Source: Desulfobacterales bacterium (GTDB taxonomy: Bacteria; Desulfobacterota; Desulfobacteria; Desulfobacterales; JAIPEE01). From it: 64,000 nucleotides of DNA. Positions 1-64,000 of this stretch are shown one piece after another. Position numbers and translations under genes: made by a program. The stretch covers positions 1-64,000 of the forward strand of contig JAIPEE010000005.1 of NCBI GenBank assembly GCA_021737275.1, written 5' to 3'. Numbering within the stretch: position 1 is the stretch's first letter; each line of letters begins with the position of its first letter. The notes under the pieces were generated by a model, which was not told the DNA's origin, did no database searches, and worked only from the letters and a program-made list of their open reading frames with translations.

Positions 1-51
1 GATAAAAATCAAATCTAAGAATCTGATGCCCGAAAACGGTACTCCTGAAAC

Positions 52-81
52 AAAAAAGGCTAACACTGATGAGTGCTAACC
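52..81 (-). terminator. Rho-independent terminator of the tRNA unit
   Basis: Read on the minus strand, a 10-bp stem (GGTTAGCACT with AGTGTTAGCC, two G-U pairs) with loop CATC is followed by six T. It lies just downstream of tRNA-Glu and ends the Lys-Glu transcript. Confidence 0.75.
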
Positions 82-95
82 TATTGCTTTTAAAG

Positions 96-173
96 TGGCG
101 TCCCCAAGGGGATTCGAACCCCTGTTGCCGGCGTGAAAGGCCGGTGTCCTGGACCAGGCTAGACGATGGGGAC
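96..173 (-). tRNA. tRNA-Glu (anticodon TTC)
   Basis: The minus strand folds as a cloverleaf. The acceptor stem is GTCCCCA/TGGGGAC, the T-arm contains GGTTCGAATCC, and the anticodon stem CCGGC/GCCGG encloses loop CTTTCAC with anticodon TTC. The discriminator is G and a CCA end is encoded (positions 96-98). It closely resembles bacterial tRNA-Glu. It is second in a two-tRNA unit after tRNA-Lys. Confidence 0.95.
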
Positions 174-190
174 GCAAACTTAATTTTTCA

Positions 191-263
191 TGGGCCGTGC
201 TGGGCTCGAACCAGCGACTCTCTGCTTAAAAGGCAGATACTCTACCGACTGAGTTAACGGCCC
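191..263 (-). tRNA. tRNA-Lys (anticodon TTT)
   Basis: The minus strand has acceptor stem GGGCCGT/ACGGCCC, a T-loop GGTTCGAGCC and anticodon stem TCTGC/GCAGA around loop CTTTTAA, giving anticodon TTT. The discriminator is A. No CCA is encoded (TGA follows), unlike the neighbouring tRNA-Glu, so CCA must be added after transcription. It is first in the unit. Confidence 0.95.
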
Positions 264-277
264 TCATGAGAAACAGC

Positions 278-306
278 TATCTAACGATATTTTGAATTCT
301 TGTCAA
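278..306 (-). promoter_or_regulatory. Sigma-70 type promoter of the tRNA-Lys/Glu unit
   Basis: On the minus strand TTGACA (301-306) is separated by 17 bp from TAGATA (278-283). tRNA-Lys begins about 15 bp downstream. The spacing is ideal and the -35 is perfect. Confidence 0.7.
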
Positions 307-395
307 CAAATAATTGTGATTTAATTGAAAATATTTAAAGACCATCGGAAAAGTTTAAGTTACTCCCTAAATTATGGAAAAATAAGGCGATACTT

Positions 396-428
396 ACAAA
401 AATAGTTTTTCAATGGTCTCAACTATTT
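396..428 (-). terminator. Possible terminator overlapping the trkH stop
   Basis: AAATAGTT (421-428) and AACTATTT (400-407) on the minus strand form an 8-bp AT-rich stem that starts within the trkH stop region and is followed by TTTG. The stem is weak because it has little GC, so this is a modest call. Confidence 0.4.
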
Positions 429-1871
429 ACGCCAAAACTCCGGTACCAGAAAAATTATAACCGTATAGATTTCAAGCCTACCCAGCAGCATGCACCAAAT
501 CAGGAGCCACTTTCCCATCATAGGAATCCGGGCATAGTTTTCGGCCGGTCCAACCATACCAAAACCCGGACCGATATTACCAAGAGATGATGCTACAGCG
601 GCAAAAGCGGTAACAAAGTCTACACCCATCGATGCCAGAATGACCGAACTGAAGGCAAAAATACCCATATATAGGCCAAGGAAACCCAGTACGCTTCTCA
701 TGACATCTTCGGAGATCGGTTTACCGGCAATTTTGATCTGTTTGACGGCGCGCGGGTGAATAAGGGAAAAAAGTTCTTTATAACAGTATTTGAAATAGAG
801 CATAACCCGGAGGCATTTCATACCGCCACCGGTAGACCCGGCCGATGCGCCGAGAAACATGCATAGAAGCAGAACAAGCTGAGACATGGATGGCCAGAGT
901 TCATAATCTGCTGTGGCAAACCCTGTTGTTGTTACAATGGAAACAACCTGAAATGCACCATACCGCAATGATTCTCCAATACCCTGATAGACAGATCCAT
1001 ATATGTTTATACTCACAATAATAATAAGGAGAAAAAGTGTGGCAATGTAGAACCGGCACTCGGAATCTTTCCAGAAAGCAAGCGGCTTTCCCTTAAGAAG
1101 CTGATAGTGCAATGAAAAATTGATACCGGCAAGAAACATGAAAACAACAATAACCGTATCAATATAGGCACTGTCATAATAGGCGACAGAAGCGTTCTTT
1201 GTGGAGAACCCGCCGGTCGGCATGGTTGTGAATGCGTGACAAAGGGCATCAAACAGGCTCATGCCGCCAAATAATAAAAAGACGACCTCGGCACCGGTAA
1301 TCAGAAGATAGACCTTCCACATAACCTTGGCCGTGTCTCTGATGTGGGGCTTGAGTTTATCCACAACAGGGCTGGGTACTTCAGCTTTATAAAGCTGCAT
1401 GCCACCAACACCAAGAAACGGCAGAATAGCAACAGAAAGGACAATAATACCCATGCCGCCCAGCCACTGGATAATGCTTCGCCATAAGAGAAGGCCCTTT
1501 GACAAACCTTCTATATTGGTCAAAATTGAAGCGCCGGTTGTTGTAAATCCGGATACGGATTCAAAAAAAGCATCTGTAAATGATGTAAACTCGCTACCGA
1601 AATAAAAAGGAAGCGCCCCGAACAAGCCAACGGTTGTCCAGCTTATGGCAACAATGGCCATACCTTCCCGCTGGCTGATATAATCAGATTGGGCATTCCT
1701 TAACAGCAGGAAAATAACAACACCCGCAAAAATTGAAATACAGGACGATTTCGCAAGGGGAACAATACTCTGGTCTCCATAATATACACCCACGAGCAGG
1801 GTAAATACCATGGCCAGGCCCAGGGCAATGGTCAAAATCCCGACAATTTTTAAAAGATATGCCCACCGCAT
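423..1871 (-). CDS. trkH: Trk potassium uptake membrane subunit TrkH
   Basis: This is the membrane pore of the Trk/Ktr-type K+ uptake system. The 482-residue length suits the family. The four selectivity-filter loops are visible: SGFTTTGAS (about residues 107-115), MPTGGFST, VTTTGFAT and SLGNIGPGFG. Each sits between hydrophobic helices, and the C-terminus keeps GRLEIYT. Its ATG shares one base with the stop of trkA (TAATG), so the two are translationally coupled in one operon, as expected for a pore and its NAD-binding gate. No defect is seen. Confidence 0.93.
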   Translation of the reverse strand: MRWAYLLKIVGILTIALGLAMVFTLLVGVYYGDQSIVPLAKSSCISIFAGVVIFLLLRNAQSDYISQREGMAIVAISWTTVGLFGALPFYFGSEFTSFTDAFFESVSGFTTTGASILTNIEGLSKGLLLWRSIIQWLGGMGIIVLSVAILPFLGVGGMQLYKAEVPSPVVDKLKPHIRDTAKVMWKVYLLITGAEVVFLLFGGMSLFDALCHAFTTMPTGGFSTKNASVAYYDSAYIDTVIVVFMFLAGINFSLHYQLLKGKPLAFWKDSECRFYIATLFLLIIIVSINIYGSVYQGIGESLRYGAFQVVSIVTTTGFATADYELWPSMSQLVLLLCMFLGASAGSTGGGMKCLRVMLYFKYCYKELFSLIHPRAVKQIKIAGKPISEDVMRSVLGFLGLYMGIFAFSSVILASMGVDFVTAFAAVASSLGNIGPGFGMVGPAENYARIPMMGKWLLIWCMLLGRLEIYTVIIFLVPEFWRK

Positions 1872-3235
1872 TAAAAATACTCCAGTTTGACGGCCAGAAT
1901 TTTTTCTATTTTTGGAATGGCCTGCCGGCGTGCAAAAATAATAATTCTGTCTTCAGGCTTTATAACGCTTGAACCGGTGGGAATAATAACATCTTCGTTC
2001 CGAAGAATACCGATGACAAGAACGCCTTTGGGAAAGGGAATATCCTTTAATGGTTTCCCGACAATATCAGAAGTTTCCAGAGCAACCGCTTCTAATACTT
2101 CAGCCTGCTCCCCCTTAATAGAGGCAGCTGAAAGTACTTTCCCCTTACGAATATGTTGTAAAATACTGTTAATCGCAGACAGTCTCGGACTGACCACCTG
2201 TTCAATCCCGATGGTGGTCATAAGTGGAAAATAACTGAATTTACTTATTTTTGTGATCGTTTTACGCGCTCCAAGCTGTTTGGCAAGAAGTGATGCCAGA
2301 ATATTGGTCTCCTCGTCACCGGTCATGGTAACAACAACATCCATGTCACGAATATTTTCTTCAAGGAGAAGCTCCTGGTCAGATCCGTCGCCGCAAAGAA
2401 CAACCGCCTTATTCAGCCTTCCTGCAAGCTTTGAACAGCAATCTTTATTTTTTTCGATTATCTTCGCGTAAACGGATTTTTTTTCAAGCAGTTCGGCGAG
2501 CCTGAAACCAATACGGCCGCCCCCAATAATCATTACGCGCTTGACCGGTTCAATAAATTTATCGAAAAATTCAAGTGTTTCAAGAAGCTTAGACTCTTCG
2601 GAGATAAAATAAACCGTATCACCGGGTAACAGCTTGTCATCCCCGTCCGGGATAATCAGCTCTTCCTTTCTGACAAGTGCGGCAATCAGGGGTGCCGTTT
2701 TTCCTGCACGACTTGAAAGTTTTGACAGGCGCACACCGGCCACTTTTGCATCCTTATCAAGCCGAATGCCGATAAACTTTACCCGTCCATCTGCAAATTC
2801 ACTTATATCAACCGCTCCGGGCACACTCATGAGCCGGTCAATTGTTTTGACAACCTCTATTTCAGGGTTAATGACCGTATCAATAAAGGGTGCGTTTTCA
2901 CGAAATGTATCATGGTATTTATCAAAATCGGCATGGCGTAATCTTGCCAGCTTTTTTGTTGAAGGCGATATCAGATTTGATACCAGGCAGGCCACAAGGT
3001 TGGTCTCATCACTGTCCGTTACAGCAAGCAAAACTTCAGCCGATTTTATTCCGGCTTCATCAAGAATGACGGGACTGCTTCCTGATCCGTTTAAAACCTG
3101 TACATCAAGATTATCAGAAACACGTTTCAAAGCAGACTCATTGGTATCAATAACCACCACATCCTTGTTTTCAAGAGCAAGTCGGCTGGCAATATGAAAC
3201 CCGACTTCACCCGCACCGACAATAATGATTTTCAA
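1871..3235 (-). CDS. trkA: Trk potassium uptake regulatory subunit TrkA
   Basis: This is the cytoplasmic NAD(H)-binding regulator of TrkH. It has two RCK halves. The first Rossmann motif, IIIVGAGEVG, is at the very N-terminus and the second, VMIIGGGRIGF, is near residue 230; each half ends in a TrkA-C like segment. I chose the TTG at 3233-3235 as start because GGGAG lies 8 bp upstream and the protein then begins directly with the Rossmann strand. A TTG at 3259 would add eight residues without a clear ribosome site. It is the first gene of trkA-trkH. Confidence 0.92.
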   Translation of the reverse strand: MKIIIVGAGEVGFHIASRLALENKDVVVIDTNESALKRVSDNLDVQVLNGSGSSPVILDEAGIKSAEVLLAVTDSDETNLVACLVSNLISPSTKKLARLRHADFDKYHDTFRENAPFIDTVINPEIEVVKTIDRLMSVPGAVDISEFADGRVKFIGIRLDKDAKVAGVRLSKLSSRAGKTAPLIAALVRKEELIIPDGDDKLLPGDTVYFISEESKLLETLEFFDKFIEPVKRVMIIGGGRIGFRLAELLEKKSVYAKIIEKNKDCCSKLAGRLNKAVVLCGDGSDQELLLEENIRDMDVVVTMTGDEETNILASLLAKQLGARKTITKISKFSYFPLMTTIGIEQVVSPRLSAINSILQHIRKGKVLSAASIKGEQAEVLEAVALETSDIVGKPLKDIPFPKGVLVIGILRNEDVIIPTGSSVIKPEDRIIIFARRQAIPKIEKILAVKLEYF

Positions 3236-3276
3236 GTTAATTACTCCCTGTTGAGACAATAAAATATAGTTGCGTC

Positions 3277-3305
3277 GTTTTACTACAGACCGTTTGAAGT
3301 GTCAA
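3277..3305 (-). promoter_or_regulatory. Candidate sigma-70 promoter of trkAH
   Basis: Minus-strand TTGACA (3300-3305) lies 17 bp from TAAAAC (3277-3282), about 40 bp before the trkA start. The -35 is perfect and the -10 is moderate. Confidence 0.45.
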
Positions 3306-3345
3306 ACTTACGTAATTTTATTAGTGTTTTCAGAATATTATCTTT

Positions 3346-3365
3346 AAAAAATCTCCATATGGAGA
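3346..3365 (-). terminator. Rho-independent terminator after the TraB/GumN gene
   Basis: The minus strand reads TCTCCATATGGAGA followed by six T: a perfect stem TCTCC/GGAGA with an ATAT loop, a few bases after the stop codon at 3372. Confidence 0.7.
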
Positions 3366-3371
3366 GGTGTG

Positions 3372-4280
3372 CTACAGCTGAGAAATCTTGTATCCCTTTT
3401 GCTCCAAAAGGTTGATAACACCCTCCGGGCCAAGCAGATGGCCTGCGCCGACAACGACGATAAAGGTCTTATCCTGGGACAGGTAATTTTCAATTTGTCC
3501 AAACCATTTATTATTTCTTGCGATAATCATTTTGTCCAAAAGTTTTGGAAACGCTTCAAAACTTTCCAGCAGCACTGTTCCCAGATTTTCCGCATCACCG
3601 ACTTCCCAGAAGTTTACGATTTCGGCCATATCTTCTTCCAGAACATTCATATCATTAAGCATCTGGTGAAGCATTCTGTCCTGCTCTTCGTCACTCATAT
3701 CTGCAAAAAGGCTGACCTGAAATTCGGCTGTCTCGAGGCCGATAACATCTTTTCCGGCCTCTTTTGCTTTTCTGAAAAAATGGTTATCAATCCCATACTG
3801 CTGATCAAAGCCCATTTGCTGTAACTTAAGTGTTAGCAGCGAAACCGCAAAGGCCCAGGGCTTAAACCGGTCAAAATTATCGATATTCAATCCCATTTCC
3901 GAGGCTTCCGCCTTTGCCAGATCATAAGTTTCTTCTTTCAAATTTTTATGAAGTGACATCCCTTCCGGATAAAATGATGACCCAAGCATCATCCTTTGTA
4001 CCTCGGGACTGTTAAAACTGTCCATATGAACTTCAAGAACAAGCGTGTCGGATTTATTGAATGCATCTTCAATCACAGCACTTAACGGGTAATTTTCAGG
4101 TTTCATAAGGTGAATTGATCCAAGTATATAGACAGTATTAACTTCGGAATCAACCTTCCAGAGAATATGCTTATCCGCTGCTGCAGCATAACCGGCTTGA
4201 AGTCCGGAAAGAACAAGGACAAAAAGCACTACCCGGACTGATAAACCTAACAGATACTTCTGCAGACAGGATTTTCTCAT
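3372..4280 (-). CDS. TraB/GumN-family exported protein
   Basis: This is a member of the TraB/GumN (metalloprotease-like fold) family. The conserved N-terminal GSIH motif follows the strand VNTVYIL, and a C-terminal GAGHL motif lies in VVVGAGHLLGPEG. A signal peptide is evident: MRKSCLQKYL, a long hydrophobic stretch, then an Ala-rich cleavage region. The start at 4280 is preferred over the ATG at 4292 because GGAG lies 7 bp before it. The substrate is unknown; plant and archaeal relatives suggest peptidase or haem-related roles. It is monocistronic, with its own terminator. Confidence 0.8.
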   Translation of the reverse strand: MRKSCLQKYLLGLSVRVVLFVLVLSGLQAGYAAAADKHILWKVDSEVNTVYILGSIHLMKPENYPLSAVIEDAFNKSDTLVLEVHMDSFNSPEVQRMMLGSSFYPEGMSLHKNLKEETYDLAKAEASEMGLNIDNFDRFKPWAFAVSLLTLKLQQMGFDQQYGIDNHFFRKAKEAGKDVIGLETAEFQVSLFADMSDEEQDRMLHQMLNDMNVLEEDMAEIVNFWEVGDAENLGTVLLESFEAFPKLLDKMIIARNNKWFGQIENYLSQDKTFIVVVGAGHLLGPEGVINLLEQKGYKISQL

Positions 4281-4329
4281 GATACACTCCATTTGGTAAT
4301 ATATTAAGGCCGGGAGAGGGTATGAAAGT

Positions 4330-4373
4330 AAAAAAGCAGGACCGTCAGCTGATGATCTGTAACGGACCTGCTT
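4330..4373 (-). terminator. Strong rho-independent terminator after the usp gene
   Basis: On the minus strand AAGCAGGTCCGT and ACGGTCCTGCTT form a 12-bp stem with one mismatch, followed by TTTTTT. It separates usp from the TraB/GumN gene. Confidence 0.8.
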
Positions 4374-4395
4374 AAAATGCTAAAAATATAAAAGT

Positions 4396-4788
4396 TTATT
4401 TGACTGTTACAACCGGGCAGTCCGCTTCAAGGATAACATATTGTGCATTTGAACCAAAAAGAAGCTTGCCGACTTTTGATCTTCTTTTTACGCCGATAAA
4501 AATCTGGTCGATATTGTTTTCTTTTGCAAACTGGACAATATCTTCACCCGGAGCCATAAAACGAACCAACAGATGTTTTTCAAAAGGAATACCTTCACGC
4601 TTACAAAGAGCCAATGCGGCTTCCATATCATCTTCAGCTTCATCCATTTCAGTTTTCGGCATTTCAGGGCCACCAACAAGAGATGAAACCACATGAAGTT
4701 TAGCATCAAAAACTTTTGCATATTTTATCGCAAGTTTCAACGCTTCATCTGCGGCTTCTGTTCCGTCATAACCTACCATAAATTTCAT
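4396..4788 (-). CDS. Universal stress protein (UspA family)
   Basis: This is a single-domain UspA-fold protein of 130 residues. It starts MKFMVGYDGTEAADEAL, the typical first strand and helix. The C-terminal nucleotide-binding signature reads GVKRRSKVGKLLFGSNA: the first Gly and the final Gly-Ser are kept, but the second Gly of the G-2X-G-9X-G(S/T) motif is Arg, a variant seen in some USPs. ATP binding is therefore likely but not certain. It is a lone gene with its own promoter-like sequence and terminator. The physiological role cannot be read from sequence. Confidence 0.85.
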   Translation of the reverse strand: MKFMVGYDGTEAADEALKLAIKYAKVFDAKLHVVSSLVGGPEMPKTEMDEAEDDMEAALALCKREGIPFEKHLLVRFMAPGEDIVQFAKENNIDQIFIGVKRRSKVGKLLFGSNAQYVILEADCPVVTVK

Positions 4789-4894
4789 TTTTTTTTCCTT
4801 TCATACAATAAAAAAGTATTTAACCGGAAATCCGCCTTCAGCGGATGGACAGAAATTCTATCCGGTATGGTGACTCGATTACAATCATAAATAA

Positions 4895-4924
4895 TACATA
4901 TTACAATGATATCAAGAATGTCAA
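4895..4924 (-). promoter_or_regulatory. Candidate sigma-70 promoter of usp
   Basis: Minus strand TTGACA (4919-4924), 18-bp spacer, TATGTA (4895-4900), about 105 bp upstream of the usp start. Confidence 0.45.
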
Positions 4925-5002
4925 CTATAGCGTAAAAAATATCACAATCTTTTTCCGGATACAACATATACTTTAAAATAGGAACACGGGTAGTGCCGGA
5001 TA

Positions 5003-6427
5003 TTATAATGCCGCCAGCAGCCGCTCATGAATATTGTCAAATCCGCCATTTGACATTATTAATACATTGTCACCTGAAACAGTATTTTGGCACAAGAAAT
5101 CGATTATCTGATCTGTGTCGGGAAACAGATGGGTATCCAATCCCCGTGCTTTCAAATCTTCGGCAAATTTTGAAGATGAGAATCTTTCATTCTCCGGTAC
5201 TTTTTCAAGCATGGACGGTTCACGGATACAAATCAGATCTGCATCATCAAATACTGTCGGGTAAACATCCTGAAATGTTTTTCTCATGCTGGTATTGGTT
5301 CTCGGCTCAAATACCGCAATAAGGCGTTTTTCCGGATATGTATTTTTTACAGCCCTGATCGTCTCTTTGACGGCTGTCGGATGGTGAGCGAAATCATCAA
5401 TAATCGTAATGCCCCTCTTTTCTCCCCTGATCTCCTGACGGCGCTTTGCACCTTTAAACAGTTCAAGCCCTTCTGTAATTTTCTCTTTCGAAATACCAAG
5501 CTTATGGGAGATGCCGATGGCGGCCAGCATATTCATCATATTGTGCCGGCCCGGCATCATTGATTTAAAAGAATGAAATGGTTTACCATTCTTTTTTACA
5601 GAAAAACAGTTCCATGGAGAGTCAATTGTAATCTGATCAAGTTGCCAGTTATCCGCTGCATTACAGCCGTATTTTTCAAGCTGAAACCGCCCCTTGTTTA
5701 TCAGTTCAGAAACATTATCATCTTCTGAAAAAGCAAAAAGTGTACTTTCAGCCGGTATCCTGGAAATAAACAGCTCAAATGTATTTTTCACATGATCAAG
5801 ATCCCTGAAAATATCGGCATGATCAAACTCGACACCGGTCAGAACAGCCATATGCGGCACGTAGTGAAGAAATTTGGCGCCTTTATCAAAAAACGCCGTA
5901 TCATATTCATCGCCTTCCATAACAATATACACCCCTTTACCGAGACGGTAATTGCTATCGAAATTTTTTACAATTCCGCCTATCATAAAGGACGGATCAA
6001 AACCGGCATGGTAAAGCAGCCAGGCGAGTATTGATGAAGTGGTGGTTTTACCATGAGTACCGGTCACCAGAATAATCTTTTTATCTTTTGCCACAAAATG
6101 GTTCAGCGCCTGTGGCATCGAACAGAAACATTGCCCGCTTTCTATCACTTTTAAAGCTTCAGGATTTTCCCGCCTGACCGCATTGCCGACAACAACCAGA
6201 TCAACATCACCGGCAATATGATCCCCGTGAAATCCCTCAAAAATATTTATCCCATTCTCTTCAAGGAAAATGCTCATGGGCGGATAAACGTTCCGGTCAG
6301 ACCCTGTAACCTCATATCCCAGATCTTTTAGCATGGCAGCCAGGGCAGCCATTGCAGTACCACAAATAGCGATCAGGTGAATTTTTTTTACATTTTCCGG
6401 TATCCGGTTGTTTTGCATGTCTGTCAT
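5003..6427 (-). CDS. mpl: UDP-N-acetylmuramate:L-Ala-gamma-D-Glu-meso-DAP ligase Mpl
   Basis: Mpl is the murein-recycling ligase that joins the recovered tripeptide L-Ala-gamma-D-Glu-mDAP to UDP-MurNAc in the cytoplasm, using ATP. The 474-residue length fits the Mur ligase family. The N-terminal CGTAMAALAAMLKDLGYEV segment is typical of Mpl rather than MurC. The ATP loop GTHGKTTT is near residue 121, EGDEYDTAFFD follows, and EPRTNTSMRKTFQ lies in the C-terminal domain. The ATG at 6427 has GGAG 8 bp upstream. No murein genes adjoin it. Confidence 0.9.
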   Translation of the reverse strand: MTDMQNNRIPENVKKIHLIAICGTAMAALAAMLKDLGYEVTGSDRNVYPPMSIFLEENGINIFEGFHGDHIAGDVDLVVVGNAVRRENPEALKVIESGQCFCSMPQALNHFVAKDKKIILVTGTHGKTTTSSILAWLLYHAGFDPSFMIGGIVKNFDSNYRLGKGVYIVMEGDEYDTAFFDKGAKFLHYVPHMAVLTGVEFDHADIFRDLDHVKNTFELFISRIPAESTLFAFSEDDNVSELINKGRFQLEKYGCNAADNWQLDQITIDSPWNCFSVKKNGKPFHSFKSMMPGRHNMMNMLAAIGISHKLGISKEKITEGLELFKGAKRRQEIRGEKRGITIIDDFAHHPTAVKETIRAVKNTYPEKRLIAVFEPRTNTSMRKTFQDVYPTVFDDADLICIREPSMLEKVPENERFSSSKFAEDLKARGLDTHLFPDTDQIIDFLCQNTVSGDNVLIMSNGGFDNIHERLLAAL

Positions 6428-6479
6428 TTATAAATCTCCGGTTTCGCAAGACAGATGAAGATCATTTGAAGGTACGATT

Positions 6480-6953
6480 TTATTTGTTTTTTTTATTAAT
6501 CATTTTTTCAAGCCGTTTATCGACTGAAAAAGGTTCAACTTTTTTTGCAATTTTTTTAAAATCCGGGTGCATGGGATTAATTAAATAATTATACTCATAA
6601 AACACAATCGCTGACGGTACTTTAAGCATCAGGGAGCTGTTTGAATTTGCCCAATCGGTGCCAATTTCTGCCAGTTTCACCGGTGGAGTCTTATCATTCC
6701 AGTTTTTGGGCAATTTTTTCAAACTAATATGCTCAGGTTTTATCTCATCCGGCACAGTTACGGTTAACAGACTTAAGGGAGGCAAAAAAGGATAACCGGC
6801 ATTCACTGAAAATTCCAGTAGTGCAAGCGCCCTGTTTTCAGATGTGTACAAAATGCCGGTATATTTTTTATTCCACCTGCCACCGAATTGCCATGCACCT
6901 TTTCCTGTCAAATCATTACTGTACTTTGTCCATGAAATTCTGAAAAGTTTCAT
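6480..6953 (-). CDS. RES-domain toxin
   Basis: This is a toxin of the RES family; characterised members degrade or phosphorolyse NAD+ in the host cell. The N-terminus MKLFRISW, the segment FGGRWN, and LYTSENRALALLEFSVN supply the conserved Arg and Glu. The third conserved residue, Ser, is probably in the VPSAIVF region. The 157-residue length is normal. It starts 2 bp after the antitoxin stop, the usual antitoxin-first order. The Lys-rich tail is unremarkable. Activity is inferred from the family only. Confidence 0.85.
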   Translation of the reverse strand: MKLFRISWTKYSNDLTGKGAWQFGGRWNKKYTGILYTSENRALALLEFSVNAGYPFLPPLSLLTVTVPDEIKPEHISLKKLPKNWNDKTPPVKLAEIGTDWANSNSSLMLKVPSAIVFYEYNYLINPMHPDFKKIAKKVEPFSVDKRLEKMINKKNK

Positions 6954-6955
6954 CG

Positions 6956-7387
6956 TTATGAGTATACCCCATAGGCAATACGGCCGAGAATATCCAGAAC
7001 ATGCTGCATTCCGTACATGGAACTCATTAGCTCCTTAGGTTGTTTTCCTTCCATTGCCTGATTCGGATAATTCATCCAGCCCAGAAACTTTTCACGATCT
7101 TCAAAAACCTCGATACCACATGATATCACTTCAGCCATTTTTAAAATGTGTTCAGACACATTTCGTTCGAAGATATCACTGCTTTTTTTACGGTGGACGG
7201 TACGCTCTGAAACCGGCAGATAAGCGGCAATCTGATTTGCTGTAAGACCCAGATTTTTTGCAAGGTGAGAAAGGGCATCTTTAGTAATTCCTTTATCACT
7301 CAGCTCAATTAAATCAAATGAATTTTGCAGTTTCATATGGAGTACTTTCCGGCCGCCCAAAACATTCATCATGGCAGATAATTCCAT
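6956..7387 (-). CDS. Xre/MbcA/ParS-type antitoxin
   Basis: This is the cognate antitoxin of the RES toxin. Residues 30-75 contain an Xre-like HTH (LGLTANQIAAYLPVSERTVHR). The C-terminal half is the DUF2384-like toxin-binding region (AEVISCGIEVFEDREKFLGWMNYPN), ending in an ILGRIAYGVYS tail expected to plug the toxin active site. The ATG at 7387 has GGAGG 6-7 bp upstream. It precedes the toxin and most likely represses the pair through the TGACAT-rich region upstream. Confidence 0.87.
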   Translation of the reverse strand: MELSAMMNVLGGRKVLHMKLQNSFDLIELSDKGITKDALSHLAKNLGLTANQIAAYLPVSERTVHRKKSSDIFERNVSEHILKMAEVISCGIEVFEDREKFLGWMNYPNQAMEGKQPKELMSSMYGMQHVLDILGRIAYGVYS

Positions 7388-7411
7388 TTATCACCTCCGG
7401 TAATTTCTGTT

Positions 7412-7506
7412 GGTTACCTCTAAAATCACCTTTAATGCTCACCGGTAACCGAAACCATTAATTGACATTTGTCTTAAACCTAATGTCATATGTCATTAAT
7501 GTCAAG
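7412..7506 (-). promoter_or_regulatory. Promoter/operator region of the Xre-RES pair
   Basis: On the minus strand TTGACA (7500-7505) opens a cluster of three TGACAT words (7482-7506) at offsets of 9 and 7 bp. GACA-AA-TGTC (7464-7473) follows. A weak -10 (TAGGTT) sits 17 bp from the -35. Nearer the gene, GGTTACC (7444-7450) and GGTAACC (7412-7418) form an inverted repeat in the leader. Repeated half-sites over the promoter suit autorepression by the antitoxin. Confidence 0.45.
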
Positions 7507-7733
7507 ATAAATAAAGAGTGTATGGTGCCTGTTATACCTGTAAACATTATGTATTTCTTAATATTTTCAATTACCCTGCCGATAAAAAACATATTGGAAG
7601 CACATTAACAAAGCATAAAGATGGCTTAGGAAATTTTTTCCTATTTAAAGGAACTGATTGCCTGCTTGATAGTCAAAGACGATATTATCAAAAATTATAC
7701 CAATAAATACAGACTATTATAACAGTCATCTTC
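7507..7733. other. Intergenic stretch with a palindrome upstream of the fliD promoter
   Basis: No convincing gene is present. A perfect inverted repeat, TAGGAAA-TTT-TTTCCTA (7627-7643), lies about 90 bp upstream of the sigma-54 promoter. That is a plausible distance for an enhancer-binding protein site. Confidence 0.3.
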
Positions 7734-7749
7734 TGGCATAACGCTTGCT
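7734..7749 (+). promoter_or_regulatory. Sigma-54 promoter of fliD-fliS-fliT
   Basis: TGGCAT-N5-TTGCT, with GG and GC 12 bp apart as sigma-54 requires. It is 69 bp upstream of the fliD ATG, with no gene between. Confidence 0.75.
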
Positions 7750-7817
7750 TTAAAAGGGTGTGACAGGTTTGCCCTCAGTAATGGGTAATTTTTTTATATT
7801 TAACAGATGGAGACAAA

Positions 7818-10307
7818 ATGGCTGACCCTATAACTTCAACCGGAACTGCCGGTACATTTCAAATGTCCGGCCTGACGTCTGATACCCAGTGGGCCGATGT
7901 GGTTGACCAGATGGTGGAAGTTGAGCGTTTCAATATCAACCGCCTTGAATTATGGCAGGCTGAGTGGGAAGAGAAACTAACCGTCATATCCGGTCTGGAC
8001 ACATTGCTCCTGGGCCTTGAAACAGATGCGGAAGACTTGAATACAGCCATCCGGTTCTATTCCAGGTTAGCATCTTCCACAGATGAGGATATTGTTTCGG
8101 TAAGTACAACCAGCTCTGCCGTACCGGGCGCCCATACCGTAACCGTCGGAAGTAACATTGAACACCGCATTGCCTCACAGGGCTGGTTGGATAAAGATAC
8201 AACCGCTATCGGTGACGCAGGCGGGGATTTTATAATATCGGTTGGAAATCAGGGAACTATCACGATTGATGATGCGGACATTACATCTGCAACGACCCTT
8301 GAAGATTTACAGAATCTGATCAATAACAATGCCGGAAACACCGGTTCAATGGCGGTAACGGCTTCGATTATTGATGACGGCTCCGACTCAAATCAATACC
8401 GTCTTGTTATCACAGCAGATAATGGCGGCCCGGATTATGAAATATCAATAACCGGCAATCCGACACTGTTAAACTTATATGAAAATGATATCGCTCCACC
8501 GGATATCTCTAATCTTACGGCAACAAGTACAACCGCAATATCATCATTGGGAAATTTCACCGGCAATAAAAGCGACATAGGAAGTGCCGCATACCGAACC
8601 TATACGTTCACAGGACCCTCTTCTGATGAAATCATTGGAAGCGGCTCATGGCATATTGAGTGGTCGGGTGATAATGGCGGCGGCAGCGGCACAATTGAAT
8701 TGGGAAGCGACTATACACCCGGTGATACCATAGAGATTGAAGACGGCGTTTATATCCGGTTTGATGACGGCATTCTCGAAGGTGGTGATCTTACTTTTGA
8801 AGTAAAGGCTTACAGCACCAATATCGACGATGCTCAGTTGGATGACTGGACCGGCACCTCATCCATTACAATGGATGGCAATTATCTGGGGAATACAAAC
8901 AAGATATTTTCCTTTACGGTGTCAGAAAGTGCCACTGTCGGCAGTGATGATTTTTCGATAATCTGGAAAGATACTGAGGGCAATTATGGAACGATTGATG
9001 TAACGGCTGACAACTATACAGACCTTGAGGTTTCTCAGGGAATTACACTCTCATTAAGTACAGGTAGTGTTAGCATTGATGATAAATTTTCTGTCAGGGC
9101 AACCAATTCAACTATTCAGGCTGCTGTTTCTGAAGGTCTGGCCCAGGTTGAAATCCAGTCACATTCAGGTTTTATTGATGAAAAAACAACTGCGGTAACT
9201 TCCGAGGAAGGAACCTTTTCCTATACATATAATGGTGTGACACGCTCGATAACCATACCGGCTGAATCCACCCTTACGGATCTGCTGATTCAAATTAATA
9301 TTGATGAAGACAACCCCGGTGTAACCGCATCCATTATTAATGACGGCAGCGGGTTGAATAATGCTTATCATCTTCAGCTTACAGGCAATGACACCGGCGC
9401 AGCATACAATATAGAAAACATATCTCATACGCTTGATAATTTCGATATGGGCGGTACAACCGGTTTTGGTTTCAGTGAAACCCAGGCCGCCCGGAACGCC
9501 ATGATAAAAGTTAATGGTTATCCCGTTGACGCATCTGAATATATTCAACGCTCATCCAATACGGTTGGTGATGTCATTGGCGGCACCACCTTATCTCTGC
9601 AGGATGCAGGAACAGTAACGGTTACAATCAACACGGACAATTCTGCTATTATTGAAAAAATCCACGGGTTTGTTGATTCTGTAAATTCCACACTGGATTA
9701 TATCAAGGCAATGACCGTCCATATTGAACAGGGAAGTGAGCAATATGACGGTCCCATGCAGAGCAACTATACATTCCAGATCATTCAGCAGCGAATCAAT
9801 GCTGTTCTCAGCGGCTCTGTTCCCGGTCTCTCTGATGGAGTTGACACATATACCCATCTTGCCCAGATTGGCATCACGACTGAAAATGCTCAGATCGCCA
9901 TTGCAGCTAATGATCTGGAGTGGAGCACCAGTATCAGAAGATGGGAAATTAACGATATTGAATTGATTAACGCATTAAATAACGATGTTGATGCGGTTGC
10001 AAATCTTTTTATTCTTAATGACAAAACAGAAGTCGAAGGTATTGCAGAACTGATACGTATCGAAGCCGATACCATTACGGCACCGTATACAGATGAAGAT
10101 CCGGGTCTTCTGGCCGTATTAACAGAGAATTATAATAACATCGTTGATAATGTTGATTTGAAAATTGAACGGGAAGAGCGAAGACTGCTCCTGGTAGAAA
10201 ATCGTCTTAACCAAAGATTTACAGCTCTTGAAACACTCCTCGGTGAGCTGAGCTCTCAGGAAAGTGCATTAACATCAATGCTCGATGCCTTAAAACAAGA
10301 TGATTAA
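7818..10307 (+). CDS. fliD: Flagellar filament cap protein FliD (HAP2)
   Basis: FliD forms the cap that folds flagellin at the filament tip. The N-terminal FliD domain is seen (FQMSGLTSDTQWADVVDQM and a coiled stretch to about residue 75). The C-terminal coiled region carries RLLLVENRLNQRF and ends SALTSMLDALK. At 829 residues it is far longer than the usual 400-550. The extra length is in the middle: repeated beta-rich modules around residues 90-470, including two hook-IN-like motifs (EGTFSYTYNGVTRSITIPA is one). This matches the oversized FlgK and FlgL in the window. It is first gene of an operon with fliS. Confidence 0.93.
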   Translation: MADPITSTGTAGTFQMSGLTSDTQWADVVDQMVEVERFNINRLELWQAEWEEKLTVISGLDTLLLGLETDAEDLNTAIRFYSRLASSTDEDIVSVSTTSSAVPGAHTVTVGSNIEHRIASQGWLDKDTTAIGDAGGDFIISVGNQGTITIDDADITSATTLEDLQNLINNNAGNTGSMAVTASIIDDGSDSNQYRLVITADNGGPDYEISITGNPTLLNLYENDIAPPDISNLTATSTTAISSLGNFTGNKSDIGSAAYRTYTFTGPSSDEIIGSGSWHIEWSGDNGGGSGTIELGSDYTPGDTIEIEDGVYIRFDDGILEGGDLTFEVKAYSTNIDDAQLDDWTGTSSITMDGNYLGNTNKIFSFTVSESATVGSDDFSIIWKDTEGNYGTIDVTADNYTDLEVSQGITLSLSTGSVSIDDKFSVRATNSTIQAAVSEGLAQVEIQSHSGFIDEKTTAVTSEEGTFSYTYNGVTRSITIPAESTLTDLLIQINIDEDNPGVTASIINDGSGLNNAYHLQLTGNDTGAAYNIENISHTLDNFDMGGTTGFGFSETQAARNAMIKVNGYPVDASEYIQRSSNTVGDVIGGTTLSLQDAGTVTVTINTDNSAIIEKIHGFVDSVNSTLDYIKAMTVHIEQGSEQYDGPMQSNYTFQIIQQRINAVLSGSVPGLSDGVDTYTHLAQIGITTENAQIAIAANDLEWSTSIRRWEINDIELINALNNDVDAVANLFILNDKTEVEGIAELIRIEADTITAPYTDEDPGLLAVLTENYNNIVDNVDLKIEREERRLLLVENRLNQRFTALETLLGELSSQESALTSMLDALKQDD

Positions 10308-10350
10308 TTATATAAATTTTTAAATGATTCAATAACCGGAGGGATCAAAA

Positions 10351-10791
10351 ATGCAAAATTATAACCAGCAGGTTTACAGAGAAACAGAAGTTTCAACAGC
10401 TGATCGCGGCAAACTGGTCGTGCTTCTTTATGATGGTGCTGTAAACTTTCTTGAAAAAGCCAAACAAGCTATAAGGGAAAGAAATATTCCTGAAAAAGCA
10501 AACAATATCAATCGTGCACAGGATATTATTCAGGAACTTCAATATGCACTCCGAATGGATGTTGGCGGCGAAATAGCAGAAAACCTGAACAGGTTATATC
10601 AGTTTATGGTTGTTCATCTCCTGAAAGGAAAGATATCCGCGGACGGCACTCAGAACATTGATGAGGTTATTACGATGCTGCGCCAATTAAATAAAGCATG
10701 GCGTGAAATAATTACACGCCCTGAAGTTCAGGCCATCAAGGAAAAAGATCTTCCAGATGCAAACGGAATTTCAAGAGGTATTGCCGTTTAA
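10351..10791 (+). CDS. fliS: Flagellin export chaperone FliS
   Basis: This is the small helical cytosolic chaperone that holds flagellin before secretion. Typical features are the N-terminal YNQQVYRETEVSTADRGKLV, then LLYDGAVNFLEKAKQAI, and a C-terminal helix with WREIITRPEV. Length is 146 residues. A good site (GGAGG) lies 8 bp before the ATG. It follows fliD by 43 bp in the same operon. Confidence 0.93.
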   Translation: MQNYNQQVYRETEVSTADRGKLVVLLYDGAVNFLEKAKQAIRERNIPEKANNINRAQDIIQELQYALRMDVGGEIAENLNRLYQFMVVHLLKGKISADGTQNIDEVITMLRQLNKAWREIITRPEVQAIKEKDLPDANGISRGIAV

Positions 10792-10841
10792 ATTATTCTT
10801 TCTTGATGACGTGCTGATTTTTTAAAAAAGGATTATTATTA

Positions 10842-11276
10842 ATGGAAACAATGATTGCCGGTTACCATGAGCAGCTTGGTCTACTGACAAAGCTGACGAC
10901 AATAAGTGAATCAATCCGTGACCTTGTCAAAATGGACAATATTGATCATGCCGGTGAGCTTATCGAAAAAAGAGATAAAATAATACTCGAGATCAATCTG
11001 CTTGACAAAAAGAGTAAAGCGCATCAGCCCGACATTAAATACTCCGGAAAAGTTTTATCATTTAAGCAAGCTTCGGAAATGAAGGCGCTGTCAATCCGGC
11101 TCCTCGGTTTAAAGCAGAGAATCATCATACTAGATGACGAGGTTAAAAAAACAATCAACGAAAAGATGAATGATATATCTGATGAACTTAAAAAGACGTC
11201 TTCAGGTGCCAGGATAATACAGAAATATTCACCCTTTTCGGAAAATAATCCGAAATGGTTCAGCTGTGCTATTTAA
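10842..11276 (+). CDS. FliT/FlgN-like flagellar chaperone
   Basis: A 144-residue, almost wholly helical protein directly after fliS, the usual position of FliT, which binds FliD. The heptad-like stretch YHEQLGLLTKLTTISESIRDLV followed by LIEKRDKIILEINLLDKK resembles the FliT/FlgN chaperone fold. The second half (MKALSIRLLGLKQRIIILDDEV) continues as a coil. Sequence identity in this family is low, so the assignment rests mainly on position and shape. Confidence 0.6.
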   Translation: METMIAGYHEQLGLLTKLTTISESIRDLVKMDNIDHAGELIEKRDKIILEINLLDKKSKAHQPDIKYSGKVLSFKQASEMKALSIRLLGLKQRIIILDDEVKKTINEKMNDISDELKKTSSGARIIQKYSPFSENNPKWFSCAI

Positions 11277-11381
11277 ATTTGATACAAATTTAGCTTTATT
11301 GACATATCAAATAAAAATTAGATCTTTTATTTTATTTCTGATATTAAAGTTAAACTTAATATTTAAATTTAACTTTAATAT
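11277..11381. repeat. AT-only inverted repeats after the fliDS operon
   Basis: TAAATTTG-ATA-CAAATTTA (about 11274-11292) is followed by a perfect 14-bp pair ATATTAAAGTTAAA (11341-11354) and its complement (11368-11381). Both could extrude as cruciforms or act in mRNA 3' processing. No gene is seen in 11277-11604. Confidence 0.55.
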
Positions 11382-11404
11382 TCAATTCAAATTTTGTAAG
11401 CTTT

Positions 11405-11433
11405 GTAAAAAACCCTTCAATGGGTTTGTTTAC
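11405..11433 (+). terminator. Possible terminator of fliD-fliS-fliT
   Basis: GTAAAAAACCC and GGGTTTGTTTAC form an 11-bp stem with one bulge and a TTCAAT loop. The T content is in the stem arm rather than a clean tract. Confidence 0.45.
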
Positions 11434-11446
11434 CAATTGCTATATT

Positions 11447-11593
11447 AAGGGGGGCTCTAAAAATTTGGAATTCAGTACAAGTTCAAGGCATGTGAAAATT
11501 TTAACCACAGGAATAATATAATATATTTTGAGGATTGAAATTTTCACATAACAAAGAAACTGCTGCTGAAAGTCAATTTTTAGAGCCCCCCTT
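11447..11593. mobile_element. MITE-like element with 19-bp perfect terminal inverted repeats
   Basis: AAGGGGGGCTCTAAAAATT (11447-11465) is exactly inverted at 11575-11593. Inside, TGTGAAAATTT and AAATTTTCACA form a second nested pair, so the whole 147 bp can fold as a long hairpin. No ORF is inside. If the ends are taken as the G/C runs, flanking TTAA and TTCA could be a 4-bp target duplication with one mismatch. It ends just before the ribosome site of gmd (AGGGG). Confidence 0.65.
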
Positions 11594-11604
11594 CAGGGGA
11601 ATTT

Positions 11605-12690
11605 ATGAAAAAAGCTCTGATAACCGGTATCACAGGACAGGACGGCGCATATCTGGCCGAATTTTTATTGAAAAAAGGTTATGAAGTTCATGGCCTCAAA
11701 AGAAGATCATCCTCATTCAATACGGCCCGAATTGATCATCTGTACCAGGACCCTCATGTTGAAAAGCGAAACTTTATCCTGCATCATGGTGATCTGACCG
11801 ACGCCACCAATCTGATCAGAATTGTCCAGGATGTCCAGCCTGATGAAATTTATAACCTGGCGGCACAAAGCCATGTTGCTGTCTCTTTTGAGACACCGGA
11901 ATATACCGCAAATGCGGATGCCCTTGGTACACTCAGATTGCTTGAAGCCATAAGAATTCTGAATCTTTCTGACAAAACCAGATTTTATCAGGCATCCACA
12001 TCTGAGCTTTTTGGGAAGGTACACGAATCTCCTCAAAAAGAGACCACACCTTTTTATCCACGCTCTCCATATGGTGTCGCCAAGCTTTATGGTTACTGGA
12101 TTACCGTAAATTATAGAGAAGCCTACGGCATGTATGCCTGTAATGGTATTTTATTCAACCACGAATCACCCATACGCGGTGAAACCTTTGTTACCCGCAA
12201 AATAACCCGTGCTGCAGCACGCATTAACTTAGGCCTCCAAGATAAGCTCTTTGTCGGAAACCTTGATGCAAAACGCGATTGGGGACATGCACGGGATTAT
12301 GTTGTTGCCCAATGGATGGTCCTCCAGCAACCGGAACCGGAAGATTTTGTTATTGCGACCGGTAAACAATATTCGGTTCGGGAACTATGCACACAAGCGT
12401 TTGCCCATGCCGGATATACTCTACGCTTTGAAGGAACCGGCATAGGTGAAAAAGGAATTGATGAAAAAACCGGTAATGTTCTTATTGAAATAGACCCCCG
12501 TTATTTCAGACCTACGGAAGTTGAAACGCTTTTAGGCGATGCCTCAAAAGCTGAAGAAAAACTCGGCTGGACACCCAGAATAACATTTGAAGACATGATT
12601 CGGGAAATGGTAACGGAAGATATTGAAAGTGCAAAAAAAGATAAGGTTTGCCAGTTGGCGGGATTTAAAACATTCAATGGATATGAATAA
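11605..12690 (+). CDS. gmd: GDP-mannose 4,6-dehydratase
   Basis: Converts GDP-D-mannose to GDP-4-keto-6-deoxy-D-mannose, the precursor of GDP-fucose, GDP-rhamnose and related sugars. The Rossmann motif [15 protein letters not shown] is at residues 8-22, catalytic STSELFGK is present, and SPYGVAKLY supplies the Tyr-Lys pair. Length (361) is standard. The ATG has AGGGG 7 bp upstream. No partner reductase or epimerase (fcl, rmd, per) lies in the window, so the final sugar cannot be told. It opens the glycan block. Confidence 0.93.
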
Positions 12691-12757
12691 GTTGAGTCTA
12701 TTTAAAAATAACAATAAAAAAATGATTGATACTGTTACTCATATAATTAATAGATGA

Positions 12758-15055
12758 ATGCAAATAACTTCACAAAATGACGATAATTCTACCTTAAAGT
12801 GCAAAAACCTCATCGTTGTCCTCGGAATGCACCGCAGCGGCACATCCGTTCTGACAAATATTTTATCTAAAGCAGGTTTTTTTGTTGGGGATAAAGAAGA
12901 TCTTATCCAGCCTAACAAATATAATAAAGACGGCTTTTTTGAACGCTGGTCCGTTTTAAAGCTAAACGAACAGATTCTCGAACAATGCGGTGGATTCTGT
13001 TTTGAACCGCCTGATGAAGATAAAATCAATTCTGTAAATATTGATAGTTCCATAAGAGAAATACTATCTGTTTATAATGGCCATAACCACGCTATCATTA
13101 AGGACCCCAGACTCTGCCTCACCTTCCCTGTCTGGAAATCATCATTAGGCCCCAATATTAAAATCATCAGAATATCCAGAAACCCTGAAGCTGTTGCATC
13201 ATCTATGGTTAAAAGAAACAAATTTTCTACAGAAACAGCACTTCAATTAAACCAAATATATAATGAACGGGCCGATAAATATTCAGAGGGCTATCCTCTC
13301 TTCAAGATGCAGTATGAAGATCTTTTCTCTAAAGAACGCCAAAAAATTCTGGATAAGTTGGCTGATTTTCTAAAAATTAATATCAGCCTTGAAACTATTG
13401 CAAACAATATAATCGACCCGGCACAATACCATCATAAACCTGCAAGTTCCAACATGAGCAAAAAAAATATCGATCCGATTTATAATAATGCAACCCAACT
13501 TTTAAAACAGGGAAAAAATGATGAAGCTTTTGAAATACTTGAAAAAGCATTAAACCCTTTTACAGACCACGCCCTTGCACATAATGATCTTGGTGTTCTT
13601 TATTTCCAGAAAGGCTTGTCCGAAAAAGCCATCACCCATATCAAACATGCGCTCTCCCTCGAACCTGATAATCCGATTTTTATTAGAAATCTAAAGGATC
13701 TTTCAGCTTCAATAATCAAATCTGAAATACAGAACTCAGCAGTGACAACTCAGAACTCAGAAGCTCTTTCCCTTATCACTCAAAACTCAAGACTCAAAAC
13801 TCAAAACTCAAAATTTTCCTCCCTTCCCTCCTCACTTAACACAAAATCCTGGTGGGACTACCCCCGCTTCAAAAACAGCACTGTAAAGGTTTTGCTCATC
13901 AGTCTCAGACATCTTCTTTTAAGTGAGATAAACGGATCTTTACAACGCATGGGACATGAATGCAGGATTTTTCTGATTGAAGGTGAAGAACTGGATAAAG
14001 ATACAGTTGAAAAAATGTTTATGAATGCTATCAGAGAATTTAAACCTGACTTTGTTCTTACGATCAATCACCTTGGTTTTGATCGTGAAGGCGTTGTAAC
14101 GGATCTGATGACCCGAGGGCGAATTCCTTTTGCATCATGGTATGTGGATAGTCCACAGCTGATAATAGAACACTATGCCAATAACAAATCCCCCTATCTT
14201 TCTCTGTTCTTATGGGATCTTGATTATATCGATATTGTAAAAAAGCTCGGTTTTGAAAACGCCCATTACCTTCCATTAGGTGTGGATGAAACCCTTTTTA
14301 AACCAATCCCATTGGCAGATAACCCACTGAAACATCTCTCTACAGATATAAGTTTTGTGGGTAATTCAATGCAAATTAAAGTGAACTCAATATTAAATCG
14401 ATTTAATATCAGTGGGCCTCTTTTAAAGAACTTTAATGAAGTTGCATCTGCCTTTGAATACGCTGAACACCTTATCGTTAGAGATTTACTAAAAGATAAA
14501 TTCCCTGAACTATATCACCATTTTTTAACACTTCAAGAGCCCGCTGCATTTGGTTATGAGGCCGGCGTTATCTGGGCTGCAACAGGAAGTTATCGGCTTA
14601 ATCTTGTCAAAAAATTGGCACCATACAATCCCTTAATTATAGGTGACCCTGGTTGGAAGGACATTCTTGGAGATGATTTCCGTCTCCACAAAGAACTCAA
14701 CTATTACCAAGACCTGACGAACTTTTATAATGTCTCAAAAATTACATTCAATGCCACCAGCAGACAAATGAAAACCGGTATAAACCAGAGAGTTTTCGAT
14801 ATGCCGGCTTGTCGTGGAGTCGTCTTAACAGACTGGACGAAACAGTTAGAAAATTTAATGGAACCCGGCAAAGAGCTTCTCGCGTACAAACATGCCGATG
14901 AAATACACGAATTAGTTGAGCAGACCCTCAACGATAATTTGTTTTATTCTTCAATATGCCGGCACGGTCATAATCGAGTATTAAATGAACACACCTATTG
15001 CCACCGTCTTAAACAATTGATTCAAGTTATGGTAGACAGTTTCAAACAATTCTAA
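12758..15055 (+). CDS. Sulfotransferase-like / TPR / CgeB-like glycosyltransferase fusion
   Basis: A 765-residue three-part protein. Residues 1-225 look like a P-loop sulfotransferase (LGMHRSGTSVLTNIL near 22, then IIRISRNPEAVASSM). Residues 235-320 are TPR helices (ALAHNDLGVLYFQKGLSEKAI). Residues 364-765 are a DUF3880/CgeB-like glycosyltransferase (PDFVLTINHLGFD, SWYVDSPQLII, YLPLGVDETLFKPI, FNATSRQMKTGINQR). Residues 327-363 form a low-complexity linker (TQNSRLKTQNSKF) encoded by an ACTCAAA-type repeat that elsewhere in the window is intergenic. The third part is a paralogue of the protein at 41268-42995. The likely role is glycan transfer onto flagellin or surface glycan (inference). Confidence 0.78.
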   Translation: MQITSQNDDNSTLKCKNLIVVLGMHRSGTSVLTNILSKAGFFVGDKEDLIQPNKYNKDGFFERWSVLKLNEQILEQCGGFCFEPPDEDKINSVNIDSSIREILSVYNGHNHAIIKDPRLCLTFPVWKSSLGPNIKIIRISRNPEAVASSMVKRNKFSTETALQLNQIYNERADKYSEGYPLFKMQYEDLFSKERQKILDKLADFLKINISLETIANNIIDPAQYHHKPASSNMSKKNIDPIYNNATQLLKQGKNDEAFEILEKALNPFTDHALAHNDLGVLYFQKGLSEKAITHIKHALSLEPDNPIFIRNLKDLSASIIKSEIQNSAVTTQNSEALSLITQNSRLKTQNSKFSSLPSSLNTKSWWDYPRFKNSTVKVLLISLRHLLLSEINGSLQRMGHECRIFLIEGEELDKDTVEKMFMNAIREFKPDFVLTINHLGFDREGVVTDLMTRGRIPFASWYVDSPQLIIEHYANNKSPYLSLFLWDLDYIDIVKKLGFENAHYLPLGVDETLFKPIPLADNPLKHLSTDISFVGNSMQIKVNSILNRFNISGPLLKNFNEVASAFEYAEHLIVRDLLKDKFPELYHHFLTLQEPAAFGYEAGVIWAATGSYRLNLVKKLAPYNPLIIGDPGWKDILGDDFRLHKELNYYQDLTNFYNVSKITFNATSRQMKTGINQRVFDMPACRGVVLTDWTKQLENLMEPGKELLAYKHADEIHELVEQTLNDNLFYSSICRHGHNRVLNEHTYCHRLKQLIQVMVDSFKQF
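13737..13815 (+). repeat. Degenerate ACTCAAA/ACTCAGA repeat inside a coding region
   Basis: Tandem 7-8 bp words (AACTCAGA, ACTCAAA, ACTCAAG) run through the linker of the preceding fusion gene while keeping frame. The same word family, partly reversed, is intergenic at 43656-43725 and 46885-46915. Confidence 0.7.
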
Positions 15056-15059
15056 CATA

Positions 15060-15232
15060 CGGCAAAAACTTCCACCTTAAGTGTCAAAACCTTACCTTAT
15101 TACTCATTTATGAAAATTCTTTAAATTTTATATCTATTTGTTTTTATTGCTTTTTTTGATTTTAATTTCAACTGGCACCCTTCTTGCTAAATTTCAAGTT
15201 AAAGTTAAAGTTTCATCTTTTAATTCCGATGA
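15060..15232 (+). promoter_or_regulatory. Sigma-54 promoter with upstream box and downstream sigma-28-like promoter (module copy 1)
   Basis: Three parts are shared with copy 2 at 34714-34883. The upstream box CGGCAAAAACTTCCAC is at 15060-15075. A perfect sigma-54 element TGGCACCCTTCTTGCT is at 15173-15188, 113 bp further on. TAAAGTTT-N11-TCCGATGA (15206-15232) resembles the sigma-28 consensus TAAAGTTT-N11-GCCGATAA. The box could be the site of a sigma-54 activator. The first gene downstream is the MerR-like regulator. Nothing else coding is seen in 15056-15398. Confidence 0.75.
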
Positions 15233-15407
15233 AAATAATTAACTGTAAAAAGTATATTACTTAAGATCAGGCAGAGAAACACTTCCAAAATTATTTCAAA
15301 TTTAAGATGGGATGTAACCCAAAGAGCGGAGCTGTATAATTAATAACCTCTCCTTTATTCGCCAAACCCGGCCTAATTAATAAAAATTACAATTTTCTAT
15401 GAGAAAA

Positions 15408-15749
15408 ATGAATTATCTTTCAATTAAACAGGTAAGCAAGATTACAGATACTCCTTCACATACATTAAGATTTTGGGAAAAAGAGTTTGAGGGCATTCTG
15501 GAGCCAGACAGAACACAAGGTGGCCAAAGGCGATATAGTCAGGAAACTATTTCCATTATTGAAAGAATAAAATTATTTAAAAAACAGGGTCTCAGTCTTT
15601 CTATAATCCGGCATAAACTCACTGAAAATAATGAAATCACAGATCAGGATATTAATAGCATTAATCTTCTTGCAGAAAAGGTAAGCGAAATCGTCAGAAC
15701 CGAAATATATAATTATTTTAATAACCACAATAATATCTCAAAGAATTAA
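15408..15749 (+). CDS. Small MerR-like DNA-binding regulator (copy 1)
   Basis: A 113-residue protein. The N-terminal 70 residues form a MerR-type winged HTH (YLSIKQVSKITDTPSHTLRFWEKEF, then GGQRRYSQETISIIERI). There is only a short C-terminal helical tail, with no effector domain and no cysteines. An ATG nine bases upstream (15399) is in frame, but I prefer 15408 because it aligns with the start of the paralogue at 35048. It lies behind sigma-54 and sigma-28-like promoters and immediately before the sulfotransferase gene (1-bp gap). It probably regulates the glycan cassette. Confidence 0.8.
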   Translation: MNYLSIKQVSKITDTPSHTLRFWEKEFEGILEPDRTQGGQRRYSQETISIIERIKLFKKQGLSLSIIRHKLTENNEITDQDINSINLLAEKVSEIVRTEIYNYFNNHNNISKN

Positions 15750-15750
15750 T

Positions 15751-16548
15751 ATGAATTCTAATAAACCCACTATCAGAGTTATCCATCAAATGGCGCGATC
15801 TGGCGGTACGTTAATCGGCAAATGCCTGGGATGCATGGAAGGTGTTGTACTGCTTAGTGAAATTCATCCTGCCATAATCAATGAGCTGACAGCAATTGAA
15901 CAAGCACATGCCTGGTTTAACCTTTTAACTACAGAAGATTTAAAATCACTTGTTAAAATGGGTCATATAAAATTTTCTGATGCTATCGCATTGATTCATC
16001 AGAGATGCGAAGAAAATGGGAAAATTTTAGTTATCAGGGATTGGACCCATATTGATTTTACAGGCGTTCCTTATGTTAAAAATGTCAGCTATAAATTAAC
16101 AACAACTAACGTCTTAAGTAACAGGTTTAATGTTATTCCCTTTGCAGTTGTCCGCCACCCTATTGATCAATGGCTAAGTTTAATCGGATTGGCCCATATG
16201 CAAGGTGATGTATTAAATCTTGATTCATATTTGTATGGGTATCGAAAATTTGCAGAAGCTTGCCAGCAAACCGGATTTATCCGATATGAAGATTTCACAC
16301 GTAATCCAGCATATAATATGAAGGAAATGTGTAATCATTTTTCAATAACTTTCGATTCAGGTTTTATATCTAAATGGTCAGGGTATTCAAATATTTCAGG
16401 TGATATTTATGGCGCTGGCCGGGGTAATTCTGACATAAAACCACTTCCACGCAGAGAATATAATCAAGATTTAATAAATATGTTTGAAAATAATTTTGAC
16501 TATCAGCAAGCAATAAATATCTTAAATTATAATACACTAAAGGTATAA
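15751..16548 (+). CDS. Sulfotransferase-like P-loop protein
   Basis: A 265-residue protein with the two PAPS-binding signatures of sulfotransferases: a 5'-phosphosulfate loop in MARSGGTLIGKCLG (about residues 11-24) and a 3'-phosphate segment in VVRHPIDQWLSLIG (about 131-144), followed by FIRYEDFTRNP. It is cytoplasmic, with no signal peptide. It starts 1 bp after the MerR-like gene, so it is probably cotranscribed. The acceptor is unknown; a sugar of the local glycan is likely. There are two other sulfotransferase-like proteins in the block. Confidence 0.72.
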   Translation: MNSNKPTIRVIHQMARSGGTLIGKCLGCMEGVVLLSEIHPAIINELTAIEQAHAWFNLLTTEDLKSLVKMGHIKFSDAIALIHQRCEENGKILVIRDWTHIDFTGVPYVKNVSYKLTTTNVLSNRFNVIPFAVVRHPIDQWLSLIGLAHMQGDVLNLDSYLYGYRKFAEACQQTGFIRYEDFTRNPAYNMKEMCNHFSITFDSGFISKWSGYSNISGDIYGAGRGNSDIKPLPRREYNQDLINMFENNFDYQQAINILNYNTLKV

Positions 16549-16554
16549 TATAAA

Positions 16555-18909
16555 ATGTTCTATAATGATATTTTGACTGATAGTTATTATTCAAGCTTTT
16601 TAAACTCCGCCAAAACATTATGGGATTCATTTACACCAGCTATCAACGATTTAGAATATAAATACATTTTAGTAGATTTAATGGTTGAATTTGAACCTTA
16701 TTTGTTGGGGAATCTCTTTATTGCAAAGTACCTCCAGAAAAGAGAAAATGTTAAAATTGCAGGAATCATGAGAGATTCTAATGCTCTTGAACGATGGAAG
16801 AATCTTTTATCTACTTTTGGTATTCAAGAAGTCTTTTTTTGTAACAGTGATATTGATTTTGATAAAAATAAATATTCAGAATTCATAGACTGTTTAAAGG
16901 ATGAAAAAGATATTAAAAAAGTAAGAAATAATATATTACAATTTAATATTAATGGTCTAGTTGTTGGAGACATCCTTTATGATTCATACCTTCGCGATAC
17001 AGGTTCATCTACTATAAATTATATTGATGATAAATTAATAAATTACATTTTTCAAACGATTAAGTATTATGAAGTTTATCAAAGAATATTTAACAACAAA
17101 AGCATCGTTGCAACGATATTAGGGCATACTGTTTATAATATGTATGGAATGTTAGCAAAAGTATCAATAAAAAATAATGTCGTTGTTTTTGGAAGAAAGC
17201 CTGGCTCCAGTCCTCTTACTATAAGACAATATTTTACTCCTGATGATCTCAAGGAACATGATCGTGGAATTAATAAGGATACCTTTGAATATATTTATCT
17301 TAATCATAAACACAAGGCTATAGATTTTGGAATTAATTATTTTAAAAATAGGCACAAAGGGCAAATGACTTCGAATACGCTTCAATACCTGCCCGGTGGT
17401 TATGGAAATGATAAAATAAAATATGATATTCATGAATTATCTACATTATTAGGAATAGATCCTGATAAACCTACTGTTTTTCTGATGTCTCACATATTAC
17501 CTGACTCAGTACACTGTGACAGGGGAATGTTACATAATGATTATTTTGAATGGCTTGAAGATACACTCGAAATTGTATCACATATCAAGCATGTCAATTG
17601 GGTTGTTAAAAGTCACCCTGAAAATAAACATTATCAAGTAAAAGGTGATGTTATTTCCGAGCTTACAAATACCTATTCAAATAAACATCCACATATCGTA
17701 TTAGCTCCTGAAAATATTAAAACTTCCTGTATTCATGATATCGCGCATGCAATTGTTACAGTTCGTGGAACTGCAGCAATCGAATTTTCAGCTAATGGAA
17801 TTCCATCTATTACTACAGGAATAAATTCTACATACTCATCTTTAGGCTTTACTATAGAACCAAAATCAAGAGATGAATATATAGTCATATTATCCAATAT
17901 TGATAGGTTGCAAAAGTTAGATCAAGAGAAGATCGACAGAGCTTTAACTTGCTGTTATTGCTATAATTACCTGAGTTTAGTGGATTGTGTCTTTGTACCT
18001 AATGTTTCCAATGTCTGGTGGGTTCAGTTTGATCTCAAATCGTTCTGGGAAAATGCTAGTTCAGCGATTAATAATAACACCATCGAAATGGACCCATTAT
18101 ATCAAAATTTCAATATTCTATGTGACAATAAACTTACACATTTAATGAAATATGATGAATTGCACAGCCGATTAGAAATTGGTGAAAAAGAAGTGCAAGT
18201 TGATGATGTTTTCCTTTTAATTGGTCAATCAAATATGGAGGGAATGGGTAATTTAGATGAAGTTGAAATGATATCCCATGATAATGTTTTTATGTTGAGA
18301 AATGGAAAATGGATTGTTGCAGAAGAACCAATTCACAATATGCGATCAAATATCACAACAAAATCCGGGATTGGTCTTGGTATGAGTTTCGCTATGGAAA
18401 TCGCTAAAAACAACCCAAACAAAAAAATTGGGCTCGTTCCATGTGACAGTGGAGGTTCATTTCTTGACAAATGGGAAAGAGGCTCTGATCTTTATAATTA
18501 TGCACTTAGGATGACAAAGATTGCCATGAAGACTGGAACTTTGAAAGGGATTTTATGGCTTCAGGGAGAAGGTGACTGCACTAAGGAAGAATGGGCTAAA
18601 TCGTATTACCAACGATTTGTCGGCTTTATCGCCGCATTTAAAAATGACCTTGGCATATCCAGTACACCTATCCTTATTGGGCAATTAGGCGATTTTTTAA
18701 ATAACCATCAAAACTATAAATTTCTTTCTATTGTCAACAAAGCTCTAAAGTTAGCTTCTCAGAGCATACCAAAATGCGGTTATGTCAGTTCAACAGGGCT
18801 TTCTGATAAAGGTGATTCAATACATTTTAATTCAAATTCATTACGTACTCTCGGCATAAGGTATGCCGAAGAATATTTTAGAATTACCTCTAATAATACC
18901 TACCAATAA
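16555..18909 (+). CDS. Glycosyltransferase-like protein fused to a SASA-type carbohydrate esterase
   Basis: A 784-residue fusion. Residues 1-530 resemble capsule/CDP-glycerol-type transferases: VVKSHPENKHY and TVRGTAAIEFSANGIPSITTG are the typical late motifs (HPE and a G-TAA-E loop). Residues 545-784 are a sialate O-acetylesterase (SASA) type esterase: LIGQSNMEGMG carries the catalytic Ser (about 558), WLQGEGD is conserved, and GDSIHF near residue 752 gives the Asp-His pair. The esterase could edit O-acetyl groups on the nonulosonic acid made by its neighbours (inference). It begins 6 bp after the sulfotransferase stop. Confidence 0.68.
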   Translation: MFYNDILTDSYYSSFLNSAKTLWDSFTPAINDLEYKYILVDLMVEFEPYLLGNLFIAKYLQKRENVKIAGIMRDSNALERWKNLLSTFGIQEVFFCNSDIDFDKNKYSEFIDCLKDEKDIKKVRNNILQFNINGLVVGDILYDSYLRDTGSSTINYIDDKLINYIFQTIKYYEVYQRIFNNKSIVATILGHTVYNMYGMLAKVSIKNNVVVFGRKPGSSPLTIRQYFTPDDLKEHDRGINKDTFEYIYLNHKHKAIDFGINYFKNRHKGQMTSNTLQYLPGGYGNDKIKYDIHELSTLLGIDPDKPTVFLMSHILPDSVHCDRGMLHNDYFEWLEDTLEIVSHIKHVNWVVKSHPENKHYQVKGDVISELTNTYSNKHPHIVLAPENIKTSCIHDIAHAIVTVRGTAAIEFSANGIPSITTGINSTYSSLGFTIEPKSRDEYIVILSNIDRLQKLDQEKIDRALTCCYCYNYLSLVDCVFVPNVSNVWWVQFDLKSFWENASSAINNNTIEMDPLYQNFNILCDNKLTHLMKYDELHSRLEIGEKEVQVDDVFLLIGQSNMEGMGNLDEVEMISHDNVFMLRNGKWIVAEEPIHNMRSNITTKSGIGLGMSFAMEIAKNNPNKKIGLVPCDSGGSFLDKWERGSDLYNYALRMTKIAMKTGTLKGILWLQGEGDCTKEEWAKSYYQRFVGFIAAFKNDLGISSTPILIGQLGDFLNNHQNYKFLSIVNKALKLASQSIPKCGYVSSTGLSDKGDSIHFNSNSLRTLGIRYAEEYFRITSNNTYQ

Positions 18910-18939
18910 TTTTAACTATAATCATTATTATTTAATACT

Positions 18940-19938
18940 ATGCCAAAAATATTAGTTACAGGTGCTGATGGTTTTATTGGCAGTCATCTAACTGAAATGT
19001 TGATAGAAAATGGTTTTGACGTAAAAGCATTCGTTTATTACAATTCTTTTAATTCATTCGGATGGTTGGATACACTTCCTATACATTCCATTAAAAACCT
19101 TGAAGTTTTTGCTGGTGATATCAGAGACCCCCATGGCGTATCTAAAGCCCTTAAGGATTGTAATATTGTATTACATTTAGCTGCTCTTATTGGAATTCCA
19201 TATTCATACCATTCACCAAGCACATATATCGACACAAACGTTAAAGGCACACTAAATGTTTTGCAGGCTGCCAGAGATCATAACATAGATAAGGTTGTTG
19301 TAACTTCGACCAGTGAAGTATATGGAACGGCTCAATATGTTCCAATTAATGAAAATCATCCACTTCAAGCTCAATCTCCATATGCAGCCTCAAAAGCTTC
19401 AGCTGATCATTTGGCATTATCCTACTTTAGATCTTTTGATACGCCTGTCACTGTAATAAGACCTTTCAACACTTATGGCCCAAGACAATCTGCCCGTGCT
19501 GTTATTCCAACAATAATAACTCAGCTTTTAAATGGTAAAACTGAAATTGAACTTGGATCGTTGCACCCAACAAGAGATTTTACATTTGTAAAAGATACAG
19601 CTCGGGGATTTATAAGTGCTATAAATTCAAATAATAGCTTTGGTGAAGTTATTAATCTTGGCAGTAATTTCGAAATATCAATAGGTGATTTGGCATATAC
19701 CGTTGCAAATTTATTAAAAATTAATATCAATATTAAATCAGATTCAATTAGAGAAAGACCCGTAAAAAGTGAAGTTGAAAGACTGTTTGCAGATGCATCT
19801 AAAGCAAATAATTTATTAAACTGGGAACCTAAGTTTGGTGGTCTTGCAGGTTTGAAAAAAGGTCTGGAAATAACAATAAAGTGGTTTAGTGATTCTAATA
19901 ACCTCAGTAAATACAAACATGAACAATACAATATCTGA
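18940..19938 (+). CDS. legB: LegB-type sugar-nucleotide 4,6-dehydratase
   Basis: First committed enzyme of legionaminic acid synthesis, dehydrating (GDP- or UDP-)GlcNAc to the 4-keto-6-deoxy sugar. It is an extended SDR: LVTGADGFIGSHLTEML at residues 5-21, TSTSEVYGTA, and YAASKASAD with catalytic Tyr-Lys. The AFVYYNSFNSFGWLD signature near residue 30 is typical of LegB proteins. Length 332. The next gene, legC, overlaps its end by 20 bp. Confidence 0.87.
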   Translation: MPKILVTGADGFIGSHLTEMLIENGFDVKAFVYYNSFNSFGWLDTLPIHSIKNLEVFAGDIRDPHGVSKALKDCNIVLHLAALIGIPYSYHSPSTYIDTNVKGTLNVLQAARDHNIDKVVVTSTSEVYGTAQYVPINENHPLQAQSPYAASKASADHLALSYFRSFDTPVTVIRPFNTYGPRQSARAVIPTIITQLLNGKTEIELGSLHPTRDFTFVKDTARGFISAINSNNSFGEVINLGSNFEISIGDLAYTVANLLKININIKSDSIRERPVKSEVERLFADASKANNLLNWEPKFGGLAGLKKGLEITIKWFSDSNNLSKYKHEQYNI

Positions 19939-21100
19939 TAAAATAACAACTATTCTCAAGGAATTATTTCCTGAGGGTGCTAACTTACATGAACCATCAT
20001 TTGATGGCAATGAGAAAGAATATTTATGTGATTGTATAAACTCTACTTTTGTTTCTTCGGTCGGCAAATATGTTGATAAATTTGAAGATTTGCTTATTCA
20101 GTATACTGGCTCTAAATACGCTATAGCGGTTACAAACGGCACTGCAGCAGTTCATCTTTGCCTTATTGTATGTGGCGTCAAAAGAAACGATGAAGTTCTT
20201 ATCCCTGCTTTAAATTTTATTGCTGCTGCTAATGCTATTTCATATTGTGGTGCTGTTCCACATTTTATTGACAGCTCTTTTGAAACACTTGGTGTTTGCC
20301 CAAACAAGTTATCCGATTATTTGAAATTGATATCAGAGAAAAAAGAAGACGGTTTTACCTACAATAAAAATACAGGAAGAAGAATCAAAGCCTGCGTTCC
20401 AATGCATACTTTTGGACATGCTGTAGATGTTGAAAATCTGATGGATTTATGTAGTCGATATAATATTACAATGATAGAAGACGCGGCGGAGTCTATTGGC
20501 TCATTTTATAAAGGTCAGCATTTGGGAAATTTTGGCCTTGTTTCTGCTTTAAGTTTTAACGGAAACAAAACGATTACATGCGGTGGAGGTGGTGCAGTTT
20601 TAACAAATAATAAAAGTATAGCAGCACTTGCAAAACATATTTCTAGCACCGCAAAAATAACCCACTCATGGAAGTGTTATCACGATATGACCGGATACAA
20701 TTATAGAATGCCTAACTTAAATGCCGCATTAGGATGTGCTCAAATTGAACAAATTGATATACTAATAAAACAAAAACGGGAACTTGCTAATTTCTATTCT
20801 AATTTATTTAAAAATAATGATGATGTTATTTTTTTTACAGAACCTGAAAATTCTAAAAGCAACTATTGGCTAAATGCTATTATTTTAAATATTGAAGATA
20901 TTAACCTCAGAAATTTAGTTTTAGATAAATCCAAAAATACAAACATTATGATCCGCCCGGTTTGGGATCTTTTAAACAGTTTACCAATGTATAAACACTC
21001 TCCATCAATGGATCTTTCAGTAGCTGAAAGCTTAGAGAAAAGATTAATTTGCTTACCCAGTTCTTCTTTTTTGATAAACAAGATAAATGCATCCTATTAA
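19919..21100 (+). CDS. legC: LegC-type PLP-dependent sugar aminotransferase
   Basis: Aminates the 4-keto sugar from LegB (DegT/DnrJ/EryC1 family). TNGTAAVHLCL binds PLP phosphate, EDAAESIGS is the usual Asp region, and SFNGNKTITCGGGG carries the Schiff-base Lys (about residue 218). The N-terminal LHEPSFDGNEKEYL is typical of LegC. ATG 19919 is preferred over an upstream TTG at 19889. It overlaps legB by 20 bp and legG by 14 bp, so the three are translated as a tight unit. Confidence 0.87.
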   Translation: MNNTISDKITTILKELFPEGANLHEPSFDGNEKEYLCDCINSTFVSSVGKYVDKFEDLLIQYTGSKYAIAVTNGTAAVHLCLIVCGVKRNDEVLIPALNFIAAANAISYCGAVPHFIDSSFETLGVCPNKLSDYLKLISEKKEDGFTYNKNTGRRIKACVPMHTFGHAVDVENLMDLCSRYNITMIEDAAESIGSFYKGQHLGNFGLVSALSFNGNKTITCGGGGAVLTNNKSIAALAKHISSTAKITHSWKCYHDMTGYNYRMPNLNAALGCAQIEQIDILIKQKRELANFYSNLFKNNDDVIFFTEPENSKSNYWLNAIILNIEDINLRNLVLDKSKNTNIMIRPVWDLLNSLPMYKHSPSMDLSVAESLEKRLICLPSSSFLINKINASY

Positions 21101-22259
21101 ACGAATTTGTATTGTAACAGGTACTCGAGCTGAATATGGCCTTTTATACTGGTTAATAAAGTATATCGAGGAAGATTCTTTTCTGGACCTGCAGTTAATT
21201 GTTACCGGTACTCATTTATCTGAACAATATGGCCATACTGTAGACAAGATTATTGAGGATGGTTTTGGTATAAGTGATAAAATAGAGATACCGCTAAGGA
21301 ATAATTGCGGTACAGATATTTCCAAAGCCGTTTCAAATGTCATTGATCGTATCTCAAATAGTTATAATCAATTAAATCCGGATATAGTTATCTTATTGGG
21401 TGATCGGTATGAAATTTTTGGAGCAGCTGTTTCTGCCTTTATAAATAAAATACCGATAGCGCACATTCATGGCGGTGAGGTTACTGAAGGTTCTCTTGAT
21501 GACGGTTTCCGCCACTCAATATCCAAAATGGCATCTATTCACTTTACTTCTACTGAGACCTATAGACACAGGTTAATTAACATGGGTGAAAATCCAGATA
21601 GAGTTTTCAATTTTGGTGCCATAGGGTTGGATAATATCCGTAAATTAAATTTAAAATCCTGCGCTGAATTAGAATCTGATCTTGGGTTTAGTTTTTCAGA
21701 AAAAACGGCACTAATAACCTATCATCCGGTTACATTAATTAAGTTGTCTTTTGAAAAGCAAATTGACAATTTATTGACTGCAATTTCCCAATTTAATTTT
21801 AACTCAATTTTTACGATGCCAAATGCTGACGAGGGAAGTGATTTAATTCAAAATAAAATTTCCCAATTCACGTCGGTTAATAAAGATACCAGCTTGTTAA
21901 TAAAATCTATGGGACAATTAAATTATCTTTCAGCCCTAAAGTATATTAATATTATGATCGGAAATTCATCCAGTGGAATCATTGAGTCACCTTTTTTCAA
22001 TCTGCCTGTTGTTAATATTGGAAATCGACAAAAGGGTCGTATTTGCTGTGAAAATATTTTTAATTGTAATCAAGATGTTAATAGTATCATCTCAGCTATT
22101 AGATCTGCTTTAAGTTATAAAAATTCCAATATGAAGAATCCTTATGGTGATGAAGAGGTGAGCAGCAAAATATTCAACCTTCTAAAAACATTAAATATTA
22201 ATAACTCTTTTCTAAAAAAAGGTTTTTATGACGTCTCAACTTTTCACTCTTTAAGTTAA
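21087..22259 (+). CDS. legG: Hydrolysing UDP-sugar 2-epimerase (LegG/NeuC family)
   Basis: Hydrolyses and inverts the NDP-diacetamido sugar to free 2,4-diacetamido-2,4,6-trideoxymannose. The family signatures are IVTGTRAEYGLLYW (residues 8-21), LGDRYEIFGAAVSA, HIHGGEVTEGSLDD and GNSSSGIIESPFF. At 390 residues it is full length. It lies between legC and legI, the expected partners, which argues for LegG rather than sialic-acid NeuC. Confidence 0.88.
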   Translation: MHPIKRICIVTGTRAEYGLLYWLIKYIEEDSFLDLQLIVTGTHLSEQYGHTVDKIIEDGFGISDKIEIPLRNNCGTDISKAVSNVIDRISNSYNQLNPDIVILLGDRYEIFGAAVSAFINKIPIAHIHGGEVTEGSLDDGFRHSISKMASIHFTSTETYRHRLINMGENPDRVFNFGAIGLDNIRKLNLKSCAELESDLGFSFSEKTALITYHPVTLIKLSFEKQIDNLLTAISQFNFNSIFTMPNADEGSDLIQNKISQFTSVNKDTSLLIKSMGQLNYLSALKYINIMIGNSSSGIIESPFFNLPVVNIGNRQKGRICCENIFNCNQDVNSIISAIRSALSYKNSNMKNPYGDEEVSSKIFNLLKTLNINNSFLKKGFYDVSTFHSLS

Positions 22260-22270
22260 TTATATAAGTT

Positions 22271-23371
22271 ATGAAAAAGCATAGTATTTCAACCTCACCA
22301 AATCACGTTTTTATAATTGCCGAAGCCGGTGTAAACCACAATGGTTCAGTCGCATTAGCCAAAAAACTGATTGATATCGCCGCAGAAGCAGGTGCAGATG
22401 CCATAAAATTTCAAACTTATAAAACAGAAGAATTATTATCTAAAAATGCACCCAAAGCGGCTTATCAGAATAAAAATACGCCCTTAAATGAATCTCAGTT
22501 TGAAATGCTTAAGAATTATGAATTAGATTCAAAAGCACATTATGAATTATTCAAATATTCCCAGAGAAAAAAAATATCGTTTATTTCATCTCCTTTTGAT
22601 AATGAAAGTATTGATCTACTATCCCAAATTGGTGTTGATTTTATCAAGATTGCTTCTGGAGAAATTATAAATGCGCCTCTTTTATTAAAAGCTTCAAGAA
22701 CCCATATTCCAATTATATTATCAACCGGAATGGCAACTTTAGGAGAAATAGAATCCGCGTTGTCAATTATAGCATTTGGAAGAATTCATGAATCATCTTA
22801 CCCAACAGGAACTTCACTTGTAAACACTTACCACTCTTCTGATGCACAAAATATTTTAAAAGAAAACGTCAGTATTCTTCATTGTACAACAGACTATCCG
22901 GCATCATTTGAACATACAAACCTACATACCATTCGATCATTATCAGACACTTTTGGATTAAAAACCGGATTTTCTGATCATACAAAAGGTATAGCTATTT
23001 CAATAGCGGCAGTAGCATGCGGCGCAAGAATTATAGAAAAACACATAACTACAGATAAAACCTTACCAGGCCCGGACCACTCTGCTTCCATTGAGCCAAA
23101 TGATCTTAAAAATATGGTTTTAAGCATAAGACAGGTTGAAAAATCATTGGGTTCTATCCAAAAACAAATTTCAACCCCAGAATTAACAAACCGTTTAATT
23201 GTCCGTAAAAGTATTATGGCTTCACGTAAAATTAAAAAAGGTGACATTTTCACAGACAAAAATCTATTAATAAAGCGGCCTGGAAACGGAATTTCACCTC
23301 TCAAATATTGGGATTTGATTGGGAAAACATCATCTAAAAGCTATAATGTTGATGATTTAATAATTGATTAA
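22271..23371 (+). CDS. legI: Legionaminic acid synthase (NeuB/LegI family)
   Basis: Condenses the free diacetamido sugar with phosphoenolpyruvate to give N,N'-diacetyllegionaminic acid. AEAGVNHNGSVALAKKLID opens the NeuB TIM barrel, with DAIKFQTYKTEELL, ASGEI and FSDHTKGIAISIAA following. The last 65 residues form the antifreeze-like SAF domain (RKSIMASRKIKKGDIF). Length 366. The neighbours legB, legC and legG suggest legionaminic rather than neuraminic acid, though the family alone does not decide. Confidence 0.88.
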   Translation: MKKHSISTSPNHVFIIAEAGVNHNGSVALAKKLIDIAAEAGADAIKFQTYKTEELLSKNAPKAAYQNKNTPLNESQFEMLKNYELDSKAHYELFKYSQRKKISFISSPFDNESIDLLSQIGVDFIKIASGEIINAPLLLKASRTHIPIILSTGMATLGEIESALSIIAFGRIHESSYPTGTSLVNTYHSSDAQNILKENVSILHCTTDYPASFEHTNLHTIRSLSDTFGLKTGFSDHTKGIAISIAAVACGARIIEKHITTDKTLPGPDHSASIEPNDLKNMVLSIRQVEKSLGSIQKQISTPELTNRLIVRKSIMASRKIKKGDIFTDKNLLIKRPGNGISPLKYWDLIGKTSSKSYNVDDLIID

Positions 23372-23422
23372 ACCTTTTCAAGTTCCATATCAATAAAACA
23401 AATAAATAATTTAGGTGATGAA

Positions 23423-24511
23423 ATGGTAGAACTTCAATATTTAATTTCAGAAAGCAATATTACAATTAAAGCAGCATGGCGCTTAATCAACAATAATAAA
23501 AAAAAAGTATTATTTATTGTTGATAAAGAAAGCAGAATAATTGGTGCAATTTCTGATGGAGATGTAAGAAGATGGATTCTTTCAGGTAAAAGTATTTGTG
23601 AGCCGGTAACTGAAATCATGAATGCCAATCCAGTTATTGCTAAATTTTCTGATTCAAAAGAATCGATCAAATTCCTTATGATAAGATGTAACATTGATAG
23701 CGTTCCAATAGTAGATGAAAATAATGTTATTCTTGATGTTGTTTCTCTGCATGACCTAATGAAGAATGAGCGTTCAAATGAATTAAAAAAAGAAAATATA
23801 GATGTTCCTGTTGTAATTATGGCAGGTGGAATGGGGACAAGATTATCACCCTTTACTAAAGTTTTACCGAAACCTTTGATACCGATACATGACAAACCTA
23901 TCATTGATATTATTATAGATCGTTTTCTGGCTTACTCTGTTAATACTTTTCATATATCTGTACATTATAAAGCAAATATGATTAAGGCCTATTTTCAGGA
24001 TAACAACAGGCCTTATAATATTAGCTTTATTGAAGAGGCCACGCCATTAGGCACGGGTGGTGCACTTTATTTATTAAAAGAACAAATTGATTCAACTTTT
24101 TTTGTAACAAACTGTGATATTTTGGTTGATTCTAATTATGCCGATATTCTGAATTTTCACAGACAGAATAATAATAAAATTACTTTGGTTTGTTCAATGA
24201 AACATATCAAAATTCCTTATGGCGTAGTAAAAACAGAAAATAGTGGTGAACTTAAAAATATTGATGAAAAACCCGAATCTGACTTCTTGATAAATACAGG
24301 CATGTATGTTTTGGAACCTGATATTATTGACATGCTCTCTGCTAATCAATTCATTCATATAACTGATATTATTGAAAATGCAAAACAGTCCGGTATGAAA
24401 ATTGGTGTTTTTCCAATCCCTGATGAAGCGTGGATGGATATTGGACAAATGGAAGAATACCAGACTGTTTTAAGAAAATTTGAAACAAATATCACACAAA
24501 AATCGGCTTAA
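23423..24511 (+). CDS. ptmE: CBS-domain sugar-1-phosphate nucleotidyltransferase (PtmE-like)
   Basis: Residues 1-120 are a pair of CBS domains (LFIVDKESRIIGAISDGDVRRWI, then VPIVDENNVILDVVSLHDL). Residues 128-362 are a nucleotidyltransferase, with MAGGMGTRLSPFTKVLPKP as the NTP loop and TNCDILVD as the metal-binding strand. This architecture matches Campylobacter PtmE, which makes GDP-glucosamine for the GDP-linked legionaminic route. That implies LegB here uses a GDP-sugar (inference). AGGTGATGAA precedes the ATG. Confidence 0.8.
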   Translation: MVELQYLISESNITIKAAWRLINNNKKKVLFIVDKESRIIGAISDGDVRRWILSGKSICEPVTEIMNANPVIAKFSDSKESIKFLMIRCNIDSVPIVDENNVILDVVSLHDLMKNERSNELKKENIDVPVVIMAGGMGTRLSPFTKVLPKPLIPIHDKPIIDIIIDRFLAYSVNTFHISVHYKANMIKAYFQDNNRPYNISFIEEATPLGTGGALYLLKEQIDSTFFVTNCDILVDSNYADILNFHRQNNNKITLVCSMKHIKIPYGVVKTENSGELKNIDEKPESDFLINTGMYVLEPDIIDMLSANQFIHITDIIENAKQSGMKIGVFPIPDEAWMDIGQMEEYQTVLRKFETNITQKSA

Positions 24512-24527
24512 TATATTTTTATTATTT

Positions 24528-25166
24528 ATGGACTCAATTGTATTAATAGGCGCTGGCGGGCATTGCAAAGTAGTAGCAGAAGCCCTTCATACAAATAATG
24601 CATATAAAATTGCAGGCATCTTCGATAATGAGAATAAAACACATGGACCTTGTAATATTTTAATTATAGGGAAAGATGATGATGCAAAATCATTTTATTC
24701 TAATAATATACAAAGAGCTTTCCTGACAATAGTCGGTTTAGGCATTAATGATATAAGAAAACAACTTTTTAAGTATTATTCAGATATTGGTTACTCTTTC
24801 CCTATTATTCAGCATTCAAAAGCAATAGTATCCAAAACAACCAAAATTGGTGAAGGTACTTTTATTGCTGCAGGGTCTATTATCGGTCCGGATGTAATAA
24901 TAGGTAAAAATGCAATTATTAATTCAGGTGCGATTATCGACCATGACTGCAATGTTGGTGATTATTCACATATAGCACCAGGGTCGATATTATGTGGTGA
25001 TGTATTAATTGGAAACAGCACTCATATCGGATCCGGATCAAATATTATACAGGGTATATCAATAGGTAGTAACACAATTATAGGAGCAGGAAGCGTTGTA
25101 GTTAAAAATATACCTGAAAATGTTTTAGCATATGGCAACCCATGTAGAATAATTAAATACCTTTAG
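24528..25166 (+). CDS. NeuD/PglD-like sugar acetyltransferase (probable LegH role)
   Basis: A 212-residue protein with an N-terminal Rossmann-like segment (IVLIGAGGHCKVVAEAL) and a C-terminal left-handed beta-helix of hexapeptide repeats (IGEGTFIAAGSIIGPDVIIG onward), ending NIPENVLAYGNPCRII. The NeuD family N- or O-acetylates nonulosonic acid intermediates. In this cluster it is the only candidate for the 4-N-acetylation step between LegC and LegG. ATG 24528 is used; an upstream TTG would extend into the preceding gene. Confidence 0.8.
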   Translation: MDSIVLIGAGGHCKVVAEALHTNNAYKIAGIFDNENKTHGPCNILIIGKDDDAKSFYSNNIQRAFLTIVGLGINDIRKQLFKYYSDIGYSFPIIQHSKAIVSKTTKIGEGTFIAAGSIIGPDVIIGKNAIINSGAIIDHDCNVGDYSHIAPGSILCGDVLIGNSTHIGSGSNIIQGISIGSNTIIGAGSVVVKNIPENVLAYGNPCRIIKYL

Positions 25167-25204
25167 CTTTCAAATAATTATTATTGTATCTAACGAATTA
25201 TCCT

Positions 25205-26332
25205 ATGGAAAAAACTGACTCATATTTGAATAAAATTAAGTGCCCGGAATGTAATGTTTATTCGAATAACAACATTTTTTGCCATAATTGCAGATACCCG
25301 CTTAAAGTTCTAAAATTATCTGATTATAAGAATCAAGACTTTGTTAATTTTCTTAACCATCTTCATTGTGTTTTAAAAGTTTTTAATCAAATCGATTTCA
25401 AAGATACTTTTTTAGATCAAATATTTCATGAATTGTTTGTAATGGATTGGCTGCGCCCTGAATCTGCAATATTTAATTTTATGCAACTAAAGTCGCTTCA
25501 TAAATACAGATCATATTTCCATTATCCCACCCTTGACATGGGATGTGGGAATGGTCTTATTTCATCAATTTTCTTTGGTGGAAAGTTAAATTTTGATTTT
25601 GACAATTACGGCTCAATAGATCTTTCGAATACAGATGTTTATAATTCTCATACTGGATCGAATATAAATATTTTATCTAAAAAACCATCGCCAATTGGAT
25701 ATGGTATTGACATTAAAGTTAATTCTATAAACAATGCTAAAGATTTAAATGTTTTTGATGACCTTAATGTTGGAGATATACGAAACCTGCCGTTTGAAAA
25801 CAATTCGGTCAGTACAGTTTTTTCAAATATGATCGATGATATAAAAGATGATGATTTATCTCAAACCTTTAAAGAAATATATCGCGTATTAAGACCAGAT
25901 CAATATGTAATATTCACCTCTCCTTCTGAAGATTATCGAAATAGTCTATTTTACTATCCGGAAATTATCCGCTTAATCAAAGCCGATAAAGCCGATAAAG
26001 CTCAGCAATATAAACAATATGATAGAGGCAGATCTCATTGGTTGCCACGAACAACAACTTTTTGGAAGGATTTTCTTGAAGTGCACTCATTTAAACTTGA
26101 AGTTTGCGAATCTTTTTTAGATGACCGACTATTAAAAATATGGGACGTTGGTTTAAGGCCTTTTTTCCCAAAGCTTCTTGAAATAAGAAATGAATTTAAC
26201 AACAATAATATGTTAAGAGAACTTAAATCTGTAATTGTTGAAATATTTGAAAATTATTTTTTTAATATAGTAAATAAGCCACTTAACAATAAATCCTCAT
26301 TTTTAATTATAATTGCTAAAAAGATCGGGTAA
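25205..26332 (+). CDS. Zinc-ribbon class I SAM-dependent methyltransferase
   Basis: A 375-residue protein. It opens with a four-cysteine zinc ribbon (CPECNVYSNNNIFCHNC, residues 12-28). A Rossmann methyltransferase domain follows (LDMGCGNGLISSIFF near 114, then LPFENNSVSTVFSNMIDD). The KADKADKAQ stretch near residue 260 is a 9-bp tandem duplication. ATG 25205 is chosen over a TTG at 25184. Its position inside the legionaminic cassette suggests sugar O- or N-methylation; the substrate is unknown. Confidence 0.68.
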   Translation: MEKTDSYLNKIKCPECNVYSNNNIFCHNCRYPLKVLKLSDYKNQDFVNFLNHLHCVLKVFNQIDFKDTFLDQIFHELFVMDWLRPESAIFNFMQLKSLHKYRSYFHYPTLDMGCGNGLISSIFFGGKLNFDFDNYGSIDLSNTDVYNSHTGSNINILSKKPSPIGYGIDIKVNSINNAKDLNVFDDLNVGDIRNLPFENNSVSTVFSNMIDDIKDDDLSQTFKEIYRVLRPDQYVIFTSPSEDYRNSLFYYPEIIRLIKADKADKAQQYKQYDRGRSHWLPRTTTFWKDFLEVHSFKLEVCESFLDDRLLKIWDVGLRPFFPKLLEIRNEFNNNNMLRELKSVIVEIFENYFFNIVNKPLNNKSSFLIIIAKKIG

Positions 26333-26339
26333 TAAAACT

Positions 26340-27260
26340 ATGTTGGATCACGAAAAAAAAGAATCAATTAAATTTTGGGATAATGCTGCAACTAAATGGC
26401 GTAAATTTGCACATGATGAAGATAATAATCGGATGGTATTTCCGACTTCACAAGTCCGCCAGGATATTGTTCTTACAGAAATATCTAAATCATCTGATTT
26501 GAATTTGCATATTTTAGATATTGGTTGCGCTGATGGCGGCCTCACTATTGAATTAGTGAGACGTGGTTTTACCAATTCAATTGGTATTGATAATTCTCAG
26601 AGAATGATTAATGAAGCAAAGCGGCGTTTCAGTGAAGAGTTCCCATCTTTGGATCCAGACAAACATTTTATTGTAAGTGATGCCGACACACTAAATATGG
26701 ATCACAGTTTTGATTATATTTCCGCTTTAGGCTTAATTGAATATGTCCAAAATACAGATAATTTCCTTTCAATTATACATAGTTTACTTAGTAACAATGG
26801 GATCGCATTTATTGAATCCAGAAATAAACTTTTTAATGTTTTTTCTGCAAACAAGTATACCTTCGAATCAGACATCGAAAAATTAGTTTCCGAATTAGAT
26901 AAAACTTCAAAGCTAAGCCCATTAAAAGATAATTACGAATCTATAGTGAGGGAAACATTTATTAATATCGGTAACTTTTTACAGCAAAATAAAACACAAA
27001 GTGATATCAACAGGCCTGAGTTCGAATCTTATCCTTTCAGCTTGCCTCAATACTCTCCATTAGAATTTGTTGAGTTCTGCAAAAACAATAATCTTATTGT
27101 TGAGAATATAATTTTTTATCATTGCCATCCCTTTACACCTGCATTTGAAAAACTTATGCCTCAAACTTATAATACAATCGGACTACTCATGCAGCCTCTT
27201 GGCTATACACCCATTGGCAGTACGATTAGCTCCTCATTTATTGGAAAACTATCAAAATAA
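26340..27260 (+). CDS. Class I SAM-dependent methyltransferase
   Basis: A 306-residue methyltransferase. Motif I is ILDIGCADGGLTIELV near residue 55, motif II is SIGIDNSQRMINEAKRRF, and the post-motif stretch is DYISALGLIEYVQN. ATG 26340 follows the preceding stop by only a few bases. It lies next to another methyltransferase and before Gfo/Idh and legF. Probable sugar methylation in the same glycan; acceptor unknown. Confidence 0.7.
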   Translation: MLDHEKKESIKFWDNAATKWRKFAHDEDNNRMVFPTSQVRQDIVLTEISKSSDLNLHILDIGCADGGLTIELVRRGFTNSIGIDNSQRMINEAKRRFSEEFPSLDPDKHFIVSDADTLNMDHSFDYISALGLIEYVQNTDNFLSIIHSLLSNNGIAFIESRNKLFNVFSANKYTFESDIEKLVSELDKTSKLSPLKDNYESIVRETFINIGNFLQQNKTQSDINRPEFESYPFSLPQYSPLEFVEFCKNNNLIVENIIFYHCHPFTPAFEKLMPQTYNTIGLLMQPLGYTPIGSTISSSFIGKLSK

Positions 27261-27279
27261 ATCTTAATAATTTTAATTA

Positions 27280-28212
27280 ATGAAAATAATATTCTTCGGA
27301 CTTGGTTCTATTGGGCAACGGCATGCTCAAATAATTCAGGAAATATTCCCACAATATGAGCTTTTTGCTTTCCGTTCGTTTAATGGCCAATTACATAACA
27401 ATCTTAAAATCCATGAGATTTCCAGAGAAATTGACATAAAAGCCATTAATCCAAACGTTGCATTTATTACTAATCCCACATACATGCATATACAAACAGC
27501 AATAAAATGTGCAAAAAACAACCTAAATTTGTTTATTGAAAAACCGCTGGATTGTTCAAATATCAAACTTGATTTATTATTAGATGAAGTAACCCAAAGA
27601 AACCTAACCTCTTATGTTGCATATGTACTTCGATTTCATCCCGTAATCGGTTTTCTTAAAAACAAGTGCGAGATTGAAACAATCACAAATGTTAAAGTGA
27701 TTTGTAAAACAAATTATTCTTCGTGGCGACCAAATCAAAATCAATTTAAAAACTACTCCGCATTTCAGGCTAAAAGTGGCGGCATTTTATTCGATCTATC
27801 TCATGAAATTGATTATATAGATTATGTTTTTGGAAAAATTATAGATATTACGGGATATTCTGAAAAAAAATATGATGTAACAATTGATGCTCATGATCAT
27901 GCTGTTTTGAAAATTAAAACTGAAAAAATTAATTCGATTAGTCTGCTTTTAGATTACTGTTGTTTGGAACCTGAAAGAACTATAACAGTCGAATATCTAA
28001 ACAATAATTATTTAGTTGCAGATTTGATAAATAATACGATTAAATATTCAGATAATGTTAAATCAATAACTTTTTCAAATGAAGTCGATTTTATCTTCAA
28101 ACAACAACTTCAATATTTTTTCCAAAATATTGATAATAATCAAATGATGAACAACATCGTAGAAGCTAGTCACTTATTCAACAAAATTATCCCATTAACT
28201 CAATTAATTTAA
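27280..28212 (+). CDS. Gfo/Idh/MocA-family oxidoreductase (PtmF position)
   Basis: A 310-residue NAD(P)-dependent sugar oxidoreductase. The N-terminal Rossmann motif is IIFFGLGSIGQRHAQII. The catalytic EKPL segment is FIEKPLDCSN near residue 90, and GGILFDLSHEIDYIDYVFG gives the second-domain His. It overlaps legF by one base (TAATG). It occupies the place of ptmF, before ptmB/legF, in the Campylobacter flagellar glycan cluster as I recall it, where it is linked to glucosamine supply. Confidence 0.75.
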   Translation: MKIIFFGLGSIGQRHAQIIQEIFPQYELFAFRSFNGQLHNNLKIHEISREIDIKAINPNVAFITNPTYMHIQTAIKCAKNNLNLFIEKPLDCSNIKLDLLLDEVTQRNLTSYVAYVLRFHPVIGFLKNKCEIETITNVKVICKTNYSSWRPNQNQFKNYSAFQAKSGGILFDLSHEIDYIDYVFGKIIDITGYSEKKYDVTIDAHDHAVLKIKTEKINSISLLLDYCCLEPERTITVEYLNNNYLVADLINNTIKYSDNVKSITFSNEVDFIFKQQLQYFFQNIDNNQMMNNIVEASHLFNKIIPLTQLI

Positions 28213-28916
28213 TGACAATTCTAACTACTATCTTAGCACGAGGCGGATCAAAGGGTATCCCCAATAAAAATATTAGGATGATTGCCGGTAAACCTTTAAT
28301 ATGTCATACAATTGACCAAGTAAAAACATGGAATAAGTTTGATTCTTTTATTGTTTCCACTGATTCTATTCAGATCGCTGACGTTGCAAAAGAGCACGGT
28401 GCACCAGTACCATTTATAAGACCGCCGCACCTTGCAACAGATACTTCTGGAAAGTTAGATTCCCTGCGCCATGCTTTAATTGAAAGCGAAAAGTACTTTA
28501 ACAATCGGTTTGATATAATTTTTGATTTAGATGCCACTTCACCGATAAGAAGTATCGATGATATGGATAATATTGTAGCCTTATTTACCGATAAAAATCC
28601 AGACTGTGTATTTTCTGTCGTAAAATCAAACAAAAACCCATATTTTAATATGGTTGAAAAAAGGATAGATGGGACTGTTGATATTTGCAAAAAGTTAGAG
28701 CATGACATCCTACGTCGTCAGGATACACCTGTAGTTTTTGATATGAATGCTTCAATGTATGTTTACAGCAGGGATTTTTTAGTAAATCCCAAAAACACCC
28801 TACCCTATTCTGGTGTTGCATATGCATATGAGATGGATGCGCTTTGTGCCTATGATATTGACAATGAAATAGATTTAGAAATCGTAGAACTGATTATGAA
28901 AAAGCTTCAATATTAA
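28212..28916 (+). CDS. legF: CMP-legionaminic acid synthetase (LegF/NeuA family)
   Basis: Activates the nonulosonic acid with CTP to the CMP-sugar used by glycosyltransferases. The signature LARGGSKGIPNKNIR is at residues 7-21, with LICHTIDQ following and FDLDATSPIRSIDDMD as the conserved central motif. Its 234 residues are standard for NeuA/LegF/PseF. The choice of legF follows from the legB-C-G-I neighbours. Confidence 0.88.
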   Translation: MTILTTILARGGSKGIPNKNIRMIAGKPLICHTIDQVKTWNKFDSFIVSTDSIQIADVAKEHGAPVPFIRPPHLATDTSGKLDSLRHALIESEKYFNNRFDIIFDLDATSPIRSIDDMDNIVALFTDKNPDCVFSVVKSNKNPYFNMVEKRIDGTVDICKKLEHDILRRQDTPVVFDMNASMYVYSRDFLVNPKNTLPYSGVAYAYEMDALCAYDIDNEIDLEIVELIMKKLQY

Positions 28917-28941
28917 TAATTCACACTATTACCTTTATAAA

Positions 28942-29931
28942 ATGCAAAAAGCTGTAACAATTATAATGTACCATTATGTCAGGGAAATTAAGCGCTCTCG
29001 ATTCCCCTCTATTAAAGGTTTAGAATTAGAAGATTTTAAAAGCCAGCTTGAATATCTTCAGCATTATTATCAGATTATCTCTATGGAAGATTTAATTTCT
29101 GCTGTAAAATACGATTCTATTTTACCTAAAAACGCTGCTTTATTAACTTTTGACGATGGTTATATTGATCATTTTATAAATGTATTTCCGATATTAGATG
29201 ATCTTAATATTCAAGGAAGTTTTTTCCCGCCTGCAAAAGCAATCCTTAATCATAATATGCTTGACGTTAATAAAATTCACTATATTCTGGCTTCTGCATC
29301 AAACACAGATGTACTTATAGAAAAATTGATTTCGCATATCAACATATATAAAACACAATACCATCTTGAAGATAGCGCATATTATTTCAAACAATATGCA
29401 TCTCCTAATCGTTTTGATACTAAAGAAGTTGTATTTATAAAAAGTATACTCCAAAAAGTATTACCTGAAGAGTTACGCACAATAATTATCAATCAACTCT
29501 TCAATGAATTCGTAACTAATGACGAAGCAGCTTTTGCAATGGAGTTATATATGACACCAGACCAGCTTAAATGTATGTCAAGTCATGGGATGTATATTGG
29601 AAGTCATGGTTACGATCACTTTTGGCTCAATACGCTTGATTATGAAGCTCAAAAAAATCAAATCGATTATTCTATCAATTTTCTTAAAAGCATTGACAAC
29701 TTTAATAAAGATTGGGTTATGTGCTACCCGTATGGCGCTTTTGATGATAAGCTGTTATCTATTCTTAAACAAAAAGACTGTATTATAGGCCTTACGACAG
29801 TTGTTGATATTGCAGATCTGAACAATCATAATCTCCTTACGCTTCCACGACTGGACACAAATGATTTCCCAAAGTTTAATATTTCAAAACCAAATAATTG
29901 GACAATAAAGCAATTGAACCTTAACACATAA
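28942..29931 (+). CDS. NodB-type polysaccharide deacetylase
   Basis: A 329-residue NodB-homology deacetylase. LTFDDGYIDHFINVFPIL holds the catalytic Asp and metal Asp. SHGYDHFWL supplies the two metal-binding His (SH-x3-H). CYPYGAFDDKLLSIL is the later motif. The conserved N-terminal MYHYV is present (IIMYHYVREI). No signal peptide is visible, so it acts inside the cell. It may de-N-acetylate a sugar or sugar nucleotide, giving free amino groups for other acylation (inference). Confidence 0.78.
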   Translation: MQKAVTIIMYHYVREIKRSRFPSIKGLELEDFKSQLEYLQHYYQIISMEDLISAVKYDSILPKNAALLTFDDGYIDHFINVFPILDDLNIQGSFFPPAKAILNHNMLDVNKIHYILASASNTDVLIEKLISHINIYKTQYHLEDSAYYFKQYASPNRFDTKEVVFIKSILQKVLPEELRTIIINQLFNEFVTNDEAAFAMELYMTPDQLKCMSSHGMYIGSHGYDHFWLNTLDYEAQKNQIDYSINFLKSIDNFNKDWVMCYPYGAFDDKLLSILKQKDCIIGLTTVVDIADLNNHNLLTLPRLDTNDFPKFNISKPNNWTIKQLNLNT

Positions 29932-29956
29932 ATCATATTTTCATATAAATTATACT

Positions 29957-30742
29957 ATGCCAGATTATAATAATATTTTTTCATTGAAGAATAAAACGGC
30001 GGTTATCACAGGTGGTGCCGGCTTAATCGGCAACAAAATTGTACATGCACTAATTGATTTTGGTGCAAAAGTCTTTATTGCCGATACTGATATACAGAAA
30101 AGTGATTTTTTTTCATCAAAATTCAAAAAAAATAAATTCAGTTATCATAATATAGATATAACCTCTAAGTCTTCTGTTAACGCATTGATTCAGGAGATGA
30201 AGAATAACAATGAAATCATCGATATTTGGATTAATTGTGCATATCCAAAAACAAAAGATTGGGGTAATAAGTTTGAATCAATATCTCATGAATCCTGGAG
30301 CGAAAATGTTGATATGCATATGAACGGCTATTTTTTGTGTTGTCAATCAGCCTTAGAGCATATGAAAGACCAGGGTGCCGGTTCCGTAATTAATATGGCA
30401 TCAATATACGGTATGGTTGGCCCTGACTTTTCAATATATAAAGAAACTGACATGACAATGCCTGCTGCATACGCCGCCATTAAGGGTGGGATAATAAGTA
30501 TGACTCGCTATCTTGCATCATACTATGGTCCATATAATATCAGAGTGAATTCCATATCACCAGGTGGAATATTTGATAATCAACCGGAAAGTTTTGTTAA
30601 TAATTATGAAATGAAATGCCCTTTAAAAAGAATGGGTACCACTAACGACTTAATTGGTGGAACTATATTCCTTGCATCAGATGCATCACAATATGTAACC
30701 GGACACAACTTAGTTATTGACGGCGGATGGACCTCTATTTAA
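29957..30742 (+). CDS. Short-chain dehydrogenase/reductase (PtmA-like position)
   Basis: A classical SDR of 261 residues. TGGAGLIGNKIVHALIDFGAKV binds NAD(P), INMASIYGMVG carries Ser, YAAIKGGIISMTRYLA the Tyr-Lys pair, and it ends YVTGHNLVIDGGWTSI. Full length. As I recall it, the Campylobacter legionaminic cluster ends with an SDR (PtmA) after legF, and the order here is the same apart from the inserted deacetylase. The specific substrate is not shown by sequence. Confidence 0.8.
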   Translation: MPDYNNIFSLKNKTAVITGGAGLIGNKIVHALIDFGAKVFIADTDIQKSDFFSSKFKKNKFSYHNIDITSKSSVNALIQEMKNNNEIIDIWINCAYPKTKDWGNKFESISHESWSENVDMHMNGYFLCCQSALEHMKDQGAGSVINMASIYGMVGPDFSIYKETDMTMPAAYAAIKGGIISMTRYLASYYGPYNIRVNSISPGGIFDNQPESFVNNYEMKCPLKRMGTTNDLIGGTIFLASDASQYVTGHNLVIDGGWTSI

Positions 30743-30787
30743 ATTAATTCCTCTTATATTCTTTACATTTATATTCGAAAGTTTTTA

Positions 30788-32152
30788 ATGGAAAAAGATA
30801 AAATTGTATATATTGTTCATGCTGTTGATACAGAAGGCCCACTTCACGAGTCTTTGAGTGATACCTTTGACCGTTTAAAAGATACGTTTGATATTATACT
30901 TGAGCCAACATACGACACATTGGACAAACTACGAAAAAATCAAATCCCACTTAATGGTAAGGAAAATATTGTTGCAAAGTTTCTTTCGCCGGCCCTTTTA
31001 AAATATAATGATTCCTGGGATAAAATAGATAATATGCTTTCAACGCTTTTATCCTCTGATTTTAGGAACAAACTGTTGGATTCGTATGGCGGAGGATGGA
31101 TATTTAACTGGCATTGCATTGATCATGTTGATTATGATGTAAACCCCAGAAGCAAGTCACTTGGATACCATGCCATTCATGACAGATACGTTGATTTCTT
31201 AGATAAATATCATTCTTCAGAAATTGATCCAATTTATTGGCATTTTCACCCAATGTCGACTTACCGTGAGGCGCATCGTTGCGCAACATCATATGTGAAT
31301 TCTACTCATTTGCACCAGTCGCTTTGCCGAAGAATTATAGAACGTAAATTTTTCCCGTCATCATTCAGGGCTGGTTTTCACACAGAAAGGCCCGATAGTC
31401 ATTGGTTCCTTGAACAGTGGATTCCTTTTGACTGCTCAAATCTCTCTTTTGAAAATCTCGAAGAGTTTGAAACTCAAAACGATTTTAAAAATGGTCGTTT
31501 TTTTGACTGGCGCAGAGCTCCATCTGACTGGTCAGTATATCATCCTGATTATTATGATTATCAGATTCCCGGACAATGCAACCGTTCAATTGGCCGTTTC
31601 TTACAAATTAATACAAGAATGGCCAACATTACACAGGAAGAGTCCGACAAAGCATTTAAAAATGCTAATGAAGGAATGGGTATAATTCTTGGTGTCACAA
31701 ATCATGATTATAGAAATATGATGTCTGAGGTCGATTTGGCCCGGAAATATATTCAAAATTCATCACAAAAATATCCTCAGGTAAAATTTAAATTTTGCAA
31801 TGTCAATGATGCCTTTAATGCCGTTGTAAATAATGGAGATTATGAAAAATTAGATTTGAATATTGATCTTCAATTATTTGATAAATCTATTTTGTTAAAT
31901 GTCTCTACAAAACAAAGCACTGTTTTTGGTCCCCAACCTTATCTTGCAGTAAAAACTAAAAGCAAACGGTTTATACATGACAATTTTGCATTTGGTTTAG
32001 ATGGAAAAAGTTGGTCTTATATATTTGATGAACATTCTATAAGATATGATGATGTGGATGTTATCGGCATCGCAGCTAACAATAAATATGGGAATACCTT
32101 TGTTAAAACTTTCAAATTAAATTCAACTATTGAGATTGATTATGGATCGTAA
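30788..32152 (+). CDS. Uncharacterised protein, possibly deacetylase-like
   Basis: A 454-residue cytoplasmic protein that I do not recognise. It begins with a strand and acidic motif (IVYIVHAVDTEGPL), and later has IYWHFHPMSTYREAH and FRAGFHTERPDSHWFLEQ. These Asp- and His-rich segments recall metal sites of NodB-like (beta-alpha)7 barrels, but no full NodB signature is seen. The last 100 residues look like a separate beta-domain. It sits between the SDR and a methyltransferase that overlaps its end by 11 bp, so it belongs to the glycan operon. Confidence 0.6.
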   Translation: MEKDKIVYIVHAVDTEGPLHESLSDTFDRLKDTFDIILEPTYDTLDKLRKNQIPLNGKENIVAKFLSPALLKYNDSWDKIDNMLSTLLSSDFRNKLLDSYGGGWIFNWHCIDHVDYDVNPRSKSLGYHAIHDRYVDFLDKYHSSEIDPIYWHFHPMSTYREAHRCATSYVNSTHLHQSLCRRIIERKFFPSSFRAGFHTERPDSHWFLEQWIPFDCSNLSFENLEEFETQNDFKNGRFFDWRRAPSDWSVYHPDYYDYQIPGQCNRSIGRFLQINTRMANITQEESDKAFKNANEGMGIILGVTNHDYRNMMSEVDLARKYIQNSSQKYPQVKFKFCNVNDAFNAVVNNGDYEKLDLNIDLQLFDKSILLNVSTKQSTVFGPQPYLAVKTKSKRFIHDNFAFGLDGKSWSYIFDEHSIRYDDVDVIGIAANNKYGNTFVKTFKLNSTIEIDYGS

Positions 32153-32909
32153 AACATACTGGGATTCGGAATATTTTAAATATTGGAAACAACGTGTTGA
32201 TGAATTAAAAATTTCAGATTCGGAAAGTAAAGTTGTGAAGGGAGATGTTAAAACCGGAGATGAAGATCTCTTTATCAACACATTAGATAATTTGTTATTT
32301 CCTAATGCAAATTTACTTGAGGTAGGTTGTGCATGGGGTAGATGGTTTGACTTATATATTAAACATCATCTAAATATCTATGGCATAGATATTTCGGATG
32401 AAATGATTAAACAGGCAAAACTGAGATGGGGAAATGAACGCAATATAAAATCCTTATTACAATCTGAAGCTGAAAAAATTCCATATCCTGATAATTATTT
32501 TGATTTTGTTGTTTGTTACGGTGTTTTTGATGCAACTTATCAGGATAATGCTTTATCTGAAATGTTGAGAGTACTAAAGATGAATGGCAAACTCTGTCTT
32601 ACCGGAAAAAACTATAAATATGATCCAAATGATGAGTTAGCCGAAGTTGCAGAAATTAATGCAAGAAACAAAGAGCATCCAAACTACTTCACAAATACAG
32701 ATGATATGATTTCTCAGCTGGAACATAAAGGACATAAAATTTCGGAATCTTTTTTTTATCCCACAAGAGAAAGTTTTTCTGATTCATATTATTTAAAATC
32801 CAAACCTGAATATTTTTATCTATACTTTTTAATCATTTCTAAAAAGTCATATGATTATAATTTTAAGCCATTTTCATACGAATACTCGTTAAATTGCATG
32901 AAATTCTAA
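32142..32909 (+). CDS. Class I SAM-dependent methyltransferase
   Basis: A 255-residue methyltransferase of the Methyltransf_11 type. Motif I is LLEVGCAWGRWFDLYI, motif II GIDISDEMIKQAKLRW, then IPYPDNYFDFVVCYGVFD. ATG 32142 lies within the last codons of the preceding gene; a TTG at 32130 is less likely. Substrate unknown, probably a sugar in this cassette. Confidence 0.72.
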   Translation: MDRKTYWDSEYFKYWKQRVDELKISDSESKVVKGDVKTGDEDLFINTLDNLLFPNANLLEVGCAWGRWFDLYIKHHLNIYGIDISDEMIKQAKLRWGNERNIKSLLQSEAEKIPYPDNYFDFVVCYGVFDATYQDNALSEMLRVLKMNGKLCLTGKNYKYDPNDELAEVAEINARNKEHPNYFTNTDDMISQLEHKGHKISESFFYPTRESFSDSYYLKSKPEYFYLYFLIISKKSYDYNFKPFSYEYSLNCMKF

Positions 32910-32927
32910 GCCCTTGCCCTTGATTAA

Positions 32928-33950
32928 ATGAATATTTTTATAACAGGTTTATATAGATCAGGATCTACATTGTTAACCAGAATTCTGGATAGCCATCCAG
33001 ATCTTTGGGTAACTTATGATTCAGTCCATTTTTTCCGTTATACTTTTAAAAAGTACGACCCAATTAGTGATCCAGCTAATATGAAACTTGCTGTAAATGA
33101 AATTTATGATCGCATTTCATCCAGATGGGAAATGAATTTCGATAAAAATATTGTTCTTGCAAACTTATTAAGCCAGCCATCTATTAATTACAAAGACGTT
33201 TATAATGAAGTCATGATAGCATTACTAAATAATTACAAACCAACAGCTAAATCCTGGGGTGAAAAAACGGTATTGGCATGGAGCAAAATTAAGGATTTCT
33301 TAAAAATGTTTCCTGATGGTAAAATTATTCATATTTTACGAGACCCTCGAGATGTTTTATGTTCTTTCAAAAAATTAACCACCGCTCCATATCCAGGCTA
33401 TTTAAATACAGCTTTTGTAGCATTAGATTCTTTTATTTCCTGTATGAATCATCAGCATGAATTTGCCCCTTCAAATTTTACGTGTATACGATATGAAGAC
33501 TTGGTTAATAAACCCGAAAATACAGTTATAGATATTTGCAATTTTTTAGAAATATCTTTTGACATTAATATGCTTAACACAAATAAGTTTACGGACAAAA
33601 CTAATAACAGTTGGACTGGGAACTCTGCATTCAATATGGAAACCTGCAGTATAAATAACAACTCTGTAAATAGGTGGACAGATATAGCATCACCAATTGA
33701 AATATATTTAATAGAACTCATAAATTCTAAAATGTTATCTGCTTTTGACTATCCCACCTCAGATATTAAATTAAATAAGTCTGACTTAAACCATTTAAAA
33801 GGCCTTCTTGATAATGAGTGCCTTAAAGACAAATATTCATGGTGGTTAAAAAGCCAACAAGGTATTGAAGGTTGGTCAACAGATGATAATCTTACTAATT
33901 TTTCAAGCACAAAACCTTATATTAATATCGTCCAAACCAAACAAAATTAA
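32928..33950 (+). CDS. Sulfotransferase
   Basis: A 340-residue sulfotransferase. ITGLYRSGSTLLTRILDSHP (residues 4-23) is the PAPS 5'-phosphosulfate loop, and IIHILRDPRDVLCSFKKL (about 130-147) the 3'-phosphate motif, followed by RYEDLVNKPENTVIDIC. No membrane segment is predicted, so it is cytosolic. It is the clearest of three sulfotransferase-like proteins in the block. No PAPS-synthesis genes are in the window. Confidence 0.8.
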   Translation: MNIFITGLYRSGSTLLTRILDSHPDLWVTYDSVHFFRYTFKKYDPISDPANMKLAVNEIYDRISSRWEMNFDKNIVLANLLSQPSINYKDVYNEVMIALLNNYKPTAKSWGEKTVLAWSKIKDFLKMFPDGKIIHILRDPRDVLCSFKKLTTAPYPGYLNTAFVALDSFISCMNHQHEFAPSNFTCIRYEDLVNKPENTVIDICNFLEISFDINMLNTNKFTDKTNNSWTGNSAFNMETCSINNNSVNRWTDIASPIEIYLIELINSKMLSAFDYPTSDIKLNKSDLNHLKGLLDNECLKDKYSWWLKSQQGIEGWSTDDNLTNFSSTKPYINIVQTKQN

Positions 33951-33953
33951 TAA

Positions 33954-34622
33954 ATGAAATTATCTCTCAGCACATCAAATTTATGTGATTATATTATTAA
34001 TCAACTAAACCATATTTTTCCTGATCACAAACCGGTTTCTAAGAACGATTTATATAACCCATTAAACCAAAGTCTGGAAAGAGTGGAATTTTGTTTTTCA
34101 AAAATCAAATCGTCATATTTCAATAATAATGGGAGCACTTTTTTTAATCATTTGCATTCTGATCAATATGCAATGTTTTTATATTTTTTGTCTAATTCAG
34201 CATATGAGCTTGAATGTAAAGAGTCCCTTTGTGAAAAACTATTTTATTTGAACAAGTGTCTGCATGGAATTGATTGTTTTTACACAACGACCTTACCTTC
34301 AATTTTTCTCTTCATTCATCCCATAGGAACAATAATAGGCTCTAAATCAATATATTCTGATTATTTTGTTGTAACACAGAATTGCACTATAGGTGATAAT
34401 TATGATGGTAGATATCCCACATTTAAGCAGGGGGTTATTCTTTATGCAGGTGCTTCAGTTATTGGAGATTGCATAATAGGAAATAATGTTGCCTTATCAG
34501 CAAATTCATATACATTCAAAACAAATATCCCAAACAATTCTATGATTTTTGGTCATTATCCCAAATTGGCTATAAAATCAAATAACGAAGACGTTAAAAA
34601 TAAATTTTTCAACCTGAATTAA
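33954..34622 (+). CDS. Serine acetyltransferase-like hexapeptide transferase
   Basis: A 222-residue protein. The first half is helical and the second half is a left-handed beta-helix (IHPIGTIIGSKSIYSDYFVV, NCTIGDNYDGRYPTF, ILYAGASVIGDCIIGNNVAL). The HPIG and GDN..GRYP elements resemble CysE-type serine acetyltransferases, which here more likely acetylate a sugar. It begins 3 bp after the sulfotransferase stop and is the last gene of the AT-rich cassette. Confidence 0.68.
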   Translation: MKLSLSTSNLCDYIINQLNHIFPDHKPVSKNDLYNPLNQSLERVEFCFSKIKSSYFNNNGSTFFNHLHSDQYAMFLYFLSNSAYELECKESLCEKLFYLNKCLHGIDCFYTTTLPSIFLFIHPIGTIIGSKSIYSDYFVVTQNCTIGDNYDGRYPTFKQGVILYAGASVIGDCIIGNNVALSANSYTFKTNIPNNSMIFGHYPKLAIKSNNEDVKNKFFNLN

Positions 34623-34713
34623 TTATTACGATTCTATCCACATATATGTAGACAGCTTTCTATATATTTTAATTCAATTCAAATTCAACTAAAGCAATCT
34701 TCAAGTTATAATG

Positions 34714-34883
34714 CGGCAAAAACTTCCACTAAGGTAGCCGATTTTACATCCTTTGATTATATTAATTATCACTTATATGGTTATAACATTCAGTTTTTAT
34801 TTGTAATTTTTGCCTTGTTATTGGTGGCACCCTTCTTGCTGACTTCAAGTTAAAGTTAAAGTTTCATCTTCAATATCCGCTTG
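34714..34883 (+). promoter_or_regulatory. Sigma-54 promoter with upstream box and sigma-28-like promoter (module copy 2)
   Basis: The box CGGCAAAAACTTCCAC (34714-34729) is identical to copy 1 and 111 bp upstream of sigma-54 element TGGCACCCTTCTTGCT (34825-34840), also identical. TAAAGTTT-N11-TCCGCTTG (34857-34883) follows; its -10 is poorer than in copy 1. The rest of 34623-35047 is AT-rich and shows no gene. Confidence 0.72.
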
Positions 34884-35047
34884 AATCTTTAACCTGTTTT
34901 TAAGGTATGATCTCAAATCAACAAACGTTAATTTGAGAACGAATATAATTGGATTTAATCTTAAGTTAGGCGCTATATTTTTACGGTAAATAGATTGTTT
35001 ATTTTATCACTATATAATTTTAACAAATACACCAAATCAATGAGAAA

Positions 35048-35389
35048 ATGATCTCTCTTTCAATTAAGCAAGTAAGTAAAATCACTGACACACCGCCACA
35101 CACCTTGAGATTTTGGGAAAAAGAGTTTGATGGCATTCTTATTCCAGACAGGACCAAGGGTGGACAAAGACGATATAATCAGGAGTCCATTTCTTTAATT
35201 GAGCGAATAAAATTGTCTAAGAATCAAGGGTTAAGTCTTTCTATGATTCGGCACAAACTCTGTCAGAATCATGAAGATCAAAATGATCATTTTCATACTG
35301 TCGATTTTCTTGCTGAAAAGGTTAGCAAAATAGTCAGAGATGAAATTTATAATTTCTTCCAAAATAAACATAATGCCATTAAAAATTGA
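35048..35389 (+). CDS. Small MerR-like DNA-binding regulator (copy 2)
   Basis: A 113-residue paralogue of the protein at 15408, matching it through the whole HTH (LSIKQVSKITDTPPHTLRFW, then GGQRRYNQESISLIERIKL) and diverging in the short tail. An ATG at 35040 opens a three-codon frame, ATGAGAAAATGA, whose stop overlaps this ATG. In copy 1 an extra A puts the same ATG in frame. It precedes the methyltransferase-kinase gene and is under the second sigma-54/sigma-28-like promoter set. Confidence 0.8.
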   Translation: MISLSIKQVSKITDTPPHTLRFWEKEFDGILIPDRTKGGQRRYNQESISLIERIKLSKNQGLSLSMIRHKLCQNHEDQNDHFHTVDFLAEKVSKIVRDEIYNFFQNKHNAIKN

Positions 35390-35417
35390 TAATAAAAATG
35401 AAATCAAGGGAGCTATT

Positions 35418-37979
35418 ATGCAAAATGTAAAACAAGACACAACTTTTAAGAACTCTGGGCCCGGGAATTTATATAGCTCCGAACATTATTCGCCGGAAAA
35501 TGAGAAAAACAATTTGTCAGATTGTAATTTAATACCGAATCCATATAAACATTCAATAAACCATGATCTCTTAAAAGGTGCATGGCATATCGCTCAAAAA
35601 AGTAATGCAAGTTCACCTGGCAAACCAATTGCATATTATTCTTTGTCTTTATATGCCTTTCATCTGCATGGAGAAAGAAATTGGGATGAAAGATGGACTT
35701 ATATGAAATGGGCACTTTCCGATGCTTGTGGCGGATCACTACATGGGAAAAAGGTTCTTGAGTTAGGATGTAACTTAGGTTTATTAAGTGTTTTTGCGGC
35801 TCGCGAAGGCGCAGTTTGTGATGCTTATGACTCACATAAGGATATTATTGAAGCCGCTGAGTTAGTTTCAAAAGCTTATAACGTTTCGGAACAATGCGCT
35901 TTCAGACAAATAAATTTTAATGATGACAAGCAGCTTGATACAATAGGTGATGAATATGATGTCTGTACATGTTTGTCATTATTGAAATGGGTAAAAAAGA
36001 AAGAGCAGTTTATCGAAGTTTTATCAAAACAAAAAACACTTATTTATGAAGGGCATGACGACGATGATTCGGAATTAAGATTGTTACGTCATTTGGGATT
36101 TGATTATGTATATAAAGTCGCTGTTAGTGATTTAAAAAGATCTATTTTTCTGGCTTCAAAAATTCAACTTAAAATTTCTAAACCAATTTCATGGGATGAA
36201 ATTGAAAATATATATGGATTGGCCGGGATTCCATTCCATACCCCAAATACCAAACTGGGAGATGGAAGAGTCTATGAACGAACATATATCAATTCAAAAG
36301 TCATGAAATTCAGACTTTCTCTTGATAAGAACCCGGCCAAATTTGCCTCGCCTGAAGATGAGGCCGTTTTTCTGGAATATTTACGAAAAGTTCCTAATAT
36401 CTGCAGACTTATAGAACATATAAAACACAATGATCATACCATTAATGTCTTAGAATACATTCCCAATATCGGCACCCTTGATAAAGTTGTAATCCCTCCT
36501 GAATTCAAATCCAAAGTAGAAACTCAAAAGCACACACTGATTAAATCAATTAATGATGCAGGTGTTTTGCATAATGATATTGGCGATATGAATTTTCTTG
36601 TTAATTCAGATTATAAACTTTTTTTAATCGACTTTGATCAGGCTCAGTGGGCAGAAGGAAAAAATGACTATGAGCATGGCTTTTGGAAAAAGGCACAAAG
36701 AGTAAATCCAAAGCCGGTCAATGAGCTAAAAATGAACAATCTTGAACAAGCATGGAATATAGCTGCTAAAAGCAATGCCAGCTCTCCGGGAAGAGAGATT
36801 GCTTATTATTCACTTGATATTAATGGCAGGCATTACCCCGGCGAGAGAGATTGGGATAAACGTTGGAACTATTTGGGTGGCGCCCTGAGAAAAGCCTGTG
36901 ATGGTAATATGGCCGGCAAAAAGATTCTTGAGCTGGGCTCCAACCTTGGATTATTAAGTATCTGGGCTGCCAGAGAAGGTGCAATCTGCAAAGGTTATGA
37001 ATATGCCGCTGACATTCAGAAAGGCAGCAAGCTGATTGCAAAGGCCCTGGGTGTTGATGACAGATGTTCATGGCAGCAGGCGGATTTTAATAAACCTGAT
37101 GTTACTGCTCAGATCGAAGATGGCTATGATGTCTGTACCTGTCTTTCCGTTATGAACTGGGTAAAAGATAAGGATAACCTGATCAACCTTCTTTCAAGAC
37201 AGAATGTGGTACTTTATGAGGGCCATGACAGTGATGAAGTTGAGATGGGCCGCTTAAGACAGGCCGGGTTCACTAATATTGAAAAGGTTACTGAGAGCGA
37301 AAGAAAGCGCGGTGTCTTTCTGGCTAAAAAAGATGAATCTCCTCAACCATTAACTGATAACACTAAGAATGAGTTATTGGAGAAAGCCTGGGATATCGCA
37401 GCAAAAAGTAATGCCAGCTTTCCGGGTAAATATATTGCCTACTATTCTTTAAATATTGACGGCAAAACATATTCCGGTGAACGTAAATGGGAAGACCGCT
37501 GGAGTTATATCGGCAAATCACTTCAACAGGCCTGCGGCGGCAGCCTTCAGGGGAAACGTGTTCTGGAGCTGGGAAGCAACTTAGGGCTTCTGAGTATCTG
37601 GGCAGCCAGAGAAGGCTCTACCTGTATAGGTTATGAATATGAAGCAGATATTCAGGAAGGCAGTAAGCTCATTGCACAAGCATTAGGTGTAACGGACAGA
37701 TGTTCCTGGCAGCAGGCGGATTTTAACAAACCCGCTGTTACAGATCAGATCCCGAATGGTTATGATGTCTGCACCTGTCTTTCCGTTATGAACTGGGTAA
37801 AAGATAAAGAAAATCTCATCAGACTTCTTTCACGACAAAATGTTGTGCTCTATGAAGGACACGACAGAGATGAGATCGAATTGAGCCGTCTGAGACAGGC
37901 CGGTTTCACCAATATTGAAAAAGTTACAGAGAGTGAAAGAAAACGCGGTGTCTTTCTGGCCAAAAAGGAAGTTATATAA
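35418..37979 (+). CDS. Methyltransferase-kinase-methyltransferase-methyltransferase protein
   Basis: An 853-residue modular protein. Three related SAM methyltransferase modules of about 210 residues each start AW-IA-KSNAS-PG and carry motif I at about 110 (LELGCNLGLLS), 500 and 712 (LELGSNLGLLS). Between modules 1 and 2 lies a kinase-like domain: HNDIGDMNFLV near 384 is the catalytic loop and LIDFDQAQW near 404 the metal motif. Modules 2 and 3 are nearly identical over long stretches, a recent tandem duplication. Start 35418 has AAGGGAG upstream. The target is unknown; a lipid, sugar or flagellin-linked glycan is possible. Confidence 0.7.
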   Translation: MQNVKQDTTFKNSGPGNLYSSEHYSPENEKNNLSDCNLIPNPYKHSINHDLLKGAWHIAQKSNASSPGKPIAYYSLSLYAFHLHGERNWDERWTYMKWALSDACGGSLHGKKVLELGCNLGLLSVFAAREGAVCDAYDSHKDIIEAAELVSKAYNVSEQCAFRQINFNDDKQLDTIGDEYDVCTCLSLLKWVKKKEQFIEVLSKQKTLIYEGHDDDDSELRLLRHLGFDYVYKVAVSDLKRSIFLASKIQLKISKPISWDEIENIYGLAGIPFHTPNTKLGDGRVYERTYINSKVMKFRLSLDKNPAKFASPEDEAVFLEYLRKVPNICRLIEHIKHNDHTINVLEYIPNIGTLDKVVIPPEFKSKVETQKHTLIKSINDAGVLHNDIGDMNFLVNSDYKLFLIDFDQAQWAEGKNDYEHGFWKKAQRVNPKPVNELKMNNLEQAWNIAAKSNASSPGREIAYYSLDINGRHYPGERDWDKRWNYLGGALRKACDGNMAGKKILELGSNLGLLSIWAAREGAICKGYEYAADIQKGSKLIAKALGVDDRCSWQQADFNKPDVTAQIEDGYDVCTCLSVMNWVKDKDNLINLLSRQNVVLYEGHDSDEVEMGRLRQAGFTNIEKVTESERKRGVFLAKKDESPQPLTDNTKNELLEKAWDIAAKSNASFPGKYIAYYSLNIDGKTYSGERKWEDRWSYIGKSLQQACGGSLQGKRVLELGSNLGLLSIWAAREGSTCIGYEYEADIQEGSKLIAQALGVTDRCSWQQADFNKPAVTDQIPNGYDVCTCLSVMNWVKDKENLIRLLSRQNVVLYEGHDRDEIELSRLRQAGFTNIEKVTESERKRGVFLAKKEVI
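36730..37975 (+). repeat. Tandem duplication of the methyltransferase module
   Basis: Two in-frame copies of about 620 bp (roughly 36730-37335 and 37370-37975) encode modules 2 and 3 of the preceding protein. They share long identical protein segments such as DVCTCLSVMNWVKDK and FTNIEKVTESERKRGVFLA. Confidence 0.75.
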
Positions 37980-37981
37980 AA

Positions 37982-38518
37982 ATGGATATTGATAAGCTTT
38001 TTCAGGATTCATTTGAGTACCATCAAAAAGGTGATCTTGAAGGTGCAATGGAGGGTTATAAAACAGTTTTAAACAATAATCCTGATCATCCAAGTGCCCT
38101 TCATTTATCAGGCTTAATTGAATTTGATAAAAACAAAAATTATGATGAGGCAATAACATTAATTGAAAAATCACTCACTCTGGCACCCAATGAACTGCAG
38201 TGGACATTCAATCTGGGAAAAGTTTTTTCAACAGCGGGTAAAATTGATCAGGCGATTTCTACATATAAAAAAGCATTAAGTATGGACCCGGGATCAAGTA
38301 TTGCAAAAGTCGAATTAGGTGATTTGTATTTTAAACAGAACAGGCTCTCCGATGCACTTTTAGTATATTACAGACTCCTGACTGAAGATATTATGAACGG
38401 TGAGCTTGCACAAAAGTACATTAAAACTCTAGTTGCAATGAGCAAATCAAAAGAAGCGGAATACTTTGCGTATCGGTTTAAAAAATCAAATCCGCAGACA
38501 ACCATTGAGGTTAAATAA
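37982..38518 (+). CDS. TPR-repeat protein
   Basis: A 178-residue protein made of about four TPR units (FEYHQKGDLEGAMEGYKTVL, LGKVFSTAGKIDQAISTYKKAL, LGDLYFKQNRLSDALLVYY). It has no signal peptide and no catalytic motif. It starts 2 bp after the methyltransferase gene and 4 bp before the GT41 gene, so it is cotranscribed. It may be an adaptor that presents substrate to the GT41 enzyme (inference). Confidence 0.75.
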   Translation: MDIDKLFQDSFEYHQKGDLEGAMEGYKTVLNNNPDHPSALHLSGLIEFDKNKNYDEAITLIEKSLTLAPNELQWTFNLGKVFSTAGKIDQAISTYKKALSMDPGSSIAKVELGDLYFKQNRLSDALLVYYRLLTEDIMNGELAQKYIKTLVAMSKSKEAEYFAYRFKKSNPQTTIEVK

Positions 38519-38522
38519 CAAT

Positions 38523-41267
38523 ATGTCGAAAAAAAGGAATAAAAACAAATCTAAAAACAGCGACAATACCTCAAAAGCTAAAAGCAGCAGCCAGACAATT
38601 CTTTTTTCAACTGCTGTATCTTTGTTTGAGAAGGGTGATTTAACTGATGCAAAGAAAATTTTTCGTAAAATTTTAAAAAAGCAACCCTCCCATATTGAAT
38701 CATTAAATTATATGGGATTGATTTATAAAACTGAAAGCAATTTAGATGAATCAATAAACTGTTTTAATCAAATTATTACTTTAGATCCGAAATATGCAAA
38801 TGCCTATTTCAACATTGGCGGCATATATATTGATCAGGCACAGTACAATGAAGCGCTGGATATGTTTAAAAAAGTTACTGCTCTAGTCCCTGATTATACA
38901 AATGCCTGGTTTAATCTTGGTTTAATTTCCACTGCTTTGAATAAAAATGAAGACGCGCTGTCTTATTACAAAAAAACAATTGAACTTGATCCATCCTATT
39001 CTCATGCCTATCAGAATATTGCCAGCATATATCAAAACGATAAAAACGTTGATAAAGCAATTGAATATTTTGAAAAGACAATACAAGCTGACCCTAACTA
39101 TTCTAACGCCTGGTTTAATCTTGGTTTCATTGAAATGAATCGAAATAATAACGAGAAAGCAATTAAATATTTTGAAAAATCATATGAAATCCAACCTGAT
39201 TCTGTTGAAACAATTGTAAATATTGGCTTTATCAAACAGAAACAGGAGCTTTATGATGAAGCTCAACAATATTATGAAAAAGCAATTTCAATCAACCCGG
39301 ATTTCAGCGGTGCACATATTAATCTCGGTAATATTTACCAGCATAATGGAGATAATTTAAAAGCATTAGAATGCTACAATAAAGCAGCATCAATTAATCC
39401 AAGTATTCTTGTATTTAACAATATTTGCGGTATTCAAAAAGATTTAATGAATTATGATCAAGCAAATGAAGTCTTACTCAAAATGTTAGAATTCCCTGAT
39501 CTTGATAAATCCGATTTGGCCAGTATCCATGATACATTGATTCAAATATGTGAATGGGACAAGGCGTCTGAAATCATAGATAAACTCAGAGTAGCTGAAT
39601 TCAATTCTGAAACAAAGGACGTATTCGCAGGGAGCTTGATGGAGTTTTGCGGTAATACGGACCTGACGCTTGATGAAATTTCAGAATTCCATAAACTCTG
39701 GAGTAATTTTACAGAAAAACTGGTTGTACCATATAAGCACAACCGAGACTCGAAGCGATTCAAAGACCGGAAAAAGCCCCGGATAGCATATATTTCTCCT
39801 GATTTAAGAGAACACTCTGTAGGATATCTGATTAAGGATATTATCACATCTCATAATCATGAAGAGTTAGAAATATATTGTTATGCTAACCATGATCCTA
39901 AGAGTAGTGATGCCTTTACACAGGAAATGATAAATAGCTGTAAGTGTTTTAAGTATATAAAGCATATGACAGACAAAGCAGTTGCTGATGAAATATATAA
40001 TGATGAAATTGATATCCTCATTGATCTTGCCGGGCATACGGCCGGACATCGTCTTCGCTCAATGGCATATAAGCCTGCGCCAATTCAAATGACATATCTC
40101 GGTTACCCGAATACAACAGGTATGAGCCGAGTTGATTACAGGATCTCTGATCAATACGCTGAAACAACACATGACAAAGACTACAGATATTCTGAGAATC
40201 TTATCAGACTGACAAATTGTTTTCTTACTTTTAAAGGATTTTTGGAAACAACACCGGAGCCTGCAAAAAGCAAAAGTGGTAAGTCTATCATTTTCGGCTG
40301 TTTTAATAATATCCAAAAGCTGTCGCCAACAGCTATAAAATTATGGGCAGCTATTTTAAATGACGTAGAAAATAGTGTTCTCCATCTTAAGGCCAAGCAA
40401 CTTAATACAACGTTTGTATGGAATAATATCGAAGAAGAATTTAAAAAATATGATATTTCATCAGAAAGATTGAAGTGCTTAGGTTATGCGCCCACAAGGC
40501 AAGATCATCTTAAATGCTATAATGATATTGATATCGCACTGGATACATTTCCTTATAACGGAACAGTTACTACACTTGAATCTTTGTGGATGAACATACC
40601 GGTTGTTACACTTGTGGGTGAAAGCCATGCCCAGCGGGTTGGGTACTCAATTTTGAAAAACCTTGCTCTGGATAAACTTATAACTTTTACAGAAGAGGAA
40701 TATGTTTCACGAATTGTCGAACTTGCAAAACATCCCGAAATAATTGTTGATTTGAAGACAAAGATGAGAAAACGACTTATTGCCTCATCAATATGCAACC
40801 CTGAAGTGTTTACACGCGAACTTGAACTAAAGCTTAAAAAAATATGGCTGGACTATCTGAGGAAAGGAAGTACAGGCCTAAACATGAAAGAAAACATTAT
40901 TGAACCCACAGATGAGCAGCTTGATGGAGAAATATCGAATGCAAGCCGTTTGAGAATGGCAATGGTAAAACTCAAAGCATGTGACTACGAAAGTGCTATA
41001 GAAATATCAAACAGCTTACTGAATTCAAATGGAATTTCTTACTTAGCATGGTATGTTCTTGGCGCATCACACCTTGGTCTTGGTGATAATGAAAAAGCCT
41101 TCGATGCAATCAGCAAATCTCTTTCACTTAATGATAATAATGCGGGTGCCTGGAAAATGTTGGGAGAATTAAATATTCTCAATGACGATATAGAAAATGC
41201 AAACTTATGCCTTGCAAAGATCTTGGAAATCACCCAGTCTGAACTAAATAAAATGGTTCAAAAGTAG
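38523..41267 (+). CDS. GT41 O-GlcNAc-transferase-like protein (TPR-SPINDLY type)
   Basis: A 914-residue enzyme. After a Lys-rich start, at least eight TPRs fill residues 30-400 (DPKYANAYFNIGGIYIDQAQYNEAL and similar). The catalytic region from about 415 shows IAYISPDLREHSVGYL with the conserved His, then DLAGHTAGHRLRSMAYKPAP and QMTYLGYPNTTGM, the classic OGT/SPINDLY segments. A UDP-binding part follows (FNNIQKLSP, LDTFPYNGTVTTLESLWM). The last 100 residues are again TPR-like. Such enzymes glycosylate Ser/Thr of proteins; flagellin is the obvious local candidate. ATG 38523 is preferred over the TTG at 38466. Confidence 0.88.
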   Translation: MSKKRNKNKSKNSDNTSKAKSSSQTILFSTAVSLFEKGDLTDAKKIFRKILKKQPSHIESLNYMGLIYKTESNLDESINCFNQIITLDPKYANAYFNIGGIYIDQAQYNEALDMFKKVTALVPDYTNAWFNLGLISTALNKNEDALSYYKKTIELDPSYSHAYQNIASIYQNDKNVDKAIEYFEKTIQADPNYSNAWFNLGFIEMNRNNNEKAIKYFEKSYEIQPDSVETIVNIGFIKQKQELYDEAQQYYEKAISINPDFSGAHINLGNIYQHNGDNLKALECYNKAASINPSILVFNNICGIQKDLMNYDQANEVLLKMLEFPDLDKSDLASIHDTLIQICEWDKASEIIDKLRVAEFNSETKDVFAGSLMEFCGNTDLTLDEISEFHKLWSNFTEKLVVPYKHNRDSKRFKDRKKPRIAYISPDLREHSVGYLIKDIITSHNHEELEIYCYANHDPKSSDAFTQEMINSCKCFKYIKHMTDKAVADEIYNDEIDILIDLAGHTAGHRLRSMAYKPAPIQMTYLGYPNTTGMSRVDYRISDQYAETTHDKDYRYSENLIRLTNCFLTFKGFLETTPEPAKSKSGKSIIFGCFNNIQKLSPTAIKLWAAILNDVENSVLHLKAKQLNTTFVWNNIEEEFKKYDISSERLKCLGYAPTRQDHLKCYNDIDIALDTFPYNGTVTTLESLWMNIPVVTLVGESHAQRVGYSILKNLALDKLITFTEEEYVSRIVELAKHPEIIVDLKTKMRKRLIASSICNPEVFTRELELKLKKIWLDYLRKGSTGLNMKENIIEPTDEQLDGEISNASRLRMAMVKLKACDYESAIEISNSLLNSNGISYLAWYVLGASHLGLGDNEKAFDAISKSLSLNDNNAGAWKMLGELNILNDDIENANLCLAKILEITQSELNKMVQK

Positions 41268-42995
41268 ATGCAGACACTTGAAACATATTTTTTAAGCAAC
41301 AATGCTGCTTTATGCGATAAACGCTTCTCGCATATTGACATTTTGTTTCAGGAGAACAATTCAAAATCTTCCAAGAATAGCCTGAAAAACCAAAAGTATA
41401 TCACAGTTACAAATAAGCGGAGAGAAAATAATTACATTGAAATAAATTCAATTATCGTTCTTTTGGGTATTGATTCTTTTTATCGCATTTTGAGAAATAT
41501 CAGATCTGTTTTAATTGAACATGCTATCATTCTTATTGCCGATGATAGTGAATCTTTTAAAAGTATGCTCAATAAATTCGATTTGAGCGATATTTTCAAT
41601 CGAAAGAATTTTTATATAACAACAGATAATGACATTTCGAATACTGTAAAATATATCTCTCAGATCCAGTTAAAATATTCCGGTAAACCGTTATACTTTT
41701 ATGAAAACCATGAAACAGCAGATCTTAACATAAAATTTTATAGTGGTGTTATAAACGCTTTTAAAAGAGATACTAAGCAAAACATCTATGACCAATTAAA
41801 ATATAAAAAATTTGCAGAGGACAAAACAAAAGTATTGTTGCTGTCCGGCCACTATTTTATTACAAAAGAAATAGTAAACACCTTTAATCGGATGGGTATC
41901 GACTATAAACCTGTTGATATAAAGCCAGGAAACCGGGCTTCACAAATATTTATTGAAGATATCATTAAGCATATTATTGAATTTAAGCCGGATTTTCTAT
42001 TGACCATAAACCATCTGGGTCTTGATTGTGAAGGAAAATTAGCACAGTTTCTCGAAAAAATTGAAATGCCACTTGCCTCCTGGTATGTTGATGACCCTAA
42101 TCTTATCATCCGGTTTCATCATAATAATATTACATCATACAGCACTTTGTTCCTCTGTGATAAAGATCGTGTCCAAAACACGAAAGATATGGGATTTGAA
42201 CATTCGTATTATCTTCCTCTGGGAGTAGATGAAACTGTTTTTCGCCCTATAAAAACAGATTCGAATCCATTTTCACAATATTCGCCCCAAGTTGGTTTTG
42301 TTGGAAACTCAATGGTCAGCAAGGTTAAAGAAAGTTTAAACAGAGCAGATGTCAATGGATCGCTGAAGCCCGCTTTCGAAGAAATTGCCGGTATGTTTAT
42401 GATAAATAACCATCGCAGCATAGAAGAAACCGTGCTATCTGTTTTTCCTCATATCTCAGCCGAATTCATTTCACTATCCAAAGAAAAGCGAAATAATTTT
42501 GAAGCGGCTCTCTACTGGGAAGCTACCCGTCGTTACAGGTTAAAAAGAATCAGCAGGTTACTGCCATCAAATCCCATAATAGCAGGTGATGCCGGTTGGA
42601 AAGAGTTAATCGAAGAAAATCAGTTTACACATCTCCCGGAACTTTCATATCATGATCAACTGCCGCTGTTTTACAATGCAATAAAAATAAACTTCAATGC
42701 AACCAGTCGCCAGATGAAAGGTGCCGTTAACCAAAGGGCATTTGATGTTCCGGCATGCAACCGTTTTCTATTAACGGATTTTCAGGAACAGATTGCTGAA
42801 TTGTTTGATATTGGAAATGATATGATATGCTACAACTCACCAGATGAAATTGAGGATCTTGTTCGTTTTTATTTGAACCATGGTACGGAAAGAGACAGAA
42901 TATCTAAAAACGGATACCAGCGGGTAATTAAGGATCACACATACACAATACGTATTAAAAATATGATAGATATAATGAAAAAACTATACCATTAA
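41268..42995 (+). CDS. CgeB-like glycosyltransferase
   Basis: A 575-residue DUF3880/CgeB-type glycosyltransferase. FKPDFLLTINHLGLD, SWYVDDPNLIIRF, YLPLGVDETVFRPI and KINFNATSRQMKGAVNQR are the same blocks as in the C-terminal part of the protein at 12758, so the two are paralogues at opposite ends of the glycan block. The first 185 residues are poorly conserved and I do not recognise them. Its ATG follows the GT41 stop directly (TAG-ATG). It is probably cytosolic and acts on flagellin glycan. Confidence 0.75.
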   Translation: MQTLETYFLSNNAALCDKRFSHIDILFQENNSKSSKNSLKNQKYITVTNKRRENNYIEINSIIVLLGIDSFYRILRNIRSVLIEHAIILIADDSESFKSMLNKFDLSDIFNRKNFYITTDNDISNTVKYISQIQLKYSGKPLYFYENHETADLNIKFYSGVINAFKRDTKQNIYDQLKYKKFAEDKTKVLLLSGHYFITKEIVNTFNRMGIDYKPVDIKPGNRASQIFIEDIIKHIIEFKPDFLLTINHLGLDCEGKLAQFLEKIEMPLASWYVDDPNLIIRFHHNNITSYSTLFLCDKDRVQNTKDMGFEHSYYLPLGVDETVFRPIKTDSNPFSQYSPQVGFVGNSMVSKVKESLNRADVNGSLKPAFEEIAGMFMINNHRSIEETVLSVFPHISAEFISLSKEKRNNFEAALYWEATRRYRLKRISRLLPSNPIIAGDAGWKELIEENQFTHLPELSYHDQLPLFYNAIKINFNATSRQMKGAVNQRAFDVPACNRFLLTDFQEQIAELFDIGNDMICYNSPDEIEDLVRFYLNHGTERDRISKNGYQRVIKDHTYTIRIKNMIDIMKKLYH

Positions 42996-43004
42996 GGGGG
43001 AATC

Positions 43005-43655
43005 ATGCAAACCTTACCAATATCCAATATCGATAAAAATTCTTTTAGATGCTTTATTGATGGTTCTGAACAAATATTAACCGGGAGTTTTACTAATCTT
43101 GAAGATGTTCTGCTTGACATCATGGCCCACCAGATACCTGATACCCATAATATATGGTCAGTTTCTCTAAATGGTGAACACTTCAGTGAAACTGAAACGG
43201 TAAAAGCAAAATTGGTTACACTGGATACCATACGGTCACTTGAAATTTCTACAAAAGGTGAAAAAGATATCCTCATGCAGTTTCTGGATAGCAGTAGTGA
43301 AACCTGTGATATTTTAATTCAGAGTGCATTTAAAATTGCAGAACTCTTCAAAACAGGGGATGATAAAATAGCCAATGCATATTATCTGGAATTTTTAAAT
43401 GCATTTCAAAACTTTTGCTCCATGGTACAACATAATCTGACGAATATGGATTCTGATTTGCATAACATTTCATTTAAATACATTTCAATAAAGATAGATG
43501 CTGAAGAGCTTGAAAATATTTTTACTGATATGATTGCGGCTCAGGAAAAAATGGATTGGATACTTTTGTCAGATAAACTTGAAAATGATATTGCTCCTTT
43601 TTTGAAGGCATATTCTTATATTTTACCTATCATTAAAATGCAGGTAAAAGAATAA
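43005..43655 (+). CDS. Uncharacterised protein at the end of the glycan operon
   Basis: A 216-residue protein that I do not recognise. Residues 1-90 look like a small alpha/beta domain (FRCFIDGSEQILTGSFTNLEDVLLDIM), and residues 90-216 are helical (TCDILIQSAFKIAELFKTGDD, QKMDWILLSDKLENDIAPFL). There are no cysteines beyond four scattered ones, no membrane segment and no catalytic motif. It has a strong ribosome site (GGGGG) 4 bp before the ATG and is followed by terminators. Its position between the glycosyltransferase and flagellin suggests a flagellin- or modification-related role. Confidence 0.65.
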   Translation: MQTLPISNIDKNSFRCFIDGSEQILTGSFTNLEDVLLDIMAHQIPDTHNIWSVSLNGEHFSETETVKAKLVTLDTIRSLEISTKGEKDILMQFLDSSSETCDILIQSAFKIAELFKTGDDKIANAYYLEFLNAFQNFCSMVQHNLTNMDSDLHNISFKYISIKIDAEELENIFTDMIAAQEKMDWILLSDKLENDIAPFLKAYSYILPIIKMQVKE

Positions 43656-43725
43656 GTACTGAGTACTGAGAAAAAAATCAGAAGTACTGAGTGATGAGCG
43701 ATGAGTTCTGAGGAAAGAGAAAGTT
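43656..43725 (+). repeat. Degenerate AGTACTGAG/GATGAG repeat
   Basis: Words of 7-8 bp (AGTACTGAG, TGATGAG, CGATGAG, TTCTGAG) in loose tandem directly after the operon's last stop. This is the reverse form of the ACTCAGA words at 13737 and 46885. Confidence 0.65.
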
Positions 43726-43741
43726 AGGAGAAAAAATAGTT

Positions 43742-43790
43742 ACTGCATTTTTTGCAGTCAAGATTTCCTGTGAAAGCGGGAATTTTTTTT
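43742..43790 (+). terminator. Terminator of the glycan operon
   Basis: ACTGCA-TTTTT-TGCAGT (43742-43758) is followed by TTCCTG-TGAAAG-CGGGAA and eight T (43765-43790). The second is a typical short stem with a U-tract on the plus strand. Confidence 0.6.
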
Positions 43791-43800
43791 GACCTAAAGT

Positions 43801-43835
43801 AAAAAGGGGAAGCAAAATGCTTCCCCTTTTTTTAT
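43801..43835. terminator. Bidirectional terminator between the glycan operon and flagellin
   Basis: A perfect 14-bp stem, AAAAAGGGGAAGCA with its complement around AAA, has A- and T-runs on both sides. It can stop transcription of fliC (minus) and the operon (plus). Confidence 0.88.
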
Positions 43836-43868
43836 TTTTATACGTACAAGTTCAACTCATGGAACGTA

Positions 43869-45293
43869 TTAGCCACCGATTAACTGGAGCGCCAATCTGT
43901 TGATTGAGTTTGCCTGTGCGAGCATTGCTGTTGCAGCCTGTGTCAGAATTGAGTTTCTTGTAAACTCAACCATTTCCATTGCAATATCAGCATCGGAAAT
44001 ACGGGACTCTGCAGCCTGCGTATTTTCAGCCTGGATGGTAAGGTTGGTAATCGTATTTTCCAGACGGTTTGCAATAGCACCAAGGCCGGCACGTTCAGTA
44101 TCTTTAGTGACAATAGCGGTATCAACCTGAGCAAGTGTTTCCTGTGCATCATGCTGAGTAGCAAAAGATATACCATATCCAGTTACTGCTGCCTGGCTGC
44201 TTACTGCTGCCTGAGAGGCTACGGCTGTCTGAGAAGCTACTGATGCCTGAGCTGTTATTGCTGCCGCTGAGAGTACTGCTGCCTGAGAGGCTACTGCTGT
44301 ACCTGCATTAGCAGAAGCACGAGCTGAGAAAGCTGCTATTGCTGCCTGAGAACCCTGAGAGGCTCTTGAGGCAACTGATGTCTGAGCAGTTACTGCTGCC
44401 TGTGAGGCTACTGCTGCCTGTGAGGCTACTGATGCCTGTGAAGCCTGAGAAGCTAAGGAAGCTACAGTACCTACCGCAGCCTGGGAAGATTGAGATGCAA
44501 ATGATGCCTGAGAGGCGACTGCTGCCTGTGAGGCTACTGCTGCTGCTGAGGCGACTGCTGCCTGAGAGGCGACTGCTGCCTGAGAGGCGACTGATGCCGC
44601 TGAGGCTATTGCACCATATGCTACACCGGAGGCAGCTGCTCGTGAGGCTACTGATACCTGAGCAGTTATTGCTGCCGCTGAGGCTACTGCAGCCTGAGAT
44701 GCTTGTGCTGCCTGTGCGGCTACTGATGTCTGGGAAGCGACTGCTGTCTGATCAGCCCATCCAAGATTAACACCCAGCGCTTCAGCTGTCATATTGCCAA
44801 TACTGAGATAGTAGTAATCTTCAGCAGAATCATTTCCTGTACCAAAGTGAATCTTCAAACCGTCGGATTGTGATCCATCCAGAAGTTTCTGGCCGTTAAA
44901 ATCCGTTGCATTGGCAATTCTTGTGATTTCCTTGGCCATTTCATCATACTCAGCGGCCATAATTTCTCGTTGTTCCTGAGTATAAGTACCGGTTGAGGCC
45001 TGTTCTGCCAGTTCCTTCATACGAATGAGTTTCTCATCGATAACCTGAAGGGCACCTTCAGCAGTCTGAATCATGGAAATCGCATCACCGGCGTTTCTGA
45101 TACCCTGGCCGATAACCGCGATATCTGATCTCTGCAGCTCGCGAACCGCGAGACCCGCAGCATCATCTGCCGCTGAGTTAATACGCAGACCGGATGAAAG
45201 TCTCTGAACTGAAGTGGACAGTCTGTCATTAACTGTACCGAGGTTTCTTGCGGCATTGATCGCCATCATGTTGTGATTAATGTAAAGAGCCAT
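43869..45293 (-). CDS. fliC: Flagellin with a hexapeptide-repeat central domain
   Basis: Filament subunit of 474 residues. Residues 1-165 are a standard D0/D1 N-terminus (LSSGLRINSAADDAAGLAV). Residues 372-474 are the D1/D0 C-terminus, ending NRLALQLIGG. Residues 183-371 are almost only Ala, Ser, Gln, Val and Thr in hexads of the type V-A-S-Q-A-A. This replaces the usual D2/D3 domain and is the likely glycosylation target of the neighbouring island. It has a strong ribosome site (AAGGAGGAT), a sigma-28 promoter and a long structured leader. It is single copy in the window. Confidence 0.93.
   Translation of the reverse strand: MALYINHNMMAINAARNLGTVNDRLSTSVQRLSSGLRINSAADDAAGLAVRELQRSDIAVIGQGIRNAGDAISMIQTAEGALQVIDEKLIRMKELAEQASTGTYTQEQREIMAAEYDEMAKEITRIANATDFNGQKLLDGSQSDGLKIHFGTGNDSAEDYYYLSIGNMTAEALGVNLGWADQTAVASQTSVAAQAAQASQAAVASAAAITAQVSVASRAAASGVAYGAIASAASVASQAAVASQAAVASAAAVASQAAVASQASFASQSSQAAVGTVASLASQASQASVASQAAVASQAAVTAQTSVASRASQGSQAAIAAFSARASANAGTAVASQAAVLSAAAITAQASVASQTAVASQAAVSSQAAVTGYGISFATQHDAQETLAQVDTAIVTKDTERAGLGAIANRLENTITNLTIQAENTQAAESRISDADIAMEMVEFTRNSILTQAATAMLAQANSINRLALQLIGG
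44181..44747 (-). repeat. 18-bp coding minisatellite in fliC (V-A-S-Q-A-A hexads)
   Basis: About 28 hexads in near-tandem encode residues 183-371, interrupted by slips of two or three residues (for example around VAYGAIASA and SARASANAG). The DNA unit on the plus strand is close to GAGGCGACTGCTGCCT plus two bases. Codons vary (TCC, TCT, TCA; GCA, GCC), so the repeat is partly selected at protein level. Confidence 0.9.
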
Positions 45294-45317
45294 ATTATTT
45301 ATCCTCCTTGATAAATC

Positions 45318-45369
45318 GGCATTTAGGAATGCCTGTTCTGATGTGATATTTTCCCGGCATCCGTGCCGG
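45318..45369 (-). promoter_or_regulatory. Two hairpins in the flagellin mRNA leader; GGA loop suits CsrA binding
   Basis: In the transcript, CCGGCA-CGGA-TGCCGG (45354-45369) is a perfect 6-bp stem with GGA in its loop, inside ACGGATG, close to the CsrA consensus. GGCATT-CCTA-AATGCC (45318-45333) is a second perfect stem, just before the ribosome site AAGGAGGAT (45302-45309), which itself contains GGA. Confidence 0.65.
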
Positions 45370-45416
45370 AAATTTAATGCTGATTTGGTTTAAATTCTGT
45401 TACAAAATTTTGAACG

Positions 45417-45426
45417 CCACCTCCTT
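45417..45426 (-). promoter_or_regulatory. Orphan Shine-Dalgarno sequence in the flagellin leader
   Basis: AAGGAGGTGG is a near-complete anti-16S match about 120 bases upstream of the fliC start, yet no start codon follows at a useful distance. It may be a ribosome standby site or another GGA site for CsrA. Confidence 0.5.
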
Positions 45427-45457
45427 TTTAAGATATTTATACTTTATGTTAAATAAT

Positions 45458-45484
45458 ATATCGGTTATGCCATTAAAAACTTTA
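45458..45484 (-). promoter_or_regulatory. Sigma-28 (FliA) promoter of flagellin
   Basis: On the minus strand TAAAGTTT (45477-45484), exactly 11 bp, then ACCGATAT (45458-45465). This differs from the consensus TAAAGTTT-N11-GCCGATAA at two positions only. Confidence 0.85.
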
Positions 45485-45495
45485 GAAAAAAGTGT

Positions 45496-45642
45496 AACAA
45501 CTTCATAAAAAATCCAATTGAGCGCAAAGCTTCACTACGTGTCTTCGTTATGCTTCATTTCGCTGTCATTTCAACGTACAACAAGTACGCCTTATGACGC
45601 GAAACTCGCAAGCCTTGAACTTAGAGCTTTTATAAAGTTGTT
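45496..45642. repeat. 147-bp hairpin-forming repeat element upstream of the flagellin promoter
   Basis: AACAACTTCATAAAA (45496-45510) is mirrored by TTTTATAAAGTTGTT (45628-45642), one mismatch. Inside, TTTCGCTGTCA pairs with TGACGCGAAA, and at the centre CGTAC-AACAA-GTACG (45575-45589) forms the tip. No ORF. It looks like a dispersed intergenic hairpin element. Confidence 0.6.
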
Positions 45643-46015
45643 GATGGGTTAAATCTAATTCTTCGGAGACACTAATATATTAAATTTAATCTTATATATC
45701 GGTTAGTTAGAGTTCTATTATTAAGCAAAAAACCAGTTTAGTTCAAAAATTTGTTTTTTAATCCGAACAAAATCAATCACAAGCCTGGAACTCGAAACAA
45801 AATCTTAATTTTTTGAAATACCCTGAGATGATTTAATATCAAAATATCAATTATTTATAACTTTATTTTCTATATTTCAATAAGTTAAAAGGTTAAATAA
45901 ATATCATAATTTTTTAGTAATTTGCGCAAAACGAAAATAAAACATTCATATATTATAGTTCGAAGGCTCGGGTTTTGAAATAATTTTCAGATTTTTAATT
46001 TTTTTTTAAAAAAAT
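45643..46015. other. AT-rich intergenic stretch with no gene seen
   Basis: No ORF with a ribosome site, no clear hairpin and no promoter that I can support in this interval between the repeat element and the flaG promoter candidate. Confidence 0.5.
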
Positions 46016-46043
46016 TAAAGTTTTAAGATACTGTTTCCGATTA
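46016..46043 (+). promoter_or_regulatory. Candidate sigma-28 promoter of flaG
   Basis: TAAAGTTT, 12 bp, TCCGATTA. The spacer is one base longer than ideal. It is about 180 bp upstream of the flaG start. Confidence 0.4.
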
Positions 46044-46128
46044 TAATAATAGAGAAATGTTTAGAATAAATGCTATCTGGATTTAAGGCACTGAAAATAT
46101 TCTAAATATGTAAACTTAAATAAATTCT

Positions 46129-46176
46129 GACATTATGTCTGAACAATAATGACAATAATAAATCGGACATTATGTC
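46129..46176 (+). promoter_or_regulatory. Paired GACATTATGTC palindromes before flaG
   Basis: GACAT-T-ATGTC occurs at 46129-46139 and 46166-46176, 37 bp apart, each followed by TGA. Two identical short palindromes before a gene suggest a repressor or activator operator. Confidence 0.45.
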
Positions 46177-46223
46177 TGATAGTTCATGCCCTTAATGCAT
46201 GGAAGCAAGGGGGAAGAAACAAT

Positions 46224-46733
46224 ATGGAACCTTTAAACTCAATTAAAAGTGTAGAAATTAAAACACCTGAAATTAAGCAGCCTGAATTAGAGCTGCAAAA
46301 AATTAAGGTTGTTGTGGATCAGTCTAAAATATCCGCTAACAATCCGGTAGATCTTGTAAAGATTAGTACAGACTCTCTTAATCCCATATCTGAAACATCC
46401 TCAAACGATCTTATTGCTGCAAAAAACCCTGGAAAAGATTATGAAATCCATAAAAATGGTGAAGTTGCTGCCGCTAAAACAAGAGAATTTATAAAAGAGA
46501 CGACAGAAGAGCCCAATAAAAAAATCGAAAAAATGGCTGAAGCCATTAATGATTATCTTATAGCCTCTGACTGGAGTGTCAAAATTATGATTCATGAAGA
46601 GACTAATCAGACGATTGTTCAGATTGTTTCAAATGAAGGGAAAGTTTTGAAGCAGCTTCCGCCTGATGAACTTATTAATCTCGCTCAAAAAATGATTGAA
46701 TTTGCGGGTATGCTTGTGGATAAAAAAGTGTAA
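46224..46733 (+). CDS. flaG: FlaG-family flagellar protein
   Basis: A 169-residue protein. The last 70 residues are the FlaG domain (AEAINDYLIASDWSVKIMIH, then TIVQIVSNEGKVLKQLPPDELINL), found next to flagellin genes and linked to filament length. The first 95 residues are variable and low in structure. ATG 46224 is chosen because AGGGGGA lies 9 bp upstream; the longer frame from 46149 has no ribosome site. It is divergent from fliC. Confidence 0.88.
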   Translation: MEPLNSIKSVEIKTPEIKQPELELQKIKVVVDQSKISANNPVDLVKISTDSLNPISETSSNDLIAAKNPGKDYEIHKNGEVAAAKTREFIKETTEEPNKKIEKMAEAINDYLIASDWSVKIMIHEETNQTIVQIVSNEGKVLKQLPPDELINLAQKMIEFAGMLVDKKV

Positions 46734-46884
46734 TTTTGTAACCGTTCTCCTGTTTAATCTCTTCACAAAAAAAAGCAATAGATTTAGGATCTTGAGACAG
46801 GTTTGAAACTTCTACCGTATTTTGTTTTTCCCGTAACTTTTTTTGGTTTCCGCCTTACCCCTCACACCTGGCGCCTTACTGCTT

Positions 46885-46915
46885 TTCACTCATCGATCAG
46901 AACTCAGTACTTATA
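46885..46915. repeat. Short ACTCATCGATCAGAACTCAGTACTT repeat remnant (three words)
   Basis: The words CACTCATC, AGAACTCAG and TACTTATAA match the reverse form of the repeat at 43656-43725. It lies in the convergent gap between flaG and fliW. Confidence 0.5.
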
Positions 46916-46919
46916 ATTC

Positions 46920-47378
46920 TTAACCAACTGCCTGTGTCGGGCTCTCCTCCGGATCGTACATCCGATGCTGATGTGAATAAGGGCTATTTTGGATAATCAG
47001 CTGTACAGCTTCCTGCCTTTTTAAGTTTATTACCAGGGGAGCAATGAGGTTGGCCGTCATGTTTTCCGGTCGTCCATCGGTAGTATTGACAAGCACATAA
47101 AGCTCAAGATCATTTGTCGTGTCACCATCCCATGCCATTTCCCTAAGCACCGGTTGAAGATCAACTTTGTAGTCCGGTTTAAACATATAGGGATTTAGAA
47201 TAACAAATGCCAATCCAGGCGCATCAACACTCTGAAACCAGTAAAACGGCCTGGTTTTAATCCTGTCCAGAAGAATAAATCTGCGCCTCCCGGGAAACCC
47301 GAGGATATCTGATGTCAACTTTATAATCTTGTCTTCACCAACCTCAATTGTTCCGAATTGTGTATTTTCAATCCTCAT
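46920..47378 (-). CDS. fliW: Flagellar assembly factor FliW
   Basis: FliW binds free flagellin and, when released, binds CsrA and relieves its repression of flagellin mRNA. The N-terminal [32 protein letters not shown] and [19 protein letters not shown] are the family blocks; [19 protein letters not shown] is near the C-terminus. Length 152 is normal. Its ATG overlaps the end of csrA by 11 bp, so the two are translationally coupled. Confidence 0.93.
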
Positions 47379-47631
47379 CCTGTTTATTCTCCTTTAATGC
47401 TTTTTCTCTCAGGAAGATTGCTGCCCGGGCCAACGCTTCTTCAGCAGCACCCTGTGCCGCCTGAATATTCTGCTCCTGAATACGCTGATAAATCTCGTTC
47501 CTGTAAATTCTTATATCATTCGGCGCCTGAATTCCTATTCTTACAGCGCCCTTACTTACCTCTACGACATTGATGATGATATCATCACCAATATTAATTC
47601 CTTCTCCGACTTTCCTTGTCAGGACTAGCAT
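47368..47631 (-). CDS. csrA: Carbon storage/flagellin translation regulator CsrA
   Basis: RNA-binding repressor that recognises GGA motifs in mRNA leaders. [18 protein letters not shown] opens the five-strand fold, and [26 protein letters not shown] holds the RNA-binding residues. At 87 residues it is longer than the usual 60-75, with an Ala- and Lys-rich tail after residue 58. It is paired with fliW. The flagellin leader holds a candidate binding hairpin at 45354-45369. GGGAGG precedes the ATG. Confidence 0.93.
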
Positions 47632-48011
47632 GGGGCCCTCCCTGGCTCTTCTGAATATTTCATAAAAGCTATTGATACGAATTAATTGACGAGGTGCTTA
47701 GAGTACTAGTAACAACTTAACTGGAACTAATTATTCTTGCTTTTGTTTACCCCACATTCAATTGTCTATCAATACCTTTTACCCTCCGGGCGAGCCATCT
47801 TAGCTTCATTCACTTTGTTATAAAATGTTCGCAGTGGACAACCACAGCTTCACAATTTATGCCTTATGCCTGAAGCCAACCCGGCTCGTGAAATATCCAT
47901 AAATATGCTTAATCAACTCTTTCAGATAATTTTCTCAATTATTGTGTCTGATCCGTTTTTTTAATCCTCGAAATATGTATATCGTCAGCTTACAGTAAAA
48001 ATTTAATTTAA
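47632..48011. other. Intergenic gap between flgL and csrA, no gene seen
   Basis: 380 bp without a supported ORF. It must hold the flgL transcript end or a csrA promoter, but no clear consensus site or hairpin was identified. Confidence 0.5.
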
Positions 48012-49625
48012 TTACATATAATTCACAAGACTAAGCTGCATAATCTTGGCTGTTGAAGACAGGGCAGCCTGGTATGCCATATCCATGGACTGTAATTGAG
48101 TTATGGCATCTACAATATCCGTATCTTCCAATTCTGTTGTTCTTCCGATAAAGGTTGCACGCGTCTCTGAAATAATATTTTCCCTGATTGTCAATCTGTT
48201 CTTCTTGGATCCGATTTCGGATATTTCCTGCACCATATGCTTCAGGTGTGATTCCAGTTTATGCATTGCCCTGCCGATACCGATTCTGTCATTTGTTTCC
48301 ATGGCTTCTTTAAGTTCAATCATGGTATCAAACATGCCCCACTTTACTTCATGATTTCCTGTTGGCGATGCCAGTGAATCCTCCAGTGGGTCAAAACCTA
48401 AATCAGTTGCAAGCTGAGAAGCGTCGGACCATAAAATCTGAACCTGCTCCAATTCCGTACCGCCGCCCTCTTCTATTGTGAATCTTTGCGTATCTGAATT
48501 ATATGACACATTATAATCGATTCCATTCGGGGATGCAGCCCGCATAGCCGTTTCCATATCATCAGCCAGTATCTGAAGCTCTGCGGCTGTTGTATATGTT
48601 CCTGCACTTAAAGTAGCCATAACGGTTTGTGCGACACCATCAACAGTTTCAATATACTGAAAGGTATCATTTGTACCGCCGGTTATTGTTACAGGACCTG
48701 TCACTGTATTGTCACTGACGATGCCATCCCTTACATCCTCAGTCAGATCAAATCCTATGATCGGAGCCACACTGTAATCGGAATTTGTACCGGTTGCCCA
48801 GAGCAGTTCAACATGAGTATTGGCCACTGAACCATCATCCTGTATTGTCACCCTGCCGGTCTCACTATCATAATCAACAGCATAATTGACACGGTTGCCT
48901 GAAGCTGCAGATACGGTATTCATGGCATTTTGGATTGCCACGGTCAGTGTTTCAACGGTATAGTCACCATCAGGAATAACGGCTGTGAGCTCTTCAGTCG
49001 CAACCCCATTCCGGTACTCAATAAAATCAATCATATTGTTTGATTCATCAATTAAAATTTCATCATCCCAGAAAACAGACTCACCATCGTGCCCGACTGA
49101 CACTAGCGTTTCCTGTTCAGCTTTAATCGAAAATCCAATATGATTCCCGGCATAATTAACTTCGGTCGGATGAGTCTTGTCATCGGTAACAAATGGCTGC
49201 GTATCTGTTTTTGTTCCTGAAAAGACATATTGCCCGTTGACCTTTGAATTGCTCAGCGTAATCATCTGAATAAGAAGACTGTTAACTGTTTTAGCGGCAT
49301 CTTCACGTTGATCTGCCGTCATGGTATCATTTGACATCTGGAGTGCGAGTGTCTTAGCTTCTGTAAGCTGGTCGCTAATTGTGGAAAGAGCTGTTTCACC
49401 TGCATTAAGCCACGCGTTACCCATTGAAATATTCCGGTCAAGTTGATCAAGGCTTGAAATAGTTGACCGAAGATTCATCACCTGGGTGAGGCCCACCGGA
49501 TCGTCTGAAAGAGAATTGAGCTTTTTACCCGTTGTAATCTGCTCATTTAAAGTGGCCAAATTTGTTGTCAGGTTTCCCAAACGATATTGTGATGCATCAA
49601 AAATCATTTTCTGGCCTATACGCAT
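48012..49625 (-). CDS. flgL: Hook-filament junction protein FlgL (HAP3), enlarged
   Basis: Joins FlgK to the filament. The N-terminal RIGQKMIFDASQYRLGNL with TGKKLNSLSDDPVGLTQVM and the C-terminal AITQLQSMDMAYQAALSSTAKIMQLSLVNYM are standard. At 537 residues it exceeds the usual 300-400. The middle has two related modules (TLTVAIQNAMNTVSAASGNR and ELQILADDMETAMRAASPNG, each followed by a beta pair and an LW-[ST]-D/G motif). ATG 49625 has AGGAG 8 bp upstream; the frame extends 14 codons further without support. Confidence 0.9.
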   Translation of the reverse strand: MRIGQKMIFDASQYRLGNLTTNLATLNEQITTGKKLNSLSDDPVGLTQVMNLRSTISSLDQLDRNISMGNAWLNAGETALSTISDQLTEAKTLALQMSNDTMTADQREDAAKTVNSLLIQMITLSNSKVNGQYVFSGTKTDTQPFVTDDKTHPTEVNYAGNHIGFSIKAEQETLVSVGHDGESVFWDDEILIDESNNMIDFIEYRNGVATEELTAVIPDGDYTVETLTVAIQNAMNTVSAASGNRVNYAVDYDSETGRVTIQDDGSVANTHVELLWATGTNSDYSVAPIIGFDLTEDVRDGIVSDNTVTGPVTITGGTNDTFQYIETVDGVAQTVMATLSAGTYTTAAELQILADDMETAMRAASPNGIDYNVSYNSDTQRFTIEEGGGTELEQVQILWSDASQLATDLGFDPLEDSLASPTGNHEVKWGMFDTMIELKEAMETNDRIGIGRAMHKLESHLKHMVQEISEIGSKKNRLTIRENIISETRATFIGRTTELEDTDIVDAITQLQSMDMAYQAALSSTAKIMQLSLVNYM

Positions 49626-49711
49626 TTTAATTTCTCCTCTGTAATACTTTTGCAATATTCTAAACAAAAGTATCGCTCAGTGATTTATGAGCAGATCACC
49701 GACTGCTAAAA

Positions 49712-52700
49712 TTATCTTAAACCTATCAATGTACCCATCATCTCATCTGCTACAGTAATCAACTTGGCTGCAACAGAATATGCGTGCTGATATTTCATGA
49801 GGTTAATCATCTCCTCATCAAGATTTACAGAAGATATGGCATCACGCTGTTCCTGAATTTTATTAACCAGCACCTGGCTGAATTCCATACTTCTTGTATT
49901 ACTGTCCACTCTCACACCAAGAGAACCGATCATTCTTCTGTAGTAACCTTCGATGGTTGAACTGACAACATTAGACTCGGCTTCTTCCATACGGGTAAAA
50001 GTCCACTGAGCTGCATCATAAGAAAGGTTCTGAACATCGGCAATGGCAATCGCATTGCTGTTATCGCCCACACCGAAGGTGCCGTCATCCGCATTGATTT
50101 TTGCCGCTGCAATATATTTTGCAATGGCCATAACTTCATTAACACCCATACCTCCAGCGTTACTTCCGGTAAAAAAAGTATTAATTCCCAATGCCGCCAT
50201 CAGGCCTGAATCATTTCCTTCCGTATCTGAAAATCCATACAGGTAACTGGATGAGTCTTGTGAAAAATTCAGCGTATTGTTTACGGTTGTCAGGGAAATG
50301 CCGGTCAGACCGGCATCGACCATTGCCCTGTCAAACTGTTCCTTAAAAGAATCAAGGGTCCAGTGATAGTCGGAAAGCGTTTCCAGAGACGGCGAACCAC
50401 CATCAGATGTTGAGATAGTAAATACATCGCCTTCTATAAAAGTTCCGCTGGTAAAGTTAATCTCCATGCCGTCGAGTTCTGTCGGAACCCTGCCGGTTGA
50501 CTCAATCGTAAAGGTCCCACTGATAAGCCGGTTTGACCATGACACTTCAATATCATCGGTATCTATTTCTCCACCGGACACAACTGTAAATTTATATGTA
50601 TCGAGAATACTGTTTCCTGTCCCTGTTACCTGTGCATTCAGATTGTCTGCCGCGCCGGAGGTGTTTGTATTCACAACAAATGTATTGCCGGCTACAAGAT
50701 CACCGGCTGCTATATCAAATGTAAGGCCATCGGCACTAAATGCTGCATCTGTCTCATCCACAACAATCGTACCGGTTGTGCCGGTTGTATCTCCGTTTAC
50801 ATCAAACTTTTCCCAGGTAATAATACCGTCTGATCCAAACAGCGTGGATGTGGTTGATGAATTATCCGTTACGCCGGTATCTGAATCAAGTAATGTATTT
50901 GATGGTCCCGGCAAACCGGTGCCGGTGCCGGTGCTTACAACAAGTGTCGCCAGTGTTCCGCCGCCTGCATTATCATCTGCAAAGTTTGTAATTTCTATGG
51001 GTGTCTCATCAGCATCTTTCAAAATTGTGACGGACGTATTATTGTTCGTGACCGTATATCCGGCACCAAGTGCAGCATCAATCCGGGCCTGAAGGGCTGC
51101 AGCAAACTCAGCATCCGTATCATCCCCGACACCTACGGTATAAGAAACGCCGGTTCCATCGATATCAAATGATATCTCATCACCGGCATCAAATCCGGTA
51201 TAAGCACCGCTACCACCAAGCGTTATGATGGATTTACCTGTCGCAGCAGGGGTACCGCCTGCAACACTGAACAACCCGCCTGCAGCACCGGCAATATCTG
51301 ACTCAATGGTATAATCGGGATCAAGGTAAAGCGTAACGGTGCCGGTTAAAACAGCACTGTCAGTCGCACCACCCTGTGTAAGGACAGTACCTCCAAAAGT
51401 AATTGTTCTGTCGGCTTCGACAACTGCTGCAGCAAGTACGTCTTCATTACCACCTTCAGCAATGGACACCGGTGTTATCGCTGCACCATCCAGGGTCGTT
51501 GTTCCTGCCTCCTGGATATGAACATCGGCTGTTGCGGAAACGCCACTGTTATCATCCCTCAGATTATTGATTGCCAGGTCGGAACCACCAATTTTGCTGA
51601 TGGTAACCCTGTTATTGGTTGAATCGAGACGGAAGGAATAACCTGCCGCTGATAATGTATCACTAAGATCGCCAAAAGAAATTGTTCTGGCCCCATCATC
51701 CTCCGCAGCGACTAACGCATCCTCATTGCCGCCTTCCGTCAGGGAAACCGGTGTAACCGCACCGCCGTCAAGTGTTGTTTTGCCTGTCTCCTGTATATGG
51801 ACATCTGCTGTTGCGGCCGTACCACCATTATTGTCTCTGAGATTGTCCACCGCAAAGTCTGCTGCGCCGCTTCGGCTGATGACAACCCTGTCATTTGCCG
51901 TATCCAGTCGGAAAGTATACCCTGCAGCCGTCAATGCATCAGCGCTTGTTCCGGCTGTCAATTCAGCATACAGATTTTGTGAATCTTCTGCTGCAGTGTT
52001 ACCTTTTATAAAATCAACGGTAATACCATTTGTTCCGGCATTATCGTCGGCGAGTTCGAAAGAGACCGTGTCCCCTGCCGCAGTGGCGCCAAAGTTTCCA
52101 ATTGCGGCTGCTGCATTATCAGTATAATTCACACTTTCAATTGTGATGCTTAAATCTGAAGCACTATCAAGCGATAGCCCGTTTATGGATAAATCCGTAT
52201 TATCATTAACCGTATTAATATTATCAACAGCATCCTGAAGTGCTGTCTGAAAATTCTGATATGTGCTGAGTTCGGAATCGCCAATCAGAAAGCTGAGTGC
52301 CTGTGTCTGCGTTCCGACCCTGAGTGTAAAGCCAACCTCATCACCCTCACTGCCGTCTAAACCGGTCTTTGAAATATTATAAAACGCTTCAGTTTCTCCT
52401 GTCAGTTTATTAAAAAGGTTCCGGGCATCTTCTGCTGCAGTGGCGCCTCTGGTAAAATTTACCGTAATACCATTCGTTCCGGCATTGTCATCTGAGAGTT
52501 CAAAAAAGACCCTGTCACCTTCTGCACTCCCGCCAAAATTACCAACGGCAATCGTTGCATTATCCTGAAATGAAAAATCTTCAATTCCAATGTTTTGACC
52601 ACGGGTACTGGTAAGACTCAAAGCCGCTCCTGAACCGGTTATCGAAACATCAGTATCACTGTTTGCAACATTAATTGCATTAACGGCTGTTTCCAGGGCA

Positions 52701-54301
52701 TTTTTAAAATTGTACTGTGTTGAGGTATCATCCGTACCGATCAGAAAACTGACCGTTTGGGCCTCATTTCCTACCTGAACTGTAAACGAAACCTCATCAC
52801 CTTCATTTGCATTGGCAGTTCCACCATTAAAAGCCGCTTTTGAAATACCGGCGATTTCTACCGTTGTTGATGACGCATATGCGGTAACACCAATCAAGTC
52901 ATTAAGCGCACGGGCAATATCTGCTGCGGACCGTTCTGCGTCGGCATTGGTATCATCGATTTCAACCGTCTGTGTACCGACTGTGCCACCGGAAACCGTA
53001 ATTGTCTGAGTTGCTATGGCGCTATCCAGTGCAGAGGAAATATCTGCAGCTGTCCGGACCGACCCCAGGCCAAGGCCATTTGTCTCTGTTATATCGACAT
53101 CGGCACCTACGGCCTGTCCGGATATAACATTAAATACATATTGATAAATAGCGGTTTCACCATTTGTACCTCCCCAGTTTGAAATATCAGCAGATGAAAT
53201 ACCCATATCAACTGAAACTGAAGAATATGAAGGTGTACTTGCCGTTAAGTCCTGGATCCACATCTCAAAATCTTTTTCGTAATCAATCTTCTCAGCATAA
53301 TCGAGTGTGGATAAAAGACCACTTGAATCAGTCGTATATGTTCCTGAAAGATCCCTGCTGAAATATTCGAGTCCGACACCCTGAGAATGTTGATAATTAA
53401 CACCCCATATAAATTCACGCGCCAGAACATCCAGTTCTGTACGATATTTTGCTATATCCTGATCCCTGAACTGCAGCCATCCCCCCAGCTTACCACCATT
53501 AATCCGGTCCGTAATATCAACATAGCCCTGTGACCCCTCCCACATCACTCTGCCCTTATCCTGCTGAAGCAGAGAGTTGGTCGTGCCGTTTACCAGCGTA
53601 AATCCCTGGGCGGTTGTAATGGTCAGATAGCCATTATCCTGCTCAAACATGTATACATCCATAAATTCAGCAAGCTCTGTTACCAGCCCATTTCGTTGAT
53701 CTCGCTGATCATTGGCATTATCATTTACTTCAACTTTGGCAATTTCAAAATTGAGTGTTGCGATTTGCTGCGTGATACTGTTGACCTGATCGACGGCACT
53801 TTCGATCTCGCCACTGATATCAAGCGCCAACTGATAAAGATCATTATCCAGAGCGTTCATTACTGATGAGATTCGAACACCCTGGTCATATACGGCGGTT
53901 CTTTCAGGTGATTCAGTCGGATTATTCGAAAGGTCCTGCCAGGTATTCCAGAACGCTGAAAGCTGATTGCTTATTCCGTTTTCAGAGTTTTCATTAAAAA
54001 GGCTTTCCATGATCTGAAGAAACACATCCGACTCTTTATACGCGTTAAGGCCTGACTTTTCAGCTATCAGTCTGTTTTCAAGCAACTGATCACTGCTTCG
54101 CTGTATATCCTGAACATCAACACCCCTGCCCAATTGCAAACTGTTAATTGAAAAAGGAAGTGCCGTATCAAAAGGAATTGTTTGTCTGCTGTATTCCGGC
54201 GTATTAACATTGGCAATGTTATGACCGGTTACAGCAAGGCCTAACTGCTGAGCAGAAAGCGCAATTTTTGCAATATCAAGTGTAACGCCAATTCCGGCCA
54301 T
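49712..54301 (-). CDS. flgK: Giant hook-filament junction protein FlgK (HAP1)
   Basis: FlgK seals the hook and starts the filament. The N-terminal DIAKIALSAQQLGLAVTGHN with NIANVNTPEYSRQTI and the C-terminal NLDEEMINLMKYQHAYSVAA are canonical. The length, 1529 residues, is about two to three times the usual 450-700. The excess, roughly residues 370-1250, is Asp/Thr/Gly-rich beta repeats: a ~140-residue pair (each with EGDEV-FT-, DNAGTNGITV) and a ~92-residue pair (each with GYxFRLD, ADVHIQE, TEGGNEDxL/AEGGNEDxL). The frame is intact throughout. Its start lies 3 bp after the flgN stop. Confidence 0.9.
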   Translation of the reverse strand: MAGIGVTLDIAKIALSAQQLGLAVTGHNIANVNTPEYSRQTIPFDTALPFSINSLQLGRGVDVQDIQRSSDQLLENRLIAEKSGLNAYKESDVFLQIMESLFNENSENGISNQLSAFWNTWQDLSNNPTESPERTAVYDQGVRISSVMNALDNDLYQLALDISGEIESAVDQVNSITQQIATLNFEIAKVEVNDNANDQRDQRNGLVTELAEFMDVYMFEQDNGYLTITTAQGFTLVNGTTNSLLQQDKGRVMWEGSQGYVDITDRINGGKLGGWLQFRDQDIAKYRTELDVLAREFIWGVNYQHSQGVGLEYFSRDLSGTYTTDSSGLLSTLDYAEKIDYEKDFEMWIQDLTASTPSYSSVSVDMGISSADISNWGGTNGETAIYQYVFNVISGQAVGADVDITETNGLGLGSVRTAADISSALDSAIATQTITVSGGTVGTQTVEIDDTNADAERSAADIARALNDLIGVTAYASSTTVEIAGISKAAFNGGTANANEGDEVSFTVQVGNEAQTVSFLIGTDDTSTQYNFKNALETAVNAINVANSDTDVSITGSGAALSLTSTRGQNIGIEDFSFQDNATIAVGNFGGSAEGDRVFFELSDDNAGTNGITVNFTRGATAAEDARNLFNKLTGETEAFYNISKTGLDGSEGDEVGFTLRVGTQTQALSFLIGDSELSTYQNFQTALQDAVDNINTVNDNTDLSINGLSLDSASDLSITIESVNYTDNAAAAIGNFGATAAGDTVSFELADDNAGTNGITVDFIKGNTAAEDSQNLYAELTAGTSADALTAAGYTFRLDTANDRVVISRSGAADFAVDNLRDNNGGTAATADVHIQETGKTTLDGGAVTPVSLTEGGNEDALVAAEDDGARTISFGDLSDTLSAAGYSFRLDSTNNRVTISKIGGSDLAINNLRDDNSGVSATADVHIQEAGTTTLDGAAITPVSIAEGGNEDVLAAAVVEADRTITFGGTVLTQGGATDSAVLTGTVTLYLDPDYTIESDIAGAAGGLFSVAGGTPAATGKSIITLGGSGAYTGFDAGDEISFDIDGTGVSYTVGVGDDTDAEFAAALQARIDAALGAGYTVTNNNTSVTILKDADETPIEITNFADDNAGGGTLATLVVSTGTGTGLPGPSNTLLDSDTGVTDNSSTTSTLFGSDGIITWEKFDVNGDTTGTTGTIVVDETDAAFSADGLTFDIAAGDLVAGNTFVVNTNTSGAADNLNAQVTGTGNSILDTYKFTVVSGGEIDTDDIEVSWSNRLISGTFTIESTGRVPTELDGMEINFTSGTFIEGDVFTISTSDGGSPSLETLSDYHWTLDSFKEQFDRAMVDAGLTGISLTTVNNTLNFSQDSSSYLYGFSDTEGNDSGLMAALGINTFFTGSNAGGMGVNEVMAIAKYIAAAKINADDGTFGVGDNSNAIAIADVQNLSYDAAQWTFTRMEEAESNVVSSTIEGYYRRMIGSLGVRVDSNTRSMEFSQVLVNKIQEQRDAISSVNLDEEMINLMKYQHAYSVAAKLITVADEMMGTLIGLR
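51390..51950 (-). repeat. FlgK internal repeat B, two copies
   Basis: Two adjacent ~92-residue copies (roughly 51665-51950 and 51390-51660). Both contain FRLD-T/S-N-R-V-ISK/R, ADVHIQE-G-TTLDG and EGGNED. Confidence 0.75.
51960..52810 (-). repeat. FlgK internal repeat A, two copies
   Basis: Two copies of about 140-150 residues (roughly 52390-52810 and 51960-52350). Both contain EGDEVxFT, SFLIG, an Asn-rich NFKNAL/NFQTAL helix, IGNFG and DDNAGTNGITV with TAAED. Confidence 0.75.
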
Positions 54302-54303
54302 TG

Positions 54304-54804
54304 TTATACCTCTTTATGCAAAAGAAGGTTTGCCTTGCTTTTTTCGGGACCCTGCCAGCCATAATCCGATGTCGGCTGATTCTGCCCGGCATTGGCAATG
54401 ACGCCAATAAGGTCATCCAATATTTTCAGATACTCTTCAATAAAATTCCGGTTTTCACCGGCCATTGTCTGAACTTCATCTTTGATAATATTCAGACTGA
54501 CATGAACGCCTCTAAGTCTGTCAGCAGCGTCACCCGGTAAAAGTGACAGCACCCTGGAAGACCTGAATGATGTGATATCCATATCATGATCAACTGCAGT
54601 TTCACTTAAGGCATTGAGAATCTCCTTACGTATTTCTTCAATTTTAGCTGCAATTTCCTGTTTGCTGTTAGAAAGTTGCCAAAGAGAATCTACATCCGAT
54701 GCCATGATATTTTTTCGCTCCTGTTTCAAAACCTCTAAAAGGTCTTGATACAGAAGAATTTTCCGGTGAAATGATTTCTCAATTCTGTCAACTGGTGTTT
54801 CCAT
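54304..54804 (-). CDS. flgN: FlgN-like chaperone for hook-associated proteins
   Basis: A 166-residue helical protein upstream of flgK, the usual place of FlgN, the export chaperone for FlgK and FlgL. The first 80 residues (KILLYQDLLEVLKQERKNIM, then LSNSKQEIAAKIEEIRKEIL) follow the FlgN coiled pattern. GGGAG precedes the ATG. The family is diverse, so position supports the call as much as sequence. Confidence 0.78.
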   Translation of the reverse strand: METPVDRIEKSFHRKILLYQDLLEVLKQERKNIMASDVDSLWQLSNSKQEIAAKIEEIRKEILNALSETAVDHDMDITSFRSSRVLSLLPGDAADRLRGVHVSLNIIKDEVQTMAGENRNFIEEYLKILDDLIGVIANAGQNQPTSDYGWQGPEKSKANLLLHKEV

Positions 54805-54828
54805 GACGGCTCTCCCTTTATATGATTC

Positions 54829-55224
54829 TTAATCAATATTATCGGTATTTATCGGTATTTCCTTAAGCACATCGGTCGCTGTATTTTCTTCCGCCGGAGT
54901 GCTGAATTTCTGATCAAAATCTGCTATATGCGTTTTCCATTCCAATGCTTCTTTCATATCTTCATAGAGTGCATCACCAATCCCCATTCCTTTCCCGCTG
55001 GAAACTTCATCGGAGAGATTCCGGTAATACATTGATTCCACAATATCTTTCGTCGGATTTTTTTCAAAAAGTCCGCCCTCGGGCACCGTCTTTCTCATGG
55101 CTTCAAACATCTGATTTACTAAAATAGCCTCAAAATCCTTACAGGCTTTTTTAAGTTTCCGATCTTCTGTTTCAGAAGTTTTTTGTCTGGCTGCTATTAT
55201 ATTTCCCGAAGCATTAATTTCCAA
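54829..55224 (-). CDS. flgJ: Rod-binding protein FlgJ (N-terminal domain only)
   Basis: Rod scaffold protein. KKACKDFEAILVNQMFEAMR and KDIVESMYYRNLSDEVSSGK are the conserved FlgJ rod-binding motifs. The 131-residue length lacks the muramidase domain of enterobacterial FlgJ, as is usual outside Gammaproteobacteria, so a separate enzyme must open the murein. The start is TTG with AAGGA 9 bp upstream. It follows flgI by 21 bp. Confidence 0.88.
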   Translation of the reverse strand: MEINASGNIIAARQKTSETEDRKLKKACKDFEAILVNQMFEAMRKTVPEGGLFEKNPTKDIVESMYYRNLSDEVSSGKGMGIGDALYEDMKEALEWKTHIADFDQKFSTPAEENTATDVLKEIPINTDNID

Positions 55225-55245
55225 TTTTGCGTGTCCTTTTAAAAA

Positions 55246-56388
55246 TTAGATAATCTCTAACTCTGCCTGCAGTGCACCGGAGGCCCGGATACTCTGAAAA
55301 ATACTGATCAGATCCCTTGGAGAAACACCTATAGCATTTAACGCTCTGACCAGTTCTCCAATTGTCGAGCCCGACTCAATCACCAGCACACGGCTTCCTT
55401 CTTCGGTAACTTCAACTTCCGTTTCCGGTGCCACTACGGTCTGTCCTGCGGCAAATGCCTCCGGTTGATAAACTTCCTGAGATTCTTTAACAGAGACAAT
55501 AAGATTTCCATGGGTAATGGCAACTGTTGAGATTCTGACATTTTCACCGATAACAACCGTACCGGTTTTCTCATTTACAACAATTTTAGCTACCGTATCC
55601 GGCTCTACTTCCAGGGTTTCAATGTCAGCGATAAATTTTGCAACGTTATTTCTGGAACTATCCGGAATATCCAGATTAAGTGTTCCGGAATCAAGGGCAC
55701 GGGCAACATTTTTACCCATCCTTTGATTGATTGTTTCAGATACACGCTGAACCGTAGTAAAATCAGGATTAAAAAGTGCCATTGTAAGGCTTTCCCTGTT
55801 ATTAAGTGAAAGGGGTATTTCACGTTCAATTGTTGCTCCCCTGGCTATTGTAGCTGCAAGTAAATGATTTTTAGTTACCCCACCGCCGGCTTCACCTCCT
55901 GCACTGAAACCGCCCAATGCAATTCCACCCTGGGCAAGCGCATAAACATTGCCGTCCACACCTCTGAGCGGTGTCATAAGAAGTGTACCGCCCTCAAGGC
56001 TTTGTGCATCACCGACAGATGAAATAACGACATCTATTTTACTACCGACACGGCCAAATGGCGGTAACTTTGCTGTAACCACTACTGCAGCAACATTTTT
56101 TACTTTTACATTATTCTTATCTACATGAACGCCCATGTGTTCGAGCATATTAACCAGCGACTGAATAGTAAATTCCGTTCCTGATTTATCACCTGTTCCG
56201 CTTAAACCTACAACGAGACCATAACCGGAAAGCTGGTTTGTTCTTATCCCTTTTATTGAGGCCAGATCTTTAATTCGCGCAGCATCAACGGAAACAACCG
56301 TAAGGCAAATTATTACTGCTGCAAGACAAGGTGCAATCAATTTTCTTAAAATATTTTTTAATGATTTTTCATTTCTTAATTGTGGCAT
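55246..56388 (-). CDS. flgI: Flagellar P-ring protein FlgI
   Basis: Periplasmic P-ring subunit around the rod. There is a signal peptide (residues 1-36, hydrophobic core CLAAVIICLTVVS then VDA), followed by RIKDLASIKGIRTNQLSGYG and LVVGLSGTGDKSGTEFT, both diagnostic. The 380-residue length is typical, and the C-terminus ASGALQAELEII is the normal end. GAGGG precedes the ATG. Confidence 0.94.
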   Translation of the reverse strand: MPQLRNEKSLKNILRKLIAPCLAAVIICLTVVSVDAARIKDLASIKGIRTNQLSGYGLVVGLSGTGDKSGTEFTIQSLVNMLEHMGVHVDKNNVKVKNVAAVVVTAKLPPFGRVGSKIDVVISSVGDAQSLEGGTLLMTPLRGVDGNVYALAQGGIALGGFSAGGEAGGGVTKNHLLAATIARGATIEREIPLSLNNRESLTMALFNPDFTTVQRVSETINQRMGKNVARALDSGTLNLDIPDSSRNNVAKFIADIETLEVEPDTVAKIVVNEKTGTVVIGENVRISTVAITHGNLIVSVKESQEVYQPEAFAAGQTVVAPETEVEVTEEGSRVLVIESGSTIGELVRALNAIGVSPRDLISIFQSIRASGALQAELEII

Positions 56389-56406
56389 TTTAGTTTTCCC
56401 TCGGGT

Positions 56407-57171
56407 TTAGAACGGCCATACAACATCCAGCATTCGGGCAAGCCATCCCGGCCGCTGTTTGTCTGCAAGATCACCTTCGCCATAATATTCTATTCTTGAA
56501 TCAGACAGATATGTTGACTTGATTCTGTTGTCCTGGCTGATATCTTTATCTCTTAAAATGCCTGAAACGGTAATAATCTGGACTTCATTATTAACCTTCA
56601 TTTCCCTTTTGCCAAAAACCATCAGGTTTCCATTTTCAAGGACACCTGTCACACGGGCTGCAATGGAAGCAGTTACTTTTCCGCTTCTGTCCGTATCTGC
56701 TTCTCCGCTGTACTCACTTTTGACATTTGCTGATAACAGCTTGTTACTGTAGGAACCTTGCGGGGATGAATTGATATTACTGTTACTTGCTTCAATGGAT
56801 CTCATAATGCCCATCAGGTATCCGATATCCGCTTCGTATGAATTATCCCTTGTTAACTCTGTATTGGCATCAAGCTTTGAAGATGAGTTTTCAACAATAT
56901 CTACCGTTATAATATCTCCCACTCTTCTGGCACGATTATCTACAAAGTACATATCACCTGTTTCTTCGGACCAGAGGGATCCTTCTGCCTGTTTTACGGC
57001 CGGCAATGTCATTCTGCCTACAGGAGGTGCGGTTTGCTCATCTTCCTTGAGCATATTCATTTCCACTTTTGCGTCTTCTCCCATCTGCCCCATTGTTGCG
57101 CATCCAAGCTGTGAACCCCATATCAGGATCACTGCAATTGAATATATAACCGGTGATTTTGTACGCTTCAC
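56407..57171 (-). CDS. flgH: Flagellar L-ring lipoprotein FlgH
   Basis: Outer-membrane L-ring subunit. The lipobox is LGC at residue 24. The conserved core is GSLWSEETGDMYFVDNRARRVGD split over residues 65-90, with ITVSGILRDKDISQDNRIKS later. Length 254 is normal. It starts with GTG behind AGGAGG. It is encoded between flgA and flgI. Confidence 0.94.
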   Translation of the reverse strand: MKRTKSPVIYSIAVILIWGSQLGCATMGQMGEDAKVEMNMLKEDEQTAPPVGRMTLPAVKQAEGSLWSEETGDMYFVDNRARRVGDIITVDIVENSSSKLDANTELTRDNSYEADIGYLMGIMRSIEASNSNINSSPQGSYSNKLLSANVKSEYSGEADTDRSGKVTASIAARVTGVLENGNLMVFGKREMKVNNEVQIITVSGILRDKDISQDNRIKSTYLSDSRIEYYGEGDLADKQRPGWLARMLDVVWPF

Positions 57172-57180
57172 TTTTTCCTC

Positions 57181-58203
57181 CTAAAATAATACGGACACCA
57201 CACCGGGCTCAAGAACCCGGCCAACTACTATTTTCCCAGATGAAATATTTTCAACCTTAATCTGATCCCCCTTTACGCCATCAGCCTTTGCAATTCCGAT
57301 GGTTATAATTGACAGTAATCCGGACTCTGCTACAAGTTTTACCCTGTCACCTTTTTCTACGAGCGGCGGCTCTTCAAGAATGTTTTCCCGGAGATAAGAA
57401 CCCGGTGTAAGCTTCTGCCGTAGCTTCATACCAACGGCATCTTCAATCCTGGTTACAAGGTTTGTGTTGACCCGTGTTACATTTATTGATTTAAGTACAA
57501 GGTCTTCTTCTGTCAAAATATTATTTTTTGAGATAAATTGCTTTGCACAAACAACATCTTCATACCGGTCTATCCAGCCGGTCACATAAACATGGCCGCT
57601 TTCATTTTCATCAACATACACCTTGACTTTTATCCTGATTCGGCCGGCTATTCTTTTATTTAATGGCTCCGAAAGCTCAAGATGCAAGCTTCCTACAGGA
57701 AATCTTTCTTCCCCGCGAATTGAAAATTCACTTATTTCCAACCGCGCACGACCGGCTGTCTTAATGACATAATCCTGATAAAGTTCTTCAAGTTTCTGTT
57801 TTGAAATTTCCTGATATTTCCTTGAAACTACGATCTGGTCCGGAATTATCATATTATAATTTTCCGGAAGTAATTGTCCGGTTTTAAAAATTGAAGCTAT
57901 TCTGTCGCCGCTAAATATTTTATCTTTCCCAAGTCCGGGCGCCGGACCAAGATTTATTTCCCGAATCCGGTTTGCAAATCCTTCATCACCGGTAATTTCA
58001 ACAATATCACCCATACATATTTTTTGACCGGTAACGTTAATATTCTGTTTGAATTGAATACCAAAAGCGTCGTCATCTTTATTGATTTCTGATGATGCCG
58101 TAACTGTAAAACATAACATAAGCGCAGCAGTTATTACTAAAAAAATGCATGGATTAGTAATTCTGTTTTTTGATTTTTTTATATATTCCTTCTGATGATG
58201 CAT
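57181..58203 (-). CDS. flgA: P-ring assembly chaperone FlgA
   Basis: Periplasmic chaperone for P-ring assembly. A signal-anchor-like N-terminus (PCIFLVITAALMLCFTVTASS) is followed by about 200 less conserved residues. The SAF-type C-terminal domain includes KFISKNNILTEEDL with LRQKLTPGSYLRE, and the end IVVGRVLEPGVVSV is diagnostic. ATG 58203 is preferred over TTG 58215. It overlaps no gene and abuts flgH. Confidence 0.9.
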   Translation of the reverse strand: MHHQKEYIKKSKNRITNPCIFLVITAALMLCFTVTASSEINKDDDAFGIQFKQNINVTGQKICMGDIVEITGDEGFANRIREINLGPAPGLGKDKIFSGDRIASIFKTGQLLPENYNMIIPDQIVVSRKYQEISKQKLEELYQDYVIKTAGRARLEISEFSIRGEERFPVGSLHLELSEPLNKRIAGRIRIKVKVYVDENESGHVYVTGWIDRYEDVVCAKQFISKNNILTEEDLVLKSINVTRVNTNLVTRIEDAVGMKLRQKLTPGSYLRENILEEPPLVEKGDRVKLVAESGLLSIITIGIAKADGVKGDQIKVENISSGKIVVGRVLEPGVVSVLF

Positions 58204-58230
58204 ATTATTAACCAAACGCTTAATTATTCA

Positions 58231-59013
58231 TTACCTTTTCAAATTATTGGCCATCTGAAGCATACTGTCTGCAGTCTGAATCGTTTTTGAGTTGGCTTCA
58301 TAGGCACGCTGTCCAACAATCATTTCAACCATCTCTTCAACAACACTGACATTGGACATTTCCAAAAAACCGTTAACGGTTGTACCATAACCAAGATCAC
58401 CGGGTGTGCCTTCCGTTGCAGTTCCGGAACCTTCCGTCTCCTGAAAAAGATTGTCACCGGCTGCATAGAGACCTGACGGATTGATAAAAGTGTGAATAGT
58501 TACAGTTTCCTGAATAGTTATGGCACCTGCACGATCATAACCGGTAATCTGACCATAGGAATCCATATCAATTACTGCTGTTTCTTCGGGAATTGAAATT
58601 TCAGGCTGAAGCCGGTCACCAATTGGCGTAGTAATGAAGCCCTCACTGTCCAGTGTGAAATTTCCGGCCCTTGTATAAAATTCATTTCCATTGTGAATGA
58701 CCTGGAACATCCCGTCTCCCTCTATGGCCATATCAAGCTGATTATCGGTCTGGACATAATCGCCCTGGGTAAATAATTTCTGTACACTGCCTGCCTTTAC
58801 ACCCAGACCAACCTGAATACCGGTAGGAACCTGGCCGCCATCGGGTGTTTCGGCACCAGCAACTTTCATGGTCTGATAGATCAAATCCTGGAAATTACTT
58901 CTACTCTTCTTGAAACCAGTGGTGCTCACATTCGCAAGGTTATTTGCCACAACATTAATTTTTAATTCCTGTGCCTGCATACCTGTTGCACCAGACCATA
59001 ATCCTCTTAACAT
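58231..59013 (-). CDS. flgG: Distal rod protein FlgG
   Basis: Distal rod subunit of 260 residues. MLRGLWSGATGMQAQELKIN, then VVANNLANVSTTGFKKSR, is the FlgG N-terminus. The C-terminal VEEMVEMIVGQRAYEANSKT with IQTADSMLQMANNL is standard. GGAGG precedes the ATG. The preceding gene is flgF. Confidence 0.95.
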   Translation of the reverse strand: MLRGLWSGATGMQAQELKINVVANNLANVSTTGFKKSRSNFQDLIYQTMKVAGAETPDGGQVPTGIQVGLGVKAGSVQKLFTQGDYVQTDNQLDMAIEGDGMFQVIHNGNEFYTRAGNFTLDSEGFITTPIGDRLQPEISIPEETAVIDMDSYGQITGYDRAGAITIQETVTIHTFINPSGLYAAGDNLFQETEGSGTATEGTPGDLGYGTTVNGFLEMSNVSVVEEMVEMIVGQRAYEANSKTIQTADSMLQMANNLKR

Positions 59014-59048
59014 ATCGAGCCTCCGGTATTTTTGTATATTTTAAACAT

Positions 59049-59729
59049 TTAGCTTAACATTCCCACTTCAGTAACAGCCTTTGTGTTTGTTTCATCAATT
59101 GACTGGATCACTTTGGTAGCCGCTTCATAAGTTCTCATACTTTCTATCATTTTAACCATTTCAGTTACCGTCTGCACATTTGCGCCTTCTACCGAACCCT
59201 GAATTACACTTGCATCACTTGCTGCTGTTTCCCCACCGGCATTTTCATTAATAAAATTTGCCCCATCGGTTTTTGTCAAACCGTTTAAATTCTGAAAAGT
59301 AACAATTTCCAACTGTCCGGTACTCTCGCCATCTATAAAAATTTCACCTGTCTGGCTCACCTGAACATCACTACCGTCAATCACAATATTTGCGCCGCCA
59401 ATGCCCAGAACAGGTGCTCCATTTTGGTTGACAAGATTATTCTGATTATCAAGCGTAAAATTACCGGCCCTTGTATAGCGCACGCCGTTAGCTGTCTGAA
59501 TCTTGAAAAAACCGTCACCGCCAATTGCCATATCAAGCGGGTTTCCTGTATCCTGCATAGAGCCCTGTGAATGGTTTACAGTAATTTCCGCTTTTAAAAT
59601 GTTATCAAATGACATTATATCGCCTTTAAAACCCGGGGTGTTTACATTTGCCAGATGATTTGCAACAATTTCAAATTTTCTTTCCTGAAGTAATGCACCT
59701 TGAACAGCTTTTGTCATGTCGTGAATCAT
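59049..59729 (-). CDS. flgF: Proximal rod protein FlgF
   Basis: Proximal rod subunit, 226 residues, shorter than many FlgF. FEIVANHLANVNTPGFKGDI is the family motif, and TEMVKMIESMRTYEAATKVI the C-terminal helix. The start at 59729 has AAGGAG 5-6 bp upstream. It is first gene after the sigma-54 promoter and leads the flgF-G-A-H-I-J-N-K-L row. Confidence 0.9.
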   Translation of the reverse strand: MIHDMTKAVQGALLQERKFEIVANHLANVNTPGFKGDIMSFDNILKAEITVNHSQGSMQDTGNPLDMAIGGDGFFKIQTANGVRYTRAGNFTLDNQNNLVNQNGAPVLGIGGANIVIDGSDVQVSQTGEIFIDGESTGQLEIVTFQNLNGLTKTDGANFINENAGGETAASDASVIQGSVEGANVQTVTEMVKMIESMRTYEAATKVIQSIDETNTKAVTEVGMLS

Positions 59730-59758
59730 ATGCGCTCCTTAACGTTTTAATCTAACTT

Positions 59759-59774
59759 TGCAATTACAGTGCCA
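59759..59774 (-). promoter_or_regulatory. Sigma-54 promoter of the flgF-flgL row
   Basis: On the minus strand TGGCACTGTAATTGCA: TGGCAC-N5-TTGCA, a near-perfect sigma-54 element, 30 bp before the flgF ATG. Confidence 0.8.
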
Positions 59775-60057
59775 GAGATCGGACCAAGTTGATACAGTAC
59801 TGAAAACATTATAATTATGTTCATCTGGTGGGCATACAATACTGTAATTAAAGGGACAAATTATACCTCTACAAATTTTTATTTAATTATATCTGATAAT
59901 TACATTATCTTATGGCATAGGGTTTTTGACGCATTTGTCAAAAAAACATGCACTTTTTTCTGATTAAACTGAGTTAATCAACTTTGGAGGTATATTTTAT
60001 GGGGGAATTGGTTATTTTTATTGGAAAAATTAGTCTTTTGAGAATGGAAAATTGTGC
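59775..60057. other. AT-rich gap upstream of the flgF promoter
   Basis: No gene is seen. A weak 7-bp pair TGATTAA/TTAATCA and A/T runs lie after the end of the FlhB-C-like gene and may end that transcript. Enhancer sites for the sigma-54 promoter would be expected here. Confidence 0.4.
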
Positions 60058-60348
60058 CTAGAATGGCTTTTTTTTCCCATTAATTGAATATATGAATGCC
60101 AGCAGTTCTGCTACAGCTACGTAAACACTCGCAGGAATTTCATCTTCTATTTCAAGCTTTGAAAGGACTTCAACAAGGTCAGGATCATCTTTTACCGGGA
60201 TACCATGGGCTCTGGCAATTTCAATAATTTTTTCTGCTATTAATCCAGACCCTTTAGCGGTGACCATGGGCGCTTTATCCGTCTCCGGTTTATAACGAAG
60301 GGCAACGGCTATTTTTTGTCTCTCTTTTTTATCAGGGGTATCAGACAT
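60058..60348 (-). CDS. FlhB C-terminal-domain-like protein
   Basis: A 96-residue stand-alone version of the cytoplasmic domain of FlhB (export switch). IAVALRYKPETDKAPMVTAKGSG, then IAEKIIEIARAHGIPVKDDP and LVEVLSKLEIEDEIP, follow FlhB-C. It lacks the membrane part and the cleavable NPTH loop, where GSG stands instead. It lies directly after a FliK-like gene, whose product normally acts on FlhB-C. Confidence 0.82.
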   Translation of the reverse strand: MSDTPDKKERQKIAVALRYKPETDKAPMVTAKGSGLIAEKIIEIARAHGIPVKDDPDLVEVLSKLEIEDEIPASVYVAVAELLAFIYSINGKKKPF

Positions 60349-60369
60349 TATATGTTCCCAAAAATGATA

Positions 60370-62070
60370 TTAAACCAGCAAACTTAACCGTCCTGCCTCA
60401 GCATCAACTAATTGATCAAATAAAGTTGCATTTTCAAGCAGTTCAGGCCGGACAACCTGACAGGTTATTCCGCTAACGGTGAAACCGTGCCGCTCGAGAC
60501 TCTCAACAAGTGTTGGAATATTTTCTTCGACATAAATTCTTGTATCATTATCTGTTACACCAAAAGCACCAAAAACCATACTGTCGAACATCGAAAGGTC
60601 AACCCGTATATCTCCAAGGCTGGACATTTCAAGTAATACTGAAACCTTAATCGGTTTTTTGCCGGATTTACCCTCTTTATCGGAATCTTTACCACAATCT
60701 ATAAGCATCTGACCAAACTTTACCTGCTCATCAAAAAGAAACGGGATCATTAACAGGTAACGACCTAATGCATCAGATGCAAACCGGTTCAGGACCTGAA
60801 GTTTCTCCAGGTTATCTACAATATGAGAGACCTGCTGTTTGACAGTTTTCCCAAGATCGCCACTTTCAAGCAACCTGAGCATCAAGCCCTTGATATCTCT
60901 TTCCGTCAGGTCATTCACCTGAACATGTGAAAATGTCTCCTGACTGTTTCCAAATGAAGATTTCTTGCTCTCGGTACCGGCATTACTGCCCTGTATAAAT
61001 GCTTTCAGCATATTTTTGTCTGCCTTGCCTGTATTCAGCAACACAATTTTTAAAGCATTTTCAAGACTTCGGATTGTCTGAATATTTTTTTCGGATTTCT
61101 CACTCTGAAAAAGATCACTCAACAATGTCTGCTTTAAGGGCTTTGTTCCGTCGTCACTTTCCAGAATCCTGAGCAGCAGTGTCTTGATATCCCTTCCTGA
61201 TGTTTCTCCAACTTGAAAATCGGTTCCAGACTGTTCACTTTTTACAAAAGACAACAGCTTATCTGCCAACCCCTTATCTTTGGCGCCTGCGAGTGATTTA
61301 AAATTATTAAGATCAGTCTGATTCAAATTTTGTAATGCACCTTTAAGTACAACTTCAAGTTTTACTGAAGCTTTTGATGATAGGGTTGCCTTGTCACTTT
61401 GTGCGACACCGGCACTAATCTGCTGCTTTAAAGGTTTTATAAAATTTTCAGCTCCCAGCAGTTTTGCCATAAGGTTTCCCATGTCCTTATCTGTAATGGG
61501 ATGGGGTTTTGATCCGGAGGATGTCTGTGCATTGTTTATGGCGGAAGAGACCTTACTTTCCCAAACAAGCCCGCTGTCTTTAATTACTGACCTGAATAAA
61601 TTAATGTCAGCATTGTCAGATTTTAACGACATGCCGCGCAGTACATCATCAAGTTTGAGAAATATCTGATTTGTCTGTATTGTATTACTACTTTTTTGAG
61701 ATAAACCATCAGAGGAGAGCAGTTTGGAAAGTGATTCATATGGCCCACCTTTTCCAAGCGATTTAAGGCTGTTAATATACAATTGCCTGATTTCCTGCCC
61801 TTTTGAAGCAACAACCCTTAAGACCTGTTGTTCACCGGTCTCTTTTACCTGAAGCTGGAGTTGTTCACCTGCCTTTAACGGGATATGGGTTTTTACAAGA
61901 ATACGTTTACCCTGGATTTGTAAAAGCGCCTGTCTGTTGGAAAGGGTTTTTAAAACCCTGGCATCCATGAGTTGATTCTTGATTAATCCGCTTAATTCAG
62001 ATTTCTTACCACGGTTGTTCTCAATAAGGATGTCTGAAGATGAAAGTAAAATTTGAGAAATGAATGGCAT
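60370..62070 (-). CDS. FliK-like hook-length control protein
   Basis: A 566-residue Ser/Lys/Gln-rich protein. The first 420 residues are low-complexity and helical with repeated blocks (LMAKLLGAENFIKPLKQQ, LLLRILESDDGTKPLKQT, LMLRLLESGDLGKTVKQQ). The C-terminal 110 residues (VLLEMSSLGDIRVDLSM, then LVESLERHGFTVSGITCQVV) resemble the FliK hook-length-control domain. The position before the FlhB-C-like gene supports it. The name fliK is withheld because the N-terminal part is unusual. Confidence 0.68.
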   Translation of the reverse strand: MPFISQILLSSSDILIENNRGKKSELSGLIKNQLMDARVLKTLSNRQALLQIQGKRILVKTHIPLKAGEQLQLQVKETGEQQVLRVVASKGQEIRQLYINSLKSLGKGGPYESLSKLLSSDGLSQKSSNTIQTNQIFLKLDDVLRGMSLKSDNADINLFRSVIKDSGLVWESKVSSAINNAQTSSGSKPHPITDKDMGNLMAKLLGAENFIKPLKQQISAGVAQSDKATLSSKASVKLEVVLKGALQNLNQTDLNNFKSLAGAKDKGLADKLLSFVKSEQSGTDFQVGETSGRDIKTLLLRILESDDGTKPLKQTLLSDLFQSEKSEKNIQTIRSLENALKIVLLNTGKADKNMLKAFIQGSNAGTESKKSSFGNSQETFSHVQVNDLTERDIKGLMLRLLESGDLGKTVKQQVSHIVDNLEKLQVLNRFASDALGRYLLMIPFLFDEQVKFGQMLIDCGKDSDKEGKSGKKPIKVSVLLEMSSLGDIRVDLSMFDSMVFGAFGVTDNDTRIYVEENIPTLVESLERHGFTVSGITCQVVRPELLENATLFDQLVDAEAGRLSLLV

Positions 62071-62103
62071 GATACGTTTAGGGTGCCTAAAGTAAGCTAA
62101 AGT

Positions 62104-62145
62104 TAAAAAGCGCCTGAAGTTAAGAAAACCTTGTTTAACTTCAGG
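62104..62145 (-). terminator. Hairpin after the DUF2802-like gene
   Basis: CCTGAAGTTAA (62113-62123) and TTAACTTCAGG (62135-62145) are an exact 11-bp inverted repeat, followed on the minus strand by CGCTTTTTAA. It may attenuate transcription into the FliK-like gene. Confidence 0.6.
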
Positions 62146-62157
62146 GCCTGAGTTTTA

Positions 62158-62643
62158 TCACTGCGCCAGCTCCGCAAACTTCTTTTTAAGGTTAATCACA
62201 AGTTCCACTTCCCCTGTCGGCATGGACACTTTGTTGCCAATGGCTTCCGCATCAAACCCCTTTTCATAAAGCTGAATGATTTCACTCTGATAATCGTTTG
62301 TATATAGCTGCTCCCCGACTTTGATCTTATCAGCCCGCTTCAGATACTCATCAGCCCTGTTTAAAAGAAGATTCAAACTGATAATTCTGCTTTCCAGCTT
62401 TTCGTTGAGCTCTTTAATGAGCCGTTTCTTCTCTCTTAACTGAATATCGAATTCTTTTGCTGTTGTGTGGGTCTCTTTTAAAATCGGTTCAAGCATTGAT
62501 GTAATATGTTTTACAGATACGCCTAAATTTTTTGAGTATGTAGCAGCCTGTAGTGTTCTGAAAAAATACAGTATCATTCCAATAATAATCAGATCAATAA
62601 CCATCTGACAAATGACCCAGAATTCAATTGAAAAAAAATCCAT
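62158..62643 (-). CDS. DUF2802-like membrane-anchored protein
   Basis: A 161-residue protein with an N-terminal membrane helix (VICQMVIDLIIIGMILYFF, residues 10-28), a coiled coil (residues 55-105) and a C-terminal helix-turn-helix-like end (IIQLYEKGFDAEAIGNKVSM, then PTGEVELVINLKKKF) typical of DUF2802. Such proteins recur in flagellar operons of this group; function not known to me. Confidence 0.7.
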   Translation of the reverse strand: MDFFSIEFWVICQMVIDLIIIGMILYFFRTLQAATYSKNLGVSVKHITSMLEPILKETHTTAKEFDIQLREKKRLIKELNEKLESRIISLNLLLNRADEYLKRADKIKVGEQLYTNDYQSEIIQLYEKGFDAEAIGNKVSMPTGEVELVINLKKKFAELAQ

Positions 62644-62845
62644 TTAATTTACCTGTATAAATATTCCGACTCAAAGCCGGATTTGCTAGCCCCAAAGGGT
62701 ATGGCTTACTTGTAAAAAACTATCAAATTTGCAAATGGCTCTTAATTCATTCTTAATCGTAATCATACTCGTAGTCGTAGTCGGCTTTCAAAAGGGTTAA
62801 TCGTAATAAAATTAAGATCATGAATCTCAATATGCTGTAAAAAGA
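62644..62845. other. Short gap with a CGTAATC/CGTAGTC repeat tract
   Basis: No gene. Positions 62756-62786 hold loose tandem hexamers (CGTAAT, CATACT, CGTAGT, CGTAGT), a simple repeat of the type found between genes in this group. Confidence 0.5.
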
Positions 62846-63157
62846 TCAGGCTACCGTATTCAGCAGGCGCCCCCTGCCTTCAATTTCCTTTTTTTTTGCC
62901 GCATCTTCTTTTTTCTTTCGCTCACGTTCCTGACGTTCCTGTTCCCGTTTTTTTAACTGATCAGGATCGAGTTGAGCCTGTTCGGATTCATCAGAAGCCT
63001 GGACAACCGTTTGCTTTTGTTCATCTTTGCCCTGCTGGTCCTGTGCGGCAACGGCCTGATTGAAATCATGCCCCTGATGCCTGACATTATGTGCATCGCG
63101 GGCTGCGCCACCCTGCTGAACCACAATGTTTACTTCCGATATCGGTGTTACGGACAT
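62846..63157 (-). CDS. Small uncharacterised protein of the flagellar row
   Basis: A 103-residue, highly polar protein. The first 60 residues are Gln/Ala/His-rich (VRHQGHDFNQAVAAQDQQ), the next 35 are a Lys/Arg/Glu helix (LKKREQERQERERKKKE), and it ends GRGRLLNTVA. No membrane segment or known motif. AAGGGAA precedes the ATG. It sits between the FliL-like and DUF2802-like genes, so a flagellar link is likely but unproven. Confidence 0.65.
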   Translation of the reverse strand: MSVTPISEVNIVVQQGGAARDAHNVRHQGHDFNQAVAAQDQQGKDEQKQTVVQASDESEQAQLDPDQLKKREQERQERERKKKEDAAKKKEIEGRGRLLNTVA

Positions 63158-63230
63158 TTCCCTTACCTGTTAAGGTTTGATAGTTAACGGGCCTTTTTTA
63201 TAACCATAGAATAAATTCAGTTACTTTGGT

Positions 63231-64000
63231 CTATATAATATCATAATTTTCGATAAATATATTATTAATAACCTCTTTATCCAGAGAAAGATTCAATGTT
63301 TTTTGAATGGCTGACTCGAGGGTAACCTGGTTTATTTGTGACTTGTCCATCGCCCTCAGCGTATTTTGTAACAACTCATATATTATATTTCGGAAAAAAG
63401 TTGTATTCTCTTTAATTTGTTGGTGTGTTTTCGGATCCGTCACCTTAACGGCCACATCCATTATCATATATGAAACATCCGACCTTGCCGAAGGCGGCAG
63501 AATCACAAAACTGTTCATTGCAATGATGGCGGCATCTCCGGTTACAGGCTGCAGATTGTTATAAGCTGTCTCCGGCAGCACTATCTTGAACGTATTTGAA
63601 GCAACCGGCTGTTTTTCATTGAAAAAGCTTTTCACTGTAAAAAAAAGAGGGACAGATATCATCAGTAAAAGAATGGCTGCTGCTGCCGGTTTAAAATATC
63701 TGTTTCGATAAAGTGCCTGCAACTTCTTTTTATTATAAAGATTACGAAATTTTGCCAGACTGATAACGTTGCCCAATGAAAATTTTTCTTTTGGACCATA
63801 CACATCTGCAACTTCATCCGGTGCTTCCAGAATGACCGGCTCTTCAGCAAGCGCTTCGGGCGATTCCGATTCGTCTGCTGCCGCAGCAGTCTCAACAGGT
63901 GTTACATCTTCTTCTATGGCCTCGTCATCTTCTTCCAGGGCAAGCAGTGCATCCAGATCAGCCTGAGATACCAGGCTTGACGTCTCATCTTTATCCGGTT
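63231..64000 (-). CDS. FliL-like protein with a FliM-like N-terminal motif (partial)
   Basis: The frame is open to the window end, so the N-terminus is missing; about 256 residues are seen. Near the visible N-terminus SLVSQADLDALLA resembles the CheY-P-binding LSQxEIDALL of FliM. An acidic/Ala-rich linker of about 50 residues follows, then a membrane helix (AAAAILLLMISVPLFFTV) and a FliL-like periplasmic part (VILPPSARSDVSYMIMDVAVKV, ending NNIFIENYDII). An internal GTG at 63803 is unlikely to be the start. Confidence 0.65.
   Translation of the reverse strand, partial: PDKDETSSLVSQADLDALLALEEDDEAIEEDVTPVETAAAADESESPEALAEEPVILEAPDEVADVYGPKEKFSLGNVISLAKFRNLYNKKKLQALYRNRYFKPAAAAILLLMISVPLFFTVKSFFNEKQPVASNTFKIVLPETAYNNLQPVTGDAAIIAMNSFVILPPSARSDVSYMIMDVAVKVTDPKTHQQIKENTTFFRNIIYELLQNTLRAMDKSQINQVTLESAIQKTLNLSLDKEVINNIFIENYDII

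Follow-up and report, generated by a model that had tools for sequence, protein, structure and literature searches.

The flagellin encoded in the window, the 64,000-nucleotide stretch of a Desulfobacterales genome analyzed here, carries an array of about 30 copies of a Val-Ala-Ser-Gln-Ala-Ala motif in the place of D2/D3. This hexad array represents a genuine and conserved kind of outer domain, present in orthologous flagellins of five genomes (the window genome, G119, G641, G552, and G791), and three conserved breaks partition it into four segments of matched length. The best overall explanation, to which we assign a probability of about 60%, is that D2/D3 was replaced once by a V-A-S-Q-A-[A/S] hexad domain that runs as out-and-back arms and is O-glycosylated. 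Novelty lies in the hexad array and its four-arm length rule; the core is that of an ordinary flagellin. No description of a hexad-array outer domain was found in the literature searched, and the findings point to a modular filament-surface domain, so far undescribed.

The gene at 43869–45293 encodes a flagellin of the sigma-28 type whose D0/D1 is normal (Table 1). Both end domains of FliC are present, with Flagellin_N matching residues 5–142 and Flagellin_C residues 388–471. Sites comparable to the sigma-28-like promoter lie 140–204 nt upstream of the flagellin in the other four array genomes, and an AAGGAGG sequence directly precedes the window's ATG. The flagellar neighbors of the gene are FlaG, FliW, and FlgL, the last of which (48012–49667) is one of three places in the window genome that match PF00669. 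FlgK (49712–54301) is 1529 aa long, as opposed to the usual ~550 aa, with FlgK_D1 at 96–312 and rod-type ends; presumably, it too has a large extra outer domain. A plus-strand open reading frame at 44339–44770 was rejected as an antisense by-product of the array composition.

Table 1. Features of the flagellin locus and of the neighboring glycan genes in the window.
Feature	Coordinates	Strand	Evidence or remark
Flagellin gene, 474 aa	43869..45293	-	Flagellin_N 1.6e-37, Flagellin_C 1.4e-21
Sigma-28-like promoter, TAAA-N15-ACCGATAT	45458..45484	-	164 nt before flagellin ATG
N-terminal D0/D1 part, residues 1-178	44760..45293	-	Pfam; 76-78% identity to array flagellins of other genomes over D0/D1
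Hexapeptide array, residues 179-374, in place of D2/D3	44172..44759	-	Hexad statistics
Segment 1 (proposed arm 1), 45 aa	44625..44759	-	Ends at B1, ASG-xxY
Segment 2 (proposed arm 2), 52 aa	44469..44624	-	Ends at B2, AVG-T
Segment 3 (proposed arm 3), 56 aa	44301..44468	-	Ends at B3, RASANAG
Segment 4 (proposed arm 4), 43 aa	44172..44300	-	Back to D1
C-terminal D1/D0 part, residues 375-474	43872..44171	-	Pfam
Terminator-like hairpins	43765..43831	.	Between convergent genes
216-aa protein, no known family	43005..43655	+	No Pfam or NCBIfam match; homologues beside flagellin in 5/5 array genomes
CgeB-like glycosyltransferase (DUF3880 + Glyco_trans_1_2)	41268..42995	+	Homologues in all 5 cassettes, 37-44% identical to the window's
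TPR + GT41 (OGT/FlmG-like) glycosyltransferase, 933 aa	38466..41267	+	50-63% identical in G119, G641, G552
Nonulosonic-acid (legionaminic-like) pathway	18940..28916	+	Name inferred from gene set; starts: dehydratase 18940, aminotransferase 19889, NeuC-like 21087, NeuB 22271, CBS-NTP transferase 23423, PglD-like 24480, CMP-synthase 28212

The initial annotation had described an otherwise ordinary flagellin with a hexad array at 44181–44747, an interval that corresponds exactly to residues 183–371 of the minus-strand 474-aa reading frame; the description is correct in its coordinates and composition, and residues 179–374 are better limits. A hexad model finds 26–27 full hexads in the window array and scores 137, whereas none of 100 composition-preserving shuffles exceeds 38. 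Self-identity within the array at lag 6 has a z of about 8, with lags 3, 6, 9, 12, and so forth raised and lags 2 and 4 below chance. The six columns are dominated by V20/I4/L1, A22/T5/G3, S25, Q22, A23/T4/V2, and A23/S9, respectively, and residues 179–378 hold 48 Ser/Thr, four charged, and six aromatic (F/W/Y/H) residues. The window array is confirmed to be far beyond chance, and it is no assembly artefact.

Each array is cut into four segments by three conserved breaks, namely B1 (ASGxxY), B2 (A[VI]GT), and B3 (RxSxx[AT]G). In G119, B1 and B3 contain no Gly, and their positions come from alignment and homology; in G641, B2 is degenerate, the sum of segments 2 and 3 being independent of B2. 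The segment lengths, in order from 1 to 4, are 45/52/56/43 in the window, 38/46/48/36 in G119, 39/47/49/37 in G641, 33/37/41/31 in G791, and 21/25/29/19 in G552, so that the halves of the arrays are about equal (97/99, 84/84, 86/86, 70/72, and 46/48). Across the five proteins on which the length rule rests, segment 1 is always two residues longer than segment 4 (5/5), and segments 2 and 3 together equal twice segment 1 plus 12 (two proteins) or plus 18 (three proteins). The rule was written down before the G791 protein was read; G791 fits it, its segments being those of G552 plus exactly (12,12,12,12). If hexads were gained independently, the joint evenness seen in G791, G641, and the window with G552 as reference would have P = 4.5e-5, a figure that ignores shared ancestry and anchor choice and serves as a guide only.

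Since the segments change length together, they are better described as four length-matched antiparallel arms than as the outcome of free 18-bp slippage. We infer antiparallel out-and-back arms as the simplest reading of matched lengths between two fixed D1 anchors: arm 1 would leave the D1 tip, arm 2 would return, arm 3 would go out again, and arm 4 would come back. Hexads would be gained or lost in all four arms together, and their number would set how far the outer domain projects from the filament. At slightly below even odds, we would go further and regard the array as a new domain type, in which four antiparallel arms made of one six-residue unit elongate together by whole hexads, forming a modular spacer that governs how thick the filament is and how glycans are displayed, with a local fold (hexapeptide-beta, PPII, or hexad-helical bundle) that has no described counterpart. 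Candidate local conformations of the arms are hexapeptide beta, alpha, and extended/PPII. A PDB profile search with four arrays gave no match. AF2 predicted long helices for the array alone, with a mean pLDDT of 62 (low confidence), and helices again for the whole flagellin with an eight-sequence alignment, with a pLDDT of about 30 in the array.

These models bring up an Ala-rich antiparallel four-helix bundle, with the arms as Gly-capped alpha-helices, which would refine the out-and-back reading rather than oppose it. Two of the three breaks (B1 and B2) fall between predicted helices in the array-only model, Gly occurs at most arm ends, Pro is absent from every array, and the mean helix propensity is 0.32–0.35 kcal/mol in the array compared to 0.38–0.41 in the D0/D1 helices. 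However, besides the low AF2 confidence, the arrays lack helical amphipathicity (moment at 100 degrees of 0.13–0.14, as opposed to 0.38–0.39 in the ND1a helix). Moreover, an alpha-helix closes hexads only every 18 residues, yet the loop motif stays the same among arm 1 lengths (21, 33, 39, and 45) whose differences are not multiples of 18. We consider the bundle somewhat unlikely.

The initial annotation favored a left-handed beta-helix (LbH). In such a fold, every hexad would supply a side of a triangular coil, and the array would stand on D1 as one or two solenoid columns. The pattern [LIV]-[GAED]-x-x-[STAV]-x is indeed matched in register over many hexads, and each array has halves of matching length, as two antiparallel columns would need. 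Three different arrays have LbH enzymes as their top PDB sequence matches, namely LpxD (E 0.044, 0.19) and gamma-carbonic anhydrases (from 0.056), and a reversed-array control matches merozoite antigens instead. These E-values are not significant, though, and neither the window's own array nor a break-free G641 array has a PDB sequence match; likewise, none of four arrays matches Pfam Hexapep PF00132 at E up to 5. Lag 18 is not above lags 6 and 12, and Gly, Asn, and Asp, usual in LbH turns, are few. A single-pass solenoid would not return the chain to D1, and the equal quarters, beyond equal halves, are left without explanation. AF2 gave helices in spite of its reported tendency to over-predict beta-solenoids for perfect repeats (PMC11795689). 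We regard the beta-helix as rather unlikely.

Regularly spaced Ser/Thr beside a glycosylation island had also been pointed out, and both the array composition and the island next door bear this out. Convergent with the flagellin is a cassette of the 216-aa protein, the CgeB-like glycosyltransferase, and the TPR-GT41 enzyme, an order kept in G119, G641, and G552; the G791 contig holds only the small protein and CgeB of the cassette. The 216-aa protein is a conserved flagellin-cassette protein. A homologue is also found near L034, a relative that lacks the array, so the cassette is not strictly array-specific. G641 has an additional gene between those for the flagellin and the small protein (L062:7387–9171); it encodes a TPR + FkbM methyltransferase, perhaps a glycan methylase. 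The 38466–41267 product combines an N-terminal TPR domain with a C-terminal OGT-like GT domain, as in the FlmG type. In Caulobacter, the TPR domain of FlmG binds flagellin, and its GT domain glycosylates flagellins with pseudaminic acid (PMC7591256).

Farther along the window lies the NeuB-type pathway of Table 1, whose genes are interleaved with, and then followed by, methyltransferase, deacetylase, and sulfotransferase genes. This gene set is presumably the one expected for CMP-legionaminic acid. The conserved cassette beside the flagellin, together with this pathway, makes O-glycosylation of the array likely: the array Ser/Thr would be modified in the cytoplasm before export, FlmG-fashion, by the convergent TPR-GT41 and CgeB-like enzymes, and the sugar in the window organism would probably be a nonulosonic acid. 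NeuB was found in G000 and G119, and the window genome has a second NeuB on contig C99. Among the genomes searched, NeuB was not found in G552 or G641; the array genomes therefore do not all share one sugar. The window also encodes a single protein (12758–15055) that fuses a sulfotransferase domain, TPR, and a CgeB-like (DUF3880 + GT) domain. Inside the glycan island is an 879-aa protein (35340–37979) in which a weak kinase-like stretch is flanked by two methyltransferase domains.

Glycosylation might also do without folded arms, with the array as a disordered, mucin-like brush whose hexads each serve the GT41 enzyme as a sequon. The roughly 50 Ser/Thr, the few charged residues, the retention of the hexad at the protein level, and the GT41-TPR gene adjoining the flagellin are all in keeping with a brush, which nevertheless leaves the conserved breaks and the four matched segment lengths unexplained and seems to us quite improbable.

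In the DNA, the 18-bp unit is repeated imperfectly. Exact repeats reach at most 28 nt in the window array, 34 nt in G119, and 41 nt in G791, and there is no exact repeat of at least 15 nt in the arrays of G641 or G552; because of the latter, the hexad is seen to be kept as protein and not through recent homogenization. When hexads are compared within one protein, pN/pS is 0.67 in the window, 0.55 in G119, 0.48 in G641, and 0.40 in G552, with a pS of 0.49–0.72 in these four. The 41-nt repeat of G791 joins parts 204 nt apart, a hint from which one might speculate that arms were lengthened by copying between them. Slippage of the 18-bp unit had been proposed as a source of copy-number variation; copy number does vary among genomes, but in step over four separate segments, so slippage is not the main story. 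That the array is a functionless product of recent DNA-level slippage or an assembly error, as its 18-bp repeats and exact stretches could suggest, is extremely improbable and was rejected as the main explanation, given five independent genomes, a protein pattern that survives where the DNA repeat has decayed (G641 and G552), and break motifs that are conserved and non-repeat.

Among 390 genomes searched in the same order, G119, of another family than the window's, is the only other one with an array flagellin, and a phylum-wide search outside the order added three more (G641, G552, and G791). Matches in G183, G093, G803, G635, and G658 were set aside as other low-complexity, collagen-like, or composition matches that are not flagellins. 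Transglutaminase-substrate (Cementoin) Pfam matches, up to 2.7e-6 in G119, were likewise rejected as low-complexity matches to a different hexapeptide; their scores are marginal, and G552 has none. A D0/D1-only tree, which took in the four array proteins known at the time and left out G791, found later, recovered them as one clade (100/98), sister to the array-less L034. The latter, from a MAG labelled Proteobacteria, is the nearest array-less relative (76% identity over D0/D1). Given this topology, a single replacement of the conventional, surface-exposed outer domain in the common ancestor of the flagellin clade would be the simplest account. L034 and three L035 flagellins (54–62%) have ordinary variable domains of a few hundred residues, and the L037 flagellin has almost no insert. 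Such ordinary domains in relatives had been named in advance as evidence against the array; they do occur in L034 and L035, but the array itself recurs in four genomes besides the window's.

The D0/D1 identity between array flagellins is 76–79%, within the order and across classes alike, reaching 90% for G641–G552, whereas RpoB identity falls from 73–77% between families of the order to 60% for G119 against G552/G641. Similarly, GT41 and CgeB are 66 and 54% identical between G119 and G552, and 63 and 44% between the window and G119. Identities this flat while RpoB falls suggest, by comparison of identities rather than by full reconciliation, that the flagellin-glycosylation cassette was likely exchanged horizontally. 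Other members of G119's family have a different flagellin.

In comparisons of flagellins, the outer domains are usually treated as globular inserts that bear no relation to each other. In the array flagellins, the entire exposed surface appears to be made from one peptide unit, and the five lengths found in nature, from 94 to 196 residues, obey a simple length rule. This natural series, about three to seven hexads per arm, makes low-complexity hexad folding, filament thickness, and O-glycan spacing directly testable, and the array, with Ser/Thr at regular intervals, would also provide a scaffold for glycosylation.

Like other D2/D3-variable flagellins, such as Salmonella FliC and the giants of Oceanospirillales (PMC6248924), array flagellins have a D0/D1 core whose D1 tip bears an exposed insertion that varies. 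The giants carry large repeated inserts, in which a large DE region occurs twice in tandem (PMC6248924), unlike the about 16–33 short hexads in four matched-length arms described here. The cassette resembles Caulobacter FlmG (PMC7591256) in its cytoplasmic TPR + OGT-like GT-B enzyme, predicted here from genes, FlmG acting on flagellin with a nonulosonic acid. The present case differs from FlmG in that the genes for the GT41-TPR enzyme and the flagellin converge, and in that a CgeB-like GT and a small protein accompany the enzyme; the predicted acceptors are the hexad array, and NeuB was not found in two members. With left-handed beta-helix proteins such as LpxD and gamma-carbonic anhydrase, the array has in common a period of six, an aliphatic residue at i, and a small one at i+4; it differs in its four matched segments, in its scarcity of Gly/Asn/Asp, and in the absence of an 18-residue signal and of significant homology. 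Ala-rich and PPII rod bundles are known from the winter flounder Maxi antifreeze protein, a four-helix bundle built on an 11-mer repeat, and the snow flea antifreeze protein, a PPII bundle built on Gly-x-x. Along the same lines, side-by-side packing of low-complexity, little-charged rods is proposed for the array, which is set apart from these antifreeze bundles by its repeat.
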